Positions 1 through 52,689 of a stretch of DNA of 52,689 bases are shown piece by piece. Made by a program: the position numbers and the translations under genes. The notes beneath the pieces are model-generated. The model was not told the origin of the DNA, did not search any database, and saw nothing but the letters and a program-made list of their open reading frames with translations. Origin of the DNA: a virus. How positions within the stretch are numbered: the first letter of the stretch is position 1; the number at the start of each line of letters is the position of its first letter. The stretch covers positions 1-52,689 of the IMG/VR virus record IMGVR_UViG_3300025322_000532, one strand, 5' to 3'.

Positions 1-1171
1 TACGACGCTTTGACGAGGATCCCGTCTGAGCCATTGTCTCCCAAGCCTCCGCCCCAGACCACGTTCGGACTGGCGCAGACCGCCACGCTGTTGATGTCGT
101 CGTTCGCCGGGATCGAGCCCGCCCGCTCAGGCATGGTCTGGAAGGTCTGGCCGCCGTCGATCGTCCGCAGCATCCGGCCGGCCGGTCCCGCGACCGTCAC
201 GCCGAGGTACCCGACCACCGAATCGAAAAACCGGATGTCGTTCACGGCCGTCGGAGTAATCGGGAGTGTGATCTCAGTCCAGGTCACGCCGGCGTCCGAG
301 GTCCTCCACAGATCGCCGTTGGCATCCCCCACCAGCCACAGCCGGGCATCGTACATCCAGATGGCCGTCAGGTTCACGCCGACCGCCGGGCCAGTCAAGC
401 TCTGCCAGGTCGAGCCCCCGTTGGTGGTGTAGACCACGGCGTTCAGGTCCCCGACCGCCACGATGTTCAGCTTGTCGAGGGCGTGGATCGCTTCGAGATC
501 CTGGATCGTGGCGACTCCCGCGTCCTGCACCGAGACTCCCCCTCGGGGATCATCGGTGAAGTAGATGTAGCCACCGGTGGCCCCCATCCAGGTATGGCTA
601 GGCCCGACGCTCGTGATCGAGAGCGGACCCTTACCGGCTACGAGTCCAGACGTGATCTCCACCCAGTTGTCGGTCCCGTCCAAGATGTCCTCGAAGTCGT
701 TGATATGGATCCCGCCGGCACCCGCGACGACCACCATATCTCCGCCAACGCAGACTGCATCGCCCGGCGTCTCGTTCGAGAACAGGGTTGAGATCGCCAG
801 GCTCGCCCCGGTGGCCCCGCCGTCATCGGAGTAGACCACGCTCGGATTCGTGCCCGGTGTGGCCCCTACCCCGATCTGGAGCGCAAAGACTTTCTGGCAG
901 CCGTCTGAGGGTTCGTCGCAGTCGCCGCACTCGATCGTGTCGCAGGCCAGGACCTTGGTGATCTCCCGGGCGATGACGGTCGAGAGCTGTTCCCCGAAGA
1001 GCAGGGGTTTGACCTCGTACATATCGTCGGCCGAGAACTCGCCGGTCTCGTTCGCCGCCGCCTGCTCGTCCGAGGCCAGGGCACCGAAGTTCTCGCCCGA
1101 GTAGCTGGAATACTTCACGTCGGTGAAGACCAGCACCTTGTCCCAGTTGGCATCGAAGTCCTGCGGGTTAG
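1..1171. repeat. left copy of imperfect terminal direct repeat
   Basis: These bases match the last 1,171 bases of the window position for position (offset 51,518) with no insertion or deletion. By hand I count about 48 substitutions in the first 540 positions, many at third codon positions of the minus-strand tail gene. A replicated terminal repeat would be identical. The divergence suggests the circle was closed across two strain variants, or less likely that two diverged gene copies exist. Confidence 0.9.
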
Positions 1172-1490
1172 CGCACTTACCCAGATGGACCTGGACCCCC
1201 GAAGCGCATCGCTTTCGCCCGATCCGCAGGAGTGAACTGAGATCCGCCCGCGGATACCGGGCGATGATCGAGGCCGTTGGTCGTTCTTTCGCGCCCTGGA
1301 TCGAATCGATCTGATCGAACTCGTTGAACCGGGTCTCCGAGGGAACCTCGACCCGTTCAATATCTCCAAACCCGAAGGTCGGATCCCCAATCCGGGCGAA
1401 CCCGAAAAAGTCCTTCCCGCGTCCGGGTCCGAATCCATCCTCAAACAACCAGACCCGGCTCTCTCCTGCTTTCAGTACATCACCAGCCAT
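1..1490 (-). CDS. major tail tube protein with C-terminal Asp-box domain
   Basis: I infer the tail tube protein because the gene lies between head-tail connectors and the tail chaperone pair. Reading starts at an ATG preceded by GGAGG with 5-nt spacing and stays open for 496 codons. Its stop codon would include one base beyond the left edge; the right-end copy shows TAA there. The N-terminal part (FGFGDIERVEVPSETRFN) looks like a tube domain. The C-terminal two thirds is rich in Gly, Thr and Trp and carries Asp-box motifs (WRTSDAGVTW, LRTIDGGQTF) typical of BNR/YCF48-type beta-propellers, suggesting a surface-exposed, possibly glycan-binding decoration of the tail shaft. The family role is inferred from position and the propeller from motifs. 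Confidence 0.75.
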   Translation of the reverse strand, partial: MAGDVLKAGESRVWLFEDGFGPGRGKDFFGFARIGDPTFGFGDIERVEVPSETRFNEFDQIDSIQGAKERPTASIIARYPRADLSSLLRIGRKRCASGVQVHLGKCANPQDFDANWDKVLVFTDVKYSSYSGENFGALASDEQAAANETGEFSADDMYEVKPLLFGEQLSTVIAREITKVLACDTIECGDCDEPSDGCQKVFALQIGVGATPGTNPSVVYSDDGGATGASLAISTLFSNETPGDAVCVGGDMVVVAGAGGIHINDFEDILDGTDNWVEITSGLVAGKGPLSITSVGPSHTWMGATGGYIYFTDDPRGGVSVQDAGVATIQDLEAIHALDKLNIVAVGDLNAVVYTTNGGSTWQSLTGPAVGVNLTAIWMYDARLWLVGDANGDLWRTSDAGVTWTEITLPITPTAVNDIRFFDSVVGYLGVTVAGPAGRMLRTIDGGQTFQTMPERAGSIPANDDINSVAVCASPNVVWGGGLGDNGSDGILVKAS

Positions 1491-1499
1491 GAGATCCTC

Positions 1500-1829
1500 C
1501 TATCCTCGTCCGTTTTGCTGCTCGAACGGGACTTCCATTTCCGCTTCGGCATAGGCTTGCATCAAGAGATGGACATCGACTTTTAGCGCCGACTGCAGCG
1601 CCCCGAAGATGGCTTGCGGATTCTTGCGGATGTCGCGAGCCCGGTACAGGCCGCGTTCATGGAGCGTGTTATGAAGCCTGGTCGCAAACGGCTCGGGGAG
1701 CTCCAAGAAGTCCACCGCATCGGGCGGCCCGAGCGGAATCCCCATCGGGGCCTCGGTGTCAGTCGCCTCATCGGGAAGGATCACCCGGTACTTGCGGCCC
1801 CGAGCATCGATCCAGTCGGCCTGTTTCAC
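1500..1829 (-). CDS. small head-tail or tail-terminator protein
   Basis: This 109-aa protein starts inside the ATGA overlap with the connector gene upstream and ends ten bases before the tail tube start. Genes in this slot of siphovirus late operons usually encode head closure or tail terminator proteins. I see no diagnostic motif. The C-terminal half (RARDIRKNPQAIFGALQSALKVDVHLLMQAYAEAE, in pieces) is predicted helical. The role is inferred from position only. Confidence 0.6.
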   Translation of the reverse strand: MKQADWIDARGRKYRVILPDEATDTEAPMGIPLGPPDAVDFLELPEPFATRLHNTLHERGLYRARDIRKNPQAIFGALQSALKVDVHLLMQAYAEAEMEVPFEQQNGRG

Positions 1830-3070
1830 TTGCGAATTCTCCGGCCATCGCTCTGAACCTGCCGCCAGGCGTAGACCCCGCCTCGGGAAGGACCGAACGG
1901 ATTCAAGAGATCGGCCTCACTGATTTGATAGCTCACGTCAGATCCGGTGCGGGACAGATCCTCCCGCCAATACTCCACGAACTTCTCGACATTGTTGCAT
2001 GAACACAACTCGCGGTCAAGGAGCGCGGCGGATAGATAGACGATGGCTTTCTCCCAATAGGGGTCAAGCTGCACCCGTGGGCAAGACACCCGCGGATCGG
2101 TCGATTGCCAACCCGCATAGTACCAGACTCGGAGCTGCTCGGGGTCTCGCCCGACCGAGAATTCCGCCACATCGAACTGCTCATCATCGGAATCCCATGT
2201 CGCCGGCCGATAGGTCAGCTCGCCTAATCGTTCGTTGCGGACGGCCAGGCATCCAGTCTGGGTCGAGAAGGAGCACTCGACACAGCCCGATCCGTTGCAG
2301 TTCGAGCAGCCCGACGGCTCGTGCTCCCAGAGCAGATTGGCCTGGCTCTGCGGATCGTTCCAGACCCGATAGACATCGATCGTCGTTTCGTAGGACGCAG
2401 CCAGGTCCCCGTTGATTCTCTGGTCGGGTAGCTCGGCATCTAGGCGTTCCTGGAGCGTAGGCTTGACCAACTGCCAGCGATCGAAAGTGATCGTGGCTAC
2501 TCCGCCCGCAATCGTGACCGTGATCGGCCGGATCTCGTAGGCGAAGCTCCCGGCCTGGCCGGGCAAGAACGCCCGGATTTCGCAGGGGGAGGTTACAGCG
2601 GTCGCCACCGTCGCGACGGCCCGTTCGTCGTAGCCATCCCCATCGACATCCGAGACCGTGACCACAACCAGATCATCAATCAATACCTGCGCCCGCTGCC
2701 CGCCCGAGATCACATAACCCCAATCGGTTTCGATCGACTTGGCGAGGCCCCGGACGTTCACCGAAGCACTTGAGAACAGCTCGGGCCTTGCCGGACGGAC
2801 AGTCTGCCTGCGCTCATCAGCCACCCAATCCGGAAGCAGGAAGTACCCGAGCTCGGACGCGATCTTCATCTCCGCATCCCGGATCGCTTGGGCTAGGTCC
2901 TCGCGGGAGGTGTAGTTTGGATTCTGATAAGCAAATTGAGTCCACGCATCGTTGCAGTTGCTGGCAGGGACGACGGAGGAGAAGAGCTGATTGGCATGTA
3001 ATGGATTCACCCCGAGGATCTGGAAAAAGCGATCCAAACTAAGCCACGTCGGAGTCGTTGCCCTAGCCAT
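1826..3070 (-). CDS. head-tail connector protein with Cys-rich insert
   Basis: The 414-aa product begins with a helical segment (REDLAQAIRDAEMKIASELG) resembling gp6-type head-tail adaptors, and its C-terminal part (DPYWEKAIVYLSAALLDREL) looks similar. The middle is beta-rich and contains a cysteine cluster (CSNCNGSGCVEC) that could bind a metal. It is much longer than the roughly 100-150 aa of classical adaptors, so the middle is probably an inserted domain. It overlaps both neighbours by a few bases, consistent with one operon. Connector role comes from position and terminal helices; the function of the insert is unknown. Confidence 0.6.
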   Translation of the reverse strand: MARATTPTWLSLDRFFQILGVNPLHANQLFSSVVPASNCNDAWTQFAYQNPNYTSREDLAQAIRDAEMKIASELGYFLLPDWVADERRQTVRPARPELFSSASVNVRGLAKSIETDWGYVISGGQRAQVLIDDLVVVTVSDVDGDGYDERAVATVATAVTSPCEIRAFLPGQAGSFAYEIRPITVTIAGGVATITFDRWQLVKPTLQERLDAELPDQRINGDLAASYETTIDVYRVWNDPQSQANLLWEHEPSGCSNCNGSGCVECSFSTQTGCLAVRNERLGELTYRPATWDSDDEQFDVAEFSVGRDPEQLRVWYYAGWQSTDPRVSCPRVQLDPYWEKAIVYLSAALLDRELCSCNNVEKFVEYWREDLSRTGSDVSYQISEADLLNPFGPSRGGVYAWRQVQSDGRRIRK

Positions 3071-3360
3071 CAGAAGGTGCCCCGAGCCTCTTCGCGCATC
3101 GCTTGCTGAGCGGCTGGATGATCCTGTGTCAGTGGCAAAGAACCTGTGCGCCTCGGAAGTTCCTGATCTACAGAATAACCAGGATGGGGTGGTTGCTTCT
3201 TCTTGCGGACATGGGCGATCTCCACTTTCGCCTCGACGTAGAACTCGCCGGGATCAGGCCGGATCTCACCCCGATAAATGATCTCGCCGTGCCAAAGCAC
3301 TCTCAGGCGATCTGCAATGCTCAGGCGGATGTGGGTCTGGAACCATGCTGGTGTGCCCAT
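3070..3360 (-). CDS. hypothetical protein near head-tail connectors
   Basis: About 96 aa. I chose the ATG preceded by GGGAG at 7-nt spacing rather than the TTG two codons upstream. The N-terminal two thirds (RLRVLWHGEIIYRGEIRPDPGEFYVEAKVEI) alternates beta strands and the tail is charged and proline-rich. It ends at the start of the connector gene. I do not recognise the family; a small head-completion protein is possible. Confidence 0.55.
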   Translation of the reverse strand: MGTPAWFQTHIRLSIADRLRVLWHGEIIYRGEIRPDPGEFYVEAKVEIAHVRKKKQPPHPGYSVDQELPRRTGSLPLTQDHPAAQQAMREEARGTF

Positions 3361-3390
3361 TATCAATCTCCCAATATTGGAATGGTAGCC

Positions 3391-3723
3391 CTAGCCATGA
3401 TTATGGCGTTCCACGATGATCGCCAAACTACTCAACCCTAAAACCGCGGAGACGGCCATCGTAGCAGAGGCGGAGAGTCCGAATGCGATGAACCATACCA
3501 GACCGATCCAAGGAGAGAGGCACCAGGTACAAGCCAGTAGTTTTCCCACTTCTCCACGAACGTTATCTGTATCGGGTCGACCGTCGTCGAAATGATCGAT
3601 TCCTGCGGCGGATCGGATTCGTTGGAAGACTGCGAAAGGTCCTCGCTCATACGAAATCAGCGCCGAGACTCTCCATACCGCCAGGCCTCCGACAAGTAGC
3701 TCAGGCAGGTTCGGGACTGGCAC
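3391..3723 (-). CDS. DUF1360 family membrane protein
   Basis: The 110-aa protein has the hallmark of DUF1360 proteins: an N-terminal helix (LLVGGLAVWRVSALISYERGP), then LLACTWCLSPWIGLVWF, in which CxxC-type residues abut a membrane segment, and a second C-terminal hydrophobic helix. The family is known from Bacillus and from phages of Gram-positive hosts, and its function is not established. It overlaps the end of the large glycosyltransferase gene by 23 bases, so it is probably cotranscribed with the sugar cassette. Confidence 0.75.
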   Translation of the reverse strand: MPVPNLPELLVGGLAVWRVSALISYERGPFAVFQRIRSAAGIDHFDDGRPDTDNVRGEVGKLLACTWCLSPWIGLVWFIAFGLSASATMAVSAVLGLSSLAIIVERHNHG

Positions 3724-6661
3724 GTTCCGTCAGCCTGTCCTCAAGGATCCGGATGGCTCCCACCCGCTTCTTCCCGGCCCGCTCTTCCTGCAGCCATTGT
3801 AGTAAGGTCGAGTCCTCCGCGTCAACCGCCGCGCTTGAAATCTGAGCGATGGTCATGTCGTCGGTCTTGCGCGGATCGGGGCCGGGCATCTCCGGGAAAT
3901 CGGGCATCGCCGGCGGGCCGGTGACTTCAACCGGGACCCGGATGCGCTGGCGCTCGGGAGCCTTCTGGACAGTCAGGAAGTCGGGCTTGCCTTTCCGGCT
4001 CCGGCCCAAGAGAACCTCGGCATCGCTGGAGATCACGTACTTCGGCTCGTTGCGGTGGAAGACGTAGACGGTGTTCGTGATCGGGCCCCGGATCGTGACT
4101 TTCCCGTCTCCTGGCCCTTGGTAAGCCAGTAGCGTCATCGGGCCTTCGAGCGCGGCCTGCATCCTGGCACCGAGCGCCGGATTGGAACTCGGATTGATGC
4201 TGGCCTTCGCTTTCCCTGGACAACCTCCGCAGGGCATGGTCTTTCTCCTCTCGTAGTAATCGGCCCAGTTGCGCCGGATCATCTTGAGTATAGCGTCTTT
4301 CTTGCCGAAGCTGTCCTCCCGGATGGTCCCGGTCCGGAACCGGTAGATGAATCCGGGGATGGGCACCCGGTAGCTGCAGACCCCCGCGGCCTGGAGGGCA
4401 ATCAGGTAATCCCAGTCCTCCCACCCCGGCATCGTCTCGTTGTAGCCTTCGACTTCCTCATGTGCCCACTTTGGAATCAGACAGGTCATGGCGTGCCGCA
4501 TCTTGATCAACACGTCCCCGCAGCGGAACTCGTCGGACTCGACCATCTGCATCGGCTCGCGTGGATCCGGTTCTGCTTTCAGCCAGTCGGTGTAGATCAG
4601 GCCGCCGCCGGTCCCGATGTGATAGGCGTACATCTCTTCCAATGCATTCGAGAGCAGCATGTCATCCGCATCGAGCAGAAAGATCGCCTCCGAAACCGCG
4701 TGGCGGGCCGCGAGATTGCGGGCCTGGGACGGCCGCATGAGCTGTCCAGGATCAATCACTTTCGCCCACGGACAGCCGGCGACCGGGGAATCGAATTGGT
4801 CTGCGCTCGGCCAAGCCTTGCCCGTCGCGTTGACAACAATCGCTTCCCAGTCCTGAAAGGTCTGGGCCAAGACCGAATCGAGCGCGTCGATGACGTACTT
4901 CTCGTGCCCCGGCCCGACGGGGATCAGGACCGAGACTCTGGGACTCACTCGATCCGGAACCGGCCAGAAGCGCACCCCCGGAGGTGGGTCTCCCTGGGCC
5001 GACCACGGCACCATGTCCTCGTTCGGATGCCCGATGCTGGTCCGCATGAGCGCCGCCCCGTCCTTGCCGTTGTCGGCTCCCAACCGCCAGGGAAACTCCA
5101 GCGTCCAATCCCCGTCGCCGGGTTCTCCCTGCGACTTGGAATCCGACCGCCAGCGGTAGACCAAGGTCGCGGCTTCGGTGACTTTCTGGATCTTGAACCC
5201 GAAGCTGGAGGCGAGGATCCACAACGGCGCATCCTCGGCTCGCCAATGGCGAGTTCTGTAGCCTCCAGTCCGCTCCATGACCTCCCGCCTCATCAGCGCG
5301 GAGTAGGGGAGCTGGTTGAGGTGCGCCATCTGGGCCCGCCAGTTGTACTGCGCGAACGGCCAGGAGTTCCGTTGACGGTTTGTTCCGTCCTCGCTCACCG
5401 TGTCCAGATGCCCATAGGCCACATGGATCGATGGGTCTTGATCCAGCACGCCCGCGAGGGTTCGTAGCGCGTGTTCGGCCAGCATATCATCGGCATCCAG
5501 AAACAGAATGTACCGGCCCTTGGCGTGGGTGAACCCGAAGTTGCGAGCGCCAGGGAGCTTCAGATTTTCGGGCGTTCGGAGGTAACGGAAGCGGGGATCC
5601 TGCTGAGACCGAACAATGGAGACCGGATCGTCCGCGCTCGCATCGTCAATGACGAGGCATTCCCAGTCCTGGAAATCCTGCGCCGCCACAGAAGCCAGGC
5701 AGTCGCCAAGATACCGAGCGAGATTGTGAGTCGTGACCACCACCGAGACCTTGACTGCTTGGGCATCCCACCAAAGCCGCGCCCGTTTGAAGAGATCCGC
5801 ATATTGCTCAATCCTCCGTTCCCAGCCCCAGCGGGTCACGACATCGTGGCGGGCATTGGCTCCTAAGACATCCCGGTTCTCCAACGCCCACTGCAGGCCC
5901 TCGGCTAGGGCCTCGTAGTCTCCAGGCTCGGCCAGAAATCCGGTCTCAGTATGCTTGACGATTTCGGCCTGCCCGCCCCAGTTCCAGCCCACGACCGGGA
6001 CTCCGCAGCTCATCGCTTCAAGCGTCCCGATTCCGAAGGTCTCACGCGCGGTCGCGAGATAGACCCCGGAATTTCGCACGATTTCCCGCATGTCCCCGAC
6101 CGGCATGACCCCGAGGATCTGGATATTGGACGGCGCGGGACCCGGCGCAATCGTGGACTGAAACGCCACATTCGGGACTCGCTTCGCGACCTCGATCAGG
6201 TCATAGGGATCGCTGACCGGATCGGCGCGGGCTTTGTTCCAGAGCACCGTCGGCCGCCAGTTGCCGGAAGGAGTCCATTCGTCCGAATCGACTCCGTGGT
6301 ACACGACCTCGGGATAGACCAGCATGCCTCGGCGCAGGGCCCGGGCGACCCATTCGCTCGGCGCGGTATGGAATTGGGCGCGGGCCATCGCCCGGACGAC
6401 TTCCCGATTGGCCTCATGTGCCCAATTCGGCCAGTCATAGCGACTCCAATAGCAGCCATGATTCGCGTTCACGATCGGGCGGTCCGGCGGCATATCCACG
6501 ACCATCGTCCCATGCGTGCAGACGACATCGGCCTCCCGCCAGCCCGTGACCGGTTCGATCCCGAACTGCGGGAGGTACTTCCACATGGCCTCAGAGACCC
6601 GGCGGATGCCGCCGTCGCCGTGATCCGGCTTGGCCCACGTAGGGATTATTGCGACCTTCAC
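3701..6661 (-). CDS. three-domain glycosyltransferase (GT4-GT2-GT2) with virion-like C-terminus
   Basis: The 986-aa protein joins three catalytic modules. Residues about 1-295 are a GT-B, GT4-like domain with the donor-site signature ETFGIGTLEAMSCGVPVVGW. Residues about 304-510 are a GT-A, GT2 domain (VSVVVTTHN, VIDDAS, LFLDADDML). Residues about 575-800 are a second GT2 domain (VSVLIPVGPGHE, FLLDADDML). From residue 809 the sequence changes character: MPCGGCPGKAKASINPSS, then a beta-rich stretch (RGPITNTVYVFHRNEPKYV) resembling small phage structural proteins. It may build a short glycan on a virion protein or host surface polymer. The 6658-6661 overlap couples it to the epimerase. Confidence 0.85.
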   Translation of the reverse strand: MKVAIIPTWAKPDHGDGGIRRVSEAMWKYLPQFGIEPVTGWREADVVCTHGTMVVDMPPDRPIVNANHGCYWSRYDWPNWAHEANREVVRAMARAQFHTAPSEWVARALRRGMLVYPEVVYHGVDSDEWTPSGNWRPTVLWNKARADPVSDPYDLIEVAKRVPNVAFQSTIAPGPAPSNIQILGVMPVGDMREIVRNSGVYLATARETFGIGTLEAMSCGVPVVGWNWGGQAEIVKHTETGFLAEPGDYEALAEGLQWALENRDVLGANARHDVVTRWGWERRIEQYADLFKRARLWWDAQAVKVSVVVTTHNLARYLGDCLASVAAQDFQDWECLVIDDASADDPVSIVRSQQDPRFRYLRTPENLKLPGARNFGFTHAKGRYILFLDADDMLAEHALRTLAGVLDQDPSIHVAYGHLDTVSEDGTNRQRNSWPFAQYNWRAQMAHLNQLPYSALMRREVMERTGGYRTRHWRAEDAPLWILASSFGFKIQKVTEAATLVYRWRSDSKSQGEPGDGDWTLEFPWRLGADNGKDGAALMRTSIGHPNEDMVPWSAQGDPPPGVRFWPVPDRVSPRVSVLIPVGPGHEKYVIDALDSVLAQTFQDWEAIVVNATGKAWPSADQFDSPVAGCPWAKVIDPGQLMRPSQARNLAARHAVSEAIFLLDADDMLLSNALEEMYAYHIGTGGGLIYTDWLKAEPDPREPMQMVESDEFRCGDVLIKMRHAMTCLIPKWAHEEVEGYNETMPGWEDWDYLIALQAAGVCSYRVPIPGFIYRFRTGTIREDSFGKKDAILKMIRRNWADYYERRKTMPCGGCPGKAKASINPSSNPALGARMQAALEGPMTLLAYQGPGDGKVTIRGPITNTVYVFHRNEPKYVISSDAEVLLGRSRKGKPDFLTVQKAPERQRIRVPVEVTGPPAMPDFPEMPGPDPRKTDDMTIAQISSAAVDAEDSTLLQWLQEERAGKKRVGAIRILEDRLTERASPEPA

Positions 6662-7587
6662 GCGGTTTCAGGCTGTTCGGCCCGCTCAAGTTTCCAGGCT
6701 TGGATAGTCTGTTTGAGGCCCTCTGTCAATGAGATAGTAGGCTCCCAATCCAGCCTGACTCGGGCTGCCCCAATCAGCATCACCACGGATCGCAGCTCGC
6801 CCGGCTTGGCGGGAGCATAGGTGATGACTTTGGATGATCCGGTAATCACGAGTAATTGCTGAACGATCTCGTTCACGCTGGTCCCGCGACCGGTAGCGAC
6901 GTTAAAGCTACCGATTTCCTCTGACTCTATGGCCTTCAGATTCGCCTCCGCCACGTCCTTGACGTAGACCCAATCCCGGACCTGTTCGCCGTCCCCGTTG
7001 ATCTGGAACGGTTCGCTATCCAGCATGTGCGCCAAGGCTCGAGCGATCAGGATGTTCTCGCCCAAAGGCTTCTGGCCGGGGCCGTAGACGTTGCCATACC
7101 GGAGAGCGGCCCATGAAAGACCCGAGCACGCGCAGTACATCTCGGCCGCGGCCTTGGAGACTCCGTAGGGGACCTGCGGAGAAACTGAATCGGTCTCTAG
7201 GTAGAATCCATCCTCTTTCGGGCCGTAGACCGCCGAGGTCGAGGCCATGACGATCCGCTTGCAGCCGGATCGCTGGGCCGCCTGCAAAACCGAGAGAGTC
7301 CCGAAGATATTGTGATGGGCATCATAGAAAGGCGTTTCGATGCTCTGCTGCAGGCTGGCGTTCGCCGCCAGATGGAGCACCGCGTCGGGCCGGAACCGCT
7401 TGAACGCGGTCTCCATCCCGGCATAATCCGTGATGTCCCAAGCCATCGGCTTGTAGGCCCCAAAAGGATCGCCGGTGTAGGCGGGCAGATTCCGATCGAT
7501 GCCGAGAACCCGGTGTTTGGCTTCGATCAGCCGGCGGACGGAATGGCGGCCGATGAACCCGGCCGAGCCGGTGACGACGACCCTCAT
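6658..7587 (-). CDS. NAD-dependent sugar epimerase/dehydratase (extended SDR)
   Basis: This 309-aa extended short-chain dehydrogenase has the Rossmann motif TGSAGFIGRH at the N-terminus and the catalytic pair in PYGVSKAAAE (YxxxK). Its closest general type is UDP-glucose 4-epimerase or a nucleotide-sugar dehydratase/epimerase; the substrate cannot be read from sequence. I chose the ATG that overlaps the upstream gene's TGA, because the 42 residues obtained by starting further upstream are a shadow of that gene and the fold begins at RVVVTG. It lies between two glycosyltransferases, indicating supply of an activated sugar. Confidence 0.88.
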   Translation of the reverse strand: MRVVVTGSAGFIGRHSVRRLIEAKHRVLGIDRNLPAYTGDPFGAYKPMAWDITDYAGMETAFKRFRPDAVLHLAANASLQQSIETPFYDAHHNIFGTLSVLQAAQRSGCKRIVMASTSAVYGPKEDGFYLETDSVSPQVPYGVSKAAAEMYCACSGLSWAALRYGNVYGPGQKPLGENILIARALAHMLDSEPFQINGDGEQVRDWVYVKDVAEANLKAIESEEIGSFNVATGRGTSVNEIVQQLLVITGSSKVITYAPAKPGELRSVVMLIGAARVRLDWEPTISLTEGLKQTIQAWKLERAEQPETA

Positions 7588-8270
7588 GGTGTCACTTTGT
7601 AGCTCGGTTCCTGGCCGATGTGCCCGAACACGCTCCACCCGCCGTTCGGGAGGTTGACCGGCCACCAGATCTCGGGGCCGTCTCTCTTTTCCCGCATCTT
7701 CGCGTCGTGCCAAATCTCGCAGTCGCCGGGGTTTTTGCCCGAAGGATAGCCCTCGTAGGCTTCGAAGTAGCGGCGGTGGCGGATGCTTGGATTTCCTGAA
7801 TAAGCGTACTGCGTGGACTTCTGGATCCGCAAGTAATGCACGCCGTCATGCCCGACCGAATGCAGATCCAAGCCCACGGCGAGATACCCGAGCCTCACCA
7901 TACCGACCTCGGGCTTGTCGAGCAGGAGCTTGACGTAGCGCGTGACATCTAGGTCCTGTGTCAATTCCCAGTCGTCCTCCAGCCAAAGGATCAGATCGCA
8001 ATGCTCCAAGGCTTGCTGAACCGCCCGATTCCAGGACGGGCCGGGACCTAGCTTCTCAGAGTGCGATCCGAAGACTGTCGCTTCCTTCTGCTCCAAAGCC
8101 GCGAGCACGCTGAAAAAGTGCGGTGGATCGGAACCATCGTCGGCGACGTACCAAGCCAGGTTCGGATACTTCAGCCGTTCGCAGACTGAATTCACCGTCC
8201 GCACCGCGTAATCGGTGCGCTGGTAGGTCAGGAGGCAGGCCGCCATCCGAGGCCAGTCGTTGTCAGGCAT
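7584..8270 (-). CDS. GT-A type glycosyltransferase
   Basis: The 228-aa protein begins AACLLTYQRTDYAVRTVNSV and has an acidic metal-binding motif LILWLEDDWEL, both typical of GT-A/GT2-like glycosyltransferases. A C-terminal VFGHIGQEPSYKV is like the end of small phage glycosyltransferases. It overlaps the sugar kinase (TGATG) and the epimerase (ATGA), so the three are translationally coupled. Acceptor and donor are unknown. Confidence 0.8.
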   Translation of the reverse strand: MPDNDWPRMAACLLTYQRTDYAVRTVNSVCERLKYPNLAWYVADDGSDPPHFFSVLAALEQKEATVFGSHSEKLGPGPSWNRAVQQALEHCDLILWLEDDWELTQDLDVTRYVKLLLDKPEVGMVRLGYLAVGLDLHSVGHDGVHYLRIQKSTQYAYSGNPSIRHRRYFEAYEGYPSGKNPGDCEIWHDAKMREKRDGPEIWWPVNLPNGGWSVFGHIGQEPSYKVTP

Positions 8271-9265
8271 CAGAAATCCGGTTCATCCCGATAGACCACC
8301 TCGCTGCCCGGCACCCCATACTTCACATGGATCCGCCGCAACTTGGTCGCGTGATCGACGGCCTCCAGCCGGTCTTCTGGCACGCAGAACACGAAGAACC
8401 CGCCCGCCCCGGCGCCGCAGAGCTTCCCGCCTGTAGCCCCGGCCTGCAAGGCCCGATTGTAGACGAGATCGAGGTCCGGAGTAGACACCTGATCCGACAA
8501 CCGCTTCTTGCGCTGCCAGGATTCGTCCAGGACGTAGCCCATGTCCTTGACCCGTCCGTCGATCAGCATTTCCCGGGCTTGGCTGGCGAGGCCGGCGATC
8601 GCCCGGGTCTCGGCCGCGGTCCTGTCGTTCTTGCGGATCCTCTCGGACGCGTTCCTGAGCACGTTCTGGGCCTGGCGATGAATCCCCGTGTAGTAAAGCG
8701 GGAACCAGCGGCTCATCTGATCCAGCGTTGAGGTCGGCAGGTTAAGATTCTCAATCCCGACCGGTCCATTCGGATCGAAACTCATGTAATTCACGCCCCC
8801 GAACGCCGCCGCGAACTGATCCTGTTTTCCGCCATCTTGTTTAAGGCGGGCGAGTTCGATTTCGACGGCGTGATTCGCGAGCCAGGTCGGAGACGGCCGG
8901 GCTCCGAGATAAGACCCCAGCGCATGGAGGACCGCGACCGCGGTGCTGCTGCTCGATCCGAGACCCGAACCCTTCCCAGGGATCTGGCCTACGCTCGTGA
9001 TCTCCAGCCCCATCCCGGCGCCGGTCAGCTGAATCGCTTCCCGGACCAGATCGTGACTCAGGTAATCCAGCCGATCCACGTCCTCGGTGACGCTGTAGCT
9101 CAACCGGACCCGGTTCGGATGCCAATGGCGGCTCAGGGTGACGTAGACATAGGCCCCGATCGCCGCATTGACGACCGCCCCGCTCTCGCCCCGCTCCAGC
9201 CAGGCCACGAGATCCGAACCCCCGCCGGCGAAGCTGACCCGCAGCGGAGTCCGGACGACGATCAT
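8270..9265 (-). CDS. hddA-like: GHMP sugar kinase, HddA-like (heptose 7-phosphate kinase)
   Basis: The 331-aa protein shows all three GHMP kinase motifs: VVRTPLRVSFAGGGSDL, GKGSGLGSSSSTAVA (ATP loop) and GAGAGGFFVF. The GGGSDL start and QDQFAAAFGGVNYM segment are characteristic of D-glycero-D-manno-heptose 7-phosphate kinases (HddA) and related sugar-1-kinases. I chose the ATG overlapping the upstream TGA because the fold begins there. With the GmhA-like isomerase elsewhere on this strand it would give two steps of the GDP-heptose route. The phosphatase GmhB and nucleotidyltransferase HddC are absent and would have to come from the host. Confidence 0.85.
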   Translation of the reverse strand: MIVVRTPLRVSFAGGGSDLVAWLERGESGAVVNAAIGAYVYVTLSRHWHPNRVRLSYSVTEDVDRLDYLSHDLVREAIQLTGAGMGLEITSVGQIPGKGSGLGSSSSTAVAVLHALGSYLGARPSPTWLANHAVEIELARLKQDGGKQDQFAAAFGGVNYMSFDPNGPVGIENLNLPTSTLDQMSRWFPLYYTGIHRQAQNVLRNASERIRKNDRTAAETRAIAGLASQAREMLIDGRVKDMGYVLDESWQRKKRLSDQVSTPDLDLVYNRALQAGATGGKLCGAGAGGFFVFCVPEDRLEAVDHATKLRRIHVKYGVPGSEVVYRDEPDF

Positions 9266-9624
9266 TTGGTTGAAGTCATATCGGGATTGAGATCCTCTAC
9301 CGTTAGCTGAGTGATACCTACTGTTTCTTTCGCGTAGTCGAAACACTTTCGCTGGAAATAGAAGAGCACTTCAAGAGCAAAATCGACCGCGTATTGATCC
9401 CATCCGAATCGAGCCACGAAATCTTCGTGGCGGCCTAGTTCTATATATCGAGTAAAACCAACGAAGTTTGGGATTGGACCGCTATCTACAGTGCATCTAT
9501 ATTGCGCGTCCCAAATCTCAAGGATTAGGTCTATTTTCCAAGTCTTATCAGTCGCAATATCGAGTAGCTTTTTGATATTGATTCCAACTGCTTGGCAATG
9601 GACTGCAAATTCTTTTTCGTTCAT
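9262..9624 (-). CDS. hypothetical protein, AT-richer than neighbours
   Basis: A 120-aa protein I do not recognise. It is helical and aromatic-rich (DFALEVLFYFQRKCFDYAKE). Base composition is clearly AT-richer than the flanking sugar genes, suggesting a recent insertion. It sits in the cassette between the methyltransferase and the sugar kinase and its stop overlaps the kinase start, so it is probably expressed with them. Confidence 0.65.
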   Translation of the reverse strand: MNEKEFAVHCQAVGINIKKLLDIATDKTWKIDLILEIWDAQYRCTVDSGPIPNFVGFTRYIELGRHEDFVARFGWDQYAVDFALEVLFYFQRKCFDYAKETVGITQLTVEDLNPDMTSTK

Positions 9625-9657
9625 TACGATACCCCATGAATCCGAAGACTTCGATCC

Positions 9658-10230
9658 TTATAGGCCCTCAGACGGAGGCTTAGAGAATACTTGGCAATTC
9701 GCGGCGAGCCACATTTGAGGACTCGGAATCAGCTGCCAGGCGAGCTTGAGTTTGATCGTCAGGTCCTCGCGGTAGTGCAACCTCCGACCGTCAAACATCG
9801 TGCGCCAATAGTCGGCCCCTTTGAGATGCACATGCCCGTTCCCGGCCTGGCCGGGTGAGGCCGCGCTGAAGATCAGGAGTCCACCTTCAATGACATGATG
9901 GGCAATGTTCGCGACGAAGGTCTCGGCATACATCTCAGGGATGTGTTCGGCGGTCTCCAGGCAGAGGACGTAGGCGAACTGCCGGGCGAGATCCAGGGGG
10001 GTCGCGAGGTCCGTCCGGTAATCTGGGGGCTTGGCGATCTGATCGACTCCAACCGCCTCCACCCCCAAAGACCGGGCGAACTCCACCATCGCCCCGGTCC
10101 CGCTGCCGATGTCGAGGAGGGTCGGCGGGATTCCGAACAACGCAAATATCCCCATAAGCGCCCGGCGGTTCCACGGATCGAACGGCCGCAGTAAATCCAA
10201 CCATTCGTCCTCGGTCGGCTGGTTGCTCAT
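9658..10230 (-). CDS. class I SAM-dependent methyltransferase
   Basis: About 190 aa with motif I LLDIGSGTGAMVEFARSLG, an acidic motif II (AVGVDQ) and a motif IV region (YVLCLETAEHIPE), typical of small class I methyltransferases. The ETAEHI pattern is common in methyltransferases acting on sugars or small molecules rather than on DNA. As first gene of the sugar cassette it may methylate a glycan, for example to cap a chain. I prefer the ATG at 10230 to the GTG five codons upstream; the evidence is not decisive. Confidence 0.75.
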   Translation of the reverse strand: MSNQPTEDEWLDLLRPFDPWNRRALMGIFALFGIPPTLLDIGSGTGAMVEFARSLGVEAVGVDQIAKPPDYRTDLATPLDLARQFAYVLCLETAEHIPEMYAETFVANIAHHVIEGGLLIFSAASPGQAGNGHVHLKGADYWRTMFDGRRLHYREDLTIKLKLAWQLIPSPQMWLAANCQVFSKPPSEGL

Positions 10231-10402
10231 ACTCACTTGTCCCACCAGCAGTTCTCATAGCCGGCATCGGCGCCGGTCAGGCGATCCCAGAATTCAACCA
10301 AGAGTTCAAATGGGAGAGAGACCCAAAGACCGAGGCTGTCACGAAGCAGCCTCAAACGTACGCGCAGGGGAATTCGTGGTTCGGGTGATCGTCCCAAAAA
10401 GA

Positions 10403-10434
10403 AGCCCGAGGCGCATTCTAGCACGCCTCGGGCT
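10403..10434 (-). terminator. intrinsic terminator after the capsid gene
   Basis: An 11-bp perfect stem (AGCCCGAGGCG with CGCCTCGGGCT) closes a 10-nt loop. On the minus strand it is followed by TTCTTTTT. It lies 19 bases past the capsid stop codon. It separates the highly expressed head genes from the sugar cassette, so that cassette either relies on read-through or has its own promoter in the next 170 bases, where I see no convincing one. Confidence 0.9.
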
Positions 10435-10453
10435 GTAGACCACCTACGAGTTT

Positions 10454-11908
10454 CTAGTTCCAGTCGGTGTACAGGCTCGGGGCCGGCCGAGACGTTACGC
10501 CGCCGTCCACGAAGTACGGATCCTCAGGGTGGACGTCCCTCGGGTGCTGCAGAGGCTCGTACCGAACGTTCTGAATCCGGCCCGCAATCTGCGGGGTCCG
10601 GAGCACGATTCTCGGCTCGATCTTGGACTCCCAGACCACGCACCAGTTCACGTTGTCCCAGGTCCAGAGATACATGCCGTCATCGGTCCAGAACTGATTG
10701 GTGAGCCGACCCTGCACCATCGCCTGGGTCGCCCCGGCCCGATAGTCAAAGTGCTGCCAGAAGGTGACGGGAGTCGCGCCCATTGCGGTGAGCGGCACGA
10801 GGTAGACGTCGCTCGCGAACTGGCCGCCGTTGATCGCCGCGGCATCGGCTTCGGTTTCCTCCAGGATGAAATCATCCAGGACCACCGGGACTCGAACCCC
10901 ATCGACCAACAGGTAGTTACCATTCCGCATCGCGTCCCGCAGTGCTACCTGATCGGGGCCGTTGATCACCAGCCGCTCGTTCCCGGTCGTATTGCAGCGG
11001 TAGCTGTAATATTCGCAGGCCCAGATGTCGGTGATCTCCCAGAACAAGGCGGTCCGCATGACCCAGGTCCAGCGCGCCGGATTGAGTCCGGTCGATTGGG
11101 CGATGTGGTTGACGAACCGCCACATGGTCGTCATCACCCGCACGATGTCGGGGCTGGTCGCTGAATCGCTGACCAGGCCGTAGTTGAAGTTCTTGACATC
11201 GGATCTCAGCGAAGGGCAGTCCTGGCCGGTCAGTGCGTCCTGCTTGTTCGTTCCGATCAGAAGATCGAGGCCCTGAAACTCCTCGTAGCCTCCGCCCGCG
11301 CTGTTGTTGGCCGGGGATCCGACGTAAGTCTGACGCCCGAGCCGGTTCGAGAACGCGATCCCGAGCTCCAGCATCCGGGCGAGAACCTCCGCGCCCGCCG
11401 CCAGCTGGGCCTGTCCCGATAGATTCGGGAAGATCGAGGCCCCGAGTTCCGGAGCCAGGGGATCGTTCAGGAGCCGCAGGTCATTGAACTCCCCGCGGCT
11501 GATCAGCTGCCCGATCCGGTTGATCTCGAGCTCCCGGCTCATGAACGAGTAACGCCCAAACGGAGCGGTTTGCAGACAGGTCTTGAGCTGGCCGGCGGTC
11601 TCCGGGTCATCGCAGACATTCACCGGAACGGTCCCGGTCACGTCCTGAAAGCCCGTGATGTAGCCGAACAGCGGGTGAGTGAATTGGCTGGCGAACGTGG
11701 GCAGGATTGCCGCCAATCCATTCGGGGCGATCCGGGTATGGAAGAGGTCACGCTCGACTCCCTCCACTCCGAACAGCCCGCCCGGGCCGTGCATATACGC
11801 CCCGACCGGGGTTCCCGAAGCCGTCACCTTCTGTTGGAAGGAGCCGCCGTTCAGGATGAGCTGCTTCAGGGCTTCGGTGACTTGCTCTTGTGTCGCGTTA
11901 GGGAACAT
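10454..11908 (-). CDS. major capsid protein
   Basis: The 484-aa product follows the protease-scaffold gene and is followed by a strong terminator, the usual setting of a major capsid gene. The sequence fits a large capsid protein: a helical N-terminus (TQEQVTEALKQLILNGGSFQ), long beta-rich regions and aromatic clusters (WVMRTALFWEITDIWACEYYSY). It lacks an easily recognised HK97 signature, so the call rests on position and length. A GAGGTGG ribosome site precedes the ATG. Confidence 0.78.
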   Translation of the reverse strand: MFPNATQEQVTEALKQLILNGGSFQQKVTASGTPVGAYMHGPGGLFGVEGVERDLFHTRIAPNGLAAILPTFASQFTHPLFGYITGFQDVTGTVPVNVCDDPETAGQLKTCLQTAPFGRYSFMSRELEINRIGQLISRGEFNDLRLLNDPLAPELGASIFPNLSGQAQLAAGAEVLARMLELGIAFSNRLGRQTYVGSPANNSAGGGYEEFQGLDLLIGTNKQDALTGQDCPSLRSDVKNFNYGLVSDSATSPDIVRVMTTMWRFVNHIAQSTGLNPARWTWVMRTALFWEITDIWACEYYSYRCNTTGNERLVINGPDQVALRDAMRNGNYLLVDGVRVPVVLDDFILEETEADAAAINGGQFASDVYLVPLTAMGATPVTFWQHFDYRAGATQAMVQGRLTNQFWTDDGMYLWTWDNVNWCVVWESKIEPRIVLRTPQIAGRIQNVRYEPLQHPRDVHPEDPYFVDGGVTSRPAPSLYTDWN

Positions 11909-11947
11909 GAGTCCACCTCATTTCGTTATCGGATTTGGTCGTTCGAT

Positions 11948-14065
11948 TCAACGCGGGATCGCCGCGGCCTCGCTCTGCGGAGGCCCGAAGGTCTCCGTGA
12001 CCCAGGACTGCTTGGACGGCCCGGGCTTGGCCTCGACCAGTTCCTTGTCCTTGGGTTTCTCCTCATCGACCACGGTCTCTTTGGCCTGCGAGAGCCGCCT
12101 CGACCAGATGGGGATGAACTCCTTGACATCCGCCCGCGGCCGGAGGGTCTCGGCCACCTTCTCGTCATCGCTCTTCGCGAGCGCGGTCAGGGCCTTTCCC
12201 ATCGCCAGGATCGTCTGAGACTGGTCCTTCAGGAGTTCACTCAATTCCTTGAGCTCCAGCTTCTGGGCGACCGCGGCCGCGATCTGATCGACGGTGGGGA
12301 CGGCCTTTAGATCTCCAGGTCCGTCACCCACGCCCGCGCCTTCTTCCTCGTCGCCGCCATCATCGGCCAGGCGCTCCAGCGTGTCTGAGAGTTCCTTGTA
12401 CTCCACTCCCAGACTCTCCAGCGCTTTGCCCCGGCCCTCGGTCTCGCCTTCCAGTTTCTTGACTCGTTCCTCGCCGAGGGCCTCGACCAAGAAACCACGT
12501 CGTTCAGGATTGAATCCCATGTCGGCTATCTCCTTCTGTAGAGTTTCGATGTCGGTCCATTCGTTCGCGGCGTGCTCCCTCGGGAGATAGCTGGCCTCGA
12601 ACGTGCGGTACTTCCGGATCACTCCGTTGGTCTTATCGTAATCGAAATTGATTAGGCCGTGGCTCATGGCGAGATCGTGATGGGCCGCGAGTTGGGTGAT
12701 CCGCTCCGCTTCCTTCGCGGTCAGAGGTCCGCTCATCATCAGGAATCCGTCGGCGTAGTCGATCCAGTCCGCCGGCAGATCGTGGGCACCCTCTTTCGTG
12801 TGCCAGGGCCAGAGTTCCGGCATCCGCTTCGGATCCGCGGTAGCCCACTCCACGAATTCCTTGTGCGCGGCCTCGCTCAGGATCTGGCCGCCCAGCTTCG
12901 GCTCGGCCGGCTTGTCCCGATCCCGGAACTTGTTGGAGACCCATCCAAACCAGCGCCAGGAGCCGTCGAGGGCTTTCTCGACCCGGAATCCCGAGGACTT
13001 ACCTTCGGCCGGTGCCCCAATCCCCATCTTCTTGGCCGCGGCCCGGATCTTAGGCAGTGCCTTGCGAGCGATCTCAGCCGACCTCCCGCCGCGGTTGATC
13101 TGCTGGGAAGCCCGGGCCAGCGCATTGCGGACATGAGCCGCATCGTGGATTGGATAATGGCGCAGCGAACGAGGGGCTGTTCGACCGTCCTCATCCCTCT
13201 TTCCGCCTGGCTCAATGTAGGCGAAGTCCGAGTCTGGCAGGTTGTTGATCGAAGCCCGGGTGATCTTTGCCTTCTGCAGAGCCTCTTTGATCCGGGCGAG
13301 GAAGCCGGTTTCCTCGGTACTCTTATCCTCGGGCGGATTCTCGAGCCGGGTCTTCATCTCTTCGCCAAGCGAAACGATGCGGTCGCCCAGTTCACCCGGC
13401 TCACTCTTGGCAAGGACATTCCCGACCAGCATCTCGAAGTCTCCGGTCACGTCCCGGATGGCTCTGGCTTCATGGAGCGCGTCGCGATACGAGTCCAGCT
13501 CATCGAAGGTCGTGGCCCCGTTCGCGGGCAACTCGGGCATGTGAGACATACCCTCACCGGGATCGGGATAATGGATCATCTTGTCGTCAATGACGGTCGT
13601 GAGGGGGCCGGTTGGCGCAACCACATCCTTTGTCATTGTCGTGGTGGGGCGCACGAAACTCATGATGTCGCCGGGATCCGTGACTCGGATCGATTGGCCG
13701 TCGATGTCTTTCCCGGAAAGCGCGGCTGCAATCTCGGCGGCCGCCTGCTCCTGGCTGACACTCTGATCCAGCGGTTCCTCTTCCGCGAGCACTCTCATGT
13801 CCTCTAGGCTCAGGGGTTCGTTGTTCTCCTGCTTCGTCATCGCCCGGTTGAGCCGCCGATCCTCCAACCGCCGCTGCTTGCGCCGCTGCTTCGCGTTCAA
13901 AGCCAACTCCTTATCGATCAGTTCGTCGATGTCTTTGCCTGAGACAATGGACTCATGGCATACCGCAATCGCCCTTGGTTTGGACAGTCCGGACCGCCGC
14001 TGAATGTCCTCGACACAGCGATCCATCTTCGCCCATTGGCTTTTTGGGACGTTTGAGTACGGCAC
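11948..14065 (-). CDS. prohead protease fused to N-terminal extension and scaffold
   Basis: The 705-aa protein has three parts. The N-terminal part includes DSDFAYIEPGGK and PRSLRHYPIHDAAHVRNALAR, a conserved phage domain found with XkdF-type prohead proteins. The middle (WRWFGWVSNKFRDRD ... PELWPWHT ... DLAMSHGLINFDYD) matches XkdF-like prohead serine proteases, with candidate catalytic His in PWHT and Ser in MSHG. The C-terminal 200 residues are charged coiled coil (LEGETEGRGKALESLGVEYK) as expected for an internal scaffold. It directly precedes the capsid gene, so cleavage and assembly functions are likely combined in one chain. Confidence 0.8.
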   Translation of the reverse strand: MPYSNVPKSQWAKMDRCVEDIQRRSGLSKPRAIAVCHESIVSGKDIDELIDKELALNAKQRRKQRRLEDRRLNRAMTKQENNEPLSLEDMRVLAEEEPLDQSVSQEQAAAEIAAALSGKDIDGQSIRVTDPGDIMSFVRPTTTMTKDVVAPTGPLTTVIDDKMIHYPDPGEGMSHMPELPANGATTFDELDSYRDALHEARAIRDVTGDFEMLVGNVLAKSEPGELGDRIVSLGEEMKTRLENPPEDKSTEETGFLARIKEALQKAKITRASINNLPDSDFAYIEPGGKRDEDGRTAPRSLRHYPIHDAAHVRNALARASQQINRGGRSAEIARKALPKIRAAAKKMGIGAPAEGKSSGFRVEKALDGSWRWFGWVSNKFRDRDKPAEPKLGGQILSEAAHKEFVEWATADPKRMPELWPWHTKEGAHDLPADWIDYADGFLMMSGPLTAKEAERITQLAAHHDLAMSHGLINFDYDKTNGVIRKYRTFEASYLPREHAANEWTDIETLQKEIADMGFNPERRGFLVEALGEERVKKLEGETEGRGKALESLGVEYKELSDTLERLADDGGDEEEGAGVGDGPGDLKAVPTVDQIAAAVAQKLELKELSELLKDQSQTILAMGKALTALAKSDDEKVAETLRPRADVKEFIPIWSRRLSQAKETVVDEEKPKDKELVEAKPGPSKQSWVTETFGPPQSEAAAIPR

Positions 14066-14094
14066 TTTCGCTGATTGTAGATACTTTCCCCTTT

Positions 14095-14628
14095 CTACGT
14101 CAAGCGGAGGGATCGCCGAATCGCGAGCCGGATCAGGTTCTCGTGGTTCTTTTGTCGGCGTCTTGCGATCTCAATATCGAAGTCTCGAGCCTGGGTCCCC
14201 GGATGCTGGACCGCCCGCGCAAACGCCACCGGACCGGAGGCCCCGCCTGCCCTGGAACTGATTATCCGAGGTCGAGTCTTGGCCTTGAAACCAGTCTGGA
14301 ACCGGAGCCTACGCGCTCGCCGGGGCCGGATCAAATGCGGGCGAGTTCCGCGGGTGACGTAGGTATACGCCTCCTGGTTTGTGGAAACCAATACCTCCAA
14401 GTCGGCACCCGTCAACCGCGGTCCCTCCTTGCGGAATGACGGCTTGTGCTCCCAGGTTTTTACCGTCTTCTGAAAGTCATCCCGAATGATATTGCCGGTG
14501 TGATCTAGCGCGTCCTTGAGTTCACGCTGAAGCCGGGCCAGATCGATCAGCTTGGCGACCTTCGGCAGGATCGGAATGAACTTGATGTCAGCCAACGGGA
14601 ACCCACTCGTCTTCCAAGAAGAGCTCAA
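14095..14628 (-). CDS. HK97 gp10-like head-tail protein
   Basis: The 177-aa basic protein has the family's usual features: a helical N-terminal half (LARLQRELKDALDHTGNIIRDDFQKTV) and the late motif AVQHPGTQARDFDIEIARRR, matching the HPGxxARPF-type signature of HK97 gp10-like proteins involved in head-tail joining. It begins within the last 41 bases of the MuF gene. In most siphoviruses this gene lies after the capsid gene; here it is before the protease. Confidence 0.72.
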   Translation of the reverse strand: MSSSWKTSGFPLADIKFIPILPKVAKLIDLARLQRELKDALDHTGNIIRDDFQKTVKTWEHKPSFRKEGPRLTGADLEVLVSTNQEAYTYVTRGTRPHLIRPRRARRLRFQTGFKAKTRPRIISSRAGGASGPVAFARAVQHPGTQARDFDIEIARRRQKNHENLIRLAIRRSLRLT

Positions 14629-16261
14629 TCTGACAGCGGCAGTTCGAATTGTGGGAAATCAAGCCTTCAACGATGAAGGAATGATCTTCTTCTACCCGGA
14701 GGTCATAGAGCGGAGTGCCTGCCAGTAGTGCTCCAGTGAGCAATACTTGTTGGGGCGTTCCTTCCGAGGTCGTTTCCAGAATTCTTTTCCGCAGATGACG
14801 CAATGATGAGCCATTCGCGTATTTGGCCGGGGATGAAGTCTCGCGTGTTCGGAGCTTGTAAGGAGCTTTAAGTTCTCTAAGCGATCGTCGGTCGGATCGT
14901 GATCGACGTGATGAATAACCATCCCTTTCGGAATAGATCCATGTGCCACCATCCATACCCATTGATAACGGTAGATCGTTCTCCTCTTCGCGCCATCCCA
15001 AAAAAGAGCATATATCCGTCCGTCCAATTTCTTGTTTCGGAAATGTTCCTTCCTTAGATCGTCGAAAGCCCTCCTGCGCTGGATTCCAGCTTGTCGGATA
15101 CCACTCAGGATGCGTTTGCGTTGATTGACGTTCCGCCATTGGAGTTTGGCTTTGCGGGACATGCCGCAGCTCAGACATTCGTCCGCGCGAAAGTCTTTCT
15201 TCTTTCCACAGTGGCAAATCCGAGAACAAGATGTACAGATGTCCGACTGGCGATCCTTGCGATAGCTTGTCCCGCATCGCGTACAGATTTGAGGCATAGT
15301 CTAGAGTATACACCGACAACCGTTTATTGGCTATGTTATCCGTCCTCTGCCAACCGAATTGAGTAAGCCACCGATGATCTGACGTGCAACCGATCCATTC
15401 ACCGCTGGGAGCTAAGAGCCAGGCCTGTCGGTGTATAGGTCTTGAAAAGCTGATGATCGTCTCCAAGACAGTACGCCAACGACCTCGATGAGTAAGAACC
15501 TGATCTCCAATTACCACGTCACGAATTGGTATCTGGCCTCTATTTGTCAGAACGCGGGAATTAGAAGTTGTGATGCAATGGCATTGATCCGAGCCGTCCG
15601 CTGGCAAGCCGCCAGTGAGAGCCAGCATCTCATTCCACGAGCCGTACTCGCGGGCCTTCGGCGGGCAGGTCGCGCAGTGCTGGGCACCGGGATCGAGTAA
15701 TCGCCGCACCGGAACCGTATCCGCTTGCAAGCTCTCACGCATCGATTCCTGAACCCCGAGCCACACCGCGGTCCAGTAGGCCCCGGTATACAACCCGACC
15801 CGGCTCGCCCAGGCCAGGCCGCGGTCATCCGCGAGCTGGCCGAGAGTCAAGCCACCGACTTCGGGATCGCTGAGGTCCGCTCCGATGTAGGGGAGCAAAC
15901 TACTGATCAGGAACCCGGAGTTGAGGTTCAGCGCGGCTGCCAGCGCGACCGCTTGGGCAATCCCGGACCCTGTCCCGAACCCCAGCTTGAACGCGTTCGG
16001 GAATTCTTTGCGGGCCAGCTGATCGAGCTGGACTTCCAGGTCAACCAGCGCGGTGGCGACCGCCGCATCATCGGACAACGAGAGCGCGGAGTAGGCCGCG
16101 ATCCACGCCAAGAGAACGGCAGTCAGCTTCCGACGGTATTCCTCCGTCTCCTCTTCGGCAAGGCCGGGTTCGCCGATCAGTTGCTTCTGCCAAACGTCTG
16201 AGGCTTGTAGTAGTTCTAACGAGGCCTGAATGACCCGCGAAGAATCAGCAATGATCATCAC
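14588..16261 (-). CDS. MuF-like head morphogenesis protein interrupted by an intein
   Basis: The 557-aa precursor contains a 247-aa extein and a 310-aa intein. The extein is a Mu F-like minor head protein: helical N-terminus, CATCPPKAREYGSWNEM, and after splicing QCH-SNCRC, the conserved C-terminal Cys/His motif of the family. The intein runs from Cys229 to Asn538 and interrupts precisely that motif, a typical site for inteins because the residues are essential. The +1 residue is Ser539. MuF proteins act in head assembly beside the portal, in agreement with its position. Confidence 0.88.
   Translation of the reverse strand: MMIIADSSRVIQASLELLQASDVWQKQLIGEPGLAEEETEEYRRKLTAVLLAWIAAYSALSLSDDAAVATALVDLEVQLDQLARKEFPNAFKLGFGTGSGIAQAVALAAALNLNSGFLISSLLPYIGADLSDPEVGGLTLGQLADDRGLAWASRVGLYTGAYWTAVWLGVQESMRESLQADTVPVRRLLDPGAQHCATCPPKAREYGSWNEMLALTGGLPADGSDQCHCITTSNSRVLTNRGQIPIRDVVIGDQVLTHRGRWRTVLETIISFSRPIHRQAWLLAPSGEWIGCTSDHRWLTQFGWQRTDNIANKRLSVYTLDYASNLYAMRDKLSQGSPVGHLYILFSDLPLWKEERLSRGRMSELRHVPQSQTPMAERQSTQTHPEWYPTSWNPAQEGFRRSKEGTFPKQEIGRTDICSFLGWREEENDLPLSMGMDGGTWIYSERDGYSSRRSRSDRRSLRELKAPYKLRTRETSSPAKYANGSSLRHLRKRILETTSEGTPQQVLLTGALLAGTPLYDLRVEEDHSFIVEGLISHNSNCRCQIELFLEDEWVPVG
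14648..15577 (-). mobile_element. intein in MuF
   Basis: Splicing blocks are visible: block A CITTSNSRVLTNRGQIP with Cys1, block B GCTSDHRWLT (TxxH type), GWQRTDNIANKRLSV closing the N-terminal half, and blocks F/G in TPLYDLRVEEDHSFIVEG ending LISHN, then Ser+1. About 95 N-terminal and 25 C-terminal residues are canonical. The 200 residues between are not a recognisable in-frame endonuclease; they are the alternative-frame reading of a nested HNH gene. Splicing is inferred from these motifs. Confidence 0.9.
14692..15297 (-). CDS. HNH homing endonuclease nested out of frame in the intein
   Basis: The 201-aa protein starts with zinc ribbons (CTRCGTSY, CTSC, CHCGKK, CLSCG), then an HNH domain (HGSIPKGMVIHHVDHDPTDD, RLENLKLLTSSEHARLH), and ends with a zinc finger (CVICGKEFW ... 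YCSLEHYW). It reads in the +1 frame relative to the intein frame and lies entirely within it. A TAG two codons upstream closes its own frame, so it must start internally. I see no Shine-Dalgarno site. A TATACT box 7 bases before the ATG could permit a leaderless transcript, though the -35 is poor. Base composition is AT-richer than the extein, as for a mobile gene. Confidence 0.88.
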   Translation of the reverse strand: MPQICTRCGTSYRKDRQSDICTSCSRICHCGKKKDFRADECLSCGMSRKAKLQWRNVNQRKRILSGIRQAGIQRRRAFDDLRKEHFRNKKLDGRIYALFWDGAKRRTIYRYQWVWMVAHGSIPKGMVIHHVDHDPTDDRLENLKLLTSSEHARLHPRPNTRMAHHCVICGKEFWKRPRKERPNKYCSLEHYWQALRSMTSG

Positions 16262-16617
16262 ATCAGGAGCAGATCTTCCTCGTCCTGCTCCAGTAACCGT
16301 TCCAGCCGTTTCTGTTCAACGGTCTTAAAGTAGCCCCGCCAGTAATCTTTCGCCGACCGTTGATCGCCGGCTTCGGCCTCATTCATCATCGCCGCGGCCC
16401 GGAGCCGCGCCTCGGTTGGCGATAGATTAAGAATCTGTCTGAAGTAGTCGATCCAGAAATCCAGGACATCCCGATGCCAGCGGAAATAACGCCGCCGATC
16501 AATTCCGGGCAGAACGAGAACGCCCCCGGCCACAGCCACAACCTCGGGAGCCGGAACCGGAGGCACCGCGGCGGTCGTCGTGAACGACCAGAGGAGCGAG
16601 CTATCAAGGACATCCAT
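16258..16617 (-). CDS. hypothetical protein before MuF
   Basis: A 119-aa protein with a proline/valine-rich start (VPPVPAPEVVAVAGGVLVLPG) followed by charged helices (DYWRGYFKTVEQKRLERLLEQDEED). Its stop overlaps the MuF start codon, so the two are translationally coupled and may act together in head assembly. I do not recognise the family. Confidence 0.65.
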   Translation of the reverse strand: MDVLDSSLLWSFTTTAAVPPVPAPEVVAVAGGVLVLPGIDRRRYFRWHRDVLDFWIDYFRQILNLSPTEARLRAAAMMNEAEAGDQRSAKDYWRGYFKTVEQKRLERLLEQDEEDLLLM

Positions 16618-16623
16618 TCCACG

Positions 16624-17976
16624 CTAGGCCGGATCGATCGAGGAAACCGGATCGCCCGCCGCCGTAGCAACCGCCGCGGTCCAGTCCACGGTCGCATCAT
16701 CCTCTTCATAGACCGTCAGCGTCCCGGCCGCAATGGCCCGCCGGTTGCGGAGAATCCGTAGCGCTTCCTGAACCGTTCGGCCGCCATCAGCGCCACTGGC
16801 GAGGGATCGAAGCAGAATCCGATCCGCGATCTCTTGGCCCGCGTCGGTCGCCAAGGCATCGGCATCTACGGCGCCCGTAGCAATCACTAGAGCTGTGATG
16901 ATGCCAGCGACCATTGCCCCGACTGAGGAGTCCATGCGGCCTCCAACGAGGGCAGCCGGAATCCGAGTCTGGATGTCATCGGTGTCAGCCTGAACGGTTG
17001 CCAAAGCGGACGCATCGGCTTTGTCCGAGAGTTCAAGTCCTGTGCTTCCAGCTCCCAGATGACCCGCGATCAACTCGTCCCAGACCGCGTCCGCAATTTC
17101 GGCTCCCGCATCCGCAGCCAGCAAAGCCGCGGTCAAGAAGGCCGCATCGAACTGCGCGGTCCCGAGGGCACCAAGCGCGTTATCCAGATCAATCCCGGCC
17201 TCGCCGCCCACCGCCACGTCCAACGTGCGCCCAGCAACGGTAGGTGCAAGTCGTGTCGTAACCGCGGCATCAAGATTTGGAATCTCAGCTGCGCTTAGCG
17301 TACCGCTAGTATTGTCTAGATCAATCCCGGCTTCTCCTGCTACTGTGACATCCAGTGTGCGGCCTGCTACTGTTGGAGCGAGCCGAGAGGTGATAGCCGC
17401 ATCAAGGTTCGGGATTTCTGCCGCGCTCAAGGTACCTACGGTGTTATCCAAATCGAGTCCAGCCTCGCCCGTAGCCGCAATATCAAGCGTCCGTCCAGCG
17501 ACAGTCGGAGCCAGACGGCTTGTAATAGCCGCATCTAAATTCGGGATCTCCGCAACACCGAGTGTCCCAGCCGTATTGTCGAGATCCAGCCCAGCTTCAC
17601 CGGCGGCAGTCACGTCCAGGGTCCGATCTGCGGTCGTCGGACGCAAAGCCGACCGGGCCTCGATGCTGAATTCGGCCACTACGTAACCAACCACAGAACT
17701 CCCGCCCACCGTACCGGTCGTGATCACCAATTGATAGTTCGAGGCCGTGGCAAACCCATTCCCACCAGTCGCTACAACGCGGACATTATGCAGGCCTGTT
17801 ACGCCGTCGAAATCCACAGTCAGCGTAATGCCTGCCGTAATTTGAACCAAGCTGTTGTCCACATAGGCGGAGATCACCGGCGTACCCGCCAGCGTCGTCG
17901 GCACCCCAGAGGTATTCACAGTGGTGAACTTGGTATCGAACGTCTTGCCCAGAGAGAAATCGCCGATGTAGCTCAT
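16624..17976 (-). CDS. repeat-containing virion fibre or decoration protein
   Basis: The 450-aa protein has an N-terminal beta-sandwich-like domain (residues 1-110, FDTKFTTVNTSGVPTTLAG), then four copies of a roughly 44-residue unit (RTLDVTAAGEAGLDLDNT ... EIPNLDAAITSRLA), then an Ala-rich C-terminal part ending DATVDWTAAVATAAGDP. This build occurs in phage structural proteins forming trimeric fibres or head decorations. It lies between the beta-helix protein and MuF, far from the tail tip genes, so a head or neck fibre is a reasonable inference. Confidence 0.7.
   Translation of the reverse strand: MSYIGDFSLGKTFDTKFTTVNTSGVPTTLAGTPVISAYVDNSLVQITAGITLTVDFDGVTGLHNVRVVATGGNGFATASNYQLVITTGTVGGSSVVGYVVAEFSIEARSALRPTTADRTLDVTAAGEAGLDLDNTAGTLGVAEIPNLDAAITSRLAPTVAGRTLDIAATGEAGLDLDNTVGTLSAAEIPNLDAAITSRLAPTVAGRTLDVTVAGEAGIDLDNTSGTLSAAEIPNLDAAVTTRLAPTVAGRTLDVAVGGEAGIDLDNALGALGTAQFDAAFLTAALLAADAGAEIADAVWDELIAGHLGAGSTGLELSDKADASALATVQADTDDIQTRIPAALVGGRMDSSVGAMVAGIITALVIATGAVDADALATDAGQEIADRILLRSLASGADGGRTVQEALRILRNRRAIAAGTLTVYEEDDATVDWTAAVATAAGDPVSSIDPA
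17140..17646 (-). repeat. four 132-bp tandem units with diverged codons
   Basis: Units of 44 codons begin at about 17646, 17514, 17382 and 17250; the last is incomplete. The peptides are nearly identical over EIPNLDAA and GEAGLDLDNT, yet the codons for these peptides differ between copies at many third positions. Confidence 0.85.
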
Positions 17977-18191
17977 GCTTTTGCTACCGTTCCCTCAATC
18001 AAACGATTGCGCCGGGAAGAGAGCAGGGGTCCCCAGCCCGCGGCCGCCACTTCTTGATAGGCATCGAAATAGATTCGATCCGTGAGCCATTCATCGAAAG
18101 TACCAGTATTGCCGGATCTAGGTTCCAGTGTTCCAAAATAGACCCGATCTGCGATCCATTCATCAAAAGTCCCGGTATCCTGAGCGGCCAC
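17973..18191 (-). CDS. small protein with internal duplication
   Basis: The 72-aa protein contains two copies of a 17-residue motif: TGTFDEWIADRVYFGTL and TGTFDEWLTDRIYFDAY. It overlaps the repeat protein's start at one end and the beta-helix gene's stop at the other. The duplicated acidic/aromatic motif could be a binding peptide for neighbouring virion proteins. I do not recognise a family. Confidence 0.65.
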   Translation of the reverse strand: MAAQDTGTFDEWIADRVYFGTLEPRSGNTGTFDEWLTDRIYFDAYQEVAAAGWGPLLSSRRNRLIEGTVAKA

Positions 18192-19573
18192 TAATCCACT
18201 TCCATATCGTCAAAATAAGTCCCGAACGAACCCGCAGCGGCTGTGTTCAGACTGCGGAGAATCATGACAACATACGGAGGATCGGCAGCTGGCGTAAGGG
18301 TCGTCGTAAGCTGATTCCATGCACCTGCGGCGCCGGCGTCAGTGACGGTTACGTCAGCTTGTCCCGGTTGACGAATTATCATCTGAGGATTAGTTCCAGT
18401 GTAATCGGCTTCCCGCCGCGCATAGACACTGAAAACCGTGCTGACATTCGTGATAGGGATAAAGATCTGATGATCTCCCGCGTCGGCCAGCTTGATAGAC
18501 GCGGCACCCGTGCGAACCGTTCCTGTGTCGCGCTCGCCTTCTCGAAGCTGGATAGCGCCCCAGGACTTCTTTGCGCTTGTCGCTGGACGGGTGATACCAA
18601 AGAAGTCGTCCGAGGCTTCGGAGCCGCCCGCCAGTCTTCGGATAGGCGACCATTCGGACGGCGCAAATGGTATGAAGGGAAGCACTAGATCATCTTGTAG
18701 GATCGGAGGATTAAACAACGGAGGATAGGCAACGCTGCCTGCGCCCGTGTTCACATTCTCACGATCCGATATGTTTCGCCAAAAGGTGTTGAAATCCTCA
18801 TCGAACTCTGTAGTCACGGTCGCTCTGCAGGCTCGGTTGCACGCGACGAAAATGCAATTCCTGACCGTTGTAAGCTGTCCGGCATCAAGGGCAACACCGA
18901 CGTAAACGCCTCCGGTCTGTGTTTGGGTGATGAAGCAGTTCTTGACCGTGATGCCGCCAATTCGGTTAGTGTTTATCGCCCGCGCGTTTCCGATGATGAC
19001 GCAGTTCTCAATGAGATGCCCTGTGTTATTGACAACCACAGAATGATTGAAGGTCAATCCTATTGAATTGGACGCATGCGCACCGTAGAATAGACAGCGC
19101 CGAAATGTCACGGCGGCTTGACCGGCCCCATCTATGTCGGCGATACGGCTGGCGCCGCCCTCCCCAACGCAATCTTCCACGATGATATTTGTCGGGCCGC
19201 CAGTGAAGGAAAAGGGGCCAGTAGTGAACGTATCCAGGAAGAAACCGCGAAGGGTCCGGTAATCCCTACCCACGCCCGAAATCGCATTTGCGCGCGTCGC
19301 GGTTTGATCATTGTCACTTCCGGTGATGCGAACGATGCCGCCAACGCCGTCTGTATTCTGGCCTGTCACGTCGGCTATGTATGTGATGATGTTACCGACA
19401 CTACCATCCACATCCAGCACTAATCCCTCACGATAAACGCCTGGACCCACATATACCGTATCGCCAGCCGCGACCGGGACATCTTCCGCTCCGTTGAGCG
19501 TGAGCTTGCGGTTGGCCCAGCTGAGGCCGTTGTTTGCGTCGTTTCCTCCGGGACCAACGTAATAGATCGTCAT
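18191..19573 (-). CDS. right-handed beta-helix protein with C-terminal carbohydrate-binding-like domain
   Basis: The 460-aa protein opens with YYVGPGGNDANNGLSW, the start typical of DUF1565/pectate-lyase-like beta-helices, and continues with rungs such as VTFRRCLFYG, HLIENCVIIGNA, ITVKNCFITQ and TTVRNCIFVAC. The last about 150 residues (TGAASIKLADAGDHQIFIPI ... FGTYFDDMEVD) resemble a jelly-roll carbohydrate-binding module. Such proteins bind or cleave surface polysaccharides. It lies right after portal-proximal genes rather than in the tail module. No signal peptide is seen, so a virion part is likelier than a secreted enzyme. Catalytic residues cannot be assigned. Confidence 0.78.
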   Translation of the reverse strand: MTIYYVGPGGNDANNGLSWANRKLTLNGAEDVPVAAGDTVYVGPGVYREGLVLDVDGSVGNIITYIADVTGQNTDGVGGIVRITGSDNDQTATRANAISGVGRDYRTLRGFFLDTFTTGPFSFTGGPTNIIVEDCVGEGGASRIADIDGAGQAAVTFRRCLFYGAHASNSIGLTFNHSVVVNNTGHLIENCVIIGNARAINTNRIGGITVKNCFITQTQTGGVYVGVALDAGQLTTVRNCIFVACNRACRATVTTEFDEDFNTFWRNISDRENVNTGAGSVAYPPLFNPPILQDDLVLPFIPFAPSEWSPIRRLAGGSEASDDFFGITRPATSAKKSWGAIQLREGERDTGTVRTGAASIKLADAGDHQIFIPITNVSTVFSVYARREADYTGTNPQMIIRQPGQADVTVTDAGAAGAWNQLTTTLTPAADPPYVVMILRSLNTAAAGSFGTYFDDMEVD

Positions 19574-19827
19574 GCGTCAGGGTCCACGTCAATGCCTTGT
19601 TGGATTCGCAGCTCGGTTAGGATGATCTGCTCCATGTACTCCCGTAACCTTCTCAAAGGCACGTTCGCTAGGATATTGGGAAAAACAACTGTCCGTGAAT
19701 GCTCGCCCTTGGTGCCGTCGTCGCGTGTCCACCGAACGATAAGATCAACCGACCATCTGGGGACGGGCGCAGTCGTCCCCAGGTTGGTCCAGTTTCTGAT
19801 GTGAACCTCGTCAAGGTTGCGTGTCAT
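19570..19827 (-). CDS. hypothetical small virion-module protein
   Basis: An 85-aa protein (MTRNLDEVHIRNWTNLGTT...). I chose the ATG in the TGATG overlap with the secreted protein's stop. It has beta strands (WSVDLIVRWTRDDGT) and a C-terminal amphipathic helix. Its stop overlaps the beta-helix start. A short chaperone or structural partner of the beta-helix protein is possible; no family recognised. Confidence 0.6.
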   Translation of the reverse strand: MTRNLDEVHIRNWTNLGTTAPVPRWSVDLIVRWTRDDGTKGEHSRTVVFPNILANVPLRRLREYMEQIILTELRIQQGIDVDPDA

Positions 19828-20963
19828 CAGTTTGGATATTTGATCCACCACTCGCCAGCAGGCGAAATGTCGGCCTCTACCGTATCCGAAGCGTTGTTCC
19901 GCCTCTGATAGTAGCCCGTTGGGACGTGCTCCAGGACAAATGGAATGCAATCCAAGCCAACCTCAGAGCATCCGGAGACGATTTGCCCATAGCGATTTCG
20001 ATAGCCGTTGAAATCGACGTAGCCGTCGCCGTCGGGATCATCGAAACCGCCAATGCTTCCAGCCAAGATGTGCATGGTCATCCTGGAGTTGTTCAGCGCG
20101 CACTGGTAGTCCGGACAATAGAACTGGAGTTTGAACGGGTCCAGAGGATCGACGGGACCCCAAACGTCTTCGCCCCGTATTGCCAGGTCAGTGAATCCTC
20201 CGACTGTGGCTCCGTACCAGGTGGCAATTTTCGGCTTCGGAGGACCGGAATTGTGCAACCTACGATTGTTGCCACAGGTGGAGGGGTCGCTGGGTAACGG
20301 CACATGCACGTCATCCACGAACAGACACCCGAAGTCGTGCCAGCCTCCACCGCGGAGAATGCCACAGTTATCGGGATCGCTCTCGCGACAAATCAGCAGT
20401 TCCATCCAGTAGCTGTGATAGCGCACGGTTGCGCCCAAGCTACCCATGATGGCATGGTACTGCACTCGATAGGCTTTCACGCAAATCGCGGCATATTGGG
20501 CGAAGCAGGACTCATCGACATTCACAAGCCATCCATAACCCTCATGCTTATTGGCATTCTCATTGGGTGTCTGCCACGGATAGGAGACTCCTCCGCCCGC
20601 CCACCCATAGAACTGAACGCCAAAGATGTCATCGACGGAATGGGGGTCTTCCTTGTGTTCGTGGCCGAACGCCTCAGTAAGCGGATGCCATTCTCGATCA
20701 TTATGCTCACTCGGCTCTAGTGTGTCGGTTGGGAACGGCGTATCAGTCACGGTAGGTTCCGGCGTATCTGTAGGAGGAATAGGAGTGTCGGTAGCAACCG
20801 GCTCCGTAGCAGTCGATGCCAGCTCCGGCACATTGAAGACGTACTGCCCCGCCTCCAGATCATATTCCCCCGGAGGGAGCGCAGGCCCTTGAGCGAGCGT
20901 CCGACCAGCGAATAGAGCGGCCAACAAAACTATAACAGCTACAGCGATTTGTCTCTTGTTCAT
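19827..20963 (-). CDS. secreted protein with Thr-Pro-rich linker
   Basis: The 378-aa protein starts with a signal peptide (MNKRQIAVAVIVLLAALFAG, then TLAQ), has YDLEAGQYVFNVPE, a Thr/Pro-rich linker (DTPIPPTDTPEPTVTDTP), then a Cys- and Trp-rich globular domain of about 270 residues with a possible calcium-type loop (DDPDGDGYVDFNG). Exported proteins are uncommon in the head module, so this looks like a moron acquired from a host. The linker style is typical of Chloroflexota. It overlaps the portal stop (ATGA). It may alter the host surface or be a host-derived glycan binder; the function is unknown. Confidence 0.72.
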   Translation of the reverse strand: MNKRQIAVAVIVLLAALFAGRTLAQGPALPPGEYDLEAGQYVFNVPELASTATEPVATDTPIPPTDTPEPTVTDTPFPTDTLEPSEHNDREWHPLTEAFGHEHKEDPHSVDDIFGVQFYGWAGGGVSYPWQTPNENANKHEGYGWLVNVDESCFAQYAAICVKAYRVQYHAIMGSLGATVRYHSYWMELLICRESDPDNCGILRGGGWHDFGCLFVDDVHVPLPSDPSTCGNNRRLHNSGPPKPKIATWYGATVGGFTDLAIRGEDVWGPVDPLDPFKLQFYCPDYQCALNNSRMTMHILAGSIGGFDDPDGDGYVDFNGYRNRYGQIVSGCSEVGLDCIPFVLEHVPTGYYQRRNNASDTVEADISPAGEWWIKYPN

Positions 20964-23224
20964 TTCCGGATCTCCAATCGCTCAATCAGCTGATCTTCGC
21001 CCCGAATGACATCGTAGTCAATCATCTCGCCGGAAGCTAAGTGTTTGCGGATGAGCGTCGCCCGGCCGTTCGCGTCCCGTTTGAGGATCTCCTGCTTGAC
21101 CACGACCGCGCTGAGGCGGGCTTGCTCGGCTTTGGCCTCGGCTTGGGCGGTCAGTTCGGCCACGGATTTCTGGGCCTTTTGCGTCTTCTCGATCTGGCGG
21201 AGCGCTTTATCGAGACCCGAGACCGCCAGCCCAATCGCCTGCCTCCGTTCGTCGTTCTCCTGTTCGAAGGACAGCATCGCTTGATCCAGCCGCTCGTTGA
21301 TCTGGCGAGTCTGGGTTTCCAAGCCCTCGCTCATATTGGCGGCCGTGACGCTGAGATCTTCCCGCATCGACTGGCCGGCCTGGATCAGAGTCTTTTCGGC
21401 ATCGCCCGCGATCTGGCGCATAGAGCGATCTAACCGGTTGTCGATCAGCTGATCTAATCCTTCGGTCCTGGCTTTTCGAATCTCGGAACCCATGTTCTCA
21501 AGGACGGAGGACCTCATTTGAGTCTCTAGTCGCTTCAGGCCCTCACCGAACATATGCTGGAGGGAGTCAACAGCTTCTTGCAACGTCTGATCGGTCTTGG
21601 CCGCGATCTCTTGAACCGAATCGGCCAAGGCTTCATCAACGGTTCCTTGCAGGCCGGTGGACTGGAGTTCCTGGACGATCCGAATCAGGCCATCCAGCTT
21701 CGCATCCAGGCTTACTTCTTTGGCCGCTTGATCAAGCAGCATCATCACGTCAGGATTGCGCTGTTTGAACTGCGGGTTCTGGCTCAGAATTCGAGTGAAA
21801 TTCGTAAAGGTAGACCGAAGCATCTTGTCCTCAGCGGGGAGTTCCGTTTCTGGTGCAACTATGATAGCACCGACTTCGGAATCGTCGCTCGGTTTCTCAC
21901 CGCCTTCGACCGTCTCCTCGGGCGTGACATCCCCTTCGCCGATCGCTACCAGATATTCGGGCTTCAGATCCCCGTCGTCGGCCGCGATCTGGCGGGCGAT
22001 CACGGGCGAGATCTCCCTGCTCTCAATCATAGTCTTGCGGGTTTCGGCGCGGGTCTTCTTGACGGTCGCCTCTTCCTGCTCGGCCTGGATGTCCTGTTCT
22101 TTGAACCGGAACGTCACCGTGCGGGGCATGACCCCGTGGAAGTTGAAGGCTTGCTCCAGCATCCGCATGAACGCGGCGGGACCCTTGCCGCGAGCTTTCA
22201 AATGCAGGACTTCGGACTGCTGGCCGGTCCCGATGTTGCCGGCCGGGAGCGGCGCGAAGTCCTGATAGTCCCGCCCAAATCCGAGGGCGAGGCTTGAGAT
22301 GTACCACTTGAGCTCCTGGTCGAAATCAAAGCCCTCGGGGAGCGATTTCAGTTCGAGCTTGGCGACCGAGACCTGAGTACCGGGATCCAAGGATCCAACG
22401 ATCAGCGGGCCGAGATAGCGGACTAAGCCCTGGTTATCAGCCTGGGCTTCCATGCGGGCTTGAACGTCTTTGATGTCCTGCGACTTCACGCCGCCCAAAG
22501 CATAGATCGCCTCAGCGAACCGGCCGCCAGCCTTCTCGCCGCGGTAGATCTCCATGTCACGCAGGATCTGGGCCGAGCGCAGGACTCGAGTCACCGCCGA
22601 ATATTGCACGCCGTACATGGACGTGATCGGGGCCGGGAATTCCGCCAGCGCGATGACCGAATGCCAGGGCATCTTGTGGCGAGATCCCTTAATGTCGGTG
22701 TAGATGACCGGGAACTCCAGATCGCCGGTGCGCTGGCAGCGGGCCGAGTCCAGATGGGCGATCCCGAGGATGGGCGCGGCCGGGGAATTGGCTTCTCGGA
22801 CGATTTCGATGAAGGCCCCGTTATCCTGAGTGTAGAGATCGAGCGAGACCTTGACCGAGAACTCTCGCCAGCCCCGGCCGAAGTCGGCTTGGTTGAGCAG
22901 CTCGTGAACGACCTCGACCGTGCGGTCCGGGCCGTCGAGTTCCCATTCGAGCGAGGCATTGGAAGTTGCGCAGGTGAAGACCGCGCCGGCCAAGAACGAT
23001 TCGGTCGGCCAGAACTCGCGGAGTTCCATGTCACGTTTGACGACGTTCTTGCCCCAAGCCTCGAAGGTATCGGCAATCGAGGCCATCCACAGCACGAACG
23101 CATTACCCCCTCCCGGCCCGGCCTCAAGCGAAACCGGAGGCTGCTGAACAGATCGAGTCAGCGTCCGCTGCGGGGGCGGAGGAGCCGGGGCGTTGATCGC
23201 TTTGGTCTGAGTGCCGTTAGCCAT
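20960..23224 (-). CDS. portal protein with long coiled-coil extension
   Basis: The 754-aa protein has a portal core (residues about 40-420: NVVKRDMELREFWPTESFL, IEIVREANSPAAPILGIAHL, ISSLALGFGRDYQDFAPLP) and is in the right place after TerL. The C-terminal roughly 330 residues are charged and heptad-like (QEIAAKTDQTLQEAVDSLQH, ARLSAVVVKQEILKRD), much longer than most portals. The extension could project into the capsid or serve as an internal scaffold. The portal call rests on order and on the core's resemblance. Confidence 0.8.
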   Translation of the reverse strand: MANGTQTKAINAPAPPPPQRTLTRSVQQPPVSLEAGPGGGNAFVLWMASIADTFEAWGKNVVKRDMELREFWPTESFLAGAVFTCATSNASLEWELDGPDRTVEVVHELLNQADFGRGWREFSVKVSLDLYTQDNGAFIEIVREANSPAAPILGIAHLDSARCQRTGDLEFPVIYTDIKGSRHKMPWHSVIALAEFPAPITSMYGVQYSAVTRVLRSAQILRDMEIYRGEKAGGRFAEAIYALGGVKSQDIKDVQARMEAQADNQGLVRYLGPLIVGSLDPGTQVSVAKLELKSLPEGFDFDQELKWYISSLALGFGRDYQDFAPLPAGNIGTGQQSEVLHLKARGKGPAAFMRMLEQAFNFHGVMPRTVTFRFKEQDIQAEQEEATVKKTRAETRKTMIESREISPVIARQIAADDGDLKPEYLVAIGEGDVTPEETVEGGEKPSDDSEVGAIIVAPETELPAEDKMLRSTFTNFTRILSQNPQFKQRNPDVMMLLDQAAKEVSLDAKLDGLIRIVQELQSTGLQGTVDEALADSVQEIAAKTDQTLQEAVDSLQHMFGEGLKRLETQMRSSVLENMGSEIRKARTEGLDQLIDNRLDRSMRQIAGDAEKTLIQAGQSMREDLSVTAANMSEGLETQTRQINERLDQAMLSFEQENDERRQAIGLAVSGLDKALRQIEKTQKAQKSVAELTAQAEAKAEQARLSAVVVKQEILKRDANGRATLIRKHLASGEMIDYDVIRGEDQLIERLEIRK

Positions 23225-23460
23225 CAGAGACTGCTCGGCGGTGGCGGATCAGGAAGTACATCAGGGCCAACAATCCGTCTATCTTCTGTGAACGTGACTT
23301 CTTCCAACCAAGCCCCAAATTCAGAGATTCGAACGCGATAAACATATTGGGATTTGCCGATTACGATTGTTAAGAGATCACCGTCTTCTGGCGGGTCGCC
23401 CGCCTCAAGATTCCAGCCAGCTCTGAGATGAACTCGAATCGCTAGATTTGGATCAGCCAA
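23224..23460 (-). CDS. hypothetical small protein before portal
   Basis: A 78-aa protein, beta-rich at first (LLTIVIGKSQYVYRVRISEFG) with a proline-rich tail. It overlaps the zinc-finger protein upstream and its stop overlaps the portal start. Not recognised. Confidence 0.6.
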   Translation of the reverse strand: MADPNLAIRVHLRAGWNLEAGDPPEDGDLLTIVIGKSQYVYRVRISEFGAWLEEVTFTEDRRIVGPDVLPDPPPPSSL

Positions 23461-23923
23461 TGGAATACTTTCGCACGATGTCCCAGCCGAAGCCGGTGCG
23501 CTTGCCTTCCGAAGTCAGCTCAACCACGGCTTTGCCCCACCGCTTCGCGATCCAGCGATGGATGAACGTGGGAGCGTGCCAGATCGCGGCCGCGGCTCGA
23601 GATTTGTCAGGCGGCACCGTGTAGATTGTCTTCCCTGGCGTGCAGTCGAACGCGTGCTTGTATCGGTCTCCGACTTTCACCAGCTGGCCCTGGATGCCGT
23701 GGCACAGAGCGCATTCTACAGCACGATAGGTCGTTTGGGCGGCGACGAGCTCGAGGACGGTCCCGCATGTGGCCGGAGTTTCGGGCGTGATCGGATGCGG
23801 CGGCCAGCAGAACGGGCAGAGGATTTGCGCGGTGTCTTTATCTCGTGAGATACGGGGCGGGACCCGGCGGGTGCCTTTGTTCGATCCGAGTCGCTGCCGG
23901 GAAGATCTCGAAGACCTCGCCAT
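23453..23923 (-). CDS. zinc-binding hypothetical protein
   Basis: About 156 aa from the ATG; an in-frame TTG lies 12 codons upstream. A basic N-terminus (SSRSSRQRLGSNKGTRR) precedes two CxxC pairs (CPFCWPP, CALCHG), suggesting a zinc site, followed by KVGDRYKHAFDC and a helical C-terminus. It sits between TerL and portal, a place that often holds packaging accessory genes. DNA-binding is possible; no family recognised. Confidence 0.62.
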   Translation of the reverse strand: MARSSRSSRQRLGSNKGTRRVPPRISRDKDTAQILCPFCWPPHPITPETPATCGTVLELVAAQTTYRAVECALCHGIQGQLVKVGDRYKHAFDCTPGKTIYTVPPDKSRAAAAIWHAPTFIHRWIAKRWGKAVVELTSEGKRTGFGWDIVRKYSIG

Positions 23924-24056
23924 GCGGGTATCGTACAACGAAGCGGGTTGCCCACGCAAGAAGTTGATCTATAATCAGGTTGCTCTCCAAGCGAAAGATC
24001 TTCCGGAGAGTGTTCCCTCCACAAGCGTCCTGGCCGACCCCGCCGGGGCGCTGCTC

Positions 24057-25571
24057 TTACAAGTTCAGCCGAAGACTCTCAAAGCTAGCCATGCTTAAAC
24101 ATACACAGAGATCCACCTTCATCGAATCCTCGCGCTTGACGATCCGCAATCGCCGGCCGTCCTCATCCAGCTTCTTGTCCGCGTTGTCGATGTGCTCGCG
24201 CAGATCGGAGTTCCCATCATGCCAGATCCGCTTTTCCAAGATCAGGTCGAGCAGCTGCCGATCAGCCTGCAGCCGGCGCCCGGCCTGGCTGAAGTCGAAC
24301 GCCCAGACAATGTTCTCTTCAGACAACCCGCTCATCATGTCGTGGAGCTGGTGAATGTCGTAGGCCAGCATGACGACTTGAAACTCACGGCACAGGCGGC
24401 GGATCTCCTCCCGAGGCTCGTTGAAATCGATCTTCTGACCGGGCGCGGCCTGCCATTTGCGGACGTACCGGACGAACAGTTCGTGCTGCCGGTACTTCGG
24501 GTCCGGATGCCGGGTCACGCCGACCAGCCCAAAGCAGTCGGAGTATCCGGTCTGGCGCCCCACCGCCGCGTCCGCCGCCAACACCATCGGCTCGTTCTTG
24601 GTCAGAGGCGGGATCGAGGCTTTCAGCGCGTCCCACCAGACCATTGACGGCAGGAACCGATCCGTGCCCTCCATCTCGATCTCTTCATCGGCTTCGAGCA
24701 GCAGCGCGGCCTCGGCATCGGTCAGGGTCTGGGCCCGCTTCTGTAAGAATTCGGGCGTCAGGTTATGCAGATTGCCGCGGGTCGGGAGCTTGAGCTTCAG
24801 CCGGTCCCGTTTGTATTCCAGCCGATCGTCGCGGGCAAGCCCCTCCTTGTCCTCAGGGATCGGACCCGTGTAGTGCCACATCCAAGAACCCTTCGGGAGC
24901 GGGGTGGTGGTGAACCAGACCTGCGGCTGGTCGCCTAGCGGTCCTGGAATCCGCACCCGGCCGTCGATGACTTTCAGCGCGGCGTCGGTCTTATAGCGGC
25001 GGATCTCATCGAAGTGCCAGAAGTTGATGTTCGGGCCTTCCCATGCCATGACATCGTTCTCGGTCATGCCGCCCAGGTACCAGACTGCCCCGGTCTCCCA
25101 CACCAGCATGAACGGCTTGGACGGCTGCCAATGCCGAGAGGCCATGCGGCGGTGCGGCTGGATGATGAAATCCCACGGAATCCAACGGCGCATCTCGGCC
25201 CACAAGGATCGCTGGAAGTGCGGCAGGTCGGGAGAAGTCATGATGCCAGAACATCCGCGCTTGGCGCGTTCTAGGTCTCGCATGATTCCCGAAACTGATT
25301 TTCCTCCGCCCTCTCCCCCAAGTGCCCAGAGGTTCTTCTTGTCGTGGTTTTTCACCCACGCCAGCTCCTCTGGGGAGTGAGGCTCGTATCGCTTGCCGGT
25401 TTCGGAGTTGCGGTATTCGGTGAGATCCGGCCAGCCGGGGATCGGGGTGTAGGGCCGGTCGTGGTCCTCGTCAGGAAGCAGGCCGAGCAGGATTTGGGAG
25501 GCCAGCGATCTCCGCAAATCGTGTGACGATTCGGTTGAGGAGCCGGTTCTTGTCTTCTCTCGAAAGACCAT
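24057..25571 (-). CDS. terL: large terminase subunit
   Basis: The 504-aa protein has Walker A at residues about 84-93 (ALGGEGGGKSVSG), Walker B with catalytic Glu near residue 189 (INFWHFDEI), and the start of the RNase H-like nuclease (MVLAADAAVGRQTGYSDC) with a later Asp (MLAYDIHQLHD). It is the ATP-driven packaging motor and headful or cos nuclease. It follows TerS with a 101-base overlap, long enough that the true start may be a little downstream, although no ATG occurs before the ATPase core. Terminase type (pac or cos) cannot be read. Confidence 0.9.
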   Translation of the reverse strand: MVFREKTRTGSSTESSHDLRRSLASQILLGLLPDEDHDRPYTPIPGWPDLTEYRNSETGKRYEPHSPEELAWVKNHDKKNLWALGGEGGGKSVSGIMRDLERAKRGCSGIMTSPDLPHFQRSLWAEMRRWIPWDFIIQPHRRMASRHWQPSKPFMLVWETGAVWYLGGMTENDVMAWEGPNINFWHFDEIRRYKTDAALKVIDGRVRIPGPLGDQPQVWFTTTPLPKGSWMWHYTGPIPEDKEGLARDDRLEYKRDRLKLKLPTRGNLHNLTPEFLQKRAQTLTDAEAALLLEADEEIEMEGTDRFLPSMVWWDALKASIPPLTKNEPMVLAADAAVGRQTGYSDCFGLVGVTRHPDPKYRQHELFVRYVRKWQAAPGQKIDFNEPREEIRRLCREFQVVMLAYDIHQLHDMMSGLSEENIVWAFDFSQAGRRLQADRQLLDLILEKRIWHDGNSDLREHIDNADKKLDEDGRRLRIVKREDSMKVDLCVCLSMASFESLRLNL

Positions 25572-26151
25572 CGAATTCTAGGATCTCCTGGCGATTGGCT
25601 TGGGTGATCTGATTGTAAAGCAGGACCGCGTCCTCGAAGACGATCTGCTCCCGCATCTTTTCCCGGCGCTTGATCTCGGTGTCCACCAGCCGGCGCTTGG
25701 TTTCCTCGGCGTTGCCAATCCGCTCGATCGTCGCCGCGACCGTCGCGGCCTGGCCGAGTAGAGTTCCGATCCGCTGTCGATGGTCGGCGACCGCCTCCTG
25801 ATCGCCGCGGCCAGTCGCGTTCCAGAACTCCCGCCACTCGGCCCGGATGCGGCCAACGAGGCGGGTCGGGGCTTCGCCTTGTTCGAGTGAATCGTACGCG
25901 TCCCGGACAATCGCTTCTTGCCCGGCGATGGACTCGGAGAGATTGAGCAGCTCCGAGTCGTTGAGCGCCTCCCGGAAAGCCGGGGCCAGGAACTTGGGCA
26001 TGTACTTGGAGCGGGAACCGTCCTTAAAGTTGGGATGGGCCGCGCCTTTGAGCGATGCCCCTCCGTGGTGATAACACACTTGGGCGCCCGACATGGCTGG
26101 GCGCTGGCATCGGTTTCCGGTTCTTTTGGACTTCGCTTTACATTGCGGCAT
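25471..26151 (-). CDS. putative small terminase subunit with N-terminal zinc motif
   Basis: The 226-aa protein begins with CKAKSKRTGNRCQRPAMSG then VCYHHGG, a Cys/His motif frequent at the N-terminus of proteins encoded just before TerL. The rest is helical (EETKRRLVDTEIKRREKMRE), fitting DNA-recognising oligomers. Position directly upstream of and overlapping TerL supports a TerS role. The same type of CRA...C...CHIH motif recurs in the HNH protein on the other strand. Confidence 0.72.
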   Translation of the reverse strand: MPQCKAKSKRTGNRCQRPAMSGAQVCYHHGGASLKGAAHPNFKDGSRSKYMPKFLAPAFREALNDSELLNLSESIAGQEAIVRDAYDSLEQGEAPTRLVGRIRAEWREFWNATGRGDQEAVADHRQRIGTLLGQAATVAATIERIGNAEETKRRLVDTEIKRREKMREQIVFEDAVLLYNQITQANRQEILEFDGLSREDKNRLLNRIVTRFAEIAGLPNPARPAS

Positions 26152-26162
26152 GACAAGAGGAA

Positions 26163-27467
26163 CTAGGCTGACACGAGCTTCGGTTTGAGGCCCATCTGAC
26201 TCAGGCGTTCGAGGGTGACGGCGACATAGGCTGGATTGATTTCAATGCCGCGGCCTTTGCGGCCAAGCTGTTCACAGGCGACAAATGTAGTACCGGAACC
26301 CAGGAAATTGTCGTATACGATGTCGCCCTGATCCGTGTGATTCCAGATCGCGTTGGCGGGAAGTTCGACTGGCTTCATGGTCGAATGCTCCGGGCTGGCC
26401 CGCGGTTTATCGACCGGCCAGACCGAGGCATGGAACGCTCCCGCCTTGCGTCGCTTGTGGGTCTTCTTCCAACCGAACAAGATCGGTTCATGCTGATAAT
26501 CGTAGTCAAGACGGCCGAGCGAAAACGTCGGCGCATTCTTAATCCAAATGAGGACATGGCGAACCGGAAGCCCAGCCTCCATCATCATCATCATCATCAT
26601 CAGGCCGAGCGAGCCACCCTGCGGGGCACAAACGAAGTAAGCGCAGTCGTCGGCCATGACAAGTTCACGGGTGATCTGATAGGCCAAAAGTAGCAGATCA
26701 TGGAGATCTTTTTCATTGAGGGTATCGCCTTCAATGTCCTCTAAACGCCGTCCAGCCTTCTGGACGGCGTTTAGCATGCGATTCTTCTGGCCCACCCCAA
26801 CGCCATAAGGCGGATCACTGAAAATGCAGGTGGCTTTCAAGCCTTCCATGAGTTGCCCAACTATGGCCCGATCCGTGCAATCCCCACAGATCAACCGATG
26901 ATCGCCAATCTGCCAAAGCTGGCCGAGTTCGGTGCCCCATTTCTTTTGAAGCTCTGTGGCGCGGTCAATCTCGGGTTCGGGCGGTTCAGGCCCAAGCAGC
27001 TCTGGCCGATACAGCCGGATCAGCTGGTCTACATCATCCCGGTCGTAGCCAGTTCCATCCAAGTTCCCATTCGAGAGCGAGATCAGCGCATCGACCAGCC
27101 GCGGTTCATCCCAGCCCCCGAGTTCGACCATCCGGTTGTCGGCGATGGTGTAGGCTTTGCCGGCCTGGGCGCCGAGCCGGATACCCATCACGACCGGGGC
27201 CAGCCATTCGCCGTCCTTGACCCGCACACCCTCAGGCGGCGGTTTGCCGTCCGCCTTCAACATCTTGAGCTCATCAAGCCGCCCATGTCCCGCAAGCAGA
27301 CGCCCGTTGCTTTCGTTCAGAACCATAGGCGCGACGTAGCCGAAGCGGTCCATCGACTGCATGAGCGCACCTAAGTCGTGAAGCTTGGCGTTGTCAGGAT
27401 CGGGTTTGATCTTCGAGAGCGGCAGGTACTCGATCCGTAGCTCCCGTTGCTTCTTGGCTTTGGGCAA
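26163..27467 (-). CDS. ParB-like domain fused to DNA amino-methyltransferase
   Basis: The 434-aa protein starts with a ParB/Srx domain (LRIEYLPLSKIKPDPDNAKLH, GRLLAGHGRLDELK) and continues as a beta-class N6A/N4C methyltransferase with catalytic IFSDPPYGVG near residue 212 and the SAM motif YDNFLGSGTTFVA near 390. This fusion is common in phages, near the terminase genes, and may protect phage DNA from restriction or mark packaging DNA. No cognate nuclease is present, so it is an orphan. A run of seven Met codons lies between the two motifs. Confidence 0.9.
   Translation of the reverse strand: MPKAKKQRELRIEYLPLSKIKPDPDNAKLHDLGALMQSMDRFGYVAPMVLNESNGRLLAGHGRLDELKMLKADGKPPPEGVRVKDGEWLAPVVMGIRLGAQAGKAYTIADNRMVELGGWDEPRLVDALISLSNGNLDGTGYDRDDVDQLIRLYRPELLGPEPPEPEIDRATELQKKWGTELGQLWQIGDHRLICGDCTDRAIVGQLMEGLKATCIFSDPPYGVGVGQKNRMLNAVQKAGRRLEDIEGDTLNEKDLHDLLLLAYQITRELVMADDCAYFVCAPQGGSLGLMMMMMMMEAGLPVRHVLIWIKNAPTFSLGRLDYDYQHEPILFGWKKTHKRRKAGAFHASVWPVDKPRASPEHSTMKPVELPANAIWNHTDQGDIVYDNFLGSGTTFVACEQLGRKGRGIEINPAYVAVTLERLSQMGLKPKLVSA
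26580..26600. repeat. (CAT)7 trinucleotide repeat encoding seven Met
   Basis: Seven perfect tandem CAT units on the plus strand read as seven ATG codons on the minus strand within the methyltransferase (GSLGL-M7-EAG). Slippage would change length in frame, not disrupt the gene. Confidence 0.95.
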
Positions 27468-28044
27468 TTCGATCCCTTACCTCGCCCGCCAGCATGTGGC
27501 AGATGGCTAAGTGGGCATCCTCAACGATCCGTATGTCCTCGGCCTGGACCCGGATCTCCAGCTCGGCGGCCTTGAACTGGAAGTTCCCGAACCAATGCGG
27601 CCGCATTCCGTCCGGGCCGGTGAGGGCGATGGAGCGGCCTTCGAAGCGCTCGGCGTGATAGAGCGCGTTGATGACGTTCTGGGAAGCCCCGGAGCAGGAG
27701 ATCCCCACGACCACATCATGGGGCCGGGCGAGATCAGCGAGTTGCCGGCTGAAGACCTCGGCATACTCGTAATCATTGGCGTACGCGGTGGCGAGCGGGC
27801 CAAGAGTCAGGGCCTGAGCCCGGACACCGCCAGAGCCAGGAACCCGGCTCCACTTGCGGAGGTCGGTCGCGAAGTGCTCGGCGGTAGACCAACTCCCGCC
27901 GTTACCGCAGACGAAGACCGAACGGCCGTTCTGCCAGGCTTCGAACAGAATGTCGGCCGCCTGGCGGATAGTACCGAGGTCCAGGCTGGCGAGGGCGCTT
28001 TGGAGGGCTTCGGGGTAGGCCGAAAGTACCGTTTGGGGCCTCAT
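27394..28044 (-). CDS. gmhA-like: SIS-domain phosphoheptose isomerase, GmhA-like
   Basis: The 216-aa protein matches sedoheptulose-7-phosphate isomerase (GmhA): VFVCGNGGSWSTAEHFATDL with the phosphate-binding loop, YANDYEYAEVFSRQL, GISCSGASQNVINAL, and the catalytic C-terminal EDAHLAICHML. GmhA converts sedoheptulose 7-phosphate to D-glycero-D-manno-heptose 7-phosphate, the substrate of HddA, and an HddA-like kinase is encoded on the same strand. Its end overlaps the ParB-methyltransferase start by 74 bases. Heptose chemistry is inferred; SIS proteins also isomerise other sugar phosphates. Confidence 0.88.
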   Translation of the reverse strand: MRPQTVLSAYPEALQSALASLDLGTIRQAADILFEAWQNGRSVFVCGNGGSWSTAEHFATDLRKWSRVPGSGGVRAQALTLGPLATAYANDYEYAEVFSRQLADLARPHDVVVGISCSGASQNVINALYHAERFEGRSIALTGPDGMRPHWFGNFQFKAAELEIRVQAEDIRIVEDAHLAICHMLAGEVRDRIAQSQEATGATDRVPAALEDQTRS

Positions 28045-28059
28045 CGGGTCTCTCCCAGA

Positions 28060-28617
28060 TCATAGCACAGGCCTTCGGTAATCTTTGACGGCTGCCCACA
28101 GATCTTCAGCCTTAATCAAAGCGAGTTGGTCGGCGGTTTTGAGTTCAAACCATTCCCGCGAAAAAAGCAAACGACTGGACCGAAAAATCACACAAAGGCG
28201 CTGTTCCAGATTACGAGCATACTCAACATAATGACTCCCTACGAGTTCCAGATTCCAATTCTGAAATTCCCATTGCAATCGTCTCAACCTTTCCTGCGGT
28301 TTCCCTGTTTTAGTATGACCAATCTTATAGTAATCAGTACCAACCGCATGAATGATGTATAGATAGCCACGGCTAACATCCGCCCTTCGTTGCTCTAGAT
28401 CAGAATCATTCATGGACTCCAATTTACGATTACGACGCGTGCTCTCATGCGCGCGATTGGAGCGTAAGCGACGTCTTGCCTGATAATCGGGATAGCTGTG
28501 AATCAATTGATAGACCCGCTGTCCTGAGACATGAAAAACCTCACCAATCGCCCGCAGGGATAGATCATCTTGAACTGCCATACGGAGCATTTCAAGCCGT
28601 CTCTCTTCCGATTTCAT
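28060..28617 (-). CDS. HTH plus GIY-YIG-like (MUG113/T5orf172) protein
   Basis: The 185-aa protein has an N-terminal helix-turn-helix (LSLRAIGEVFHVSGQRVYQLI), a basic linker, and a C-terminal domain with GYLYIIHAVGTDYYKIGHTK, ERLRRLQWE and REWFEL, matching the MUG113/T5orf172 branch of GIY-YIG nucleases. It is AT-richer than its neighbours. It is the first minus-strand gene beside the divergent promoter, so the HTH could act on that dyad. It may be a selfish nuclease or a regulator; sequence does not decide. Confidence 0.82.
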   Translation of the reverse strand: MKSEERRLEMLRMAVQDDLSLRAIGEVFHVSGQRVYQLIHSYPDYQARRRLRSNRAHESTRRNRKLESMNDSDLEQRRADVSRGYLYIIHAVGTDYYKIGHTKTGKPQERLRRLQWEFQNWNLELVGSHYVEYARNLEQRLCVIFRSSRLLFSREWFELKTADQLALIKAEDLWAAVKDYRRPVL

Positions 28618-28681
28618 GCTTATATAGTACTTGACAAACGAAAAACGTCAAGTATAATTATTTCGTACGAAGGAGCTTCCG
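28618..28681. promoter_or_regulatory. divergent early/late promoter with operator-like dyad
   Basis: On the plus strand TTGACA (28631-28636) and TATAAT (28653-28658) are perfect sigma-70 boxes 16 nt apart, followed by GAAGGAG before the ATG at 28682. On the minus strand TTGACG (28650-28645) and TACTAT (28628-28623) are 16 nt apart, close to the ATG at 28617. An 8-bp perfect inverted repeat, TACTTGAC (28628-28635) and GTCAAGTA (28647-28654) with an 11-nt spacer, overlaps both -35 boxes, so one bound protein could switch both directions. Confidence 0.88.
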
Positions 28682-29068
28682 ATGACCGAACAGACGTTCG
28701 CCCCCGAGCCGCACCAACAGTTGATCGACGGCCTGACCGTAATGGCGCTGAGGGAAGAGATCACGAAGACCGAGGCGCTCGCCATCATCGAACGGATCAG
28801 CGCCCAGCGTCCCGGCGGCTCCGAGGACTTCGCCGAGGCGATTCTGATCGAGATCCGCAAGGATTACGGATTGGATCCTCTGCCATCGAAGACTGAGGAT
28901 CGCTATCAATCCATGTCCAGCCTTGAGCTTGAGGAGCGGCTGGGCGAGATCAATTATGAATTGCGCCCCGTCGTTATCCCCTTCCGTAGCTTCGGCGATT
29001 ACCAGCGCGAACAGAAGCTGGGTCTCGAAACAGGCTACATCGAAGACGAATTGCAGAGGCGGTCATGA
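28682..29068 (+). CDS. hypothetical early protein before YqaJ exonuclease
   Basis: A 128-aa acidic, helical protein, first gene after the consensus early promoter, with GAAGGAG 6 nt before the ATG. Its stop overlaps the exonuclease start (ATGA). Genes in this slot often encode exonuclease or recombinase partners, but I see no motif. Contains VVIPFRSFGDYQREQKLGL near the C-terminus. Confidence 0.7.
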   Translation: MTEQTFAPEPHQQLIDGLTVMALREEITKTEALAIIERISAQRPGGSEDFAEAILIEIRKDYGLDPLPSKTEDRYQSMSSLELEERLGEINYELRPVVIPFRSFGDYQREQKLGLETGYIEDELQRRS

Positions 29069-30021
29069 TTGATCTAACCAGTCGAGAAATCTGGCTGCAG
29101 GAACGTAAGACCGGAATCGGGGGTTCGGATGCGTCGGTGGTCTTGGGTGTGAATCCCTACAAGACCGTCCGCGAGCTGTGGCTGGAAAAGACCGGTCGCG
29201 TCCAAGACCTCGAGAAAGAGAGCGGGCCAATCCTGCGCGGGCGGGTTTTAGAGCCAGTCGCCGCCGATCAGTACGCCCAAAAGACCGGCCGCAAAATCCG
29301 GCGCCAGCCGATGCGCCGGCATCCCGAACACCAGTTCATGATCGGGAACGTGGACCGGCAGATCTTGGCGGTCAACGGCGTGGTCTCGACTGGCATCCTC
29401 GAAGTCAAGTGTCCGGGCCTGAAGGCGATCGCCAAGGTCAAGGCCCACGGCCTGCCCGATTACATGACCGTCCAGCTCATGCACTATCTGGCGGTCTACG
29501 AATACAGCTGGGGTTCGTTCGCGCTGTTCAATGCCGAGAATTGGGATCTGATTTGGTTTGATCTGGAAGCGGACCCGATTTTGATCGCGACGATGGTTGA
29601 GCGGGAACGGGAGTTCTGGGGGTGGGTCGAGAACGAGGTCGAGCCGCCCGAAACGGCCCGGGCCGAGGCCGTGGACATCCCCAAGATCGAGGGCGAGCTC
29701 ACGATCGTGAGTGACGAAGCTTGGCAGCGGATGGCCTCGGAGTTGCGGGAGGCCAGGGAGTTGAAGCAGGCGGCCGAGGCCTTGGAAGAGACCGCCAAGA
29801 CTCAGATCCAAGAGCGAATGCACCGCGACGAGTTACACGCGGTCGAGGTCGATGGGATCGCCCGGTTCTACTATCGGTACCAGGCCGGGACCACGAAGTG
29901 GAAGGAGACGGCCGAGGCCATTGCCCGGGCCGCCGATTTGAAGACCGAGGATTACTTGGTCAAAGGCGATGGCTTTACCCGATTCACACCCTACTTCTTG
30001 AGAGGATCAACGGAGGACTGA
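29065..30021 (+). CDS. YqaJ-type viral exonuclease
   Basis: The 318-aa protein is a lambda-exonuclease/YqaJ family PD-(D/E)XK nuclease: WLQERKTGIGGSDASVVLG, GPILRGRVLEPVAA, MIGNVDRQIL and the catalytic GILEVKCPG (E-x-K), then DYMTVQLMHYLAVY. It would resect double-strand ends for RecT-mediated annealing, encoded immediately downstream. The C-terminal roughly 100 residues (charged helical, then a basic tail) are usual for the family. Confidence 0.92.
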   Translation: MIDLTSREIWLQERKTGIGGSDASVVLGVNPYKTVRELWLEKTGRVQDLEKESGPILRGRVLEPVAADQYAQKTGRKIRRQPMRRHPEHQFMIGNVDRQILAVNGVVSTGILEVKCPGLKAIAKVKAHGLPDYMTVQLMHYLAVYEYSWGSFALFNAENWDLIWFDLEADPILIATMVEREREFWGWVENEVEPPETARAEAVDIPKIEGELTIVSDEAWQRMASELREARELKQAAEALEETAKTQIQERMHRDELHAVEVDGIARFYYRYQAGTTKWKETAEAIARAADLKTEDYLVKGDGFTRFTPYFLRGSTED

Positions 30022-30022
30022 C

Positions 30023-31135
30023 ATGGGCGCAGTAAAAGAATTAGCAGAACGGACGGGAGAAGGCGCAGCGGAGCAACGTCCGAAGCCGACCTTCACGTTG
30101 GCGATGAAGAACCAACTGGAGGGGGCCCGGGATCAGATCATGGCCGCATTACCGGATCGCATTGACGCGGAACGCTTCATGATGGTGGCGCTGACGGCAA
30201 TCACTCGCAACGACAAGCTACAGGAGTGCGGCCTGCCGAGCGTCTTTTTAGCCGTGATGGAGTGCGCCCGGACGGGCTTGTATCCAGACGGCCAGGAGGC
30301 CGCGATCATCCCGTACAAAGGCGTTGCGGAATTCCAGCCGATGGTGCAGGGCATCACGCGGCTGATGCTGCGCTCGCCCGGTCTGACAAAGGTGGAGGCG
30401 CGGGCAGTCTTCGAAGGCGATGTGTTCCATTTCAACTACGGCCTTCATCCAGATCTGGTGCATGTGCCTCTCGGAACAGACACGGCCGGACGCAAATTGA
30501 CTCATGCCTATGCCATCATGTGGCGACAGGGCGCGGAGCCAACTTTCGAGGTAGTGGATCGGGATGTGGTTGAGGCCGCGCGGTTGACATCAAGAGCTCC
30601 GAACGGACCGGCCTGGGGCAATCCCCTCTGGTACCCGGAGATGGCCCGCAAGGTGGCGCTCAAGCGTCTAGGGAAATACGCCGACCTATCACCGGAGGCG
30701 AGCCGGGCGATCGCCCTGGACAACTTAGTGGTCGGCGGTGGCGAAAAGTGGACGGATTACGAGCCAGAGGGCGTGTCGCCAGAATACCGTAATCAGCTAG
30801 TGCGAAGTCAGACCGAGGCCGGGATCGCCCGGCTCAAGGATAAGATGGCTGGGGCTGACGGGCCTGCGCCTGCGCTGGCTGAACCCGAAGTGATCGAACG
30901 GCACGCGGTTAAATCTTGGCCGCCCGCGTACGTCAACGAGCTGGTGACTCAGGGCCTGGCCGATAACCCGGACCACGCCCTGAACGTTCTCATCATGTCG
31001 CCGTTCGAGACTAAGGAACCGCTCCAGAACGTCGTGCGCTGGGCGAAGATCTACCGGGCGCGGCGGGAAGAAGGCTTAGAGACGGACGTAGCCGCCGAGG
31101 TCGCGACCCAAGAATACCGGACATCCACGAAATGA
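30023..31135 (+). CDS. recT: RecT single-strand annealing protein
   Basis: The 370-aa protein matches RecT: RFMMVALTAITRNDKLQECG, SVFLAVMECARTGLYPDGQEAAIIPY, EFQPMVQGITRLML, EARAVFEGDVFHFNYG. With the exonuclease two bases upstream it forms a Red-like recombination pair. As no replisome genes are visible, recombination probably feeds concatemer formation on the host replication machinery. The C-terminal part (PPAYVNELVTQGLADNPDHA) is a phage-specific extension. Confidence 0.92.
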   Translation: MGAVKELAERTGEGAAEQRPKPTFTLAMKNQLEGARDQIMAALPDRIDAERFMMVALTAITRNDKLQECGLPSVFLAVMECARTGLYPDGQEAAIIPYKGVAEFQPMVQGITRLMLRSPGLTKVEARAVFEGDVFHFNYGLHPDLVHVPLGTDTAGRKLTHAYAIMWRQGAEPTFEVVDRDVVEAARLTSRAPNGPAWGNPLWYPEMARKVALKRLGKYADLSPEASRAIALDNLVVGGGEKWTDYEPEGVSPEYRNQLVRSQTEAGIARLKDKMAGADGPAPALAEPEVIERHAVKSWPPAYVNELVTQGLADNPDHALNVLIMSPFETKEPLQNVVRWAKIYRARREEGLETDVAAEVATQEYRTSTK

Positions 31136-31395
31136 CTGCGCCAGTCCTGAAGGTAGTAAGAGCGAAAGAAATCCTGGCCGATCCGTTCAAGGATCATGAA
31201 ACCCTCACAGATCGAGAACGGGAGATTGCCCGCCTGACCGCCCGTGGCCTGTCGGTCAAGAAGGTGGCCGCCGAACTCGGGATCGCCCCGTCTACGGTCT
31301 CAGCCTTGCTGGGCCGAGTGAGCCTGCGGCTGGGCCTGGATCGAGGGGGGATGACACAGAAGATGATTGAGCGGCTAGAGGAGGCATTGAAATGA
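31132..31395 (+). CDS. LuxR-type helix-turn-helix regulator
   Basis: The 87-aa protein is almost entirely a LuxR/GerE HTH: LTDREREIARLTARGLSVKKVAAELGIAPSTVSALLG, with the canonical Glu, Thr-V-S contacts, and a C-terminal helix. There is no receiver or ligand domain. It overlaps recT (ATGA). It is the best candidate for a phage transcription regulator of the early operon or the switch to late genes. Confidence 0.88.
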   Translation: MTAPVLKVVRAKEILADPFKDHETLTDREREIARLTARGLSVKKVAAELGIAPSTVSALLGRVSLRLGLDRGGMTQKMIERLEEALK

Positions 31396-31535
31396 GACGG
31401 ATAACTATGAACTCGATTACGGCAGTTACGGCGGTCATCGCTATAGTGTTGATCGCAAAGGGTTCGGAGGTCCCTATTTGGGCCTCTGCTCTCGCCGGTA
31501 GCCTATTTGTTTTCGCTTGGATATTCAAGCCGTAG
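31392..31535 (+). CDS. 47-aa two-helix membrane protein
   Basis: Starts in an ATGA overlap with the LuxR-type gene. MNSITAVTAVIAIVLIAKGS and IWASALAGSLFVFAWIFKP give two hydrophobic helices separated by a short charged turn. Could be a superinfection or holin-like peptide. Family not recognised. Confidence 0.7.
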   Translation: MRRITMNSITAVTAVIAIVLIAKGSEVPIWASALAGSLFVFAWIFKP

Positions 31536-31542
31536 GGGATTC

Positions 31543-31606
31543 CAGGCCGATCCGACCGTGACCCCGCACAAGGCAATCTCGTGCTCCCCCGCGGCAGATC
31601 GGCCTG
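31543..31606 (+). terminator. large inverted repeat, possible terminator or RNA element
   Basis: CAGGCCGATC and GATCGGCCTG form a perfect 10-bp stem around a 44-nt loop, which itself holds a GCAC/GTGC hairpin; TTTCCC follows. It ends the recombination gene cluster, so partial termination is plausible, but the long structured loop is unusual for a terminator. Confidence 0.55.
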
Positions 31607-31629
31607 TTTCCCAATAATGAGGAACCGAC

Positions 31630-31914
31630 ATGCCATTTCCAAATTATGAGGGCATACCAGAACACATGCGAAGTGGAGCGAAGCTATATATTGACCGTGG
31701 GCTTCCTCCAGGATCTTTTCTGAGGGCAGTCCTAGAGAACGATCTAACTGGCGCGGCGGGACGCGCCGATGACATCAACGTGGCGCGTCTTCTCGATTGG
31801 GTGATGTGGCTACATTCGGATATTCCAGGCGAAGCCTGGGGCAGTCCCGAGAAGGTGAATGCGTGGATTGTACGAGGCGGGATGGCAGATGATCGCAAGG
31901 GCATCAATGCCTAG
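31630..31914 (+). CDS. hypothetical small early protein
   Basis: A 94-aa protein with GAGGA before the ATG. The pattern YIDRGLPPGSFLRAVLENDL, LDWVMWLHSDIPGEAWGSPE is often seen in small unassigned phage proteins in recombination/replication regions. Function unknown. Confidence 0.75.
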   Translation: MPFPNYEGIPEHMRSGAKLYIDRGLPPGSFLRAVLENDLTGAAGRADDINVARLLDWVMWLHSDIPGEAWGSPEKVNAWIVRGGMADDRKGINA

Positions 31915-31972
31915 TCATGATATGATGCCCTCGGCATCGGGTCCCTTAGCGGCCCGTGTCCACAAGATCGCT

Positions 31973-32037
31973 CGATTCATCCCCCGCCCCTCGGTGCCGG
32001 AAGCTCCTACGGGTAAACAGACACGGGGGATGAGTCG
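31973..32037 (+). promoter_or_regulatory. long stem-loop covering the ribosome site of the next gene
   Basis: CGATTCATCCCCCG (31973-31986) pairs with CGGGGGATGAGTCG (32024-32037) over 14 bp with one wobble, closing a 37-nt loop. The only purine-rich run before the next ATG at 32044, GGGGGA at 32025-32030, lies inside the 3' arm, so the stem should limit translation of that gene. A smaller hairpin GATGCC-CTC-GGCATC lies at 31924-31938. Confidence 0.55.
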
Positions 32038-32043
32038 CGTCTG

Positions 32044-32355
32044 ATGACCGAATACACCTATACGTCGCTGGTGGGCTATACCCAGCACGTCCTCTCCGGC
32101 AAAGCCACCAGCCAGAACAATCGGATCTTGACCTGCCTGTTCGAGTCCGCGGTCCCGCTCTGCCGGCGCCAGATCATGAAACTCACGGGCATCGAGATCA
32201 ACGCAGTATGCGGGCGGGTGAACACGCTGATCAAGTCTGAGCTCCTGCGGGTCGCCTATGAAGCGGTCGATCCCGCGACGGGTCGGCTCGCGCAGTTCAT
32301 CGAACCGACCTGGCCGCAGCTCAAGCAGAAATCATTCGAGGAGTTCCTACGATGA
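32044..32355 (+). CDS. winged-helix DNA-binding protein
   Basis: A 103-aa protein with CRRQIMKLTGIEINAVCGRVNTLIKSELL, the wHTH pattern of small phage proteins resembling MarR/replication-type winged helices, followed by a strand pair (VAYEAVDPATGRLAQFIEP). It may regulate early transcription or recruit host replication. The start lies just after a stem-loop that would cover its ribosome site. Confidence 0.75.
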   Translation: MTEYTYTSLVGYTQHVLSGKATSQNNRILTCLFESAVPLCRRQIMKLTGIEINAVCGRVNTLIKSELLRVAYEAVDPATGRLAQFIEPTWPQLKQKSFEEFLR

Positions 32356-32672
32356 GCAAACTAAACCTAGCCGACAGGATTCACCGCGCAGTCGCTGGCT
32401 ATGAGGAAGGGGCGTGGGTTCCCGAGAGCTATGCCACAGTTGAGCATATCCAACTTCTGAGCGAGGCTAGGGATGCTTTGAGAAGTCTGGAGGCAATGGA
32501 GCGGTCCATTCGTGAATTCGTTTATCAAAACGAAACCGTGAGGTGGCACATCATTGAGCCTCCGATCGGGAAGGGCGAATCGTCCCTTGATGAGGCCTAC
32601 AAGGACATGAAAGCCAGCTTGCCGGCAGCGGAGGAGGAGCCTGATGCCCTACGATCTGATGCCACCGAATGA
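32352..32672 (+). CDS. hypothetical helical protein
   Basis: A 106-aa protein that overlaps the upstream stop by four bases. The central helix (IQLLSEARDALRSLEAMERS) may form a coiled coil. No family recognised. Confidence 0.65.
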   Translation: MSKLNLADRIHRAVAGYEEGAWVPESYATVEHIQLLSEARDALRSLEAMERSIREFVYQNETVRWHIIEPPIGKGESSLDEAYKDMKASLPAAEEEPDALRSDATE

Positions 32673-32829
32673 AACGCCACTGCCCATCGGCTTATACAGC
32701 GTCTTGTCCGTCACGGACCTGAGGATCAAACAGGATGGCAAGCCCTGGCGGACGGTGAGGGCGATGGCCTGGCGGCCGGAGGAGCTGGCGGAGTTCTTGC
32801 GGCAGATGTTGGGTCAGCGACAGAAGTAG
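32644..32829 (+). CDS. hypothetical small protein
   Basis: A 61-aa protein overlapping the previous gene by 29 bases. Beta strands (GLYSVLSVTDLRIKQDGKPW) are followed by a helix (EELAEFLRQMLGQR). It is the last gene before the non-coding block. Unrecognised. Confidence 0.6.
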   Translation: MPYDLMPPNETPLPIGLYSVLSVTDLRIKQDGKPWRTVRAMAWRPEELAEFLRQMLGQRQK

Positions 32830-32852
32830 GCCGAAGCCGTGGCGATTGACGG

Positions 32853-32881
32853 TTGACAGGATGCGAGGCTAGACTTATCAT
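32853..32881 (+). promoter_or_regulatory. sigma-70 promoter in front of the non-coding block
   Basis: TTGACA (32853-32858) and TATCAT (32876-32881) are separated by the ideal 17 nt. Transcription would start near 32888, just at the first helix of the structured block and far from any good ribosome site. Confidence 0.75.
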
Positions 32882-32887
32882 GTGTTT

Positions 32888-33190
32888 GTGCCTGGGAAGC
32901 ATGGAATTGGCGTTCATCGTCCAGCGGGGTCTGCGGGAGAAGTTGTGGCTTCCCAGGCCTCCGCAAACCCCCTGGACAATGAGCGCCAGTCGTTTAACGG
33001 CGGGTGCTGCGTTGCCGCCTTACCAAACGCGCATCCACATAGCGCCCTCATACGCGGGACAGCCTCGGAACCCTTCCGCATCGGCGCACAAAAGTCCAGA
33101 TGCTCAGACCGTCCGCGCCCTGAGGGGTGCTTCAGCTCAGGGTAAAGCGCGACCTGGACCGTCCTCGCCGATCTTGGCTGAGGTGGCTGA
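32888..33190 (+). ncRNA. putative structured non-coding RNA
   Basis: No credible gene covers this stretch, an outlier in a genome where genes overlap by four bases. Helices seen by eye: GCCTGGGAAGC (32890-32900) with GCTTCCCAGGC (32948-32958); an imperfect long helix GGCGTTCATCGTCCAG (from 32908) with CTGGACAATGAGCGCC (to about 32988), which crosses the first helix and so implies a pseudoknot or a switch; CGTTT-GGCGG (32991-33003) with CCGCC-AAACG (33015-33029); GTCCAG (33094-33099) with CTGGAC (33154-33159), enclosing GCGC/GCGC and CCCTGAG/CTCAGGG; and CCTC/GAGG near 33163-33183. The RNA class is not recognised. It could instead be a structured leader of the HNH gene or a replication origin. 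Confidence 0.6.
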
Positions 33191-33283
33191 AGCATGATGT
33201 GGGCCATCCACTGTAACGTCCGATGGCGCCTGAAACCCCGACCCTTGAGGCTGGGGATCATCGCGCCTGAAATCGGAAGGAAA

Positions 33284-33700
33284 GTGAATGTGACCTACGT
33301 CAAGCCAAAGAAGGCACCTTCCAATCCGATGATTCTCCCCGACGTTCCAGGAACCTCTTCGCGGTGCCGAGCAATAACAGCAAGCGGAAGACAGTGCAAG
33401 GGGTGGGTTCGTTTCGGTGGCTTCTGTCATATTCATGATCCGCAAGGAACGTATCAGAACAGCGGCAAGACGAAACGGACTTTGCCAGTCATTTACAGGG
33501 ATTACCTCCGCTCCGAACATTGGCTGACGTTTCGTAGCAAAGCACTTGAGCATTACGGTTATCGGTGTGCGAACTGTCAAGCTAAACGAGAGGACGTAAC
33601 GCTAGATGTGCATCATCTAACCTACGAAACTCTTTGGCATGAGACAGTCGATGATGTTCTGGTGGTTTGTCGGAAATGCCACATAGAGCTGACCGCTTGA
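33284..33700 (+). CDS. HNH endonuclease with N-terminal Cys/His motif
   Basis: About 138 aa from a GTG preceded by GGAAGG; an ATG 30 codons upstream would extend it into the structured block with no family support. The N-terminal part has RCRAITASGRQCKGWVRFG then FCHIHD. The C-terminal part is an HNH domain: HYGYRCANCQAKR, LDVHHLTYETLWHE, LVVCRKCHIEL. Small HNH proteins of this type are usually mobile nicking or homing enzymes, sometimes linked to packaging. Composition is slightly AT-rich. Confidence 0.82.
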   Translation: MNVTYVKPKKAPSNPMILPDVPGTSSRCRAITASGRQCKGWVRFGGFCHIHDPQGTYQNSGKTKRTLPVIYRDYLRSEHWLTFRSKALEHYGYRCANCQAKREDVTLDVHHLTYETLWHETVDDVLVVCRKCHIELTA

Positions 33701-33742
33701 GCGAAGCCTCGTGGCTCCGACAGGTGAAGATAGTCGCGCCTA

Positions 33743-34099
33743 ATGATCGACCATCAGTCAGAACGAGTATTAGGGCAAACGAACCCCGATCCGCTAAGCG
33801 AGGTCCTAGGCACAGGATATAGCAGGTTTCAATCGCCTACTGGGATTGATGGCTTGGCGAAAGAGGAAAAGGATCGGCTTGATCTACTGGCATTCAACGC
33901 GCTGGTTCCGGGCATCGGTCAGTTTCGGAGATTCATTCAGCGATGTAAACGGGAGTACGAAACGATCTGCATCTGGGAGATCTGGAATCCGATGCTTCAT
34001 GAAGTCCTGCAGCGGTATGGCTTTCGGGCCTACTCGGAAAAGGATCGTGATACAGGAGAACTGCTTGAAGGGTATCGCTATGATGCCGGGAGCAGGTGA
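33743..34099 (+). CDS. hypothetical protein
   Basis: A 118-aa protein without a clear ribosome site. Contains IGQFRRFIQRCKREYETICI and HEVLQRYGFRAYSEKDRDTG, the latter vaguely like the end of an acetyltransferase fold, which is not enough for a call. Function unknown. Confidence 0.65.
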   Translation: MIDHQSERVLGQTNPDPLSEVLGTGYSRFQSPTGIDGLAKEEKDRLDLLAFNALVPGIGQFRRFIQRCKREYETICIWEIWNPMLHEVLQRYGFRAYSEKDRDTGELLEGYRYDAGSR

Positions 34100-34124
34100 G
34101 CCAGATAGTCGGCGGGAGGATGGG

Positions 34125-34454
34125 ATGAGCGAGACAATGAGCCAAGTGGACATTTTCCGCGCCACAGCACTGAAGGCGGAGGAGGATGCCAGGGTGATGC
34201 AGGGTTTCCCCGGATCGGAATATCCAGCCCGCGTCGCTCGGATCGGCCTACGGGCCATTGATGAACTCGAATCCGAACTCGCCCGGGCCAGAGCCAACGT
34301 AGAGGTGCTGGAACGAGACGCCCGCAGGTATCAATGGCTGCGCGCGGGTAATGCTTATGCTCCCGAAGAGAACATGGTCCGTGGGGACGATGAGTTGGAC
34401 CGTTTGTGTGACGATGCTATCAGCAGCCTTGCTGGAAGAGCAACAGATGAGTGA
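34125..34454 (+). CDS. coiled-coil hypothetical protein
   Basis: About 109 aa, with GGGAGGA close upstream of the chosen ATG. The middle (AIDELESELARARANVEVLERDARRYQWLR) is a coiled coil of a kind common in small phage early proteins. The next gene has a similar segment, ALESELALLRRAVAQL, so the two may be distant paralogues. Confidence 0.7.
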   Translation: MSETMSQVDIFRATALKAEEDARVMQGFPGSEYPARVARIGLRAIDELESELARARANVEVLERDARRYQWLRAGNAYAPEENMVRGDDELDRLCDDAISSLAGRATDE

Positions 34455-34752
34455 CCTTGGCATACGACCTATGACGGTGAGCGAACGCCTTGCCATGCGC
34501 TTGGAGGGTTCGCCTGATCCAGACAAGGACGATGGTTATGCCATGTATCCCAACTGGCAGCTCCGCATGGAAATTGCTGATGCCAAAGCCCTCGAATCCG
34601 AACTCGCCCTGCTCCGAAGGGCGGTTGCGCAGTTAGGCCATGCTTGGCATGATGCGAGGAAGAAGGAGCCGCATCTAGAGATGTATTCTTTCGACTTCTA
34701 TAGCATCGATCCCGACGTATTGGATCTCATCAAGGAACCCGAACCCAAGTGA
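34447..34752 (+). CDS. hypothetical protein with coiled-coil segment
   Basis: 101 aa from an ATG overlapping the previous stop by eight bases. MTVSERLAMRLEGSPDPDKD is followed by a short coiled coil and an acidic tail. No family recognised. Confidence 0.65.
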   Translation: MSDLGIRPMTVSERLAMRLEGSPDPDKDDGYAMYPNWQLRMEIADAKALESELALLRRAVAQLGHAWHDARKKEPHLEMYSFDFYSIDPDVLDLIKEPEPK

Positions 34753-34991
34753 CCCAGCCCATCTCCGAGAGGCCTTCCCCGATTCAAACCCAGAAGTGCA
34801 AAGCCTGTGCCGCGCCGATCTTCTTTGTCAAGACTGCCGCGACCGGGAAATTCATGCCGCTCGACGCGCGCCCCGAGCGCCGCATCTGGCTCGACAAAGC
34901 CGGCAAGGCGCATTCGGTGTCTGTGTTCGTTCCGCATCACAGCACTTGTTCCGATGCAGATCAGTTCCGAAAGAAGGCAACCGCCCAATGA
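34749..34991 (+). CDS. small zinc-ribbon-like phage protein
   Basis: 80 aa, overlapping by ATGA on both sides. CKACAAPIFFVKTAATGKFMPLDARP with a later HHSTC could form a Cys/His metal site. The TGK-MPLDA pattern is recurrent in small phage proteins of unknown function. Confidence 0.75.
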   Translation: MTQPISERPSPIQTQKCKACAAPIFFVKTAATGKFMPLDARPERRIWLDKAGKAHSVSVFVPHHSTCSDADQFRKKATAQ

Positions 34992-35449
34992 CCCGCTACG
35001 CCGCCCAGACCACCGTCTCTGAGGACCGATCCCGGTCCGAGATTGAGCGGATCCTCAAGCGCTACGGCGCCACAGGCTTCATGTACGGCTGGACCGGAAG
35101 CGATGCTCTTCTTGGTTTTGTGGCCCATACCCGACAGATCAAGATCGTGCTCGCGCTCCCAAGCCTGGAAGATGTCAGCAAGACTCCGAGTGGACGCAAG
35201 CGTTACTCTGCCGCGGCTCGACTTCGAGCGCATGGATTCGCCACCCGGCAGAAATGGCGAGCGCTGGCCCTGGTCATCAAGGCCAAGCTGGAAGCGATCG
35301 AGAGCGGGATCAGCACCTTTGATGAGGAGTTCTTAGCCTGGACGCTACTCCCAACTGGACAGACCGTGGGCCAGACATTCATCCCTCAGATTGACGACGC
35401 ATACAAGACTGGGAGGATGCCTCCCCTCCTGACAGGCGGCCATGACTGA
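34988..35449 (+). CDS. conserved phage protein of unknown function
   Basis: 153 aa from an ATG overlapping the previous stop (ATGA). YAAQTTVSEDRSRSEIERIL, RQKWRALALVIKAKLEAIES and FDEEFLAWTLLPTGQTVGQ match a hypothetical family seen in many phages, usually in early or replication regions. No enzymatic motif is evident. Confidence 0.8.
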   Translation: MTRYAAQTTVSEDRSRSEIERILKRYGATGFMYGWTGSDALLGFVAHTRQIKIVLALPSLEDVSKTPSGRKRYSAAARLRAHGFATRQKWRALALVIKAKLEAIESGISTFDEEFLAWTLLPTGQTVGQTFIPQIDDAYKTGRMPPLLTGGHD

Positions 35450-35702
35450 GAACGCTGGCACAAAGAAGTGGCGAGCGATGAGCATCCGCACCCAGCCGCG
35501 CCAGTTCGCGTACACCTACACCGGCCCCGTCCAGCCGCATGTGGCCGAGTGGATTCGGGTGAACGCCGAGTACGTCGCGGCAGGCGCCGGCAAGGATCGG
35601 GATCGGCCGCTGTGCATGGGAGGGTTGATCGACGGCAAGCTGTGCCGGCATCTGGCGAGGCTGGGCCGGACGAACTGCAGCAGAAAGCATGACGAAAGAT
35701 GA
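35442..35702 (+). CDS. hypothetical small protein
   Basis: 86 aa, overlapping the gene before it by eight bases and the gene after it by four. The C-terminal LCMGGLIDGKLCRHLARLGRT then NCSRKHDE contains three Cys and two His that could bind metal. Unrecognised. Confidence 0.65.
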   Translation: MTENAGTKKWRAMSIRTQPRQFAYTYTGPVQPHVAEWIRVNAEYVAAGAGKDRDRPLCMGGLIDGKLCRHLARLGRTNCSRKHDER

Positions 35703-35830
35703 TGGGCGGCGAGGGGTTCGTGGCACGCGGTAACGATCAGGCGGACGCTCAGATGCGTGCAATCGAAAGCTACCCTGATGGCCCTCGGCCCGCCCAACTG
35801 ACGCAACACCGGGCACAGGAGGCCCAATAG
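35699..35830 (+). CDS. 43-aa micro-gene
   Basis: The ATG overlaps the previous stop (ATGA) and the TAG ends one base before the next ATG, filling the gap exactly. The peptide (MMGGEGFVARGNDQADAQ...) is polar with no motif. A GGAGG inside its 3' end serves the next gene. Reality is inferred from the packing. Confidence 0.5.
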   Translation: MMGGEGFVARGNDQADAQMRAIESYPDGPRPAQLTQHRAQEAQ

Positions 35831-35831
35831 G

Positions 35832-36185
35832 ATGAGCGAGAACAGTGAGGTACAAGAGGAAACTTGGGAGGGCAACTATCGGACACTCTCTCGTCTCTTA
35901 GACGAGAAGAACGAGCGGCTCACCGCCCTCGAACACAAGTTGGATGTAACAGAACAGGAAGCTATCGCGTTTCGGGATCTACTGCAGGAGGCCAGAGCCA
36001 AGCTGGAGGCGGTCGAACAAGAGTACATGGAACTGTTGTATTCGGTCGTGACAAAGCACGAGGGTGAGACACGACACCAGACGGCGCTTCGTTACATCCG
36101 TGAGCGTGAGCATCACACAACTGAAGCGGTTGCCGCCCAAGAGGAGCCGAGCGGCCCCGGCCCGGCCTACGTCGATCAGGAATGA
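35832..36185 (+). CDS. coiled-coil protein
   Basis: 117 aa, nearly all heptad-like (RLLDEKNERLTALEHKLDV, LQEARAKLEAVEQEYMELLY), with an acidic/proline C-terminus. Preceded by GGAGG. Probably an oligomeric early protein or adaptor; function unknown. Confidence 0.72.
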   Translation: MSENSEVQEETWEGNYRTLSRLLDEKNERLTALEHKLDVTEQEAIAFRDLLQEARAKLEAVEQEYMELLYSVVTKHEGETRHQTALRYIREREHHTTEAVAAQEEPSGPGPAYVDQE

Positions 36186-36259
36186 CCCCCCTCATCCTGC
36201 TGGTGATGTGGCTGACTGGGCGTTTGCCCCTATGTGCTGGACCGGAGGAGGAAGCATGA
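36182..36259 (+). CDS. 25-aa hydrophobic micro-gene
   Basis: The ORF is joined by ATGA overlaps to both the upstream and downstream genes. The peptide MTPLILLVMWLTGRLPLCAG plus an acidic tail could span a membrane once. GGAGGAGG within its last codons is the ribosome site of the next gene. It could be a translational coupler, a leader or a membrane peptide. Confidence 0.5.
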   Translation: MTPLILLVMWLTGRLPLCAGPEEEA

Positions 36260-36624
36260 CCACAAGCTACTATCGTTTGAAAAGCCCGATCACGCATCTC
36301 AAAGTTGAGGAAACACCAACGCATGTCCGCGTGAGCATCTTTGTCAATCACGCCCACGCGGGTGTGCTTACAGTCAGGCAGGAAGAAAAGAAAGATCTCT
36401 ACCGTCTTTTCGAGCTGTACGAAGAGGATGATCAATGTCCGTTACGAAGCTGGTGGGGAGGCGCCGATCAGGGTTCCATTATTCAAGTCAATGATCCTAC
36501 ACTGCCCGACGAGACAGTTGTGTTCTCGGAATATGGCGAGCTACTGACGGTCGGTCAAGTGAAAGCCCGTCACGGCGCAAAACGCGCAGATGGATACCCC
36601 ACTGAGCTATTTGGCTATAAGTAA
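36256..36624 (+). CDS. hypothetical protein
   Basis: 122 aa with GGAGGAGG before the ATG. Beta strands (THVRVSIFVNHAHAGVLTV) and an acidic loop (LFELYEEDDQCPLRSWWGG). No family recognised. Confidence 0.7.
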   Translation: MTTSYYRLKSPITHLKVEETPTHVRVSIFVNHAHAGVLTVRQEEKKDLYRLFELYEEDDQCPLRSWWGGADQGSIIQVNDPTLPDETVVFSEYGELLTVGQVKARHGAKRADGYPTELFGYK

Positions 36625-36687
36625 CTTGCTGGACCTATTGATGGCTGATCAGACAATTTCTTGGGTTCACTGCGAAGGCCACAGCCT

Positions 36688-38058
36688 ATGAACCCTTCCG
36701 CGCTGATCGCCCAGGCTGATTGCTTCCGCATCCCACTTCCCGACAAGAGCGTGCACTGCTGCGTGACGAGTCCTCCCTATTGGGGCCTCCGCAAGTATTC
36801 TGGCAATCAAGGCGATGAGCCGCTGGGCCTGGAGCCGACCCCTGAGCGCCACATCGAGCGCACCGTGCAGTGGGCGCGGGAGGTCTATCGAGTGCTGCGG
36901 GACGATGGCGTATTTTTCTGCAATTACGGCGATTGTTACGCCGGCAGCGGGGGCGAAAATAACAACGGCGGCTTGGGCTCCACTCTGACCGGGACAGCAC
37001 GTCCCATCACGGACGATGGTTCCCGAAGCGGATTATGGCGGCGCAACCCTAGGCAAGAGTGCATCGCCCAAGGCAACCTCATGCTCATGCCCCACCGTGT
37101 CGCCCTCGCCCTACAAGCCGATGGCTGGATCGTGCGCCAGGACCTCGTGTGGAGCAAACCCAACCCGATGCCGGAGAGTGTGGCAGGTTGGCGGTGGCAG
37201 AAATCTGCTCAGCTCGATCCTACTATTTACTGGGGCATCCCGACGAATGTCCCCGCCGATCTTCCAGACGGTGGTTCAGTCCAACACCTCCGCCGAGGCT
37301 CGTTCAGGCACACTCGCAGCCACGAGTATGTTTTTATGCTGACCAAGCAGATGCAGTATTTTGCGGACGGTGAGGCTGTCAAAGAGAGGCTTGCGCTACC
37401 CGATGCCGCCGACAGTTCTCGCACGTTCGGTGGTAGCTCCAAGCACGGAGCCAATCTACAGCACGGAAAACGAACTACCGGGCGCGCCTACGACGTAGCT
37501 CCCACTGGCCGCAACCCCCGCTCCGTCCTCCACATCCCGACCGCGCCTTATCGCGGGGCGCACTACGCCACCTTTCCGCCTGCTCTGATTGCGCCCCTGA
37601 TCCTCGCTACCTGCCCCCGCTGGTGCTGCCCGGTGTGCGGGCAGGGATGGGCGCCGGTGGTTGAGAACCATTGGAAAGATGACGGTCGCAAACATGATGA
37701 TGGATATGCTATCGCAAAGCGGATGGGCTATCTCAGGCTGGAGTGCGATGACAACGATGGTTTCGCCACCAGGGTCCCGCCCGGTACAGTAAACGCGGAT
37801 ATTACTGTTCTCGGCCACCGCCCCACCTGCAACCATTCGCATACGCAGGCCGAGGCCGTGCCTGGCATCGTCTGCGACCCATTTGTGGGGTCGGGAACGA
37901 CGGTCATGGTGGCGAAGCAGCTCCTGCGGCGGGGCATCGGCTTTGATCTCAGCCTAGAATATCTTGACCAGCAGGCTTCGCTAAGGACGGGCGCAAGTTC
38001 CCGGAGCGGTCAGCTCGACAATCTGCCATTATTCGCCCGCGATGAAACCGAACCCTAA
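36688..38058 (+). CDS. orphan DNA amino-methyltransferase (TSPPYW class)
   Basis: About 456 aa. It carries catalytic CVTSPPYWGLRKYSGNQGD near the N-terminus and the SAM motif VCDPFVGSGTTVMVA near the C-terminus, the beta-class order. TSPPYW is frequent in N4-cytosine and some N6-adenine enzymes. A Cys-rich loop (CPRWCCPVCGQGW) may bind zinc. No restriction endonuclease is adjacent, so it likely protects phage DNA. It is the second DNA methyltransferase of the genome, expressed early, unlike the ParB fusion on the other strand. Confidence 0.9.
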   Translation: MNPSALIAQADCFRIPLPDKSVHCCVTSPPYWGLRKYSGNQGDEPLGLEPTPERHIERTVQWAREVYRVLRDDGVFFCNYGDCYAGSGGENNNGGLGSTLTGTARPITDDGSRSGLWRRNPRQECIAQGNLMLMPHRVALALQADGWIVRQDLVWSKPNPMPESVAGWRWQKSAQLDPTIYWGIPTNVPADLPDGGSVQHLRRGSFRHTRSHEYVFMLTKQMQYFADGEAVKERLALPDAADSSRTFGGSSKHGANLQHGKRTTGRAYDVAPTGRNPRSVLHIPTAPYRGAHYATFPPALIAPLILATCPRWCCPVCGQGWAPVVENHWKDDGRKHDDGYAIAKRMGYLRLECDDNDGFATRVPPGTVNADITVLGHRPTCNHSHTQAEAVPGIVCDPFVGSGTTVMVAKQLLRRGIGFDLSLEYLDQQASLRTGASSRSGQLDNLPLFARDETEP

Positions 38059-38761
38059 GCCCACGCCCGCCCAAGCCGCGGTGCTCATGGAACTCGCGCG
38101 GGGAAGCGAGGTCTATTTCCAGCGCAGCGAATGGCGGACGATCGGGCCCAGATGGGTAAACGGCCGCGCCAAGTCTCGAGCCGGCACCATCCGGGCAGCC
38201 ACCTGGCGGGCGCTGATCGGTCTGGACTATGTGCAGCTCCAAGACCCGACCGGCTCCAAGTGGACGCTCACCGAAGCCGGGCTGCAGGCCGCGGGCGGAA
38301 TCAATCCCGAGGATCTGATCCGAGAACCGAAAGGGATGACCTCCCATGACGTGCTCAAATCTCTGCGGAAGCTATGGCCTTCGATGCCGATGAGTATTGA
38401 GGTGGCGGTCGGACCCACCGGAAACCCCTCCTATGCCGATGCCGTCTTCCTCATGGGCAGCGAGGGGATGACAGCCGTAGAAGTGAAAGTAAACCGCGGC
38501 GATTGGCTGGCCGAGCTCAAGGATCCGATGAAGCGGGCACCCATTGTCGCGATCTCGGCCCGGTTCTACTTTGCCACCCCAGCCGGAATGACGCTGCCCT
38601 CGGAACTTCCGGAAGGTTGCGGGCTGATCGAAGTTGAGCCGCGCACTCTCAAGGCTTCAGTCACGACCGGCGCAGCCCTGCGCTATCCATCGAAACCGGA
38701 TTGGCTATTAATGATGCGGATAGGGAGCGGGATGGAGCGAGCGGCGAGCCTTGGTTTATAG
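38042..38761 (+). CDS. winged helix fused to MmcB-like PD-(D/E)XK nuclease
   Basis: 239 aa. Residues 1-85 look like a wHTH (AQAAVLMELARGSEVYF, WTLTEAGLQAAGG). Residues about 105-230 match MmcB-like repair nucleases: SYADAVFLMGSEGMTAVEVKV (D ... E-x-K), RGDWLAELKDPMK, FYFATPAG, ELPEGCGLIEVE. It overlaps the methyltransferase by 17 bases, so modification and nuclease are coupled. It may act in repair, recombination or attack on host DNA. Confidence 0.78.
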   Translation: MKPNPKPTPAQAAVLMELARGSEVYFQRSEWRTIGPRWVNGRAKSRAGTIRAATWRALIGLDYVQLQDPTGSKWTLTEAGLQAAGGINPEDLIREPKGMTSHDVLKSLRKLWPSMPMSIEVAVGPTGNPSYADAVFLMGSEGMTAVEVKVNRGDWLAELKDPMKRAPIVAISARFYFATPAGMTLPSELPEGCGLIEVEPRTLKASVTTGAALRYPSKPDWLLMMRIGSGMERAASLGL

Positions 38762-38781
38762 CAACATCTATCTCGAACACA

Positions 38782-38885
38782 TGGCCGGATATGGCGTGGC
38801 AAGGTAGGGCATAATGGGGCCTGGCAAGGCGAGATCCGGCGAGGCCAGGCATGGCTGGGCGCGGCGAGGCGAGGCTTGGCAAGGC
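38782..38885. repeat. GGC-periodic non-coding tract
   Basis: A run dominated by GGC, CGAGGC, ATGGC and CAAGGC words; TGGCAAGG occurs at 38797, 38822 and 38877. The tract lies between the nuclease stop and a promoter. It has strand-biased purine content and no open frame worth calling. Confidence 0.8.
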
Positions 38886-38896
38886 ATTTTTAATTC

Positions 38897-38924
38897 TTGC
38901 GCCCCAATCCGTACCGTTTATAAT
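38897..38924 (+). promoter_or_regulatory. promoter with consensus -10
   Basis: TATAAT at 38919-38924 preceded at 16 nt by TTGCGC, a weak -35. It lies in the gap in front of the HTH gene and would give a short leader. Confidence 0.6.
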
Positions 38925-38953
38925 GGAGCTAATTGGGCAGTTTTAGCCTGGTC

Positions 38954-39211
38954 ATGCCAAAACGGGCAGTACGAGACCTTTCCGCTCTGATCGAACACCT
39001 GGAGAACGAGCGGCTCGAAAAGAGCTGGACCGCGCTGGCGAAGGAATACGGCCTCTATCCGGCGATCTTGTGGCGCATCGTGAACGAGAGTTATGAACCC
39101 AGACGGGCCGACATCCGCAAGAAACTCGGGCTTCCCCAAGTCATTCGGGTTCCGATACAACGAGGAAAGAACGGTCGCTTCGAACCCATTGAGCAGAGTG
39201 AGCAAACATGA
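38954..39211 (+). CDS. small HTH-like protein
   Basis: 85 aa from the ATG; a TTG 7 codons upstream is an alternative, and neither has a clear ribosome site. TALAKEYGLYPAILWRIVNE resembles a Cro/HTH helix pair in a basic protein (RADIRKKLGLP). It is first after a promoter, so it may regulate the last early operon. Its stop overlaps the next gene. Confidence 0.65.
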   Translation: MPKRAVRDLSALIEHLENERLEKSWTALAKEYGLYPAILWRIVNESYEPRRADIRKKLGLPQVIRVPIQRGKNGRFEPIEQSEQT

Positions 39212-39516
39212 CCCGCAATCAGAAACTCGGAGTAGGGCTTGGCGTGATCGCGACCGGAGCGCTGATCGGCTCCGTGGTCTTTGCCCAACCCAACCTGCCG
39301 CTGACGTTGATCTGGACGACTGATTGCCCTGGACTGAGCCTAGCTCTAGCCGAGGTTCATGTCAGTGCGGACATCGTTCAGTGTTGGCTCATCGACATGA
39401 CGGCGACGCCGACGAATACGCCCAGGCCACGGCCCACCTTTACACCCAGACCTACTCTGACGCCTCGCGCTCCGCCGACATTGACCCCGCGACCCTCGCC
39501 CGGTCCTCCTGATTAA
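39208..39516 (+). CDS. exported protein with Thr-Pro-rich tail
   Basis: 102 aa: an N-terminal hydrophobic segment (LGVGLGVIATGALIGSVVF-AQ) like a signal peptide, a short two-Cys domain (TTDCPGLSLALAEVHVSADIVQCW) and a disordered tail of TPT/RPT/TPR repeats. The TATPTNTP style is characteristic of Chloroflexota surface proteins. It probably sits at the cell surface; possible superinfection factor, not proven. Confidence 0.7.
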   Translation: MTRNQKLGVGLGVIATGALIGSVVFAQPNLPLTLIWTTDCPGLSLALAEVHVSADIVQCWLIDMTATPTNTPRPRPTFTPRPTLTPRAPPTLTPRPSPGPPD

Positions 39517-39531
39517 TTGGAAAGGATCAAC

Positions 39532-39750
39532 ATGACCGACTTCATAGAAGTTCAGCCAGCGACCGAAAAGGGTAATACTGAACCGCGGATCCTTCTGAAT
39601 ACCGCCACCATCGTTTCTGTACGGCCTAAGACGGGTACGGGTGGCTACGGCCATTCGGTCATCATCGCAATTGACGAAAGCCCGATGCCCGTCTGGGAGC
39701 CGTATGAACATTTGGCCTCACAGCTCCTGAAAGGAAGAGATGATGACTGA
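39532..39750 (+). CDS. hypothetical small protein
   Basis: 72 aa, with GGAAAGGA before the ATG. Beta strands (RILLNTATIVSVRPKTG, HSVIIAIDESPMPVWE) suggest a small barrel. Overlaps the protease start. Unrecognised. Confidence 0.65.
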   Translation: MTDFIEVQPATEKGNTEPRILLNTATIVSVRPKTGTGGYGHSVIIAIDESPMPVWEPYEHLASQLLKGRDDD

Positions 39751-40432
39751 CCAGACGAAATTCGGCCTCGGCCGCCGCCATGCCCCCGACCCGCGGGATA
39801 ACGCGTTCATGATCCGGGAGATCGCGGCCCCGGTGAAGGCCGCGGTCCCGGTCCGCAAGACCCGTTACTGGAACGCGTCGGGCTGGTGGGGGGATCAGGA
39901 CGGCACCAATCAATGTGTCGGCTATGCCTGGAACCACTACATCGAAGACGGGCCCATCACGCACAAGCCGAAGGGCGCGAAGACCCCGCCGCTCTATGAC
40001 CCGGCCTATCTGTACGCGCAGGCCCAGCTCGTGGACGAATGGGAGGGCGAGGCCTATGAAGGGACTTCCGTCCGGGCCGGTGCCAAGGTGCTCAAGACCC
40101 TCGGCCTGATCTCCGAGTACCGCTGGACCTGGGACGTGAACGACGTGATCGACGCCCTGCTCTATATCGGGCCGGTCGTGGTCGGGACCAATTGGTATCG
40201 CAGCATGTTCGAGCCCGATGAGAATGGCGTGCTCGGGATTGCGGGTCTGATCGACGGCGGCCACGCCTATGTGCTCAACGGGATCAGCCAGCCTAAGAAC
40301 CTGATCCGGATCAAGAACTCGTGGAGCCGGGGCTGGGGAAAGAATGGCTTCGCCTACATCATGCCCCATGATCTACAGCGATTGCTCAATGAGCAAGGTG
40401 AGTGTTGCCTTGCGACGGAGGTAGCGACATGA
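39740..40432 (+). CDS. papain-like (C1) cysteine protease
   Basis: 230 aa with the C1 order: GDQDGTNQCVGYAW (oxyanion Gln and catalytic Cys), DGGHAYVLNG (catalytic His) and IKNSWSRGWGKNGFAYI (catalytic Asn). There is no signal peptide or obvious pro-region. It is expressed with early genes, so it may process host or phage proteins inside the cell. C1 proteases occur occasionally in phages of diverse hosts. Confidence 0.88.
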   Translation: MMTDQTKFGLGRRHAPDPRDNAFMIREIAAPVKAAVPVRKTRYWNASGWWGDQDGTNQCVGYAWNHYIEDGPITHKPKGAKTPPLYDPAYLYAQAQLVDEWEGEAYEGTSVRAGAKVLKTLGLISEYRWTWDVNDVIDALLYIGPVVVGTNWYRSMFEPDENGVLGIAGLIDGGHAYVLNGISQPKNLIRIKNSWSRGWGKNGFAYIMPHDLQRLLNEQGECCLATEVAT

Positions 40433-40554
40433 TCTTCACACAGTTTCTATGTGCCATCGGACTGCATCGATGGTTCCAAGATACCTTGGATCATCAGGTT
40501 TGCTTGAGATGTGTCAAATGGCGCAAGCACAAAGGGCCGCGTGATCTGCTTTAA
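40429..40554 (+). CDS. 41-aa zinc-finger micro-protein, DUF1660-like
   Basis: Starts in an ATGA overlap with the protease. LCAIGLHRWF ... HQVCLRCVKW gives the C-x-x-x-x-H and CxxC pattern of DUF1660-like phage proteins. Last plus-strand gene before the terminator hairpin. Confidence 0.68.
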   Translation: MIFTQFLCAIGLHRWFQDTLDHQVCLRCVKWRKHKGPRDLL

Positions 40555-40557
40555 ACC

Positions 40558-40589
40558 GAACGGCCCGGGACGCCGCTCCCAGGCCGTTC
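40558..40589. terminator. bidirectional hairpin between convergent operons
   Basis: GAACGGCC and GGCCGTTC (8 bp) continue, after a C/A mismatch, with GGGA/TCCC around a 6-nt loop. It lies four bases past the last plus-strand stop and 25 bases before the minus-strand stop. There is no strong T-run on either side, so termination efficiency is uncertain. Confidence 0.72.
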
Positions 40590-40614
40590 TCCCAGAGGAG
40601 GAGGAAGACCGCGC

Positions 40615-40914
40615 TTACTTGAGCTTGTTCAGGCCCAGCCTGCCCAGCAAGATTTCGTAGACCGCCCGAGCCGAACCCATGACCGCCACCGCGGCCGCCA
40701 GCAGATTCGTGGCGAACTCCAGCGGATCCTCCGAGAACCCGATGTCGGGCTTCATCCAGATCCCCGCCATCACGACCGCCACGACGAACACCAGAATCTT
40801 CGCGTAGTTGCTCGGGACTTCGAACCCCAGCCGTCCCGCCACGAATTTCAGGACTGCCGTGATGACCGAGGCCGCGATGCCGATGAGCGCCAGTTGTCCA
40901 GGATCAAGTTCCAT
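40615..40914 (-). CDS. holin-like membrane protein
   Basis: 99 aa with three hydrophobic segments (LALIGIAASVITAVLKFVAG, AKILVFVVAVVMAGIWM, FATNLLAAAVAVMGSARAVY) and a basic C-terminus, the usual class I holin layout. Last gene of the lysis module, next to a transglycosylase. Confidence 0.75.
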   Translation of the reverse strand: MELDPGQLALIGIAASVITAVLKFVAGRLGFEVPSNYAKILVFVVAVVMAGIWMKPDIGFSEDPLEFATNLLAAAVAVMGSARAVYEILLGRLGLNKLK

Positions 40915-40932
40915 GTGCTTTTTCTCCTATTC

Positions 40933-41586
40933 CTATTCCATTCGGATGGGATGTCCCCAAGTCAAGCGTAAGAAGATTCGACGCAGCTCCTCCTCCTGTT
41001 TATACCACTGACCTAAACCCCACCGATACCCCAACGTCGCGAGCCAATCCCCTACACGGTCGGGAGTGATAGCTTCTCCGGTAAGCCGCATCCGGAAGAC
41101 CGGCACCCAATACCCAATGATCCGATCGGCATACGCGTACCCACCATAGCGGCCGCAGCGCCCAGCGTCAAGTCCTACGAACCCGCAGTTGTAGGCTCCG
41201 AGTGCCCGGCGCAGATTACCGTCGGTTTGCCGAAGGGTGGCCGAAAACATCCGCATCCCAATGTAGATATTGAACTCCGGACGTTTGAGTTGGTCCACAG
41301 TCCCTGTCCAGCTCCTAGGAATCACTTGCATTAGTCCAATCGAGTTCCAATCATCCTCTCCCTCCAGATAGGGAAACCCTTGGCTCTCCTGAGCGATCAC
41401 GCCGAGGACCCAAGCCGGATCGAGTTCGGGAAAATAGGAATGCCAGCGCTCGACGAGCGGCAGCCATTGAATGACGTTCCGAATCAGCCATTCGGGAGGG
41501 GCTTTCTCTTGGGCTGGTGATTGTAGAGGGGCGAGCACCGCGCTGAACGCCAGCAGTAGGCGGGGTGCCCAGCGAGCTAGGAGCAG
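40933..41586 (-). CDS. lytic transglycosylase, probable CTG start
   Basis: The SLT/goose-lysozyme-like domain includes AWVLGVIAQESQGFPY (catalytic Glu), NSIGLMQVIPRSW and LGAYNCGFVGLDAGRC. No ATG lies in a good place; an in-frame GTG at 41538 would omit half of a signal peptide. A CTG at 41586, seven bases after GGAGG (41598-41594), yields LLARWAPRLLLAFSAVLA plus a signal peptidase-like site, so I place the start there with moderate confidence. The enzyme would cleave peptidoglycan outside the membrane. Confidence 0.78.
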   Translation of the reverse strand: MLLARWAPRLLLAFSAVLAPLQSPAQEKAPPEWLIRNVIQWLPLVERWHSYFPELDPAWVLGVIAQESQGFPYLEGEDDWNSIGLMQVIPRSWTGTVDQLKRPEFNIYIGMRMFSATLRQTDGNLRRALGAYNCGFVGLDAGRCGRYGGYAYADRIIGYWVPVFRMRLTGEAITPDRVGDWLATLGYRWGLGQWYKQEEELRRIFLRLTWGHPIRME

Positions 41587-41607
41587 CTCGCGGCCTCCAA
41601 ACGCTGA

Positions 41608-41724
41608 TCATGGTCTCTCAAACGCGCCTCCGAACAACATCTCATTGATCATTAGCAGGATCACGATCACTAGACCGAACGCGCCTAGCACGAATCCGAC
41701 GGGCAGCAACCATTCGCCTTTCAC
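41608..41724 (-). CDS. 38-aa single-span membrane protein
   Basis: GTG start inside a GTGA overlap with the LCP gene's stop. MKGEWLLPVGFVLGAFGLVI then VILLMINEMLFGG spans the membrane once. It lies between LCP and transglycosylase genes, so a lysis or holin accessory role is likely. Confidence 0.68.
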   Translation of the reverse strand: MKGEWLLPVGFVLGAFGLVIVILLMINEMLFGGAFERP

Positions 41725-42653
41725 GGATCGGCCTCGCAGATCTGATCAAACACACAGTCATTCATCCAGAGTTCCAGATCAAAGACCGGGACCATGCCCC
41801 GGATTTCCAAGGGAGTATCCCCGCGCTGGATATAGGGTTCCTCCAGCTGGACGAATCGTATGGTTTGCTCAGTCTTCTTCACTCGATAGGCGAGTTCGGC
41901 CAGGGCATAGAAGTCCCGCAGGCTGTCGAGATCTGTCTGCAAGAGCGGACCCCAGCGCGAGAGTGCCAATCCGGCCGCGGCGATTGGATCGCTCGTGACG
42001 TATTCGAAGCCCCGGCTCCAGATCGCATTCAGGACCCGGAAGCCCCGCTGTTCGGCATCATAACTCCCGAGCTCCCAGTTCGCGTGGTTATCTCTCAGGT
42101 AGACCAGCGTCTCGGCCCCGGTCAATCGCTGTGATCCCACTGGCGCGATCCCTCCCAAGTCATCAATGAAGACCTCGAAGCGATCCATATCGGTGTAAAA
42201 GATGCCGTCGAGCGAAACCCCAAAGACCTCCCGGAAATAGAGCTGCAGGCCAGTCCACCCATCCCGGCCCCAGACCGCGAAGAGCCATTCATCCTCCAGG
42301 CCCCGGACCGGAACGTAGAGATTGCGCGGGAACTGGATGACCGAGATATTCAGGGGATCGGTCTCTAAGACGGAAATCAGAACGATGACATCGGTCTTGT
42401 TGCCCCATCCGGTGTTGGCCCGGTGCGCCCGGTAGTCTCCGCCCAGGATCAGCCAGTTCGTGCGGTCTATGACCGGCTCGTTGAAGACTGGATCCCGCTG
42501 AACGGTAAATGGGGTCGGATAGCTAGGAAGCGTTGGAAGAGGGATCAGTGTCGGGCGCGGGATCGGACTAGGTTCTATCGTCGGGGTCTCTGTCCCCGGT
42601 TCGCAGGCGACAGAAAAGGCGAGCAATACGCACATAGAAACGGTCAGCCTCAT
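41721..42653 (-). CDS. LytR-CpsA-Psr (LCP) family lipoprotein
   Basis: 310 aa. Signal peptide and lipobox-like LLAFSVAC, then a Pro/Thr-rich linker (TETPTIEPSPIPRPTLIPLP), then an LCP domain: NWLILGGDYRAHR, GNKTDVIVLISVL, ISVIQFPRNLYVPV, IDDLGGIAPVGSQRLTGAETLVYLRDNHANW and YDAEQRGFRVLNAI with the conserved Asp/Arg residues. LCP enzymes attach undecaprenyl-linked polymers to peptidoglycan. In a phage lysis cluster this is unexpected. It may alter cell-wall glycopolymers during infection. Confidence 0.85.
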   Translation of the reverse strand: MRLTVSMCVLLAFSVACEPGTETPTIEPSPIPRPTLIPLPTLPSYPTPFTVQRDPVFNEPVIDRTNWLILGGDYRAHRANTGWGNKTDVIVLISVLETDPLNISVIQFPRNLYVPVRGLEDEWLFAVWGRDGWTGLQLYFREVFGVSLDGIFYTDMDRFEVFIDDLGGIAPVGSQRLTGAETLVYLRDNHANWELGSYDAEQRGFRVLNAIWSRGFEYVTSDPIAAAGLALSRWGPLLQTDLDSLRDFYALAELAYRVKKTEQTIRFVQLEEPYIQRGDTPLEIRGMVPVFDLELWMNDCVFDQICEADP

Positions 42654-42654
42654 A

Positions 42655-42945
42655 TTATTGATTTCGTTTGAATGATGATACTAAGAAGGCGATCGCAGGT
42701 CCGATGATGGCACCGATGGCACCAATCGCTTTATCCCAAGTCCGAAGGCTCTTCACCGTGTCCTCGAAACCATCCATTCGATCTCGTTGAGCAATCTGCC
42801 GTTCGTCCAGCCTGGCGATGATGACGGCACTCTCCGTTACCTTGGTCTTGATGTGATTGACTTCCTGTTTTACTTCTCCGATCGCAGAGAGAATCTTAAC
42901 TTCTTGAGCTTCGAGTCGTTGGGTGATTACGTCATTATCGGCCAT
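42655..42945 (-). CDS. XhlA-like holin component
   Basis: 96 aa: an amphipathic N-terminal coiled coil (ITQRLEAQEVKILSAIGEVK), then SLRTWDKAIGAIGAIIGPAIAFLVSSF, one C-terminal membrane helix. This matches the XhlA/hemolysin layout known from PBSX and Gram-positive phages. It lies two bases upstream of the LCP gene. Confidence 0.78.
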   Translation of the reverse strand: MADNDVITQRLEAQEVKILSAIGEVKQEVNHIKTKVTESAVIIARLDERQIAQRDRMDGFEDTVKSLRTWDKAIGAIGAIIGPAIAFLVSSFKRNQ

Positions 42946-43015
42946 CAGGATGGGTCCGCCTCAGGCTGGGGCTACGCTAACACAGGTTGAGGGAGGCTGA
43001 CAAGTAGGCCCGAAG

Positions 43016-43774
43016 TCATGGAGCCAGATTCCAGCCGTGGGAGACCGCTTCCCGCTCCAAGATCCCGACTCGCTGCTCGAGCGTGGGCGGTGCCGGGGTC
43101 AGGCCAAGGAAGCCTCGGAACTGATCCTCGGTCGCGTTGACCACGTTGTAATCCATGCTCTCCGATTGGGCACCCAACGGCTTGCCGCCCGACGTCCACT
43201 GCCAGAGCGCCCAGTCGGTCCAGCCCTTCGCGAGCGTGGCCGGTTTCTTAGGGGTTTCCGGCTGCTGCGAAATGTCGATCCCGCCCCGCGGCATCGTGAC
43301 GATGTATTCCGCTTCCCAGAGCGGATAGGTGTTCTCCCATCCAGCCGCCACGGTCCACCACCAGGAGGCCGAGTAGACCAAGACTTTGCGCTGCAGGACG
43401 GCGGCCACTCGATCAAGCCAGATCTTCGCCTGAGCCTGGATCGCGGCCTTTGTCAGCCCATGATCCAATTCGACATCCAGGACCGCCAGATCGACCGGAC
43501 CGCAGCGGGCCAGGAAATGATCCGCTTCTCGGATCGGGTTCTTGTTGGCCGGCCACAGGACATGATAGGCCCCGAAGATCATCCCATTATCTCGAGCCTG
43601 CTTCTGGCCATTGTGGTAGAAGTCAAGAGAGCGCCCGACCGATGAACCATCTTCCGCAAGCCCGATCGTGCAGCGGGCAATGATCCCGCAGAAACCCGCG
43701 GCTTTGATCTTCACGGCATCAATCATGCCTTGATACCGGCTCGTATCTACGAGGGCGGCTCTCATATCGGGCAT
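43016..43774 (-). CDS. GH25 lysozyme endolysin
   Basis: 252 aa. VDTSRYQGMIDAVKIKAAG, GAYHVLWPA, DLAVLDVELDHG with the DxE catalytic pair, KVLVYSASWWW and ALWQWTSGG are GH25 motifs. It cleaves the MurNAc-GlcNAc bond. The C-terminus (LEQRVGILEREAVSHGW) is a short coil rather than a known wall-binding domain. No signal peptide, so holin-dependent. Confidence 0.9.
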   Translation of the reverse strand: MPDMRAALVDTSRYQGMIDAVKIKAAGFCGIIARCTIGLAEDGSSVGRSLDFYHNGQKQARDNGMIFGAYHVLWPANKNPIREADHFLARCGPVDLAVLDVELDHGLTKAAIQAQAKIWLDRVAAVLQRKVLVYSASWWWTVAAGWENTYPLWEAEYIVTMPRGGIDISQQPETPKKPATLAKGWTDWALWQWTSGGKPLGAQSESMDYNVVNATEDQFRGFLGLTPAPPTLEQRVGILEREAVSHGWNLAP

Positions 43775-44412
43775 AATCCGATCAATGAAAACAGACTGGA
43801 ATTGCCAAACTCACAAAATCCGCCGCCAGCACTGATCGTGATCGATGTGATCGGATCCGCCGTATTAATCCAACGACCTCCACCCTGGCGTACTCCGATG
43901 AGATTCGATGATTCGCTCGGACCAAACTGGAAGTCCCAGGATTTCCAAGTAACCGGTCGACGCGCGTTGATTCCTTCGAACAGCGCATAGTTATAGAGAT
44001 TGACTTCACATCCGGTATGGTGATTCTCGGGTCCAGAATGTCCGATCCGGATTGCGGCTACCGAACTGGTACTGGCAACGATGGCATCCGTATCAGTTCC
44101 TCCGCCATCTCGGAGATGTCCGATATTATAGGATAGATAATTCGTTCCAGTATCTCCATTGAATGTCATCAGCATCGCGCAGCCGAGATCGGGATTCGTA
44201 GAGTGAACAGACATCCATAGCCATAGATGTAGAAAGTTCTGATCGATGGCGCTGAAAGTAACCTCACTCTCGCCTTCTGCTGTTTGAATGAACTGAGAAC
44301 AAGCAATGGCTCCGGCCGTCCCATGTTCCAACGTCTCCAGCCGCTCAATTCGGCGCTGGGCATCCCGGAGTTTGCCTGCCATTTCCTGAAGCGCCCGATC
44401 AGCCGGTAACAC
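43762..44412 (-). CDS. putative receptor-binding or minor tail protein
   Basis: 216 aa: a short N-terminal coiled coil (QEMAGKLRDAQRRIERLETL) followed by a beta-rich, Gly/Ser/Asn-rich domain (LMTFNGDTGTNYLSYNIGHL, SITISAGGGFCEFGNSS), as in trimeric tail-tip proteins. It is AT-richer than neighbours and lies between the Gp37-like gene and the endolysin. Role inferred from position. Confidence 0.65.
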   Translation of the reverse strand: MLPADRALQEMAGKLRDAQRRIERLETLEHGTAGAIACSQFIQTAEGESEVTFSAIDQNFLHLWLWMSVHSTNPDLGCAMLMTFNGDTGTNYLSYNIGHLRDGGGTDTDAIVASTSSVAAIRIGHSGPENHHTGCEVNLYNYALFEGINARRPVTWKSWDFQFGPSESSNLIGVRQGGGRWINTADPITSITISAGGGFCEFGNSSLFSLIGLCPI

Positions 44413-45526
44413 GATCCACCTCCGTGATGATGCTCAAGGTTTCCTCGCCATCCGAATTCAGAGTCACCTGGACATTGCGGATGGTTAAATCGAACTGCCG
44501 ATTGCGGTACTTGGCCGTCACTTTGTCACCGAAACCCCAATCAATCCCGTAGCGAGACTGCGGCCGATCCAAGAGCTCGGCCCGGAACTCAATCACCGGC
44601 CGTTCTTTTTGGAGCCGTTCGAAGGCCCGGTTAGCCACTCCCAAGGTTGTCTCCTCTTCTCGGGCATCCTGGAACGTTTCTCGCCGGGCCCAGATCGAGC
44701 GGGCGTTGCGGAAGAGATCCTTTTCGGGATCAATAACCCGATCAGTGCCCTGTCCCTGGCCGCCACCGTAGACATAATTCCATTCGTCGCGCCAGTCCTC
44801 CCTAAGAAAAGGATCCGTCAGGTTTCCGGCCTCCTGGCTGAAGATCAGAGGATTGAGACCCGCGGTCGCCGTCCGATCCACGCCTCGGACATTGACCCAG
44901 GTCCGGAACGCAAACGTCCCCGCCCCGGTCGGTTCCATATCGAAGTAGAGCGGGGTCCCATGCTCATGGGAGGACTCGGCGACTTCCTGCAGGACATCCA
45001 GAACATTCCGCCAGGCGAAGCTGCGGGTCACGGTCGGAGCATCGGCGAGGTCTCCCATGACTTCGAAATGGCTGCTCGGGAACGCCCGCGGGCGCCCGGC
45101 CTCGTCCAAGGGTGCCAGCGATCCCATGTTTTCCCGGACGATGGCTTTGATCAGATCGTCGGCCTCGTCGGTCTTTTCGGCTTGGGCGGTCGTGGCATTG
45201 AACGCGATGACCCGGCGCAGGAGCAATCCCATCTGGTCCTCGCCCCCAATCCTCAGCCGGTCATTCCCGGCCCCGGCCTCGAACCAATCCCAGTAGCGGC
45301 AGAAGCCGACCATCTCCAGACGTTCCTCCCCGCCCTCGGGTTTGCGCCAGAATTCGATCATCCGATCCACATCCGGCAGATCGTCGGCGCCCTCGGGGGA
45401 CATCACGATCATGAACCATCCGACGTTGTTCAGGAATCGCCCGTACTGGATGCTCTCCCAGGTCTCCAGCTCCCGCAGGTAGACCCCATCATGGGTACGA
45501 ACGACTATCCGGTGTTCTGCGCCCAT
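44399..45526 (-). CDS. siphovirus Gp37-like tail protein
   Basis: 375 aa. HRIVVRTHDGVYLRELETWESI, GFCRYWDWFEAGAGNDRLRIGG, DDLIKAIVRENMG and FGDKVTAKYRNRQFDLTIRNV fit the ReqiPepy6 Gp37-like family, tail-tip proteins comparable to gp27/Tal hubs. It follows the distal tail gene and overlaps it by 22 bases. Confidence 0.82.
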   Translation of the reverse strand: MGAEHRIVVRTHDGVYLRELETWESIQYGRFLNNVGWFMIVMSPEGADDLPDVDRMIEFWRKPEGGEERLEMVGFCRYWDWFEAGAGNDRLRIGGEDQMGLLLRRVIAFNATTAQAEKTDEADDLIKAIVRENMGSLAPLDEAGRPRAFPSSHFEVMGDLADAPTVTRSFAWRNVLDVLQEVAESSHEHGTPLYFDMEPTGAGTFAFRTWVNVRGVDRTATAGLNPLIFSQEAGNLTDPFLREDWRDEWNYVYGGGQGQGTDRVIDPEKDLFRNARSIWARRETFQDAREEETTLGVANRAFERLQKERPVIEFRAELLDRPQSRYGIDWGFGDKVTAKYRNRQFDLTIRNVQVTLNSDGEETLSIITEVDRVTG

Positions 45527-48054
45527 GCGATGTCGTCAAAGCTCCAGTGGCGAATATCCCAGCGCAGACTGATTTCGGTTGCGCCCGTCGTATCGACCGC
45601 GAAGAAGGCGATCCGGTTGTCGCCCGGGAGGAGCTTGAAACCCCCGACATCGGAGTCCCGCAGGATGCCGGAAGCGACGTTGCCCCGGAAGTCGCTGATC
45701 ACCTTGTGCATTCCTGCTCGTAGATCGATCATGACTCGCTCGCCTGCCTGAGCGATCAGATCCATCCGGATCACATGGCCGGTGGTTTGGTTCTCAAGCC
45801 AGAGTAGCCGAGCCGGTCCGAGGACCTCCAAGACCGCGCCATTCGAAGCCCGGCCGCGGTTTGTAACGGTCTGGATGGCGGAAGCTAGGCTCGCGACTCC
45901 GCTGATCTCATGGCCGAGATAGATGTCATCATCCAGAAGCAGGATGCCGTGGACCTCGTTCGTCGGGCCGGGGAGCTCCAGATCCAGATGGGAGAAGCTG
46001 GTCCCATTCCAAGAGGCCGCAAACGTGGCGAATTCTGCACCCGTGACTTGATCGAAATCACCTCCAAAGACGACTCGATTCTTGTGGCTGACTTTGATAT
46101 TGCGGACGACCCCCGAAACACCGCCGATGATGCCGTCTCCCTGTCGGCCGAGCGGCAGCCAGTCCTGCCGGGTGTAGACCGCGACGGCATCGGCATCCGA
46201 AACCCCGATGTGGGTGAAGAAGCCCCCGGCATAGAACTTCCCATCGGGCGAGAGATCCGATCTCCGCACGTCGTTGGAGGTCGCGCCGTCGTCCCCCGGC
46301 TCATCGAAAGTGTTGGCCGTGAAGTTGTAGGTCGCGACTCCCCGCAGATCGCCAGCGATCCCACCAGTCGCCCGGTCAAATAGACCGGTAATGAATGGGA
46401 TCTCGCCATCCAAGTCGATCGTGATCCCCCGGACCCGGCCTCCACCAGCGGAGAGATTCAGGCCTGGGCCCGTGCCCATCGCCAGGAACGTATTGGTGTC
46501 CGGATTCCAGCGAGTGATTAAGTTGAGCGCGGTGCCACCGCCGAAGGTATTGGCGAATCCGCCGCCGAAGTAGACGTTCCCATCCTTGTCTACCGCGACC
46601 GCCAGCGCCAGGTCATCCAAGCCCGGACCGGATCCCATGCTGCTCCAGGTATCCGTCGTCGGGTTGTAGCGGGCGACGTTGTTCCGGGCTACGGCCGCGA
46701 TGTTGTCAAAGTCGCCGGCGAGGAAGACCGTGCCATCCGGGCCGATGGCGACCTGATAGGCGACCCCATCGTCTAGCCCGCCTCCAGCCGATTCCCAGAC
46801 CGAGCCATTCCAGCGCGCAATTCCGCGGGTACTGGCTACCCCGCCGACGGCCGTGAAGGCCCCGACCATGTAGATGTCACCGTTTGGATGGACTGCGAAG
46901 TCACGGACTTCCCCGTTGGCACCCGTACCTAACGCCTGCCACTCGCCGTCGATCCGGGCGATCAGGGCATTGGAGTTTGGGATCTGCTGATTGGCCGTCA
47001 GTTGCAGGACATCCTGGCTATCGGAAATCCAGTAGGGCCGGACCGCCAGCATCCGGACTCCGAAGGAGTTGTGATAGGGGAACCGTAAATCACCGTCGAA
47101 CTCCAGCCCCGATTCGTAATGGGCGAAGACCTCCAGCGAATCTGGGCCATCCAAATAGCGGAGCAGGAACGGCTGCGCGCCGTGTGATCGATCGGGCTTG
47201 ATCAGATTTTCCAGCCGCTCCCGAAGCAGATGCAGCTCCCGAAGCGAGGCCGGAGTACAGACCGCGCTCTGAGGGTCCTTACGCGCCCAGAAGACCATCT
47301 GCAAGACCCGATCCTGCGCCCGGAAGCTCTGGACCTCCGAGCCGTCCTGGGCGCCGAGGCGCTGGATATTGAGCAGCACCGGGGCCATCCCCAGCCCCGA
47401 GGCCTGCGTGACATAGACCCCGACATCCGCGAGTTCGATCTGGCGAGGTCTCCCAGCCGGCCGGAATCGATCGGATCTTGTGCTGGTCGATTCATGCTTG
47501 GTCCCGGTCCAGCGGAAGTACCGGTCGCCCGCGTGCCGCGGCAGATCATCCTCCAGATCCCCATCGCAGTAGCTGGAGACGTAGTGCTTGGCCTCGATCT
47601 GGAAGCCGTCTGCATAGAAGTTCACGTCCTGGATCGATCCAACGGTCTCCACATACAGCCGCAGATCTGCCGAGACCGCGCCCCCGGTCCGGCCCAGGAC
47701 CTCCAGCCGGGTCCAATGCCGGTCATCGACCGTCACCCGCTCGCTGACGAATTCGATCCCGTTCGTCGCATCCCTAAGTCTAGCCCGGACGGTTCCGGTC
47801 CCCCGAGCGTAGAGGCTCCCGGCGTAAGGCTGGTTGGAGATCGCGGGATTGACGGAGAAGTAAACCCCTTCCAACAGCCCCGACCCGTTCGTGTTGACGA
47901 GTAGGCTCGCTAAACCCCACCGTGCTCGGGTGAGCGTTCGGCTGATTGAGGAGCCCGATGCCGTGTACCCGGTCGTATTGACGGTCAACCTGGGATTGGT
48001 GACCAGATTGGTCGTCGCGTCCGGCTCGTAGATTTCGAGCTTGGAGCTTCCCAT
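45505..48054 (-). CDS. distal tail protein with inserted beta-propeller
   Basis: 849 aa in four parts: an N-terminal jelly-roll-like domain (NLVTNPRLTVNTTGYT, LRLYVETVGSIQDVNFYADG); a Dit-type segment (VLQMVFWARKDPQ, ENLIKPDRSHGAQPFLLRYL, FGVRMLAVRPYW); a beta-propeller of kelch-like blades (residues about 365-690: GDIYMVGAFTAVGGV, GTVFLAGDFDNIAAV, GNVYFGGGFANTFGG); and a C-terminal Dit galectin-like half (VLEVLGPARLLWLENQTTGH, GDNRIAFFAVD). The propeller therefore interrupts the Dit fold and likely binds the host surface. Confidence 0.8.
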   Translation of the reverse strand: MGSSKLEIYEPDATTNLVTNPRLTVNTTGYTASGSSISRTLTRARWGLASLLVNTNGSGLLEGVYFSVNPAISNQPYAGSLYARGTGTVRARLRDATNGIEFVSERVTVDDRHWTRLEVLGRTGGAVSADLRLYVETVGSIQDVNFYADGFQIEAKHYVSSYCDGDLEDDLPRHAGDRYFRWTGTKHESTSTRSDRFRPAGRPRQIELADVGVYVTQASGLGMAPVLLNIQRLGAQDGSEVQSFRAQDRVLQMVFWARKDPQSAVCTPASLRELHLLRERLENLIKPDRSHGAQPFLLRYLDGPDSLEVFAHYESGLEFDGDLRFPYHNSFGVRMLAVRPYWISDSQDVLQLTANQQIPNSNALIARIDGEWQALGTGANGEVRDFAVHPNGDIYMVGAFTAVGGVASTRGIARWNGSVWESAGGGLDDGVAYQVAIGPDGTVFLAGDFDNIAAVARNNVARYNPTTDTWSSMGSGPGLDDLALAVAVDKDGNVYFGGGFANTFGGGTALNLITRWNPDTNTFLAMGTGPGLNLSAGGGRVRGITIDLDGEIPFITGLFDRATGGIAGDLRGVATYNFTANTFDEPGDDGATSNDVRRSDLSPDGKFYAGGFFTHIGVSDADAVAVYTRQDWLPLGRQGDGIIGGVSGVVRNIKVSHKNRVVFGGDFDQVTGAEFATFAASWNGTSFSHLDLELPGPTNEVHGILLLDDDIYLGHEISGVASLASAIQTVTNRGRASNGAVLEVLGPARLLWLENQTTGHVIRMDLIAQAGERVMIDLRAGMHKVISDFRGNVASGILRDSDVGGFKLLPGDNRIAFFAVDTTGATEISLRWDIRHWSFDDIAWAQNTG

Positions 48055-50708
48055 CAGCCGCGGCGCTCGCCCATCAAGGCCATCAATCGGAAATCGGCGG
48101 CGATCGGTTCCACCGGGGCACTGGTGTTGATGGTCTGTCTGAATTCATTGTTGGTCGTGGATCCTCCTGCCGATGCCATCGCCATCGACGGAGCCGCAAT
48201 CGGTAGCGCGGAAGCCAAGGAATTCAATACCGAAAGCAGACGATTGGAAACGATCTCTCCCGACGATCTTGGAATGAACAGCTCTTCACCGCGTTCTCCC
48301 ACCCGAACTGGACGGCCGCGGCCTACCGGGCCACCGAATTGTTTAGCTCCCCCAAACCCTCCCACATTCGCCGCTGCACCGCTAGGAGGAGCTCCACCGA
48401 ATGGAATGCCTCCTCCAAACAAAAGAGTTAATAGAGCCTGTGAATTCGGAGGAAGACTCTCAATCAGGGCACTATTGATGTCTCGGATCGCCGCCGCTAA
48501 TTCCTCCGCAGATTGTTTAGGATCAGCCATCACTCTAGCAAGTGTCGCCATATCTTCAGCAAAGAGTCCTGATTGATCCCCAGTCGCGGTCATTCCGGCG
48601 TTTAGCAGATCTATTTTTTCAAGCAGTGCAACTCCGGCTTCATCAATTAGTCCTAATCCTTCAGGACCAGCAAGGGTCGTCAGAGCATCAAGCTCTTCAT
48701 CAGTAAATCCATCTAGCCCAAACCGTTGAGTCGCTAGATTGAAGATGATCTCTTTCGTCTGCCGTTCCCAGGCCTTGGTAGTTTCGTCAAGTTGCCCACG
48801 GATCGCTTCCTCACGATCCGCATATTCGGCCTCTAGTTCCGCGAGCTTATCCTGCTGGCTGGTGGCGATGTCTTCGGTCGCGCTGCCTGCCTCGGCGATC
48901 TCCTGACTGAGACCGGAAATCTCCTTGCGTTGGTCAGCAATGTCGGCGGTCAGGCGATCCAACCGGGCTTGCGCCTGTAACCGGCTGGCTTCCGAGGTTT
49001 CTTCGTTCAACTCGCCTTCCCTAAGCCGGGCGATCTCCAGTTCGGTCTCCAGTTCTTTGAGCCGCTGGACGGCATCGGCGCGCTGGTCATTCAGATCCGC
49101 GATCCGATCCGCCGCCTCTTCGGCATCCTCAATCCCTTCGACTTCCAAGCTAGCGATAGCCTCTAACTTTTCGGCTTCGAGCGAAGCAATCTCGGAATTC
49201 AGATCCTCGAGCTGTTGTTTGAAGTCGCCGAACTGCGGCGTGATGTCGGTGGAAATCTGAAGCTGAATCCCGCTCAGTTTGCCTTGGAGGATCTCCTGCT
49301 TCTCTGCCAGTTCCTCGGCCTTGCGGGCAGCTTCCGCTAGAGCCGCGGCTATATCCTCGAAAGATCCGGCCGCTTCGGCGGCCGCTGCATCGGCATCGCT
49401 CATCGCGCCCGTTGCCCCGGCCTGACTATCCTCAAGCTGGGCCGCGGCCTGTGCGGCCTCGAATTCTTCCCGACTGAGAACCTCGATCTCTTTGGTGAGC
49501 AGTCGTCCTAGAACGCCTTGGTCTCGGATGACCTGATTGACGCGGTCTGCCTCGCGTCGATACTCATCGTAGTTATCCGAACCGACGAGTAGCTGCCGAT
49601 GGAAATCGCTCAGTTCTTCTTTGAGTTTCTTGGATTGCTCTTTGGTATCTCGGATAAATGCCAAGAGCTTGACACCGGCCGTGATAACCGCGGCGATGGC
49701 AATGACTACGATCGCTAATGTTCCGGCGGTAAGGCCCACCGTAGTACCGACGGACACGAACGCAGCTTTGAGACGTGGTAGCGTCGCGGCCGCTAAGGAT
49801 AACGCTCCGCCTAAAGCGATCGTGATGCTCGTCGCTCCGAAGAATGTAGAACTCAGGTCCTGTGTGACCTCATCCAGATCTTTCCATTTCACGAGGCTCG
49901 AAGTAACGAGAGCGACTGCCTCGGCATAAACCGGAAGCCAGGCTTCACCGAGGATCACCTGGCTATCCTCAATATGCCGAGGCAAACTCGTGACTGCCTT
50001 ACCAACTTTCGTCATAGCCTCTTCATAAACTCCGGCGATGTTGACGCCTGCCGCCAGTACCGCCGTCGTCCGGGCCTGGACTCTCTCCAGCTCGGTCAGT
50101 TCAGCAGTCGTCTTTCCGAGCGAATTAGCTGTGGCTTGATATGCCCGCTCAAAACTGACCTGAAGGCCAAGGTTGCGGGCCATGAGGACATTGCCGGACG
50201 TGATGACATCGATCAAGCGCTCAAAGGCCTGCGTCGAATCGATGTCGGCGATGACCGCCGCGTTCTGGGCGAGACGAGCGAGATCCGTAGCATGGGCCAA
50301 ATCAACATTCGAACCGATCATCTTGGCGATGGCCTGACGTGAACCCTGGACCGTGATACCGAGCTCCTGAACGCCTTCTTCCAGAGCCCTAATCTCAGAT
50401 TCGGTCTTGCCTACATTTTTGCCAAGGCGCGCGGTAACTACTCCGAGGACTTCGACTCGGGCAGCGAGCCTTGTGGAACTGACAATCAGAGCAACGCCAG
50501 CGCCGCCAACCGCCGCCAACGCGAGACCGGTCTTGGTCAGATCCCCTTCGATGTCTTGCAGACCGCGGGAGGCCTTCTTTGTCGCGGGAGCGATGCCTTC
50601 AATGTTCCCGGTGACTTCCTTCAGCCGGCGATTGATCGCATCCGCGTCGCGATTGAAGGCTCCGATGCCTTCAATGACCGCCCGGACACCGATGTTCTCG
50701 AATGCCAT
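48054..50708 (-). CDS. tape measure protein
   Basis: 884 aa, the second longest gene, in the fixed place after the tail chaperones. It has long coiled coils (KLSGIQLQISTDITPQFGDF, ELETELEIARLREGELNEET), a hydrophobic helix cluster (GLTAGTLAIVVIAIAAVITAG) and a C-terminal Gly-rich segment. It sets tail length (about 1.5 angstrom per residue implies roughly 130 nm) and may be ejected with the DNA. Confidence 0.9.
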   Translation of the reverse strand: MAFENIGVRAVIEGIGAFNRDADAINRRLKEVTGNIEGIAPATKKASRGLQDIEGDLTKTGLALAAVGGAGVALIVSSTRLAARVEVLGVVTARLGKNVGKTESEIRALEEGVQELGITVQGSRQAIAKMIGSNVDLAHATDLARLAQNAAVIADIDSTQAFERLIDVITSGNVLMARNLGLQVSFERAYQATANSLGKTTAELTELERVQARTTAVLAAGVNIAGVYEEAMTKVGKAVTSLPRHIEDSQVILGEAWLPVYAEAVALVTSSLVKWKDLDEVTQDLSSTFFGATSITIALGGALSLAAATLPRLKAAFVSVGTTVGLTAGTLAIVVIAIAAVITAGVKLLAFIRDTKEQSKKLKEELSDFHRQLLVGSDNYDEYRREADRVNQVIRDQGVLGRLLTKEIEVLSREEFEAAQAAAQLEDSQAGATGAMSDADAAAAEAAGSFEDIAAALAEAARKAEELAEKQEILQGKLSGIQLQISTDITPQFGDFKQQLEDLNSEIASLEAEKLEAIASLEVEGIEDAEEAADRIADLNDQRADAVQRLKELETELEIARLREGELNEETSEASRLQAQARLDRLTADIADQRKEISGLSQEIAEAGSATEDIATSQQDKLAELEAEYADREEAIRGQLDETTKAWERQTKEIIFNLATQRFGLDGFTDEELDALTTLAGPEGLGLIDEAGVALLEKIDLLNAGMTATGDQSGLFAEDMATLARVMADPKQSAEELAAAIRDINSALIESLPPNSQALLTLLFGGGIPFGGAPPSGAAANVGGFGGAKQFGGPVGRGRPVRVGERGEELFIPRSSGEIVSNRLLSVLNSLASALPIAAPSMAMASAGGSTTNNEFRQTINTSAPVEPIAADFRLMALMGERRG

Positions 50709-51552
50709 TTACTTCTTCGGCCTCTTGGATCGGAAGTGGGTGTCTAGGGCCTCGGCCTCATGGAGACCGATATGCCGCTTGACCCGGAAATGAGCAACGG
50801 CCTCCGCCCGCTGCCAGGGCTGGAGGCCGTTCCACTGCTCTTGATTGTAGTTGGCCTCGATCATGGCGTCGTACTCCTCGAAGAACGGCACCACACCAGG
50901 AAGCTGGATGCCGTAGGTGATTCCGGTATCGACGCTGCTATTTGACCTGAGGCTCTCGATCCTCGTCCCGTGCCGTAATACTCCGAAAACGCTGGACAGC
51001 ATCATCGACGTCTGCTTCTGAGACGCCGGTGAGCCGTCCGACCTCCCCCAGGAGCATGAGGATGTCGTGATCCGTGGGCGCGGCCACGGCCTTGACCCAG
51101 GCCAGATACCGGGCCCTCGGATTGTCGCGCATGGGCATACGCAGGACTTCCATCTCCTGAATCCAGATCGTGTCATCGGGTCCCGGCACGCTCTTCGGTT
51201 TCTCGGCGATTTCTGTGCCGCGGAGCAGCGCCACGTCGGTCGCCGCGTTGGCGGTCTCGACAATGTAGCGTTGTATGGATTCCTGGTATTCCGGATCGGC
51301 CGGGTTCTCTTCGTCTCGGCCTTTGTCCTTGTTGAGGACCACCGGGACCCGCGGCCGCTCAAAGGCGCGGGTCGCCTCGTAGATGAACTGCTTGGGCACC
51401 GGGCGCAGATTCAGAACCACGCCGGTCGAGAGCGTGATCTGGGGCCGCCCATTGGTCGCAACCGAGGCCATCCGGGCCTCGGCCGCGATCACCTTGCGGG
51501 TCGCTTCATCGCGTTGATTACGACGCTTTGACGAGGATCCCGTCTGAGCCAT
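50709..51552 (-). CDS. tail assembly chaperone, frameshift product (GT-like)
   Basis: The second chaperone frame (ending FRVKRHIGLHEAEALDTHFR) has no good start of its own and continues past the stop of the first frame, as for lambda G/GT. Going from the first frame to this one needs a +1 (or -2) shift. A candidate is UUU-C at about 50988-50985 (CGT TTT CGG), where tRNA-Phe could slip from UUU to UUC, about 45 bases before the zero-frame stop. The shift site is an inference. Confidence 0.7.
50938..51552 (-). CDS. tail assembly chaperone, zero-frame product (G-like)
   Basis: 204 aa, between tail tube and tape measure genes. The N-terminal part is basic and helical; the middle holds VVLNLRPVPKQFIYEATRAFE, like chaperones that bind tube protein; the end is a helical acidic segment (SEADVDDAVQRFRSITARDED). 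A GGGAG site precedes the ATG, which lies 33 bases inside the tail tube gene. Confidence 0.82.
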   Translation of the reverse strand: MAQTGSSSKRRNQRDEATRKVIAAEARMASVATNGRPQITLSTGVVLNLRPVPKQFIYEATRAFERPRVPVVLNKDKGRDEENPADPEYQESIQRYIVETANAATDVALLRGTEIAEKPKSVPGPDDTIWIQEMEVLRMPMRDNPRARYLAWVKAVAAPTDHDILMLLGEVGRLTGVSEADVDDAVQRFRSITARDEDREPQVK

Positions 51553-52689
51553 TGTCTCCCAAGCCTCCGCCCCAGACCACGTTCGGACTGGCGCAGACCG
51601 CCACGCTGTTGATGTCGTCGTTCGCCGGGATCGAACCCGCTCGCTCCGGCATGGTCTGGAAGGTCTGGCCGCCGTCGATCGTGCGGAGCATCCGGCCGGC
51701 CGGTCCCGCCACCGTCACGCCGAGGTATCCGACCACCGAGTCGAAGAACCGGATGTCGTTCAGGGCTGTCGGGGTGATCGGGAGCGTGATTTCGGTCCAG
51801 GTCACGCCCGCATCCGAGGTCCTCCACAGATCACCACCCGCGTCGCCCACCAGCCAGAGCCGTGCATCGTACATCCAGATGGCCGTCAGGTTTACGCCGA
51901 CAGCTGGACCCGTCAATGCCTGCCAGGTCGAGCCCCCGTTGGTCGTGTAGACCACGGCGTTCAGGTCCCCGACCGCCACCACGTTCAGCTTGTCGAGGGC
52001 ATGGATGGCCTCAAGATCCTGAGAGGTCGCGACTCCCGCGTCCTGAACCGAGACTCCCCCTCGGGGATCGTCGGTGAAGTAGATATAGCCCCCGGTCGCA
52101 CCCATCCAGGTATGGCTCGGGCCTACGCTCGTGATCGAGAGCGGGCCGTTGCCGCCTACGAGTCCGGACGTGACTTCCACCCAGTTGTCGGTGCCGTCCA
52201 GGATGTCCTCAAAGTCGTTGATGTGGATTCCTCCGGCGCCCGCGACGATCACCATGTCGCCCCCGACGCAGACCGCATCCCCAGGAGTTTCGTTCGAGAA
52301 CAGGGTAGAGATCGCCAAACTGTCGCCAGTCGCTCCTCCGTCGTCGGAGTAGACCACGCTTGGATTCGTGCCCGGTGTGGCTCCGACTCCGATCTGGAGG
52401 GCAAAGACCTTCTGGCAGCCGTCGGAGGGTTCGTCGCAGTCGCCGCATTCGATCGTGTCGCAGGCCAGGACCTTGGTGATTTCCCGGGCGATGACGGTCG
52501 AGAGCTGCTCACCAAAGAGCAGCGGCTTGACCTCGTACATATCGTCGGCCGAGAACTCGCCGGTCTCATTCGCCGCCGCCTGCTCGTCCGAGGCCAGGGC
52601 ACCGAAGTTCTCGCCCGAGTAGCTGGAATACTTCACGTCGGTGAAGACCAGCACCTTGTCCCAGTTGGCATCGAAGTCCTGCGGGTTAG
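51518..52689 (-). CDS. tail tube protein, second copy, 5'-truncated by window edge
   Basis: Contains about the last 390 codons of the tail tube gene, with the true TAA stop. It is equal in length to the left copy over the shared part but differs at many bases, mostly silently, with some replacements such as Asn-Gly versus Gly-Gly before DLWRTSDAGVTW. If the genome is circular, this is the same gene as the one at the left end, sampled from another strain. Confidence 0.8.
   Translation of the reverse strand, partial: NPQDFDANWDKVLVFTDVKYSSYSGENFGALASDEQAAANETGEFSADDMYEVKPLLFGEQLSTVIAREITKVLACDTIECGDCDEPSDGCQKVFALQIGVGATPGTNPSVVYSDDGGATGDSLAISTLFSNETPGDAVCVGGDMVIVAGAGGIHINDFEDILDGTDNWVEVTSGLVGGNGPLSITSVGPSHTWMGATGGYIYFTDDPRGGVSVQDAGVATSQDLEAIHALDKLNVVAVGDLNAVVYTTNGGSTWQALTGPAVGVNLTAIWMYDARLWLVGDAGGDLWRTSDAGVTWTEITLPITPTALNDIRFFDSVVGYLGVTVAGPAGRMLRTIDGGQTFQTMPERAGSIPANDDINSVAVCASPNVVWGGGLGDNGSDGILVKAS
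51519..52689. repeat. right copy of imperfect terminal direct repeat
   Basis: This matches positions 1-1171 without gaps. The repeat begins one base into the tail tube stop codon and ends inside the same gene, which is what a circular contig with a redundant end looks like. Confidence 0.9.

Follow-up and report, generated by a model that had tools for sequence, protein, structure and literature searches.

A conserved sugar-gene block beside the capsid gene in a phage lineage probably infecting Chloroflexota

We analyzed a 52,689-nucleotide stretch of viral DNA (IMG/VR record IMGVR_UViG_3300025322_000532, positions 1 to 52,689; hereafter the window) that carries a block of sugar genes next to the major capsid gene. 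The gene content of this block and its recurrence in related loci suggest a lineage-specific glycosylation island at a fixed site, with the major capsid gene on one side and the DUF1360 and connector genes on the other; taken as a whole, this explanation has our moderate confidence. The constant part of the island is a three-domain glycosyltransferase, and a heptose-type kinase is optional cargo.

Results

Organization of the gene block

All five enzymes that a sequence-only reading had placed after the capsid terminator were recovered by family profile matches, each on the minus strand (Table 1). The methyltransferase, HddA-like kinase, GT-A glycosyltransferase, GalE-like epimerase and GT4-GT2-GT2 glycosyltransferase form one coupled run from 10230 down to 3701, which follows the HK97-fold capsid gene and its terminator. 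From the 120-aa ORF through the 986-aa gene, start and stop codons overlap by 4, 1, 4 and 4 nt, in this order. Two genes had been absent from that reading: this 120-aa ORF, which has no counterpart in the near relative L003, and the DUF1360 gene coupled to the end of the block. The GmhA-like gene that had been claimed at 27394 does lie there, outside the block and beside the terminase gene.

Table 1. Features of the window that belong to, flank or may supply the sugar-gene block
Feature	Position	Strand	Evidence
Lineage-conserved protein, called connector by position only	1826-3070	-	Position kept in relatives
DUF1360 small membrane protein	3391-3723	-	PF07098, 3e-10; overlaps end of three-domain transferase gene
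986-aa three-domain glycosyltransferase, GT4-GT2-GT2 plus C-terminal tail	3701-6661	-	One GT4 and two GT2 domains
Extended SDR, GalE-like nucleotide-sugar epimerase	6658-7587	-	Epimerase, 1.4e-55
GT-A glycosyltransferase, GT2 type	7584-8270	-	Glycos_transf_2, 1.6e-8
GHMP sugar kinase, HddA-like	8270-9265	-	NCBIfam HddA NF049969, 9.2e-45; phrog_34407, 5e-63
120-aa ORF, coupled to kinase	9262-9624	-	No family match
Class I SAM methyltransferase, possible sugar methyltransferase	9658-10230	-	Pfam Methyltransf_23, 3.1e-9
Intrinsic terminator between capsid gene and island	10403-10434	-	13-bp stem, 6-nt loop, TCTTTTT tail
Major capsid protein, predicted HK97 fold; island anchor	10454-11908	-	AlphaFold model and Foldseek
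GmhA-like SIS-domain isomerase, beside terminase gene	27394-28044	-	Phosphoheptose isomerase NF010546, 1.8e-29

A sequence-family search with the capsid protein gave no match. An AlphaFold model from 62 homologues (61 of the 64 listed capsids and that of the window, with L140, L141 and L164 left out) had a pLDDT of 81.6 and matched HK97-fold capsids in the PDB by Foldseek (SPO1 9vel, 4e-10; P23-45 6i9e, 5.5e-9; HK97 2ft1, 2.7e-7), and this predicted structure supports the capsid identity despite the missing family match. An earlier model from 8 sequences reached a pLDDT of 35 and was useless. The terminator behind the capsid gene was likewise confirmed. For the gene named a connector, the conserved position held up and the family identity did not; it has no family match, and a search with 7 homologues brought no confirmation.

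Conservation of the island

Relatives were defined as the 68 IMG/VR loci carrying this capsid. Counting near-duplicates, a glycosyltransferase gene was present downstream of the capsid gene in 40 of the 43 loci whose downstream sequence spans 5 kb or more, and upstream in none of 63 with 5 kb upstream. When capsids were clustered at 90%, these values became 35/38 and 0/52 (paired, 34 vs 0; sign test, 1.2e-10). Capsids of the lineage diverge to approximately 33% identity. A chance gene arrangement is ruled out by conservation in many divergent relatives.

Cargo between the three-domain transferase and the capsid gene varies and includes sugar-nucleotide and decorating enzymes. Among the 43 loci, homologues of the GT-A enzyme occurred downstream of the capsid gene in 30, of the methyltransferase in 11 and of the kinase in 10. 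The sequence-only reading had donor-supply genes travelling with the transferases, and had proposed co-occurrence in related phages as a check. A transferase is indeed near-constant beside the capsid, whereas a kinase accompanies it only in the minority of loci just given; donor supply is thus no rule of the island, and the three-domain transferase is its constant element. This enzyme was found in 29/33 loci, and the other four (L003, L004, L148 and L170) are each cut by a contig end. Conversely, among the matches listed, the capsid was present at 56 of 61 three-domain transferase loci with at least 8 kb upstream, a count from which 10 of at least 80 matches had been dropped (E of 1e-18 or weaker).

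Motif residues of all three transferase domains are intact. Invariant in 13 homologues were E207/E215, which we take to be GT4 motif positions, and D389/D391, E476-D477, D664-D667 and E748-D749, presumably GT2 motif positions. The C-terminal part consists of a cysteine pair and, after it, a small domain; searches with 6 homologues, including that of the window, found no credible family match, and this part may resemble small phage structural proteins. The solved structure closest to the SDR is a UDP-glucose 4-epimerase (4zrm, 1.3e-59), and its best family match is GalE (149 of the 262 bits of the equivalog cut-off). Dehydratases carry a TDE motif; the SDR reads STSAVYG at this site and is closest to epimerases, and a dehydratase role was rejected.

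Glycosyltransferase genes of phages tend to be dispersed and optional. The near-constant presence of the transferase in a divergent lineage, locked into the order of head genes, suggests that a glycan is part of particle biology and not accessory. With donor genes that vary around a constant core enzyme, the lineage offers a natural series that should be useful for learning what phage glycans are for.

Both matches of the capsid in GTDB genomes were Chloroflexota MAGs. Capsid homologues were detected in 7 of 396 genomes of class Anaerolineae, six of the seven with an adjoining sugar gene. Hosts are therefore probably Chloroflexota of class Anaerolineae, an assignment based on MAG contigs, which may have been binned wrongly. 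The literature listings searched for sugar genes of Chloroflexota phages contained nothing relevant.

Kinase and isomerase

HddA ranked first among NCBIfam matches of the kinase, and heptose kinases ranked first among solved structures (3k85 heptose kinase, 3e-37; 4n3o HddA, 1.9e-34); most motif positions were invariant in the alignment. The isomerase has an SIS fold, with GmhA as best match and 1x92 as closest solved structure (2e-22). The HddA score of the kinase, 153.5 bits, is below the NCBIfam equivalog cut-off, which was likewise unreached in 14 control genomes; no kinase or isomerase tested reached its respective equivalog cut-off. A link between the two enzymes is well supported. An isomerase gene was near the kinase gene in 59 of 80 kinase loci, both were present in 5 of the 9 lineage records examined, and 5 phage records were shared (of 11 and 10; P 4e-17). 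In L064, the two genes are contiguous with a heptose-1-phosphate adenylyltransferase-like gene in the middle.

Nucleotidyltransferases were represented by PF00483 in 0/9 records and by PF01467 in one of the nine, which was not the window; a GmhB-type HAD phosphatase (TIGR01656) was detected in 0/9 records, and none in the window. A complete phage-coded heptose pathway was rejected on the basis of these missing matches. In GmhA, Glu has been proposed as catalytic base and Gln as acid (PMC7705670, available part). The base is replaced by Asp in all 59 kinase-linked phage isomerases and the acid by Glu in all nine that were aligned, with the later His kept. The heptose-type activated sugar that had been proposed for the window is thus backed by the pairing of kinase and isomerase; the absence of the remaining canonical enzymes and the substituted GmhA residues speak against it. 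A relative of the kinase is encoded in 446 IMG/VR stretches, and heptose-type isomerase-kinase pairs are common in phages, forming a subfamily with altered catalytic residues.

Kinase and isomerase might instead have no connection to the transferases and form a small-molecule module of their own, acting on heptose or another sugar phosphate or serving signalling or counter-defence, a reading that we consider improbable. Many other phages that lack this capsid have the pair, it lies upstream of the capsid gene and apart from the transferases in L064 and L075, and the kinase is optional in the island, all consistent with such a module. However, the kinase gene is inside the island in the window and in many other kinase-bearing capsid loci (L004, L011, L126, L127, L128, L131, L132 and L170), and in Caulobacter phage Cr30 isomerase, kinase, glycosyltransferase and epimerase genes are neighbours.

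The surroundings of the isomerase gene could also point to DNA as the sugar acceptor, by a glucosyl-type hypermodification. In the window this gene adjoins a DNA methyltransferase gene, and phage glycosyltransferases are able to glycosylate DNA (PMC12619734, available part). However, G001 likewise has its isomerase gene upstream of the terminase gene (L107, 1089-1754), there without that methyltransferase between, and no base-hydroxymethylating or base-hypermodifying enzyme was found among the 20 window proteins, a part of the proteome, that were scanned in Pfam. We regard a DNA acceptor as very improbable. In G005, the isomerase gene (L106, 963-1505) adjoins a small zinc-finger ORF.

Discussion

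A fixed block of sugar genes suggests that these viruses may attach custom sugars to their own virions or to the host. Our best guess for the acceptor is a virion protein, favoured because of the position of the island, the predicted solubility of its enzymes and the lack of lipid-carrier genes. By hydropathy, no island enzyme has a transmembrane segment, and the only such segment among island proteins is that of the DUF1360 protein (peak, 1.99), a family with 0 matches in 50,697 phage records. An acceptor signature was sought in the C-terminal tail of the capsid protein, which showed no excess conservation over the remainder of the protein (0.57 vs 0.55).

Alternatively, the island could modify the host envelope, for receptor masking or superinfection exclusion, in the way suggested for the transferases of pelagimyophages and for O-antigen conversion modules. 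Bacterial envelopes often contain heptose, sulfo and PseB-type sugars, one GT2 domain weakly matches the GtrB-like phrog_22739 (2e-12), and the DUF1360 membrane protein, whose gene is linked to that of the core transferase, fits this function. In addition, LPS-type genes of pelagimyophages have been interpreted as envelope modifiers (PMC7029224, available part). However, no flippase, lipid-carrier transferase, polymerase or transmembrane transferase was detected among the island proteins scanned, and the island keeps its place within the structural genes, not with early or lysogeny genes. We consider envelope modification unlikely, if a serious contender. A membrane-bound acceptor would likewise fit the overlap of the DUF1360 gene with the end of the core transferase gene.

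The island genes would be expressed late, together with the structural genes, and the three-domain and GT-A enzymes would assemble a short glycan in the cytoplasm. In this phage, the GmhA-like isomerase and HddA-like kinase would probably convert a ketose phosphate, for example sedoheptulose 7-phosphate, towards one of the sugars; the phosphatase and nucleotidyltransferase reactions would fall to enzymes of the host. The SDR epimerase and the methyltransferase may tailor the donor or the product. A swap of cargo would yield a different glycan and leave the core unchanged. More tentatively, the lineage could be built around obligatory capsid glycosylation, in which one three-domain enzyme is served by an exchangeable cassette (heptose-type, PseB-type, sulfotransferase-like or methylated) that sets glycan identity. 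If true, these phages would change the type of their virion glycan by gene swaps at one fixed place.

Comparison with known systems

The window has the first two enzyme classes of the GmhA-HddA-GmhB-HddC pathway to GDP-heptose; it differs in lacking the last two and in its substituted GmhA acid and base residues. The membrane flippase and transferases of the GtrA-GtrB-Gtr module of O-antigen conversion have no Pfam match among the island proteins scanned, and the island enzymes have no transmembrane segment. Synechococcus phages Bellamy and SynMITS9220M01 resemble the window in having an HddA-like kinase, SDRs and transferases, and SynMITS9220M01 additionally has an annotated D,D-heptose kinase. 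However, these are 190-205-kb Kyanoviridae with extra nucleotidyltransferases and phosphatases, and the genes occupy another genomic place.

Mycobacteriophages such as Che8 and Rita are reported to carry glycans on capsid and tail tube (Freeman 2023, via the available parts of PMC11256854 and PMC12619734), and in the related Maravista the transferases are near the 3′ end of the genome (PMC11256854). Phage-coded transferases are common to these phages and the window; virion glycans were seen there, whereas here the genes alone were. The available parts of these sources do not mention donor-supply genes, unlike what is found in the window. Cr30 is an unrelated 156-kb phage in which the sugar genes are not between capsid and connector and no three-domain transferase was seen. 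However, its neighbouring genes gp006-gp010 encode four shared enzyme classes, namely phosphoheptose isomerase, HddA kinase, glycosyltransferase and epimerase, and its kinase and isomerase are 34% and 33% identical to those of the window.

Gene order and capsid identity

The sequence-only reading had placed a methyltransferase, kinase, GT-A transferase, SDR and three-domain transferase in one overlapping block behind the capsid terminator, and all were located there, at 10230-3701 of the window, which is an IMG/VR virus record 52,689 bases long. Neighbouring genes overlap by 1-4 nt from the 120-aa ORF through the 986-aa transferase, and this sugar-gene island therefore looks translationally coupled. 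The GmhA-like isomerase gene lies 17 kb from it.

Capsid gene, sugar-gene island and associated genes in the window, in transcription order except for the isomerase; every gene concerned lies on the minus strand
Feature	Position	Strand	Remark
Capsid gene, 484 aa	10454-11908	-	Upstream of terminator and island
Strong intrinsic terminator	10434-10403	-	Between capsid gene and island
Methyltransferase	9658-10230	-	First island gene
120-aa ORF, no known relatives	9262-9624	-	Second
HddA-like GHMP kinase	8270-9265	-	Third
GT-A transferase	7584-8270	-	Fourth
GalE-like SDR	6658-7587	-	Fifth
986-aa transferase, one GT4 and two GT2 domains	3701-6661	-	Sixth
DUF1360 membrane protein	3391-3723	-	After 986-aa transferase
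98-aa ORF		-	Between DUF1360 and connector genes
414-aa protein, "connector"	1826-3070	-	Last of series; labelled by position
GmhA-like gene	27394-28044	-	Adjoins DNA methyltransferase gene and terminase

The protein encoded upstream of the island, read earlier as a capsid, had no match in Pfam, NCBIfam, PHROGs or phage records. Its AlphaFold model (mean pLDDT 81.6), built on an alignment of 62 homologues, matched the capsids of SPO1 (4e-10), P23-45 (5.5e-9) and HK97 (2.7e-7) in Foldseek, with viral capsid models also among the matches, and on this predicted structure the protein is grouped with HK97-fold capsids. For the connector gene beyond the island, no family was found in a search of 7 homologues, and the name reflects position only.

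Several other features were observed. An ORF in the head-gene region (14588-16261, minus strand), which we take to be MuF-like from a conserved cysteine motif, is split by what resembles an intein (Intein_splicing, 2.9e-4; Hint_2, 7e-4) and contains a 201-aa HNH-like ORF in another frame (14692-15297, minus strand); its counterpart in the related locus L004 has no insert. Relative to its L004 counterpart, the portal protein (20960-23224) is extended by a long C-terminal tail (754 vs 476 aa). Beta-propeller-type repeat matches (Kelch, DUF5122, BNR-like) occur near the right end, at 45505-48054 and 51518-52654. The window ends share a direct repeat of 1171 bp (1-1171 and 51519-52689), only 91% identical and in an apparent tube gene; this would fit a circular genome joined from two strains or else a gene duplication.

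A fixed island with a constant transferase and variable cargo

A profile scan detected this capsid type in 68 IMG/VR loci. In the GTDB genome set it occurred on two contigs, both from Chloroflexota MAGs, and a homologue was present in 7 of 396 genomes of that class, with a sugar gene adjoining the capsid gene in six of the seven (short stretch examined around each). Since capsid homologues occur in Chloroflexota genomes, the host is probably a member of Chloroflexota, class Anaerolineae (MAG contigs may be misbinned).

Among 71 capsid loci surveyed, 43 had at least 5 kb downstream and 63 at least 5 kb upstream. Within 10 kb downstream, a glycosyltransferase was present in 40/43 loci and some sugar gene in 42/43; upstream, glycosyltransferases were found in 0/63. 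After clustering of capsids at 90% identity, the corresponding counts were 35/38, 37/38 and 0/52, and where both flanks were present (n=37) the glycosyltransferase was confined to the downstream side in 34 and to the upstream side in none (sign test, 1.2e-10). Three loci had no downstream transferase: L110 (5.9 kb flank) has methyltransferase, sulfotransferase-like and SDR genes, L152 has a single SDR, and L157 lacks any sugar gene within 10 kb, although its contig carries the three-domain gene farther off (the locus L258). Thus, the island holds a fixed place downstream of the capsid gene.

The three-domain transferase is its constant part. Two GT2 domains accompanied the GT4 domain in 29 of 33 frames, the remaining four being cut by a contig end, and motif residues of all three domains were invariant in 13 homologues. 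At least 70 full-type loci were identified by profile scan, after which the score falls sharply (1e-60 to 1e-18). The window's capsid type lay upstream in 56 of the 61 with at least 8 kb there; among the other five, L203, L240 and L258 have it elsewhere on the contig. A DUF1360 and/or connector-like gene was found at most three-domain loci. Among 50,697 phage records, none of the 93 matching ones covered 80% of this transferase.

The cargo between capsid and transferase differs among relatives. In the 43 downstream flanks, we detected GT-A (30), PseB-like dehydratase (22), other SDR (20), methyltransferase (11) and kinase (10) genes. In L004 there are, in addition, a GT10-like gene, another GT2-type gene and one for an NKWYS (capsular polysaccharide) protein, and L010 carries a radical-SAM/SPASM gene. 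In the near relative L003 the 120-aa ORF is missing, and an HNH-like ORF, identified by eye, separates GT-A from SDR. A cREC_REC receiver-like protein was observed shortly after the kinase in L128 (15404-15844, by eye) and L011 (15364-15771, 4.6e-12).

Kinase, isomerase and the heptose question

A heptose-type activated sugar had been proposed, and the pairing of kinase and isomerase and their best matches agree with it. Among NCBIfam models the kinase scores best against HddA, and its closest solved relatives are heptose kinases; phosphoheptose isomerase is the best match of the isomerase. Kinase relatives are encoded on 446 IMG/VR stretches. In the 80 loci retained, the isomerase gene was present within the stretch covered in 59, and in 49 it lay no more than 200 nt away. 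In phage records the kinase occurs in 11, the isomerase in 10 and both in 5 (P 4e-17; 6e-14 with duplicates removed). Both are present in 5 of 9 lineage records, the other four of which may be incomplete. Kinase, nucleotidyltransferase and isomerase are contiguous in L064, and the best match of the L064 and L128 nucleotidyltransferases is the heptose-1-phosphate adenylyltransferase domain of HldE (TIGR02199; 3.7e-20 and 5.6e-23).

Other evidence does not fit the proposal. No canonical nucleotidyltransferase or GmhB phosphatase was found in the 9 lineage records, one of which has an rfaE-type nucleotidyltransferase, and all family scores were below equivalog cut-offs. The catalytic base and acid suggested for GmhA are Glu and Gln (excerpt of PMC7705670). 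Asp replaces this Glu in 59/59 kinase-linked phage isomerases, including those of the window (27394-28044) and L012-L090, and Glu stands at the Gln position in 9/9 aligned. These isomerases are thus best described, from sequence, as a subfamily related to GmhA that may act on heptose 7-phosphate, the likeliest candidate substrate.

Acceptor and comparison with known systems

As for the step from island to acceptor, we infer, with a modest leaning, that the glycans go onto the virion. The island's fixed place among head genes, enzymes that are all predicted to be soluble, and a scan of island proteins that turned up neither lipid-carrier nor flippase genes point this way, as does the known precedent of mycobacteriophages with a glycosylated capsid and tail tube (Freeman 2023, as described in excerpts of PMC11256854 and PMC12619734). 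Action on the host envelope, suggested by the DUF1360 membrane protein coupled to the core enzyme and by the reading published for pelagimyophages (excerpt of PMC7029224), seems rather unlikely; phage DNA as acceptor, with nothing positive in its favour, is very improbable.

The favoured process, virion glycosylation, is already known in phages. In open-licence full-text literature, we found no description of phages in which a nearly constant three-domain transferase is combined, throughout a lineage, with an exchangeable sugar cassette at a fixed site between the capsid and connector genes. An annotated gmhA-hddA-transferase-epimerase set is already known in phage Cr30, and related annotated sugar-gene sets are known in cyanophages.

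What the first reader, a model, noticed from the sequence alone, without database searches (positions are those of the whole stretch)
14648..15577. HNH gene nested out of frame inside an intein
Seen: intein splicing blocks at both ends of a 930-bp insert in MuF, and inside it a complete 201-codon HNH gene in the +1 frame. The intein frame stays open for the full 606 bases of the HNH gene, and the last codons of HNH overlap the intein's block F in the other frame. Known inteins usually carry their endonuclease as an in-frame domain. Here a free-standing homing nuclease seems to have entered a mini-intein, or replaced its endonuclease, under the constraint that both frames remain open. The intein would contain some 200 residues of alternative-frame peptide. 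I know of no common precedent for this arrangement.
Basis: partly seen in the sequence, partly recalled or inferred. Interest (0 to 1): 0.88.

Follow-up and report, generated by a model that had tools for sequence, protein, structure and literature searches.

The report
Nuclease gene hidden inside an intein
A self-splicing protein insert (intein) in a phage head-assembly gene hides a complete DNA-cutting gene in a different reading frame, and the same two-genes-in-one arrangement turns up in other phages' packaging, helicase and polymerase genes and in cyanobacterial DnaX, so it looks like a recurrent, mostly unannotated way for selfish DNA to travel and a possible step towards split inteins.

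Summary
On the minus strand, a contiguous 310-residue class-1-type intein (15577-14648) in a MuF-like gene carries a 201-codon HNH_3 gene (15297-14692) in the +1 frame. An independent homologue (IMG/VR, two contigs) has the same architecture at the same codons; a third relative has the exact empty site. Substitutions switch codon phase at the HNH borders: the HNH protein is conserved (31 non-synonymous/54 synonymous, 56/25 expected), while the overlapping intein-frame peptide drifts but never acquires a stop (0 observed, 9.5 expected, 0 of 200,000 codon permutations). So both frames are under selection: the HNH frame for function, the intein frame there mainly for openness. Three nuclease families occur (HNH_3, LAGLIDADG_2, DUF559/Vsr-like). 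In TerL and helicase the same nuclease families also sit between split intein halves. Published precedent: the out-of-frame HNH 'ShiLan' element, which lacks an intein. Verdict: new variant of a known kind, recurrent and under-recognised. Splicing, translation and cutting were not tested.

The parts
14588..16261 (-). MuF-like (head morphogenesis/minor capsid) gene, 557 codons with intein, 247 without; start codon GTG as listed (exact start not tested)
   Evidence: MuF assignment rests on the HCATCPPKA...CHSNCRC motif and a head-gene context (portal 20960-23224, weak; terminase 24057-25571); no Pfam MuF hit; only phrog_24776 (unknown function, 4.6e-6).
15578..16261 (-). N-extein (228 codons), ends ...GSDQCH
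   Evidence: substitutions against L001 at codon positions 18/9/74.
14648..15577 (-). Intein, 310 codons: C1, block B TSDH, block F, terminal HN, +1 Ser
   Evidence: Pfam Intein_splicing 2.9e-4 and Hint_2 7.1e-4, TIGR01443 4.2e-5; AF2 model of the splicing halves matches Mtu RecA splicing domain Z 18.3 over 129 residues.
15298..15577 (-). Intein N-terminal splicing half, intein residues 1-93
   Evidence: 86% aa identity to L001; substitutions 13/3/26 by codon position; pLDDT 60-87 for most of residues 1-86.
14692..15297 (-). Nested HNH_3 endonuclease gene, 201 codons, ATG start, own stop, +1 frame relative to the intein; catalytic HH...N...H residues present
   Evidence: HNH_3 4.6e-15; 85% aa identity to L011; 31 N/54 S against 56/25 expected; HNH-frame substitutions 19/13/53.
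14692..14768 (-). Dual-coded tail: last ~25 HNH codons overlapping the intein's C-terminal strands (QQVLLTGALLAGTPLYDLRV); here constraint flips to the intein frame
   Evidence: 26/26 intein-frame residues identical to L001 and all 4 substitutions at intein codon position 3, while the HNH tail diverges.
14648..14691 (-). Intein C-terminus after the HNH stop, ends HN
   Evidence: Substitutions 1/0/8 by codon position, 93% aa identity to L001.
14588..14647 (-). C-extein, SNCRCQIELFLEDEWVPVG plus stop
   Evidence: the empty-site relative L003 reads DDCH-SNCRC with no insert.

Best explanation
This is a mobile intein whose homing nuclease is a separate gene overlapping it in another frame. Step 1 (inferred from intact motifs, fold and the open frame; not assayed): the MuF mRNA is read through in the MuF/intein frame, and a ~125-residue splicing domain made of residues 1-93 plus about the last 35 excises itself, tolerating ~185 residues of alternative-frame peptide in the loop where ordinary inteins carry their nuclease domain. 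Step 2 (inferred from selection): the 201-aa HNH protein is translated from its own ATG inside the intein. Step 3 (inferred from its family and from empty/occupied alleles): HNH cuts intein-less MuF alleles at the insertion site and repair copies the 930-bp element in. The two functions share DNA but not protein. The HNH frame is under protein-level selection, the intein frame in the middle only under selection to stay open, and at the 3' end the intein frame takes priority.
For: Open intein frame: 0 stops, 9.5 expected, 0 of 200,000 permutations. Codon-phase switch at the borders of the nested gene and constraint flip in the last 75 nt. HNH frame 31 N/54 S against 56/25 expected, intein frame 69/14 against 54/26. 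Same architecture in a diverged homologue and an exact empty site in a third relative at similar extein distance. Splicing residues intact; model matches splicing domains (Z 18) with the middle at pLDDT ~36. Recurrence with three nuclease families in PolA, TerL, ResIII and DnaX inteins, with the same phase switch in DnaX (substitutions at intein codon positions 1/2/3: 2039/4943/2857 in the nuclease region, 741/478/1497 and 92/62/475 in the splicing halves, summed over pairs). Ssp DnaX, an intein of cyanobacterial DnaX, splices in E. coli as a mini-intein (PMC3620165), though whether that copy carries the hidden gene was not checked.
Against: No Shine-Dalgarno-like site before the HNH start in the window or L001 (best duplex -5.6 kcal/mol at an unusual spacing), unlike L081, L092, L008 and L076, so how HNH is translated is unproven. 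Only one independent homologue of the MuF version. No cleavage, splicing or expression data. The MuF name rests on a motif. The permutation test ignores codon-pair effects, although the control frame behaves as expected.
Confidence: 0.8

Rival explanations
1. Programmed +1 frameshifting: ribosomes in the intein frame slip near the HNH start, making a truncated MuF-IntN-HNH fusion, so the nuclease is functionally an in-frame intein domain part of the time.
For: No clear Shine-Dalgarno site at the ATG; frameshifting is common in phages (general knowledge).
Against: In the HNH frame there is a stop two codons upstream of the ATG in the window; an ATG at the same codon in L001; an ATG start with SD-like site in several unrelated cases. 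No slippery site was searched for.
Confidence: 0.1
2. An in-frame HNH intein domain that was shifted out of frame by a pair of compensating indels, rather than entry of a free-standing gene. This concerns origin, not how the element works.
For: Inteins with in-frame HNH_3 (2 of 59) and LAGLIDADG_2 (5 of 59) exist.
Against: The nested gene has its own ATG and own stop at its domain borders; free-standing relatives of the nested nuclease type lie next to TerL/TerS/portal; no in-frame relative of this MuF intein was found.
Confidence: 0.25
3. A decaying HNH relic in an intein whose frame is open by luck, or an assembly indel.
For: None found.
Against: Zero stops (0 of 200,000 permutations), purifying selection on HNH, independent homologue, intact catalytic residues.
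Confidence: 0.02
4. A self-splicing RNA intron carrying the HNH.
For: HNH homing genes are common in group I introns (general knowledge).
Against: No Rfam match on either strand of 14400-15800 up to E=1; insert borders coincide with intein blocks; the reading frame is open throughout.
Confidence: 0.02

Closest known systems
ShiLan element in mycobacteriophage DNA methylase (Arsenault, Gosselin and Gogarten 2025, PMC11855218)
   Same: A ~200-aa zinc-finger/HNH gene hidden out of frame in an insertion that keeps the host frame open; patchy distribution.
   Different: No intein splicing motifs or fold could be found there; its authors predict it stays in the methylase. Here a complete splicing domain flanks the gene.
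Canonical bifunctional intein (in-frame LAGLIDADG or HNH nuclease domain)
   Same: Splicing halves and the same loop position for the nuclease; homing life style inferred.
   Different: The nuclease is not in the intein's frame: separate start, stop and product, and the loop peptide is unconstrained.
Split inteins with a homing gene between the halves ('fractured genes', Dassa et al. 2009, known here only as a citation in PMC3229294 and from memory)
   Same: Free-standing nuclease gene placed between IntN and IntC; the same nuclease families at TerL (Vibrio phages 1.245.O, 1.238.A) and helicase (Pectobacterium phage Ymer).
   Different: Here the intein remains one polypeptide, so cis-splicing rather than trans-splicing is expected.
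Cyanobacterial DnaX inteins (430 aa)
   Same: Found here to carry an out-of-frame LAGLIDADG_2 gene with the same phase switch and open-frame bias.
   Different: Other host gene, nuclease family and frame (+2). [quoted passage not shown]
Gosselin, Arsenault and Gogarten 2025 preprint on actinobacteriophage inteins with 'non-canonical architecture' (doi 10.1101/2025.01.02.630785)
   Same: Its title, and its citation in PMC11855218 for overlapping frames, suggest it may report something similar.
   Different: Not held; could not be read, so priority is open.

Membership tests
Intein (class 1) | Nucleophile C1, block B TxxH, block F, terminal His-Asn, +1 Cys/Ser/Thr | tested here: met
   C1, TSDH, LYDLRVEEDHSF, HN, +1 Ser.
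Intein (class 1) | HINT fold | tested here: met
   Model from a 10-sequence alignment: best 3ifj Mtu RecA splicing domain Z 18.3, 129 aligned, rmsd 2.0. Mean pLDDT of the whole model is low (51.6) because of the loop.
Intein (class 1) | Insert precisely absent from homologues | tested here: met
   L003 reads DDCHSNCRC without the 930 bp.
Intein (class 1) | Protein splicing activity | not testable with these tools
   Needs expression.
Canonical bifunctional intein | Endonuclease in frame with the splicing domain | tested here: not met
   HNH in the +1 frame; no in-frame nuclease hit in P0001.
HNH homing endonuclease | HNH domain with catalytic His/Asn | tested here: met
   HNH_3 4.6e-15; H129-H130, N142, H151/H155 aligned. 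The fold search of the low-confidence model (pLDDT 62) was uninformative.
HNH homing endonuclease | Cuts the cognate empty site and promotes copying of its gene | not testable with these tools
   Occupied and empty alleles exist, which is consistent but no assay.
ShiLan-type out-of-frame HNH insertion | Host frame open across an out-of-frame HNH gene | tested here: met
ShiLan-type out-of-frame HNH insertion | No splicing domain | tested here: not met
   Complete intein blocks and fold present.
Split intein with homing gene between halves | IntN and IntC on separate ORFs | tested here: not met
   Single open ORF of 557 codons.
Group I/II intron | Recognisable intron RNA | tested here: not met
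   No Rfam match up to E=1 on either strand.

The most novel reading that the evidence does not exclude
Out-of-frame nuclease genes nested in contiguous inteins are a third general intein architecture beside in-frame and split ones. It arose independently in several host genes (MuF, TerL, PolA, ResIII helicase, DnaX) with three nuclease families, and serves as the intermediate from which naturally split inteins arise: one stop plus one new start in the unconstrained loop frame turns the nested form into the IntN / nuclease / IntC form seen at TerL and helicase.
Probability: 0.4. Interest if true: 0.85.

Novelty: new variant of a known kind. Interest (0 to 1): 0.72.

Why it matters
Inteins are usually annotated by looking for a nuclease in the intein's own frame, so a whole set of homing genes is easily missed: four isolated phage genomes carry them with no nuclease annotated, and so do cyanobacterial DnaX genes. 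The arrangement separates splicing from homing at the protein level, gives clean natural cases of long same-strand gene overlap with opposite constraints, and offers a testable route from contiguous to split inteins. If the 'non-canonical' inteins of the unread 2025 preprint are the same thing, the contribution here is the breadth (five host genes, phages and cyanobacteria), the quantitative selection evidence and the nested/split pairs.

Tried and rejected
Sequencing indel and ordinary in-frame nuclease: rejected. RNA intron: no Rfam match. tblastn of the whole MuF-intein protein in isolated phages: no match. Fold search of the HNH model: no significant match, the model is low confidence. Long alternative-frame ORFs in other inteins (e.g. 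L018, L100, L108, L165, L206, L224) were discarded because their sequences look like low-complexity or frame-shadow peptides with no recognisable nuclease motif; they were not scanned one by one. L083 and L107 have an out-of-frame LAGLIDADG_2 gene but the contig ends before the intein N-half, so they are not counted. The open-frame test is weak on its own for L064, L083, L137 and L142 (P0 0.11-0.31) and moderate for L081 (0.03).

Full report
What is there. The window is an IMG/VR virus record of 52,689 bases. On the minus strand a 557-codon ORF, 16261-14588, has a MuF-type motif (HCATCPPKA...CHSNCRC) interrupted by a 930-bp intein between H and S (15577-14648). Inside it, in the +1 frame, a 201-codon gene (15297-14692) matches HNH_3 at 4.6e-15. 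Intein matches are individually weak (Intein_splicing 2.9e-4, Hint_2 7.1e-4, intein_Cterm 4.2e-5), but all splicing residues are present and the predicted fold of the two halves matches solved splicing domains at Z up to 18.3, with residues 87-276 at pLDDT ~36.

Is it real. Two IMG/VR contigs (L001, L002, identical over the gene) hold an independent version: HNH 85% identical, intein frame 75% identical, same lengths, no indel within the intein. A third (L003) has the uninterrupted gene reading DDCHSNCRC. Extein distances among the three are alike (0.84-0.85 identity), so presence and absence do not follow relatedness; this fits homing or loss.

Selection. Against L001, substitutions by intein codon position are 18/9/74 in the N-extein, 13/3/26 in IntN, then 53/19/13 across HNH (that is 19/13/53 in the HNH frame) and 1/0/8 in the intein C-terminus. 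Within HNH, 85 substitutions are 31 N/54 S in its own frame (56/25 expected) and 69/14 in the intein frame (54/26 expected). The intein frame has no stop, against 9.5 expected under synonymous permutation (minimum 1 in 200,000) and 9.9 under extein codon usage; the third frame has 6 against 5.0 expected. So the HNH protein is conserved, the loop peptide is not, and the loop frame is kept open. In the last 75 nt of HNH the intein frame is 26/26 identical and all four changes are at its third position, while the HNH tail diverges: there the splicing domain wins.

How general. DNA patterns for intein block F gave 112 distinct inteins from viral contigs and the window. Of about 73 with both ends in one ORF, 8 are mini-inteins, 59 have a longer in-frame middle (48 match LAGLIDADG_3, 5 LAGLIDADG_2, 2 HNH_3, overlaps possible), and 6 independent ones (7 sequences) have an out-of-frame nuclease: MuF (HNH_3), L008 PolA (DUF559/Vsr-like), L064 and L081 TerL (HNH_3), L076 and L092 ResIII helicase (LAGLIDADG_2). 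Their starts lie at intein codons 44-97 and their stops 10-25 codons before the terminal Asn (the L064 start is uncertain), roughly the slot used by in-frame nuclease domains. tblastn with these nucleases then found the same in isolated phages: Tetrasphaera phage TJE1 TerL, Acinetobacter phage Highwayman TerL, Rhodobacteraceae phage LS06-2018-MD07 TerL (HNH_3) and Xanthomonas phage FoX3 helicase (LAGLIDADG_2), each annotated as one CDS with no nuclease.

Beyond phages. In 386 cyanobacterial genomes 12 carry it, including eroded copies (L279, L280; also L253) whose intein frame stays open. In full-length copies substitutions peak at intein codon position 2 (third position of the nuclease) within the nuclease and at position 3 in the splicing halves. 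Inteins of cyanobacterial DnaX have experimental data: Ssp DnaX splices in E. coli (PMC3620165), and Spl DnaX is a 136-aa mini-intein used for cleavage (PMC3103413).

Split counterparts. In Vibrio phages 1.245.O and 1.238.A the TerL ORF ends in an IntN, followed by an HNH_3 gene and a 'hint domain' ORF; in Pectobacterium phage Ymer the helicase is cut into IntN, LAGLIDADG_2 gene and IntC ORFs that overlap. L007 shows a MuF-like gene, at another site, split around an HNH gene. Nested and split states with the same nuclease families at the same kind of host gene suggest, but do not show, that one turns into the other.

Mechanism. Best reading: cis-splicing intein plus a separately translated homing nuclease in overlapping DNA. 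Shown here: sequence, dual-frame constraint, empty site, recurrence. Inferred: splicing, internal initiation, cleavage. The weak point is initiation: several relatives have a GGAGG-type site near normal spacing (L081, L092, L008; L076 AGGAGA), the window and L001 do not.

Novelty. The held literature contains one direct analogue, the ShiLan element (PMC11855218), without an intein. That paper cites a 2025 preprint on actinobacteriophage inteins with 'non-canonical architecture' which is not held; it may describe this architecture. None of nine literature searches turned up a held paper that describes an out-of-frame nuclease gene inside a working intein. Hence 'new variant of a known kind'.

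Noticed in passing
L007:1120-3459 (IMGVR_UViG_3300031485_000048): MuF-like gene split into IntN ORF, HNH gene (PF01844 2.7e-11) and IntC ORF at a different insertion site from the window's: an apparent natural split intein.
   Followed up: partly
L141:1791-4901 (Pectobacterium phage Ymer): Helicase gene in three overlapping ORFs: IntN (1791-2573), LAGLIDADG_2 gene (2408-3259), IntC (3189-4901); same feature names in phages Koroua, Abuela and Sabo.
   Followed up: partly
L262 (Acinetobacter phage BP10) and L139 (phage Highwayman): A free-standing HNH upstream of TerS in BP10 is 51% identical to the nested HNH in Highwayman's TerL intein; BP10 TerL has no intein.
   Followed up: partly
L253, L279, L280: Cyanobacterial DnaX inteins with internal deletions that damage the hidden nuclease but keep the intein frame open: stages of nuclease loss.
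   Followed up: partly
window 16624-17976 (-): Head-region protein with ~44-residue near-identical repeats (AGRTLDV...GEAGLDLDN...LSAAEIPNLDAAITSRLAPTV); not analysed.
   Followed up: no
window 26163-27467 (-): ParB-like domain fused to a DNA methyltransferase (phrog_498 3.9e-96, phrog_620 6e-29) next to the large terminase.
   Followed up: no
L138:1-2597 and L143:1-2597 (Vibrio phages): TerL also seems to carry a second, ordinary in-frame LAGLIDADG-type intein upstream of the split one (by reading the translation): two inteins of different architecture in one gene.
   Followed up: no

Follow-up and report, generated by a model that had tools for sequence, protein, structure and literature searches.

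The locus

The window analyzed here, an IMG/VR phage record, is 52,689 b long; between a gene for 61 aa and the gene at 33743, its plus strand carries a promoter (32853-32881), two interleaved helices that we call A and B, an HNH homing-type endonuclease gene (33292-33700) and a short conserved sequence (33691-33746). A preliminary description of the segment 32853-33190 had reported the promoter as near-consensus, and this is borne out by our analysis. The sigma-70-type match TTGACA-N17-TATCAT (TTGACA at 32853-32858, a 17-nt spacer and TATCAT at 32876-32881) scores 11/12, a level at which about 0.15 sites of that score or better are expected across the whole window, and it places the predicted transcript start at G32888, 6 nt past the -10 box. 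The sole better match in the window, 12/12 at 28631, lies upstream of the early operon: it is a perfect sigma-70 consensus promoter (TTGACA-N16-TATAAT, 28631-28658) ahead of the rightward operon.

Helix A is an exact pairing of 11 bp between 32890-32900 (GCCTGGGAAGC) and 32948-32958 (GCTTCCCAGGC), and helix B is an imperfect one of 29 pairs between 32906-32937 and 32960-32990. The arms follow the order A5-B5-A3-B3, with the 5′ arm of A upstream of B and its 3′ arm within the apical loop of B, so that the perfect helix, the imperfect one of about 30 positions and their interleaving were all correctly drawn at first sight. The segment 32886-32995 has a folding energy of -56.0 kcal/mol (z -4.5), which none of 200 shuffles equaled, and the most extreme GC-corrected fold of the window is the 110-nt fold that starts at 32901. 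Since helices of at least 11 bp at short range are found five times in the window, an 11-bp helix A alone would be unremarkable. This recurrence and the foreign composition of the HNH gene are what can be said for chance inverted repeats in foreign DNA imported with that gene, a reading that we find hardly credible because, as described below, compensated helices in five phages refute it and relatives of the RNA occur without HNH.

Because the linker between A and B measures only 5 nt, the full helix B and helix A may be hard to combine in the window copy. Mutual exclusion of the two on steric grounds was considered and dropped, as a helix A folded back along B could permit both. Folding predicted step by step on a growing chain has only A when the chain is about 70-85 nt long, and B takes its place once about 90 nt are reached.

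Downstream of helix B the picture is less rich than first proposed. The borders 32853-33190 are wrong, since conservation of the 5′ domain stops near 32992 and a second conserved piece, belonging to the 3′ part, is found at 33691-33746. The domain drawn between GTCCAG (33094-33099) and CTGGAC (33154-33159) does not hold up either, with z -1.3 for 33090-33200 and no counterpart in the relatives, and the further folds drawn in that segment are no better than shuffles. A TTTAAC segment followed by a hairpin (32991-33031) is a possible, weak counterpart of a hairpin of the relatives, M1 (model matches of 12.7-13.4 bits in the related loci L154 and L156, by itself not significant). Every one of the six frames of 32880-33290 has a negative codon score, while most neighboring genes score positively, and a missed protein gene there was rejected on these grounds. 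The original statement that the segment holds no plausible gene stands as regards codon scores; it is weakened by the GTG or ATG found at the predicted starts, with which the region is perhaps not purely non-coding.

Relatives of the RNA

Nucleotide searches in phages and plasmids returned no match for the RNA, and the nearest phage, L002, is collinear with the window but has a different sequence between window positions 32838 and 34080. A degenerate pattern of helix B recovered L031, which is 86% identical to the window over 108 nt (32888-32995) and 82% over 56 nt (33691-33746), with unrelated sequence between. A 3′-domain pattern derived via L031 recovered L153, L154, L155 and L156, the RNA of L155 being identical to that of L153. 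The window piece at 33691-33746, the terminal part of this 3′ domain (34.9 bits with model R2), shares 98% identity over 51 nt with L153/L155 and 90% with L154 and L156. The five relatives all match the 3′-domain model with E values of 1e-31 or below, and the window matches it at 7e-7; there is no convincing match in 19 other related records, and a search for the 3′ domain in three draws of about 395 genomes, from three phyla, gave no match.

The exact helix-A pattern found no match; the pattern GGGGTCTGCG...CGCAAACCCC gave, apart from L031, two chance matches only, both in one protein-coding-like stretch; and a 17-mer had at least 119 matches in genome contigs, none homologous by blastn past the 17-mer region. 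A descriptor of the A/B arrangement itself, used in a scan of phage loci, selected L002: this sister phage has an A/B element at the same locus, without sequence similarity, and lacks the 3′ RNA. The A/B element is absent from eighteen other related-phage loci.

Covariation and the level of selection

L153/L155 and L156, found via the 3′ domain alone, also have the A/B order (L154 does not reach the 5′ end), and the A/B domain of L153 and L156 is therefore an independent test. Their helix A reads GTGGGCAAGAG/CTCTTGCCCAC and GTGGACTTGGC/GCCAAGTCCAC, respectively, sequences unlike the window's, and that of L002 reads TGCTCTCAGGC/GCCTGAGAGCA, next to a helix B of -62 kcal/mol. Over five sequences helix A is paired in 55 of 55 cells, exclusively by Watson-Crick pairs, and all 11 pairs are changed on both sides. 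No shuffle out of 500 showed pairing as high (100%), and slid controls reached 27-47%. Both arms of helix B have equivalents in L031, L153, L156 and L002. Among 2000 dinucleotide shuffles of each sequence, 0-1 yielded a helix A of at least 9 bp starting within +1 to +5 together with a helix B of -25 kcal/mol or lower. The descriptor accompanied by a promoter scoring 8/12 or more is present in 5/5 phage copies vs 0/40 descriptor matches in control DNA (0.9 Mb from unrelated bacteria, with a large share of GC-rich actinobacteria). Independent copies of the 5′ domain number only four or five, with L002 chosen by the descriptor itself, and those of the 3′ domain three or four. The covariation among related phages that the preliminary description had named as a check is thus strong and, with the promoter and the folds, bears out a structured RNA behind its own promoter. 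We conclude that the A/B domain is under selection as a structure, and it may also be translated.

Fold energies do not clearly prefer the sense strand: both strands fold about equally well, so that this measure does not distinguish between the RNA and the DNA level. The RNA level is favored because of the position of the start site. The promoters of L031 (TTGCCA-N17-TATGAT), L153 (TTGGCG-N16-TATGAT), L156 (TTGACG-N17-TATGCT) and L002 (TTGCGC-N16-TAGAAT), like that of the window, predict a start at helix A or up to 2 bases before it, in 5/5 copies. A DNA site would not need such a start, and a conserved 3′ domain also indicates a transcript; both points weigh against a role of A/B as DNA, in which it would form the hairpins or cruciform of a replication origin inside an initiator gene, as in the lambda origin within gene O, retained by phages without an O-like gene. 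The L002 element does lie within an O-like initiator gene, RecE/RecT-like genes are nearby in the phage, and a purely Watson-Crick helix A in a sequence that folds alike on both strands would suit such a site. On balance we judge an origin unlikely.

A predicted large RNA with a variable middle

Each complete copy consists of the promoter, the arms A5-B5-A3-B3 and the conserved 3′ domain, in a core of 520-590 nt. The L156 RNA, on the minus strand, begins at 4012 and ends at about 3425. It is flanked as in the window by the 61-aa gene upstream and a homolog of the 33743 gene downstream, and its parts are, in order, the A/B domain, the TTTAAC link, M1, a variable stretch with a tRNA-like domain and the 3′ domain. 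The tRNA-like domain (3762-3655, minus strand) has normal-looking D- and T-arms and a longer hairpin instead of the anticodon arm, and is not called by ARAGORN. In L153 an ORF of HTH plus MUG113/T5orf172 (GIY-YIG-like) separates the A/B domain from M1; at the same position L031 has 48 codons that match annotated phage proteins, and L154 has an ORF ahead of the 3′ domain. The mean column identity of the 3′ domain is 88% in four copies, with compensatory changes at two pairs only. Fold z values are -3.9 (L156) and -5.4 (L031) for the whole RNA and -4.8 to -5.9 for the 5′ domains.

Inside the RNA of the window lies the HNH gene, with a likely GTG start (33292) after GGAAGG and a frame open from 33194. 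Its product of about 136 aa matches PHROG HNH families (best 4.2e-08) and keeps the conserved Cys/His columns; it has no Pfam match and, in PHROGs, no match to a nuclease family other than HNH. The codon score of -0.28 marks the gene as foreign to the phage. No match to it exists among 19 related phage records or at the loci of the RNA relatives, the protein used as bait found no close relative in viral contigs or genome contigs, and four distant phage HNH loci gave no match to the 5′-domain model. The stop codon falls within the conserved RNA sequence GACCGCTTGAGCG, and the upstream remainder of the 3′ domain, present in the other copies, is missing before this point. In the window the HNH gene stands in place of the variable middle; it has replaced or interrupted both that part and the bulk of the 3′ domain, so that the window copy of the RNA is probably damaged and may be non-functional. 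The RNA relatives are better study objects.

A hairpin seen in the window only (33218-33281) overlaps the Shine-Dalgarno region of the HNH gene, GGAAGG; the fold of 33205-33290 has z -3.6, with none of 200 shuffles as good. This hairpin fits a control of the HNH gene at its ribosome-binding site. It resembles the stable hairpins over the ribosome-binding sites of homing endonuclease genes of T-even phages (I-TevI, segB and Aeh1 mobE; PMC2988022), with the differences that the gene lies here inside another structured RNA and that no late promoter was identified. The earlier suggestion of a leader controlling the HNH gene is contradicted, as far as a dedicated leader is meant, by relatives that have the RNA without HNH and by an RNA 3′ end downstream of this gene.

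Endonuclease ORFs of the HNH and GIY-YIG-like types inside a conserved structured RNA bring to mind a self-splicing intron, of group I or II, bearing homing endonucleases, and the 3′ motif GAAGATAGTC recalls the P7 element of group I, which we counted in favor of an intron. The P7-like strands, however, do not covary, and cmscan gave no match to an intron model (up to E 10 for the window and L156, up to E 1-5 for the other copies). Each complete copy has its own promoter and no interrupted gene was found: the upstream 61-aa gene is complete and syntenic, and by inspection no split gene is seen. An intron is accordingly very unlikely, and the locus suggests that homing endonuclease genes settle in a phage RNA gene which is itself no recognizable intron.

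Comparison with known RNA classes

With Rfam cmscan the window has no match at gathering thresholds or at E<=10, and the relatives have no family match (L031 at E<=5; L153, L154 and L156 at E<=1; L156 also at E<=10). Among the classes proposed earlier for comparison, GOLLD, ROOL, HEARO and the group I models gave no match in these searches, which supports the initial failure to place the RNA in a known class. ARAGORN finds no tRNA or tmRNA in the window or in the RNA relatives. Judged against Rfam and a limited set of open-access papers, these loci define a candidate RNA family outside Rfam.

The closest parallels are GOLLD and ROOL, large phage RNAs with a variable linker that form RNA cages, the GOLLD linker sometimes holding tRNAs (PMC12286853). 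GOLLD is likewise large, ornate and phage-borne, with a conserved 3′ part, a less conserved 5′ part and a variable linker (PMC12286853), and our alignments follow the same plan, with a conserved 3′ part and a linker able to hold a tRNA, if the tRNA-like insert of L156, which is no ARAGORN call, is taken as such. It differs in that its covariance model finds no match here, in its length, often over 800 nt vs a core of 520-590 nt, and in that our RNAs have a 5′-terminal A/B pseudoknot at a start codon, inserted endonuclease genes and no ARAGORN tRNA genes. ROOL is phage-borne, of similar length, and has pseudoknots and a variable linker (PMC12286853); its covariance model finds no match either, and the gene neighbors of our RNAs are others. 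HEARO, the omega RNA of IscB, is also a structured RNA adjoining an HNH gene, but there is no Rfam match, the protein of about 136 aa has HNH matches only, and the RNA relatives lack HNH.

A possible leaderless message

The triplet at the predicted start is GTG in four copies, among them the window (32888-32890, opening a frame of 85 codons that ends with TAA at 33143-33145), and ATG in L002. Frame +1 is open in all five copies and leads in three of them into a recognizable protein: a replication-initiator-like HTH_36 protein in L002, the HTH plus MUG113/T5orf172 protein in L153 and a phage protein in L031. The L002 gene (11339-12028) has the ATG at the predicted start, and the A/B structure makes up its first 40 or so codons.

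These observations give weight to an alternative in which A/B chiefly controls a leaderless message: the structure would hide or free the +1 start codon and so set the output of the downstream gene, the large 3′ RNA being a later addition. The start codon in 5/5 copies, the entry of the frame into known proteins (in L031 a C-terminal stretch of 48 codons) and L002, with A/B and no 3′ RNA, all speak for it. Against it, the L156 frame has 46 codons and no recognizable protein, and the differences between the window and L031 are spread 5/6/4 over codon positions 1/2/3, which is not protein-like and speaks against a selected peptide. Moreover, frame +2 is likewise open over long stretches in all copies, so that an open frame does not by itself show translation. 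We see this alternative as a tenable possibility, though not as the probable explanation.

Proposed model and its meaning

From the promoter match, the helices with their covariation, the homologs and the insertions, all of them computed, we consider it likely that the region forms the 5′ domain of a large structured phage RNA that is transcribed separately, and that in the window the HNH gene has replaced or interrupted the middle of this RNA and the greater part of its 3′ domain. In the relatives the core would comprise a promoter, a 5′-terminal A/B domain, a variable middle that tolerates genes or a tRNA-like domain, and a strongly conserved 3′ domain; the window would have kept an intact 5′ domain together with roughly the final 56 nt, the HNH gene bringing its own ribosome-binding-site hairpin. 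As helix A, about the first 11 nt of the RNA would pair with the apical loop of the long hairpin B. On the nascent chain A would form first and capture the 5′ end, including the GTG or ATG at +1, and B, far more stable, would form on completion of its own 3′ arm, after which A could persist as a pseudoknot between loop and 5′ end or re-form with another copy of the RNA. A 5′ end locked in this way might protect the RNA, and might restrict leaderless initiation to nascent transcripts.

A bolder combination of these elements, which we regard as improbable, would make one 5′ structure both the gate of a leaderless message and an assembly domain. Molecules would exchange helix A among themselves and so build an RNA-only particle, and the linker of the RNA would hold the endonucleases and the tRNA-like domain.

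To our knowledge very few large ornate phage RNAs have been described, and what they do is poorly understood where it is known at all. The candidate family adds to them RNAs whose 5′ end is predicted precisely and whose pseudoknot covaries strongly, with L031 and L156 as compact copies suited to structure work, and the sister form fused to a replication-initiator-like gene in L002 offers a direct route to the role of the 5′ domain.

Three further elements were observed in these phages. At 10784..10660 on the minus strand, L007 has two interleaved inverted repeats of 11-12 bp (GTGCCAACTCC/GGAGTTGGCAC and TCCTGCCACAGA/TCTGTGGCAGGA), with a spacing unlike that of A/B. The window has at 26741-26774 a perfect hairpin with 15-bp arms (CTAAACGCCGTCCAG) and a 4-nt loop. 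Finally, the mostly non-coding segment 31918-32043 of the window is 96% identical to L002 over 126 nt, vs about 70-89% for the neighboring genes, is also kept in L153 and L156 (83% over 92 nt) and folds at -52.6 kcal/mol with arms TCATCCCCCG; it is possibly a second conserved RNA.
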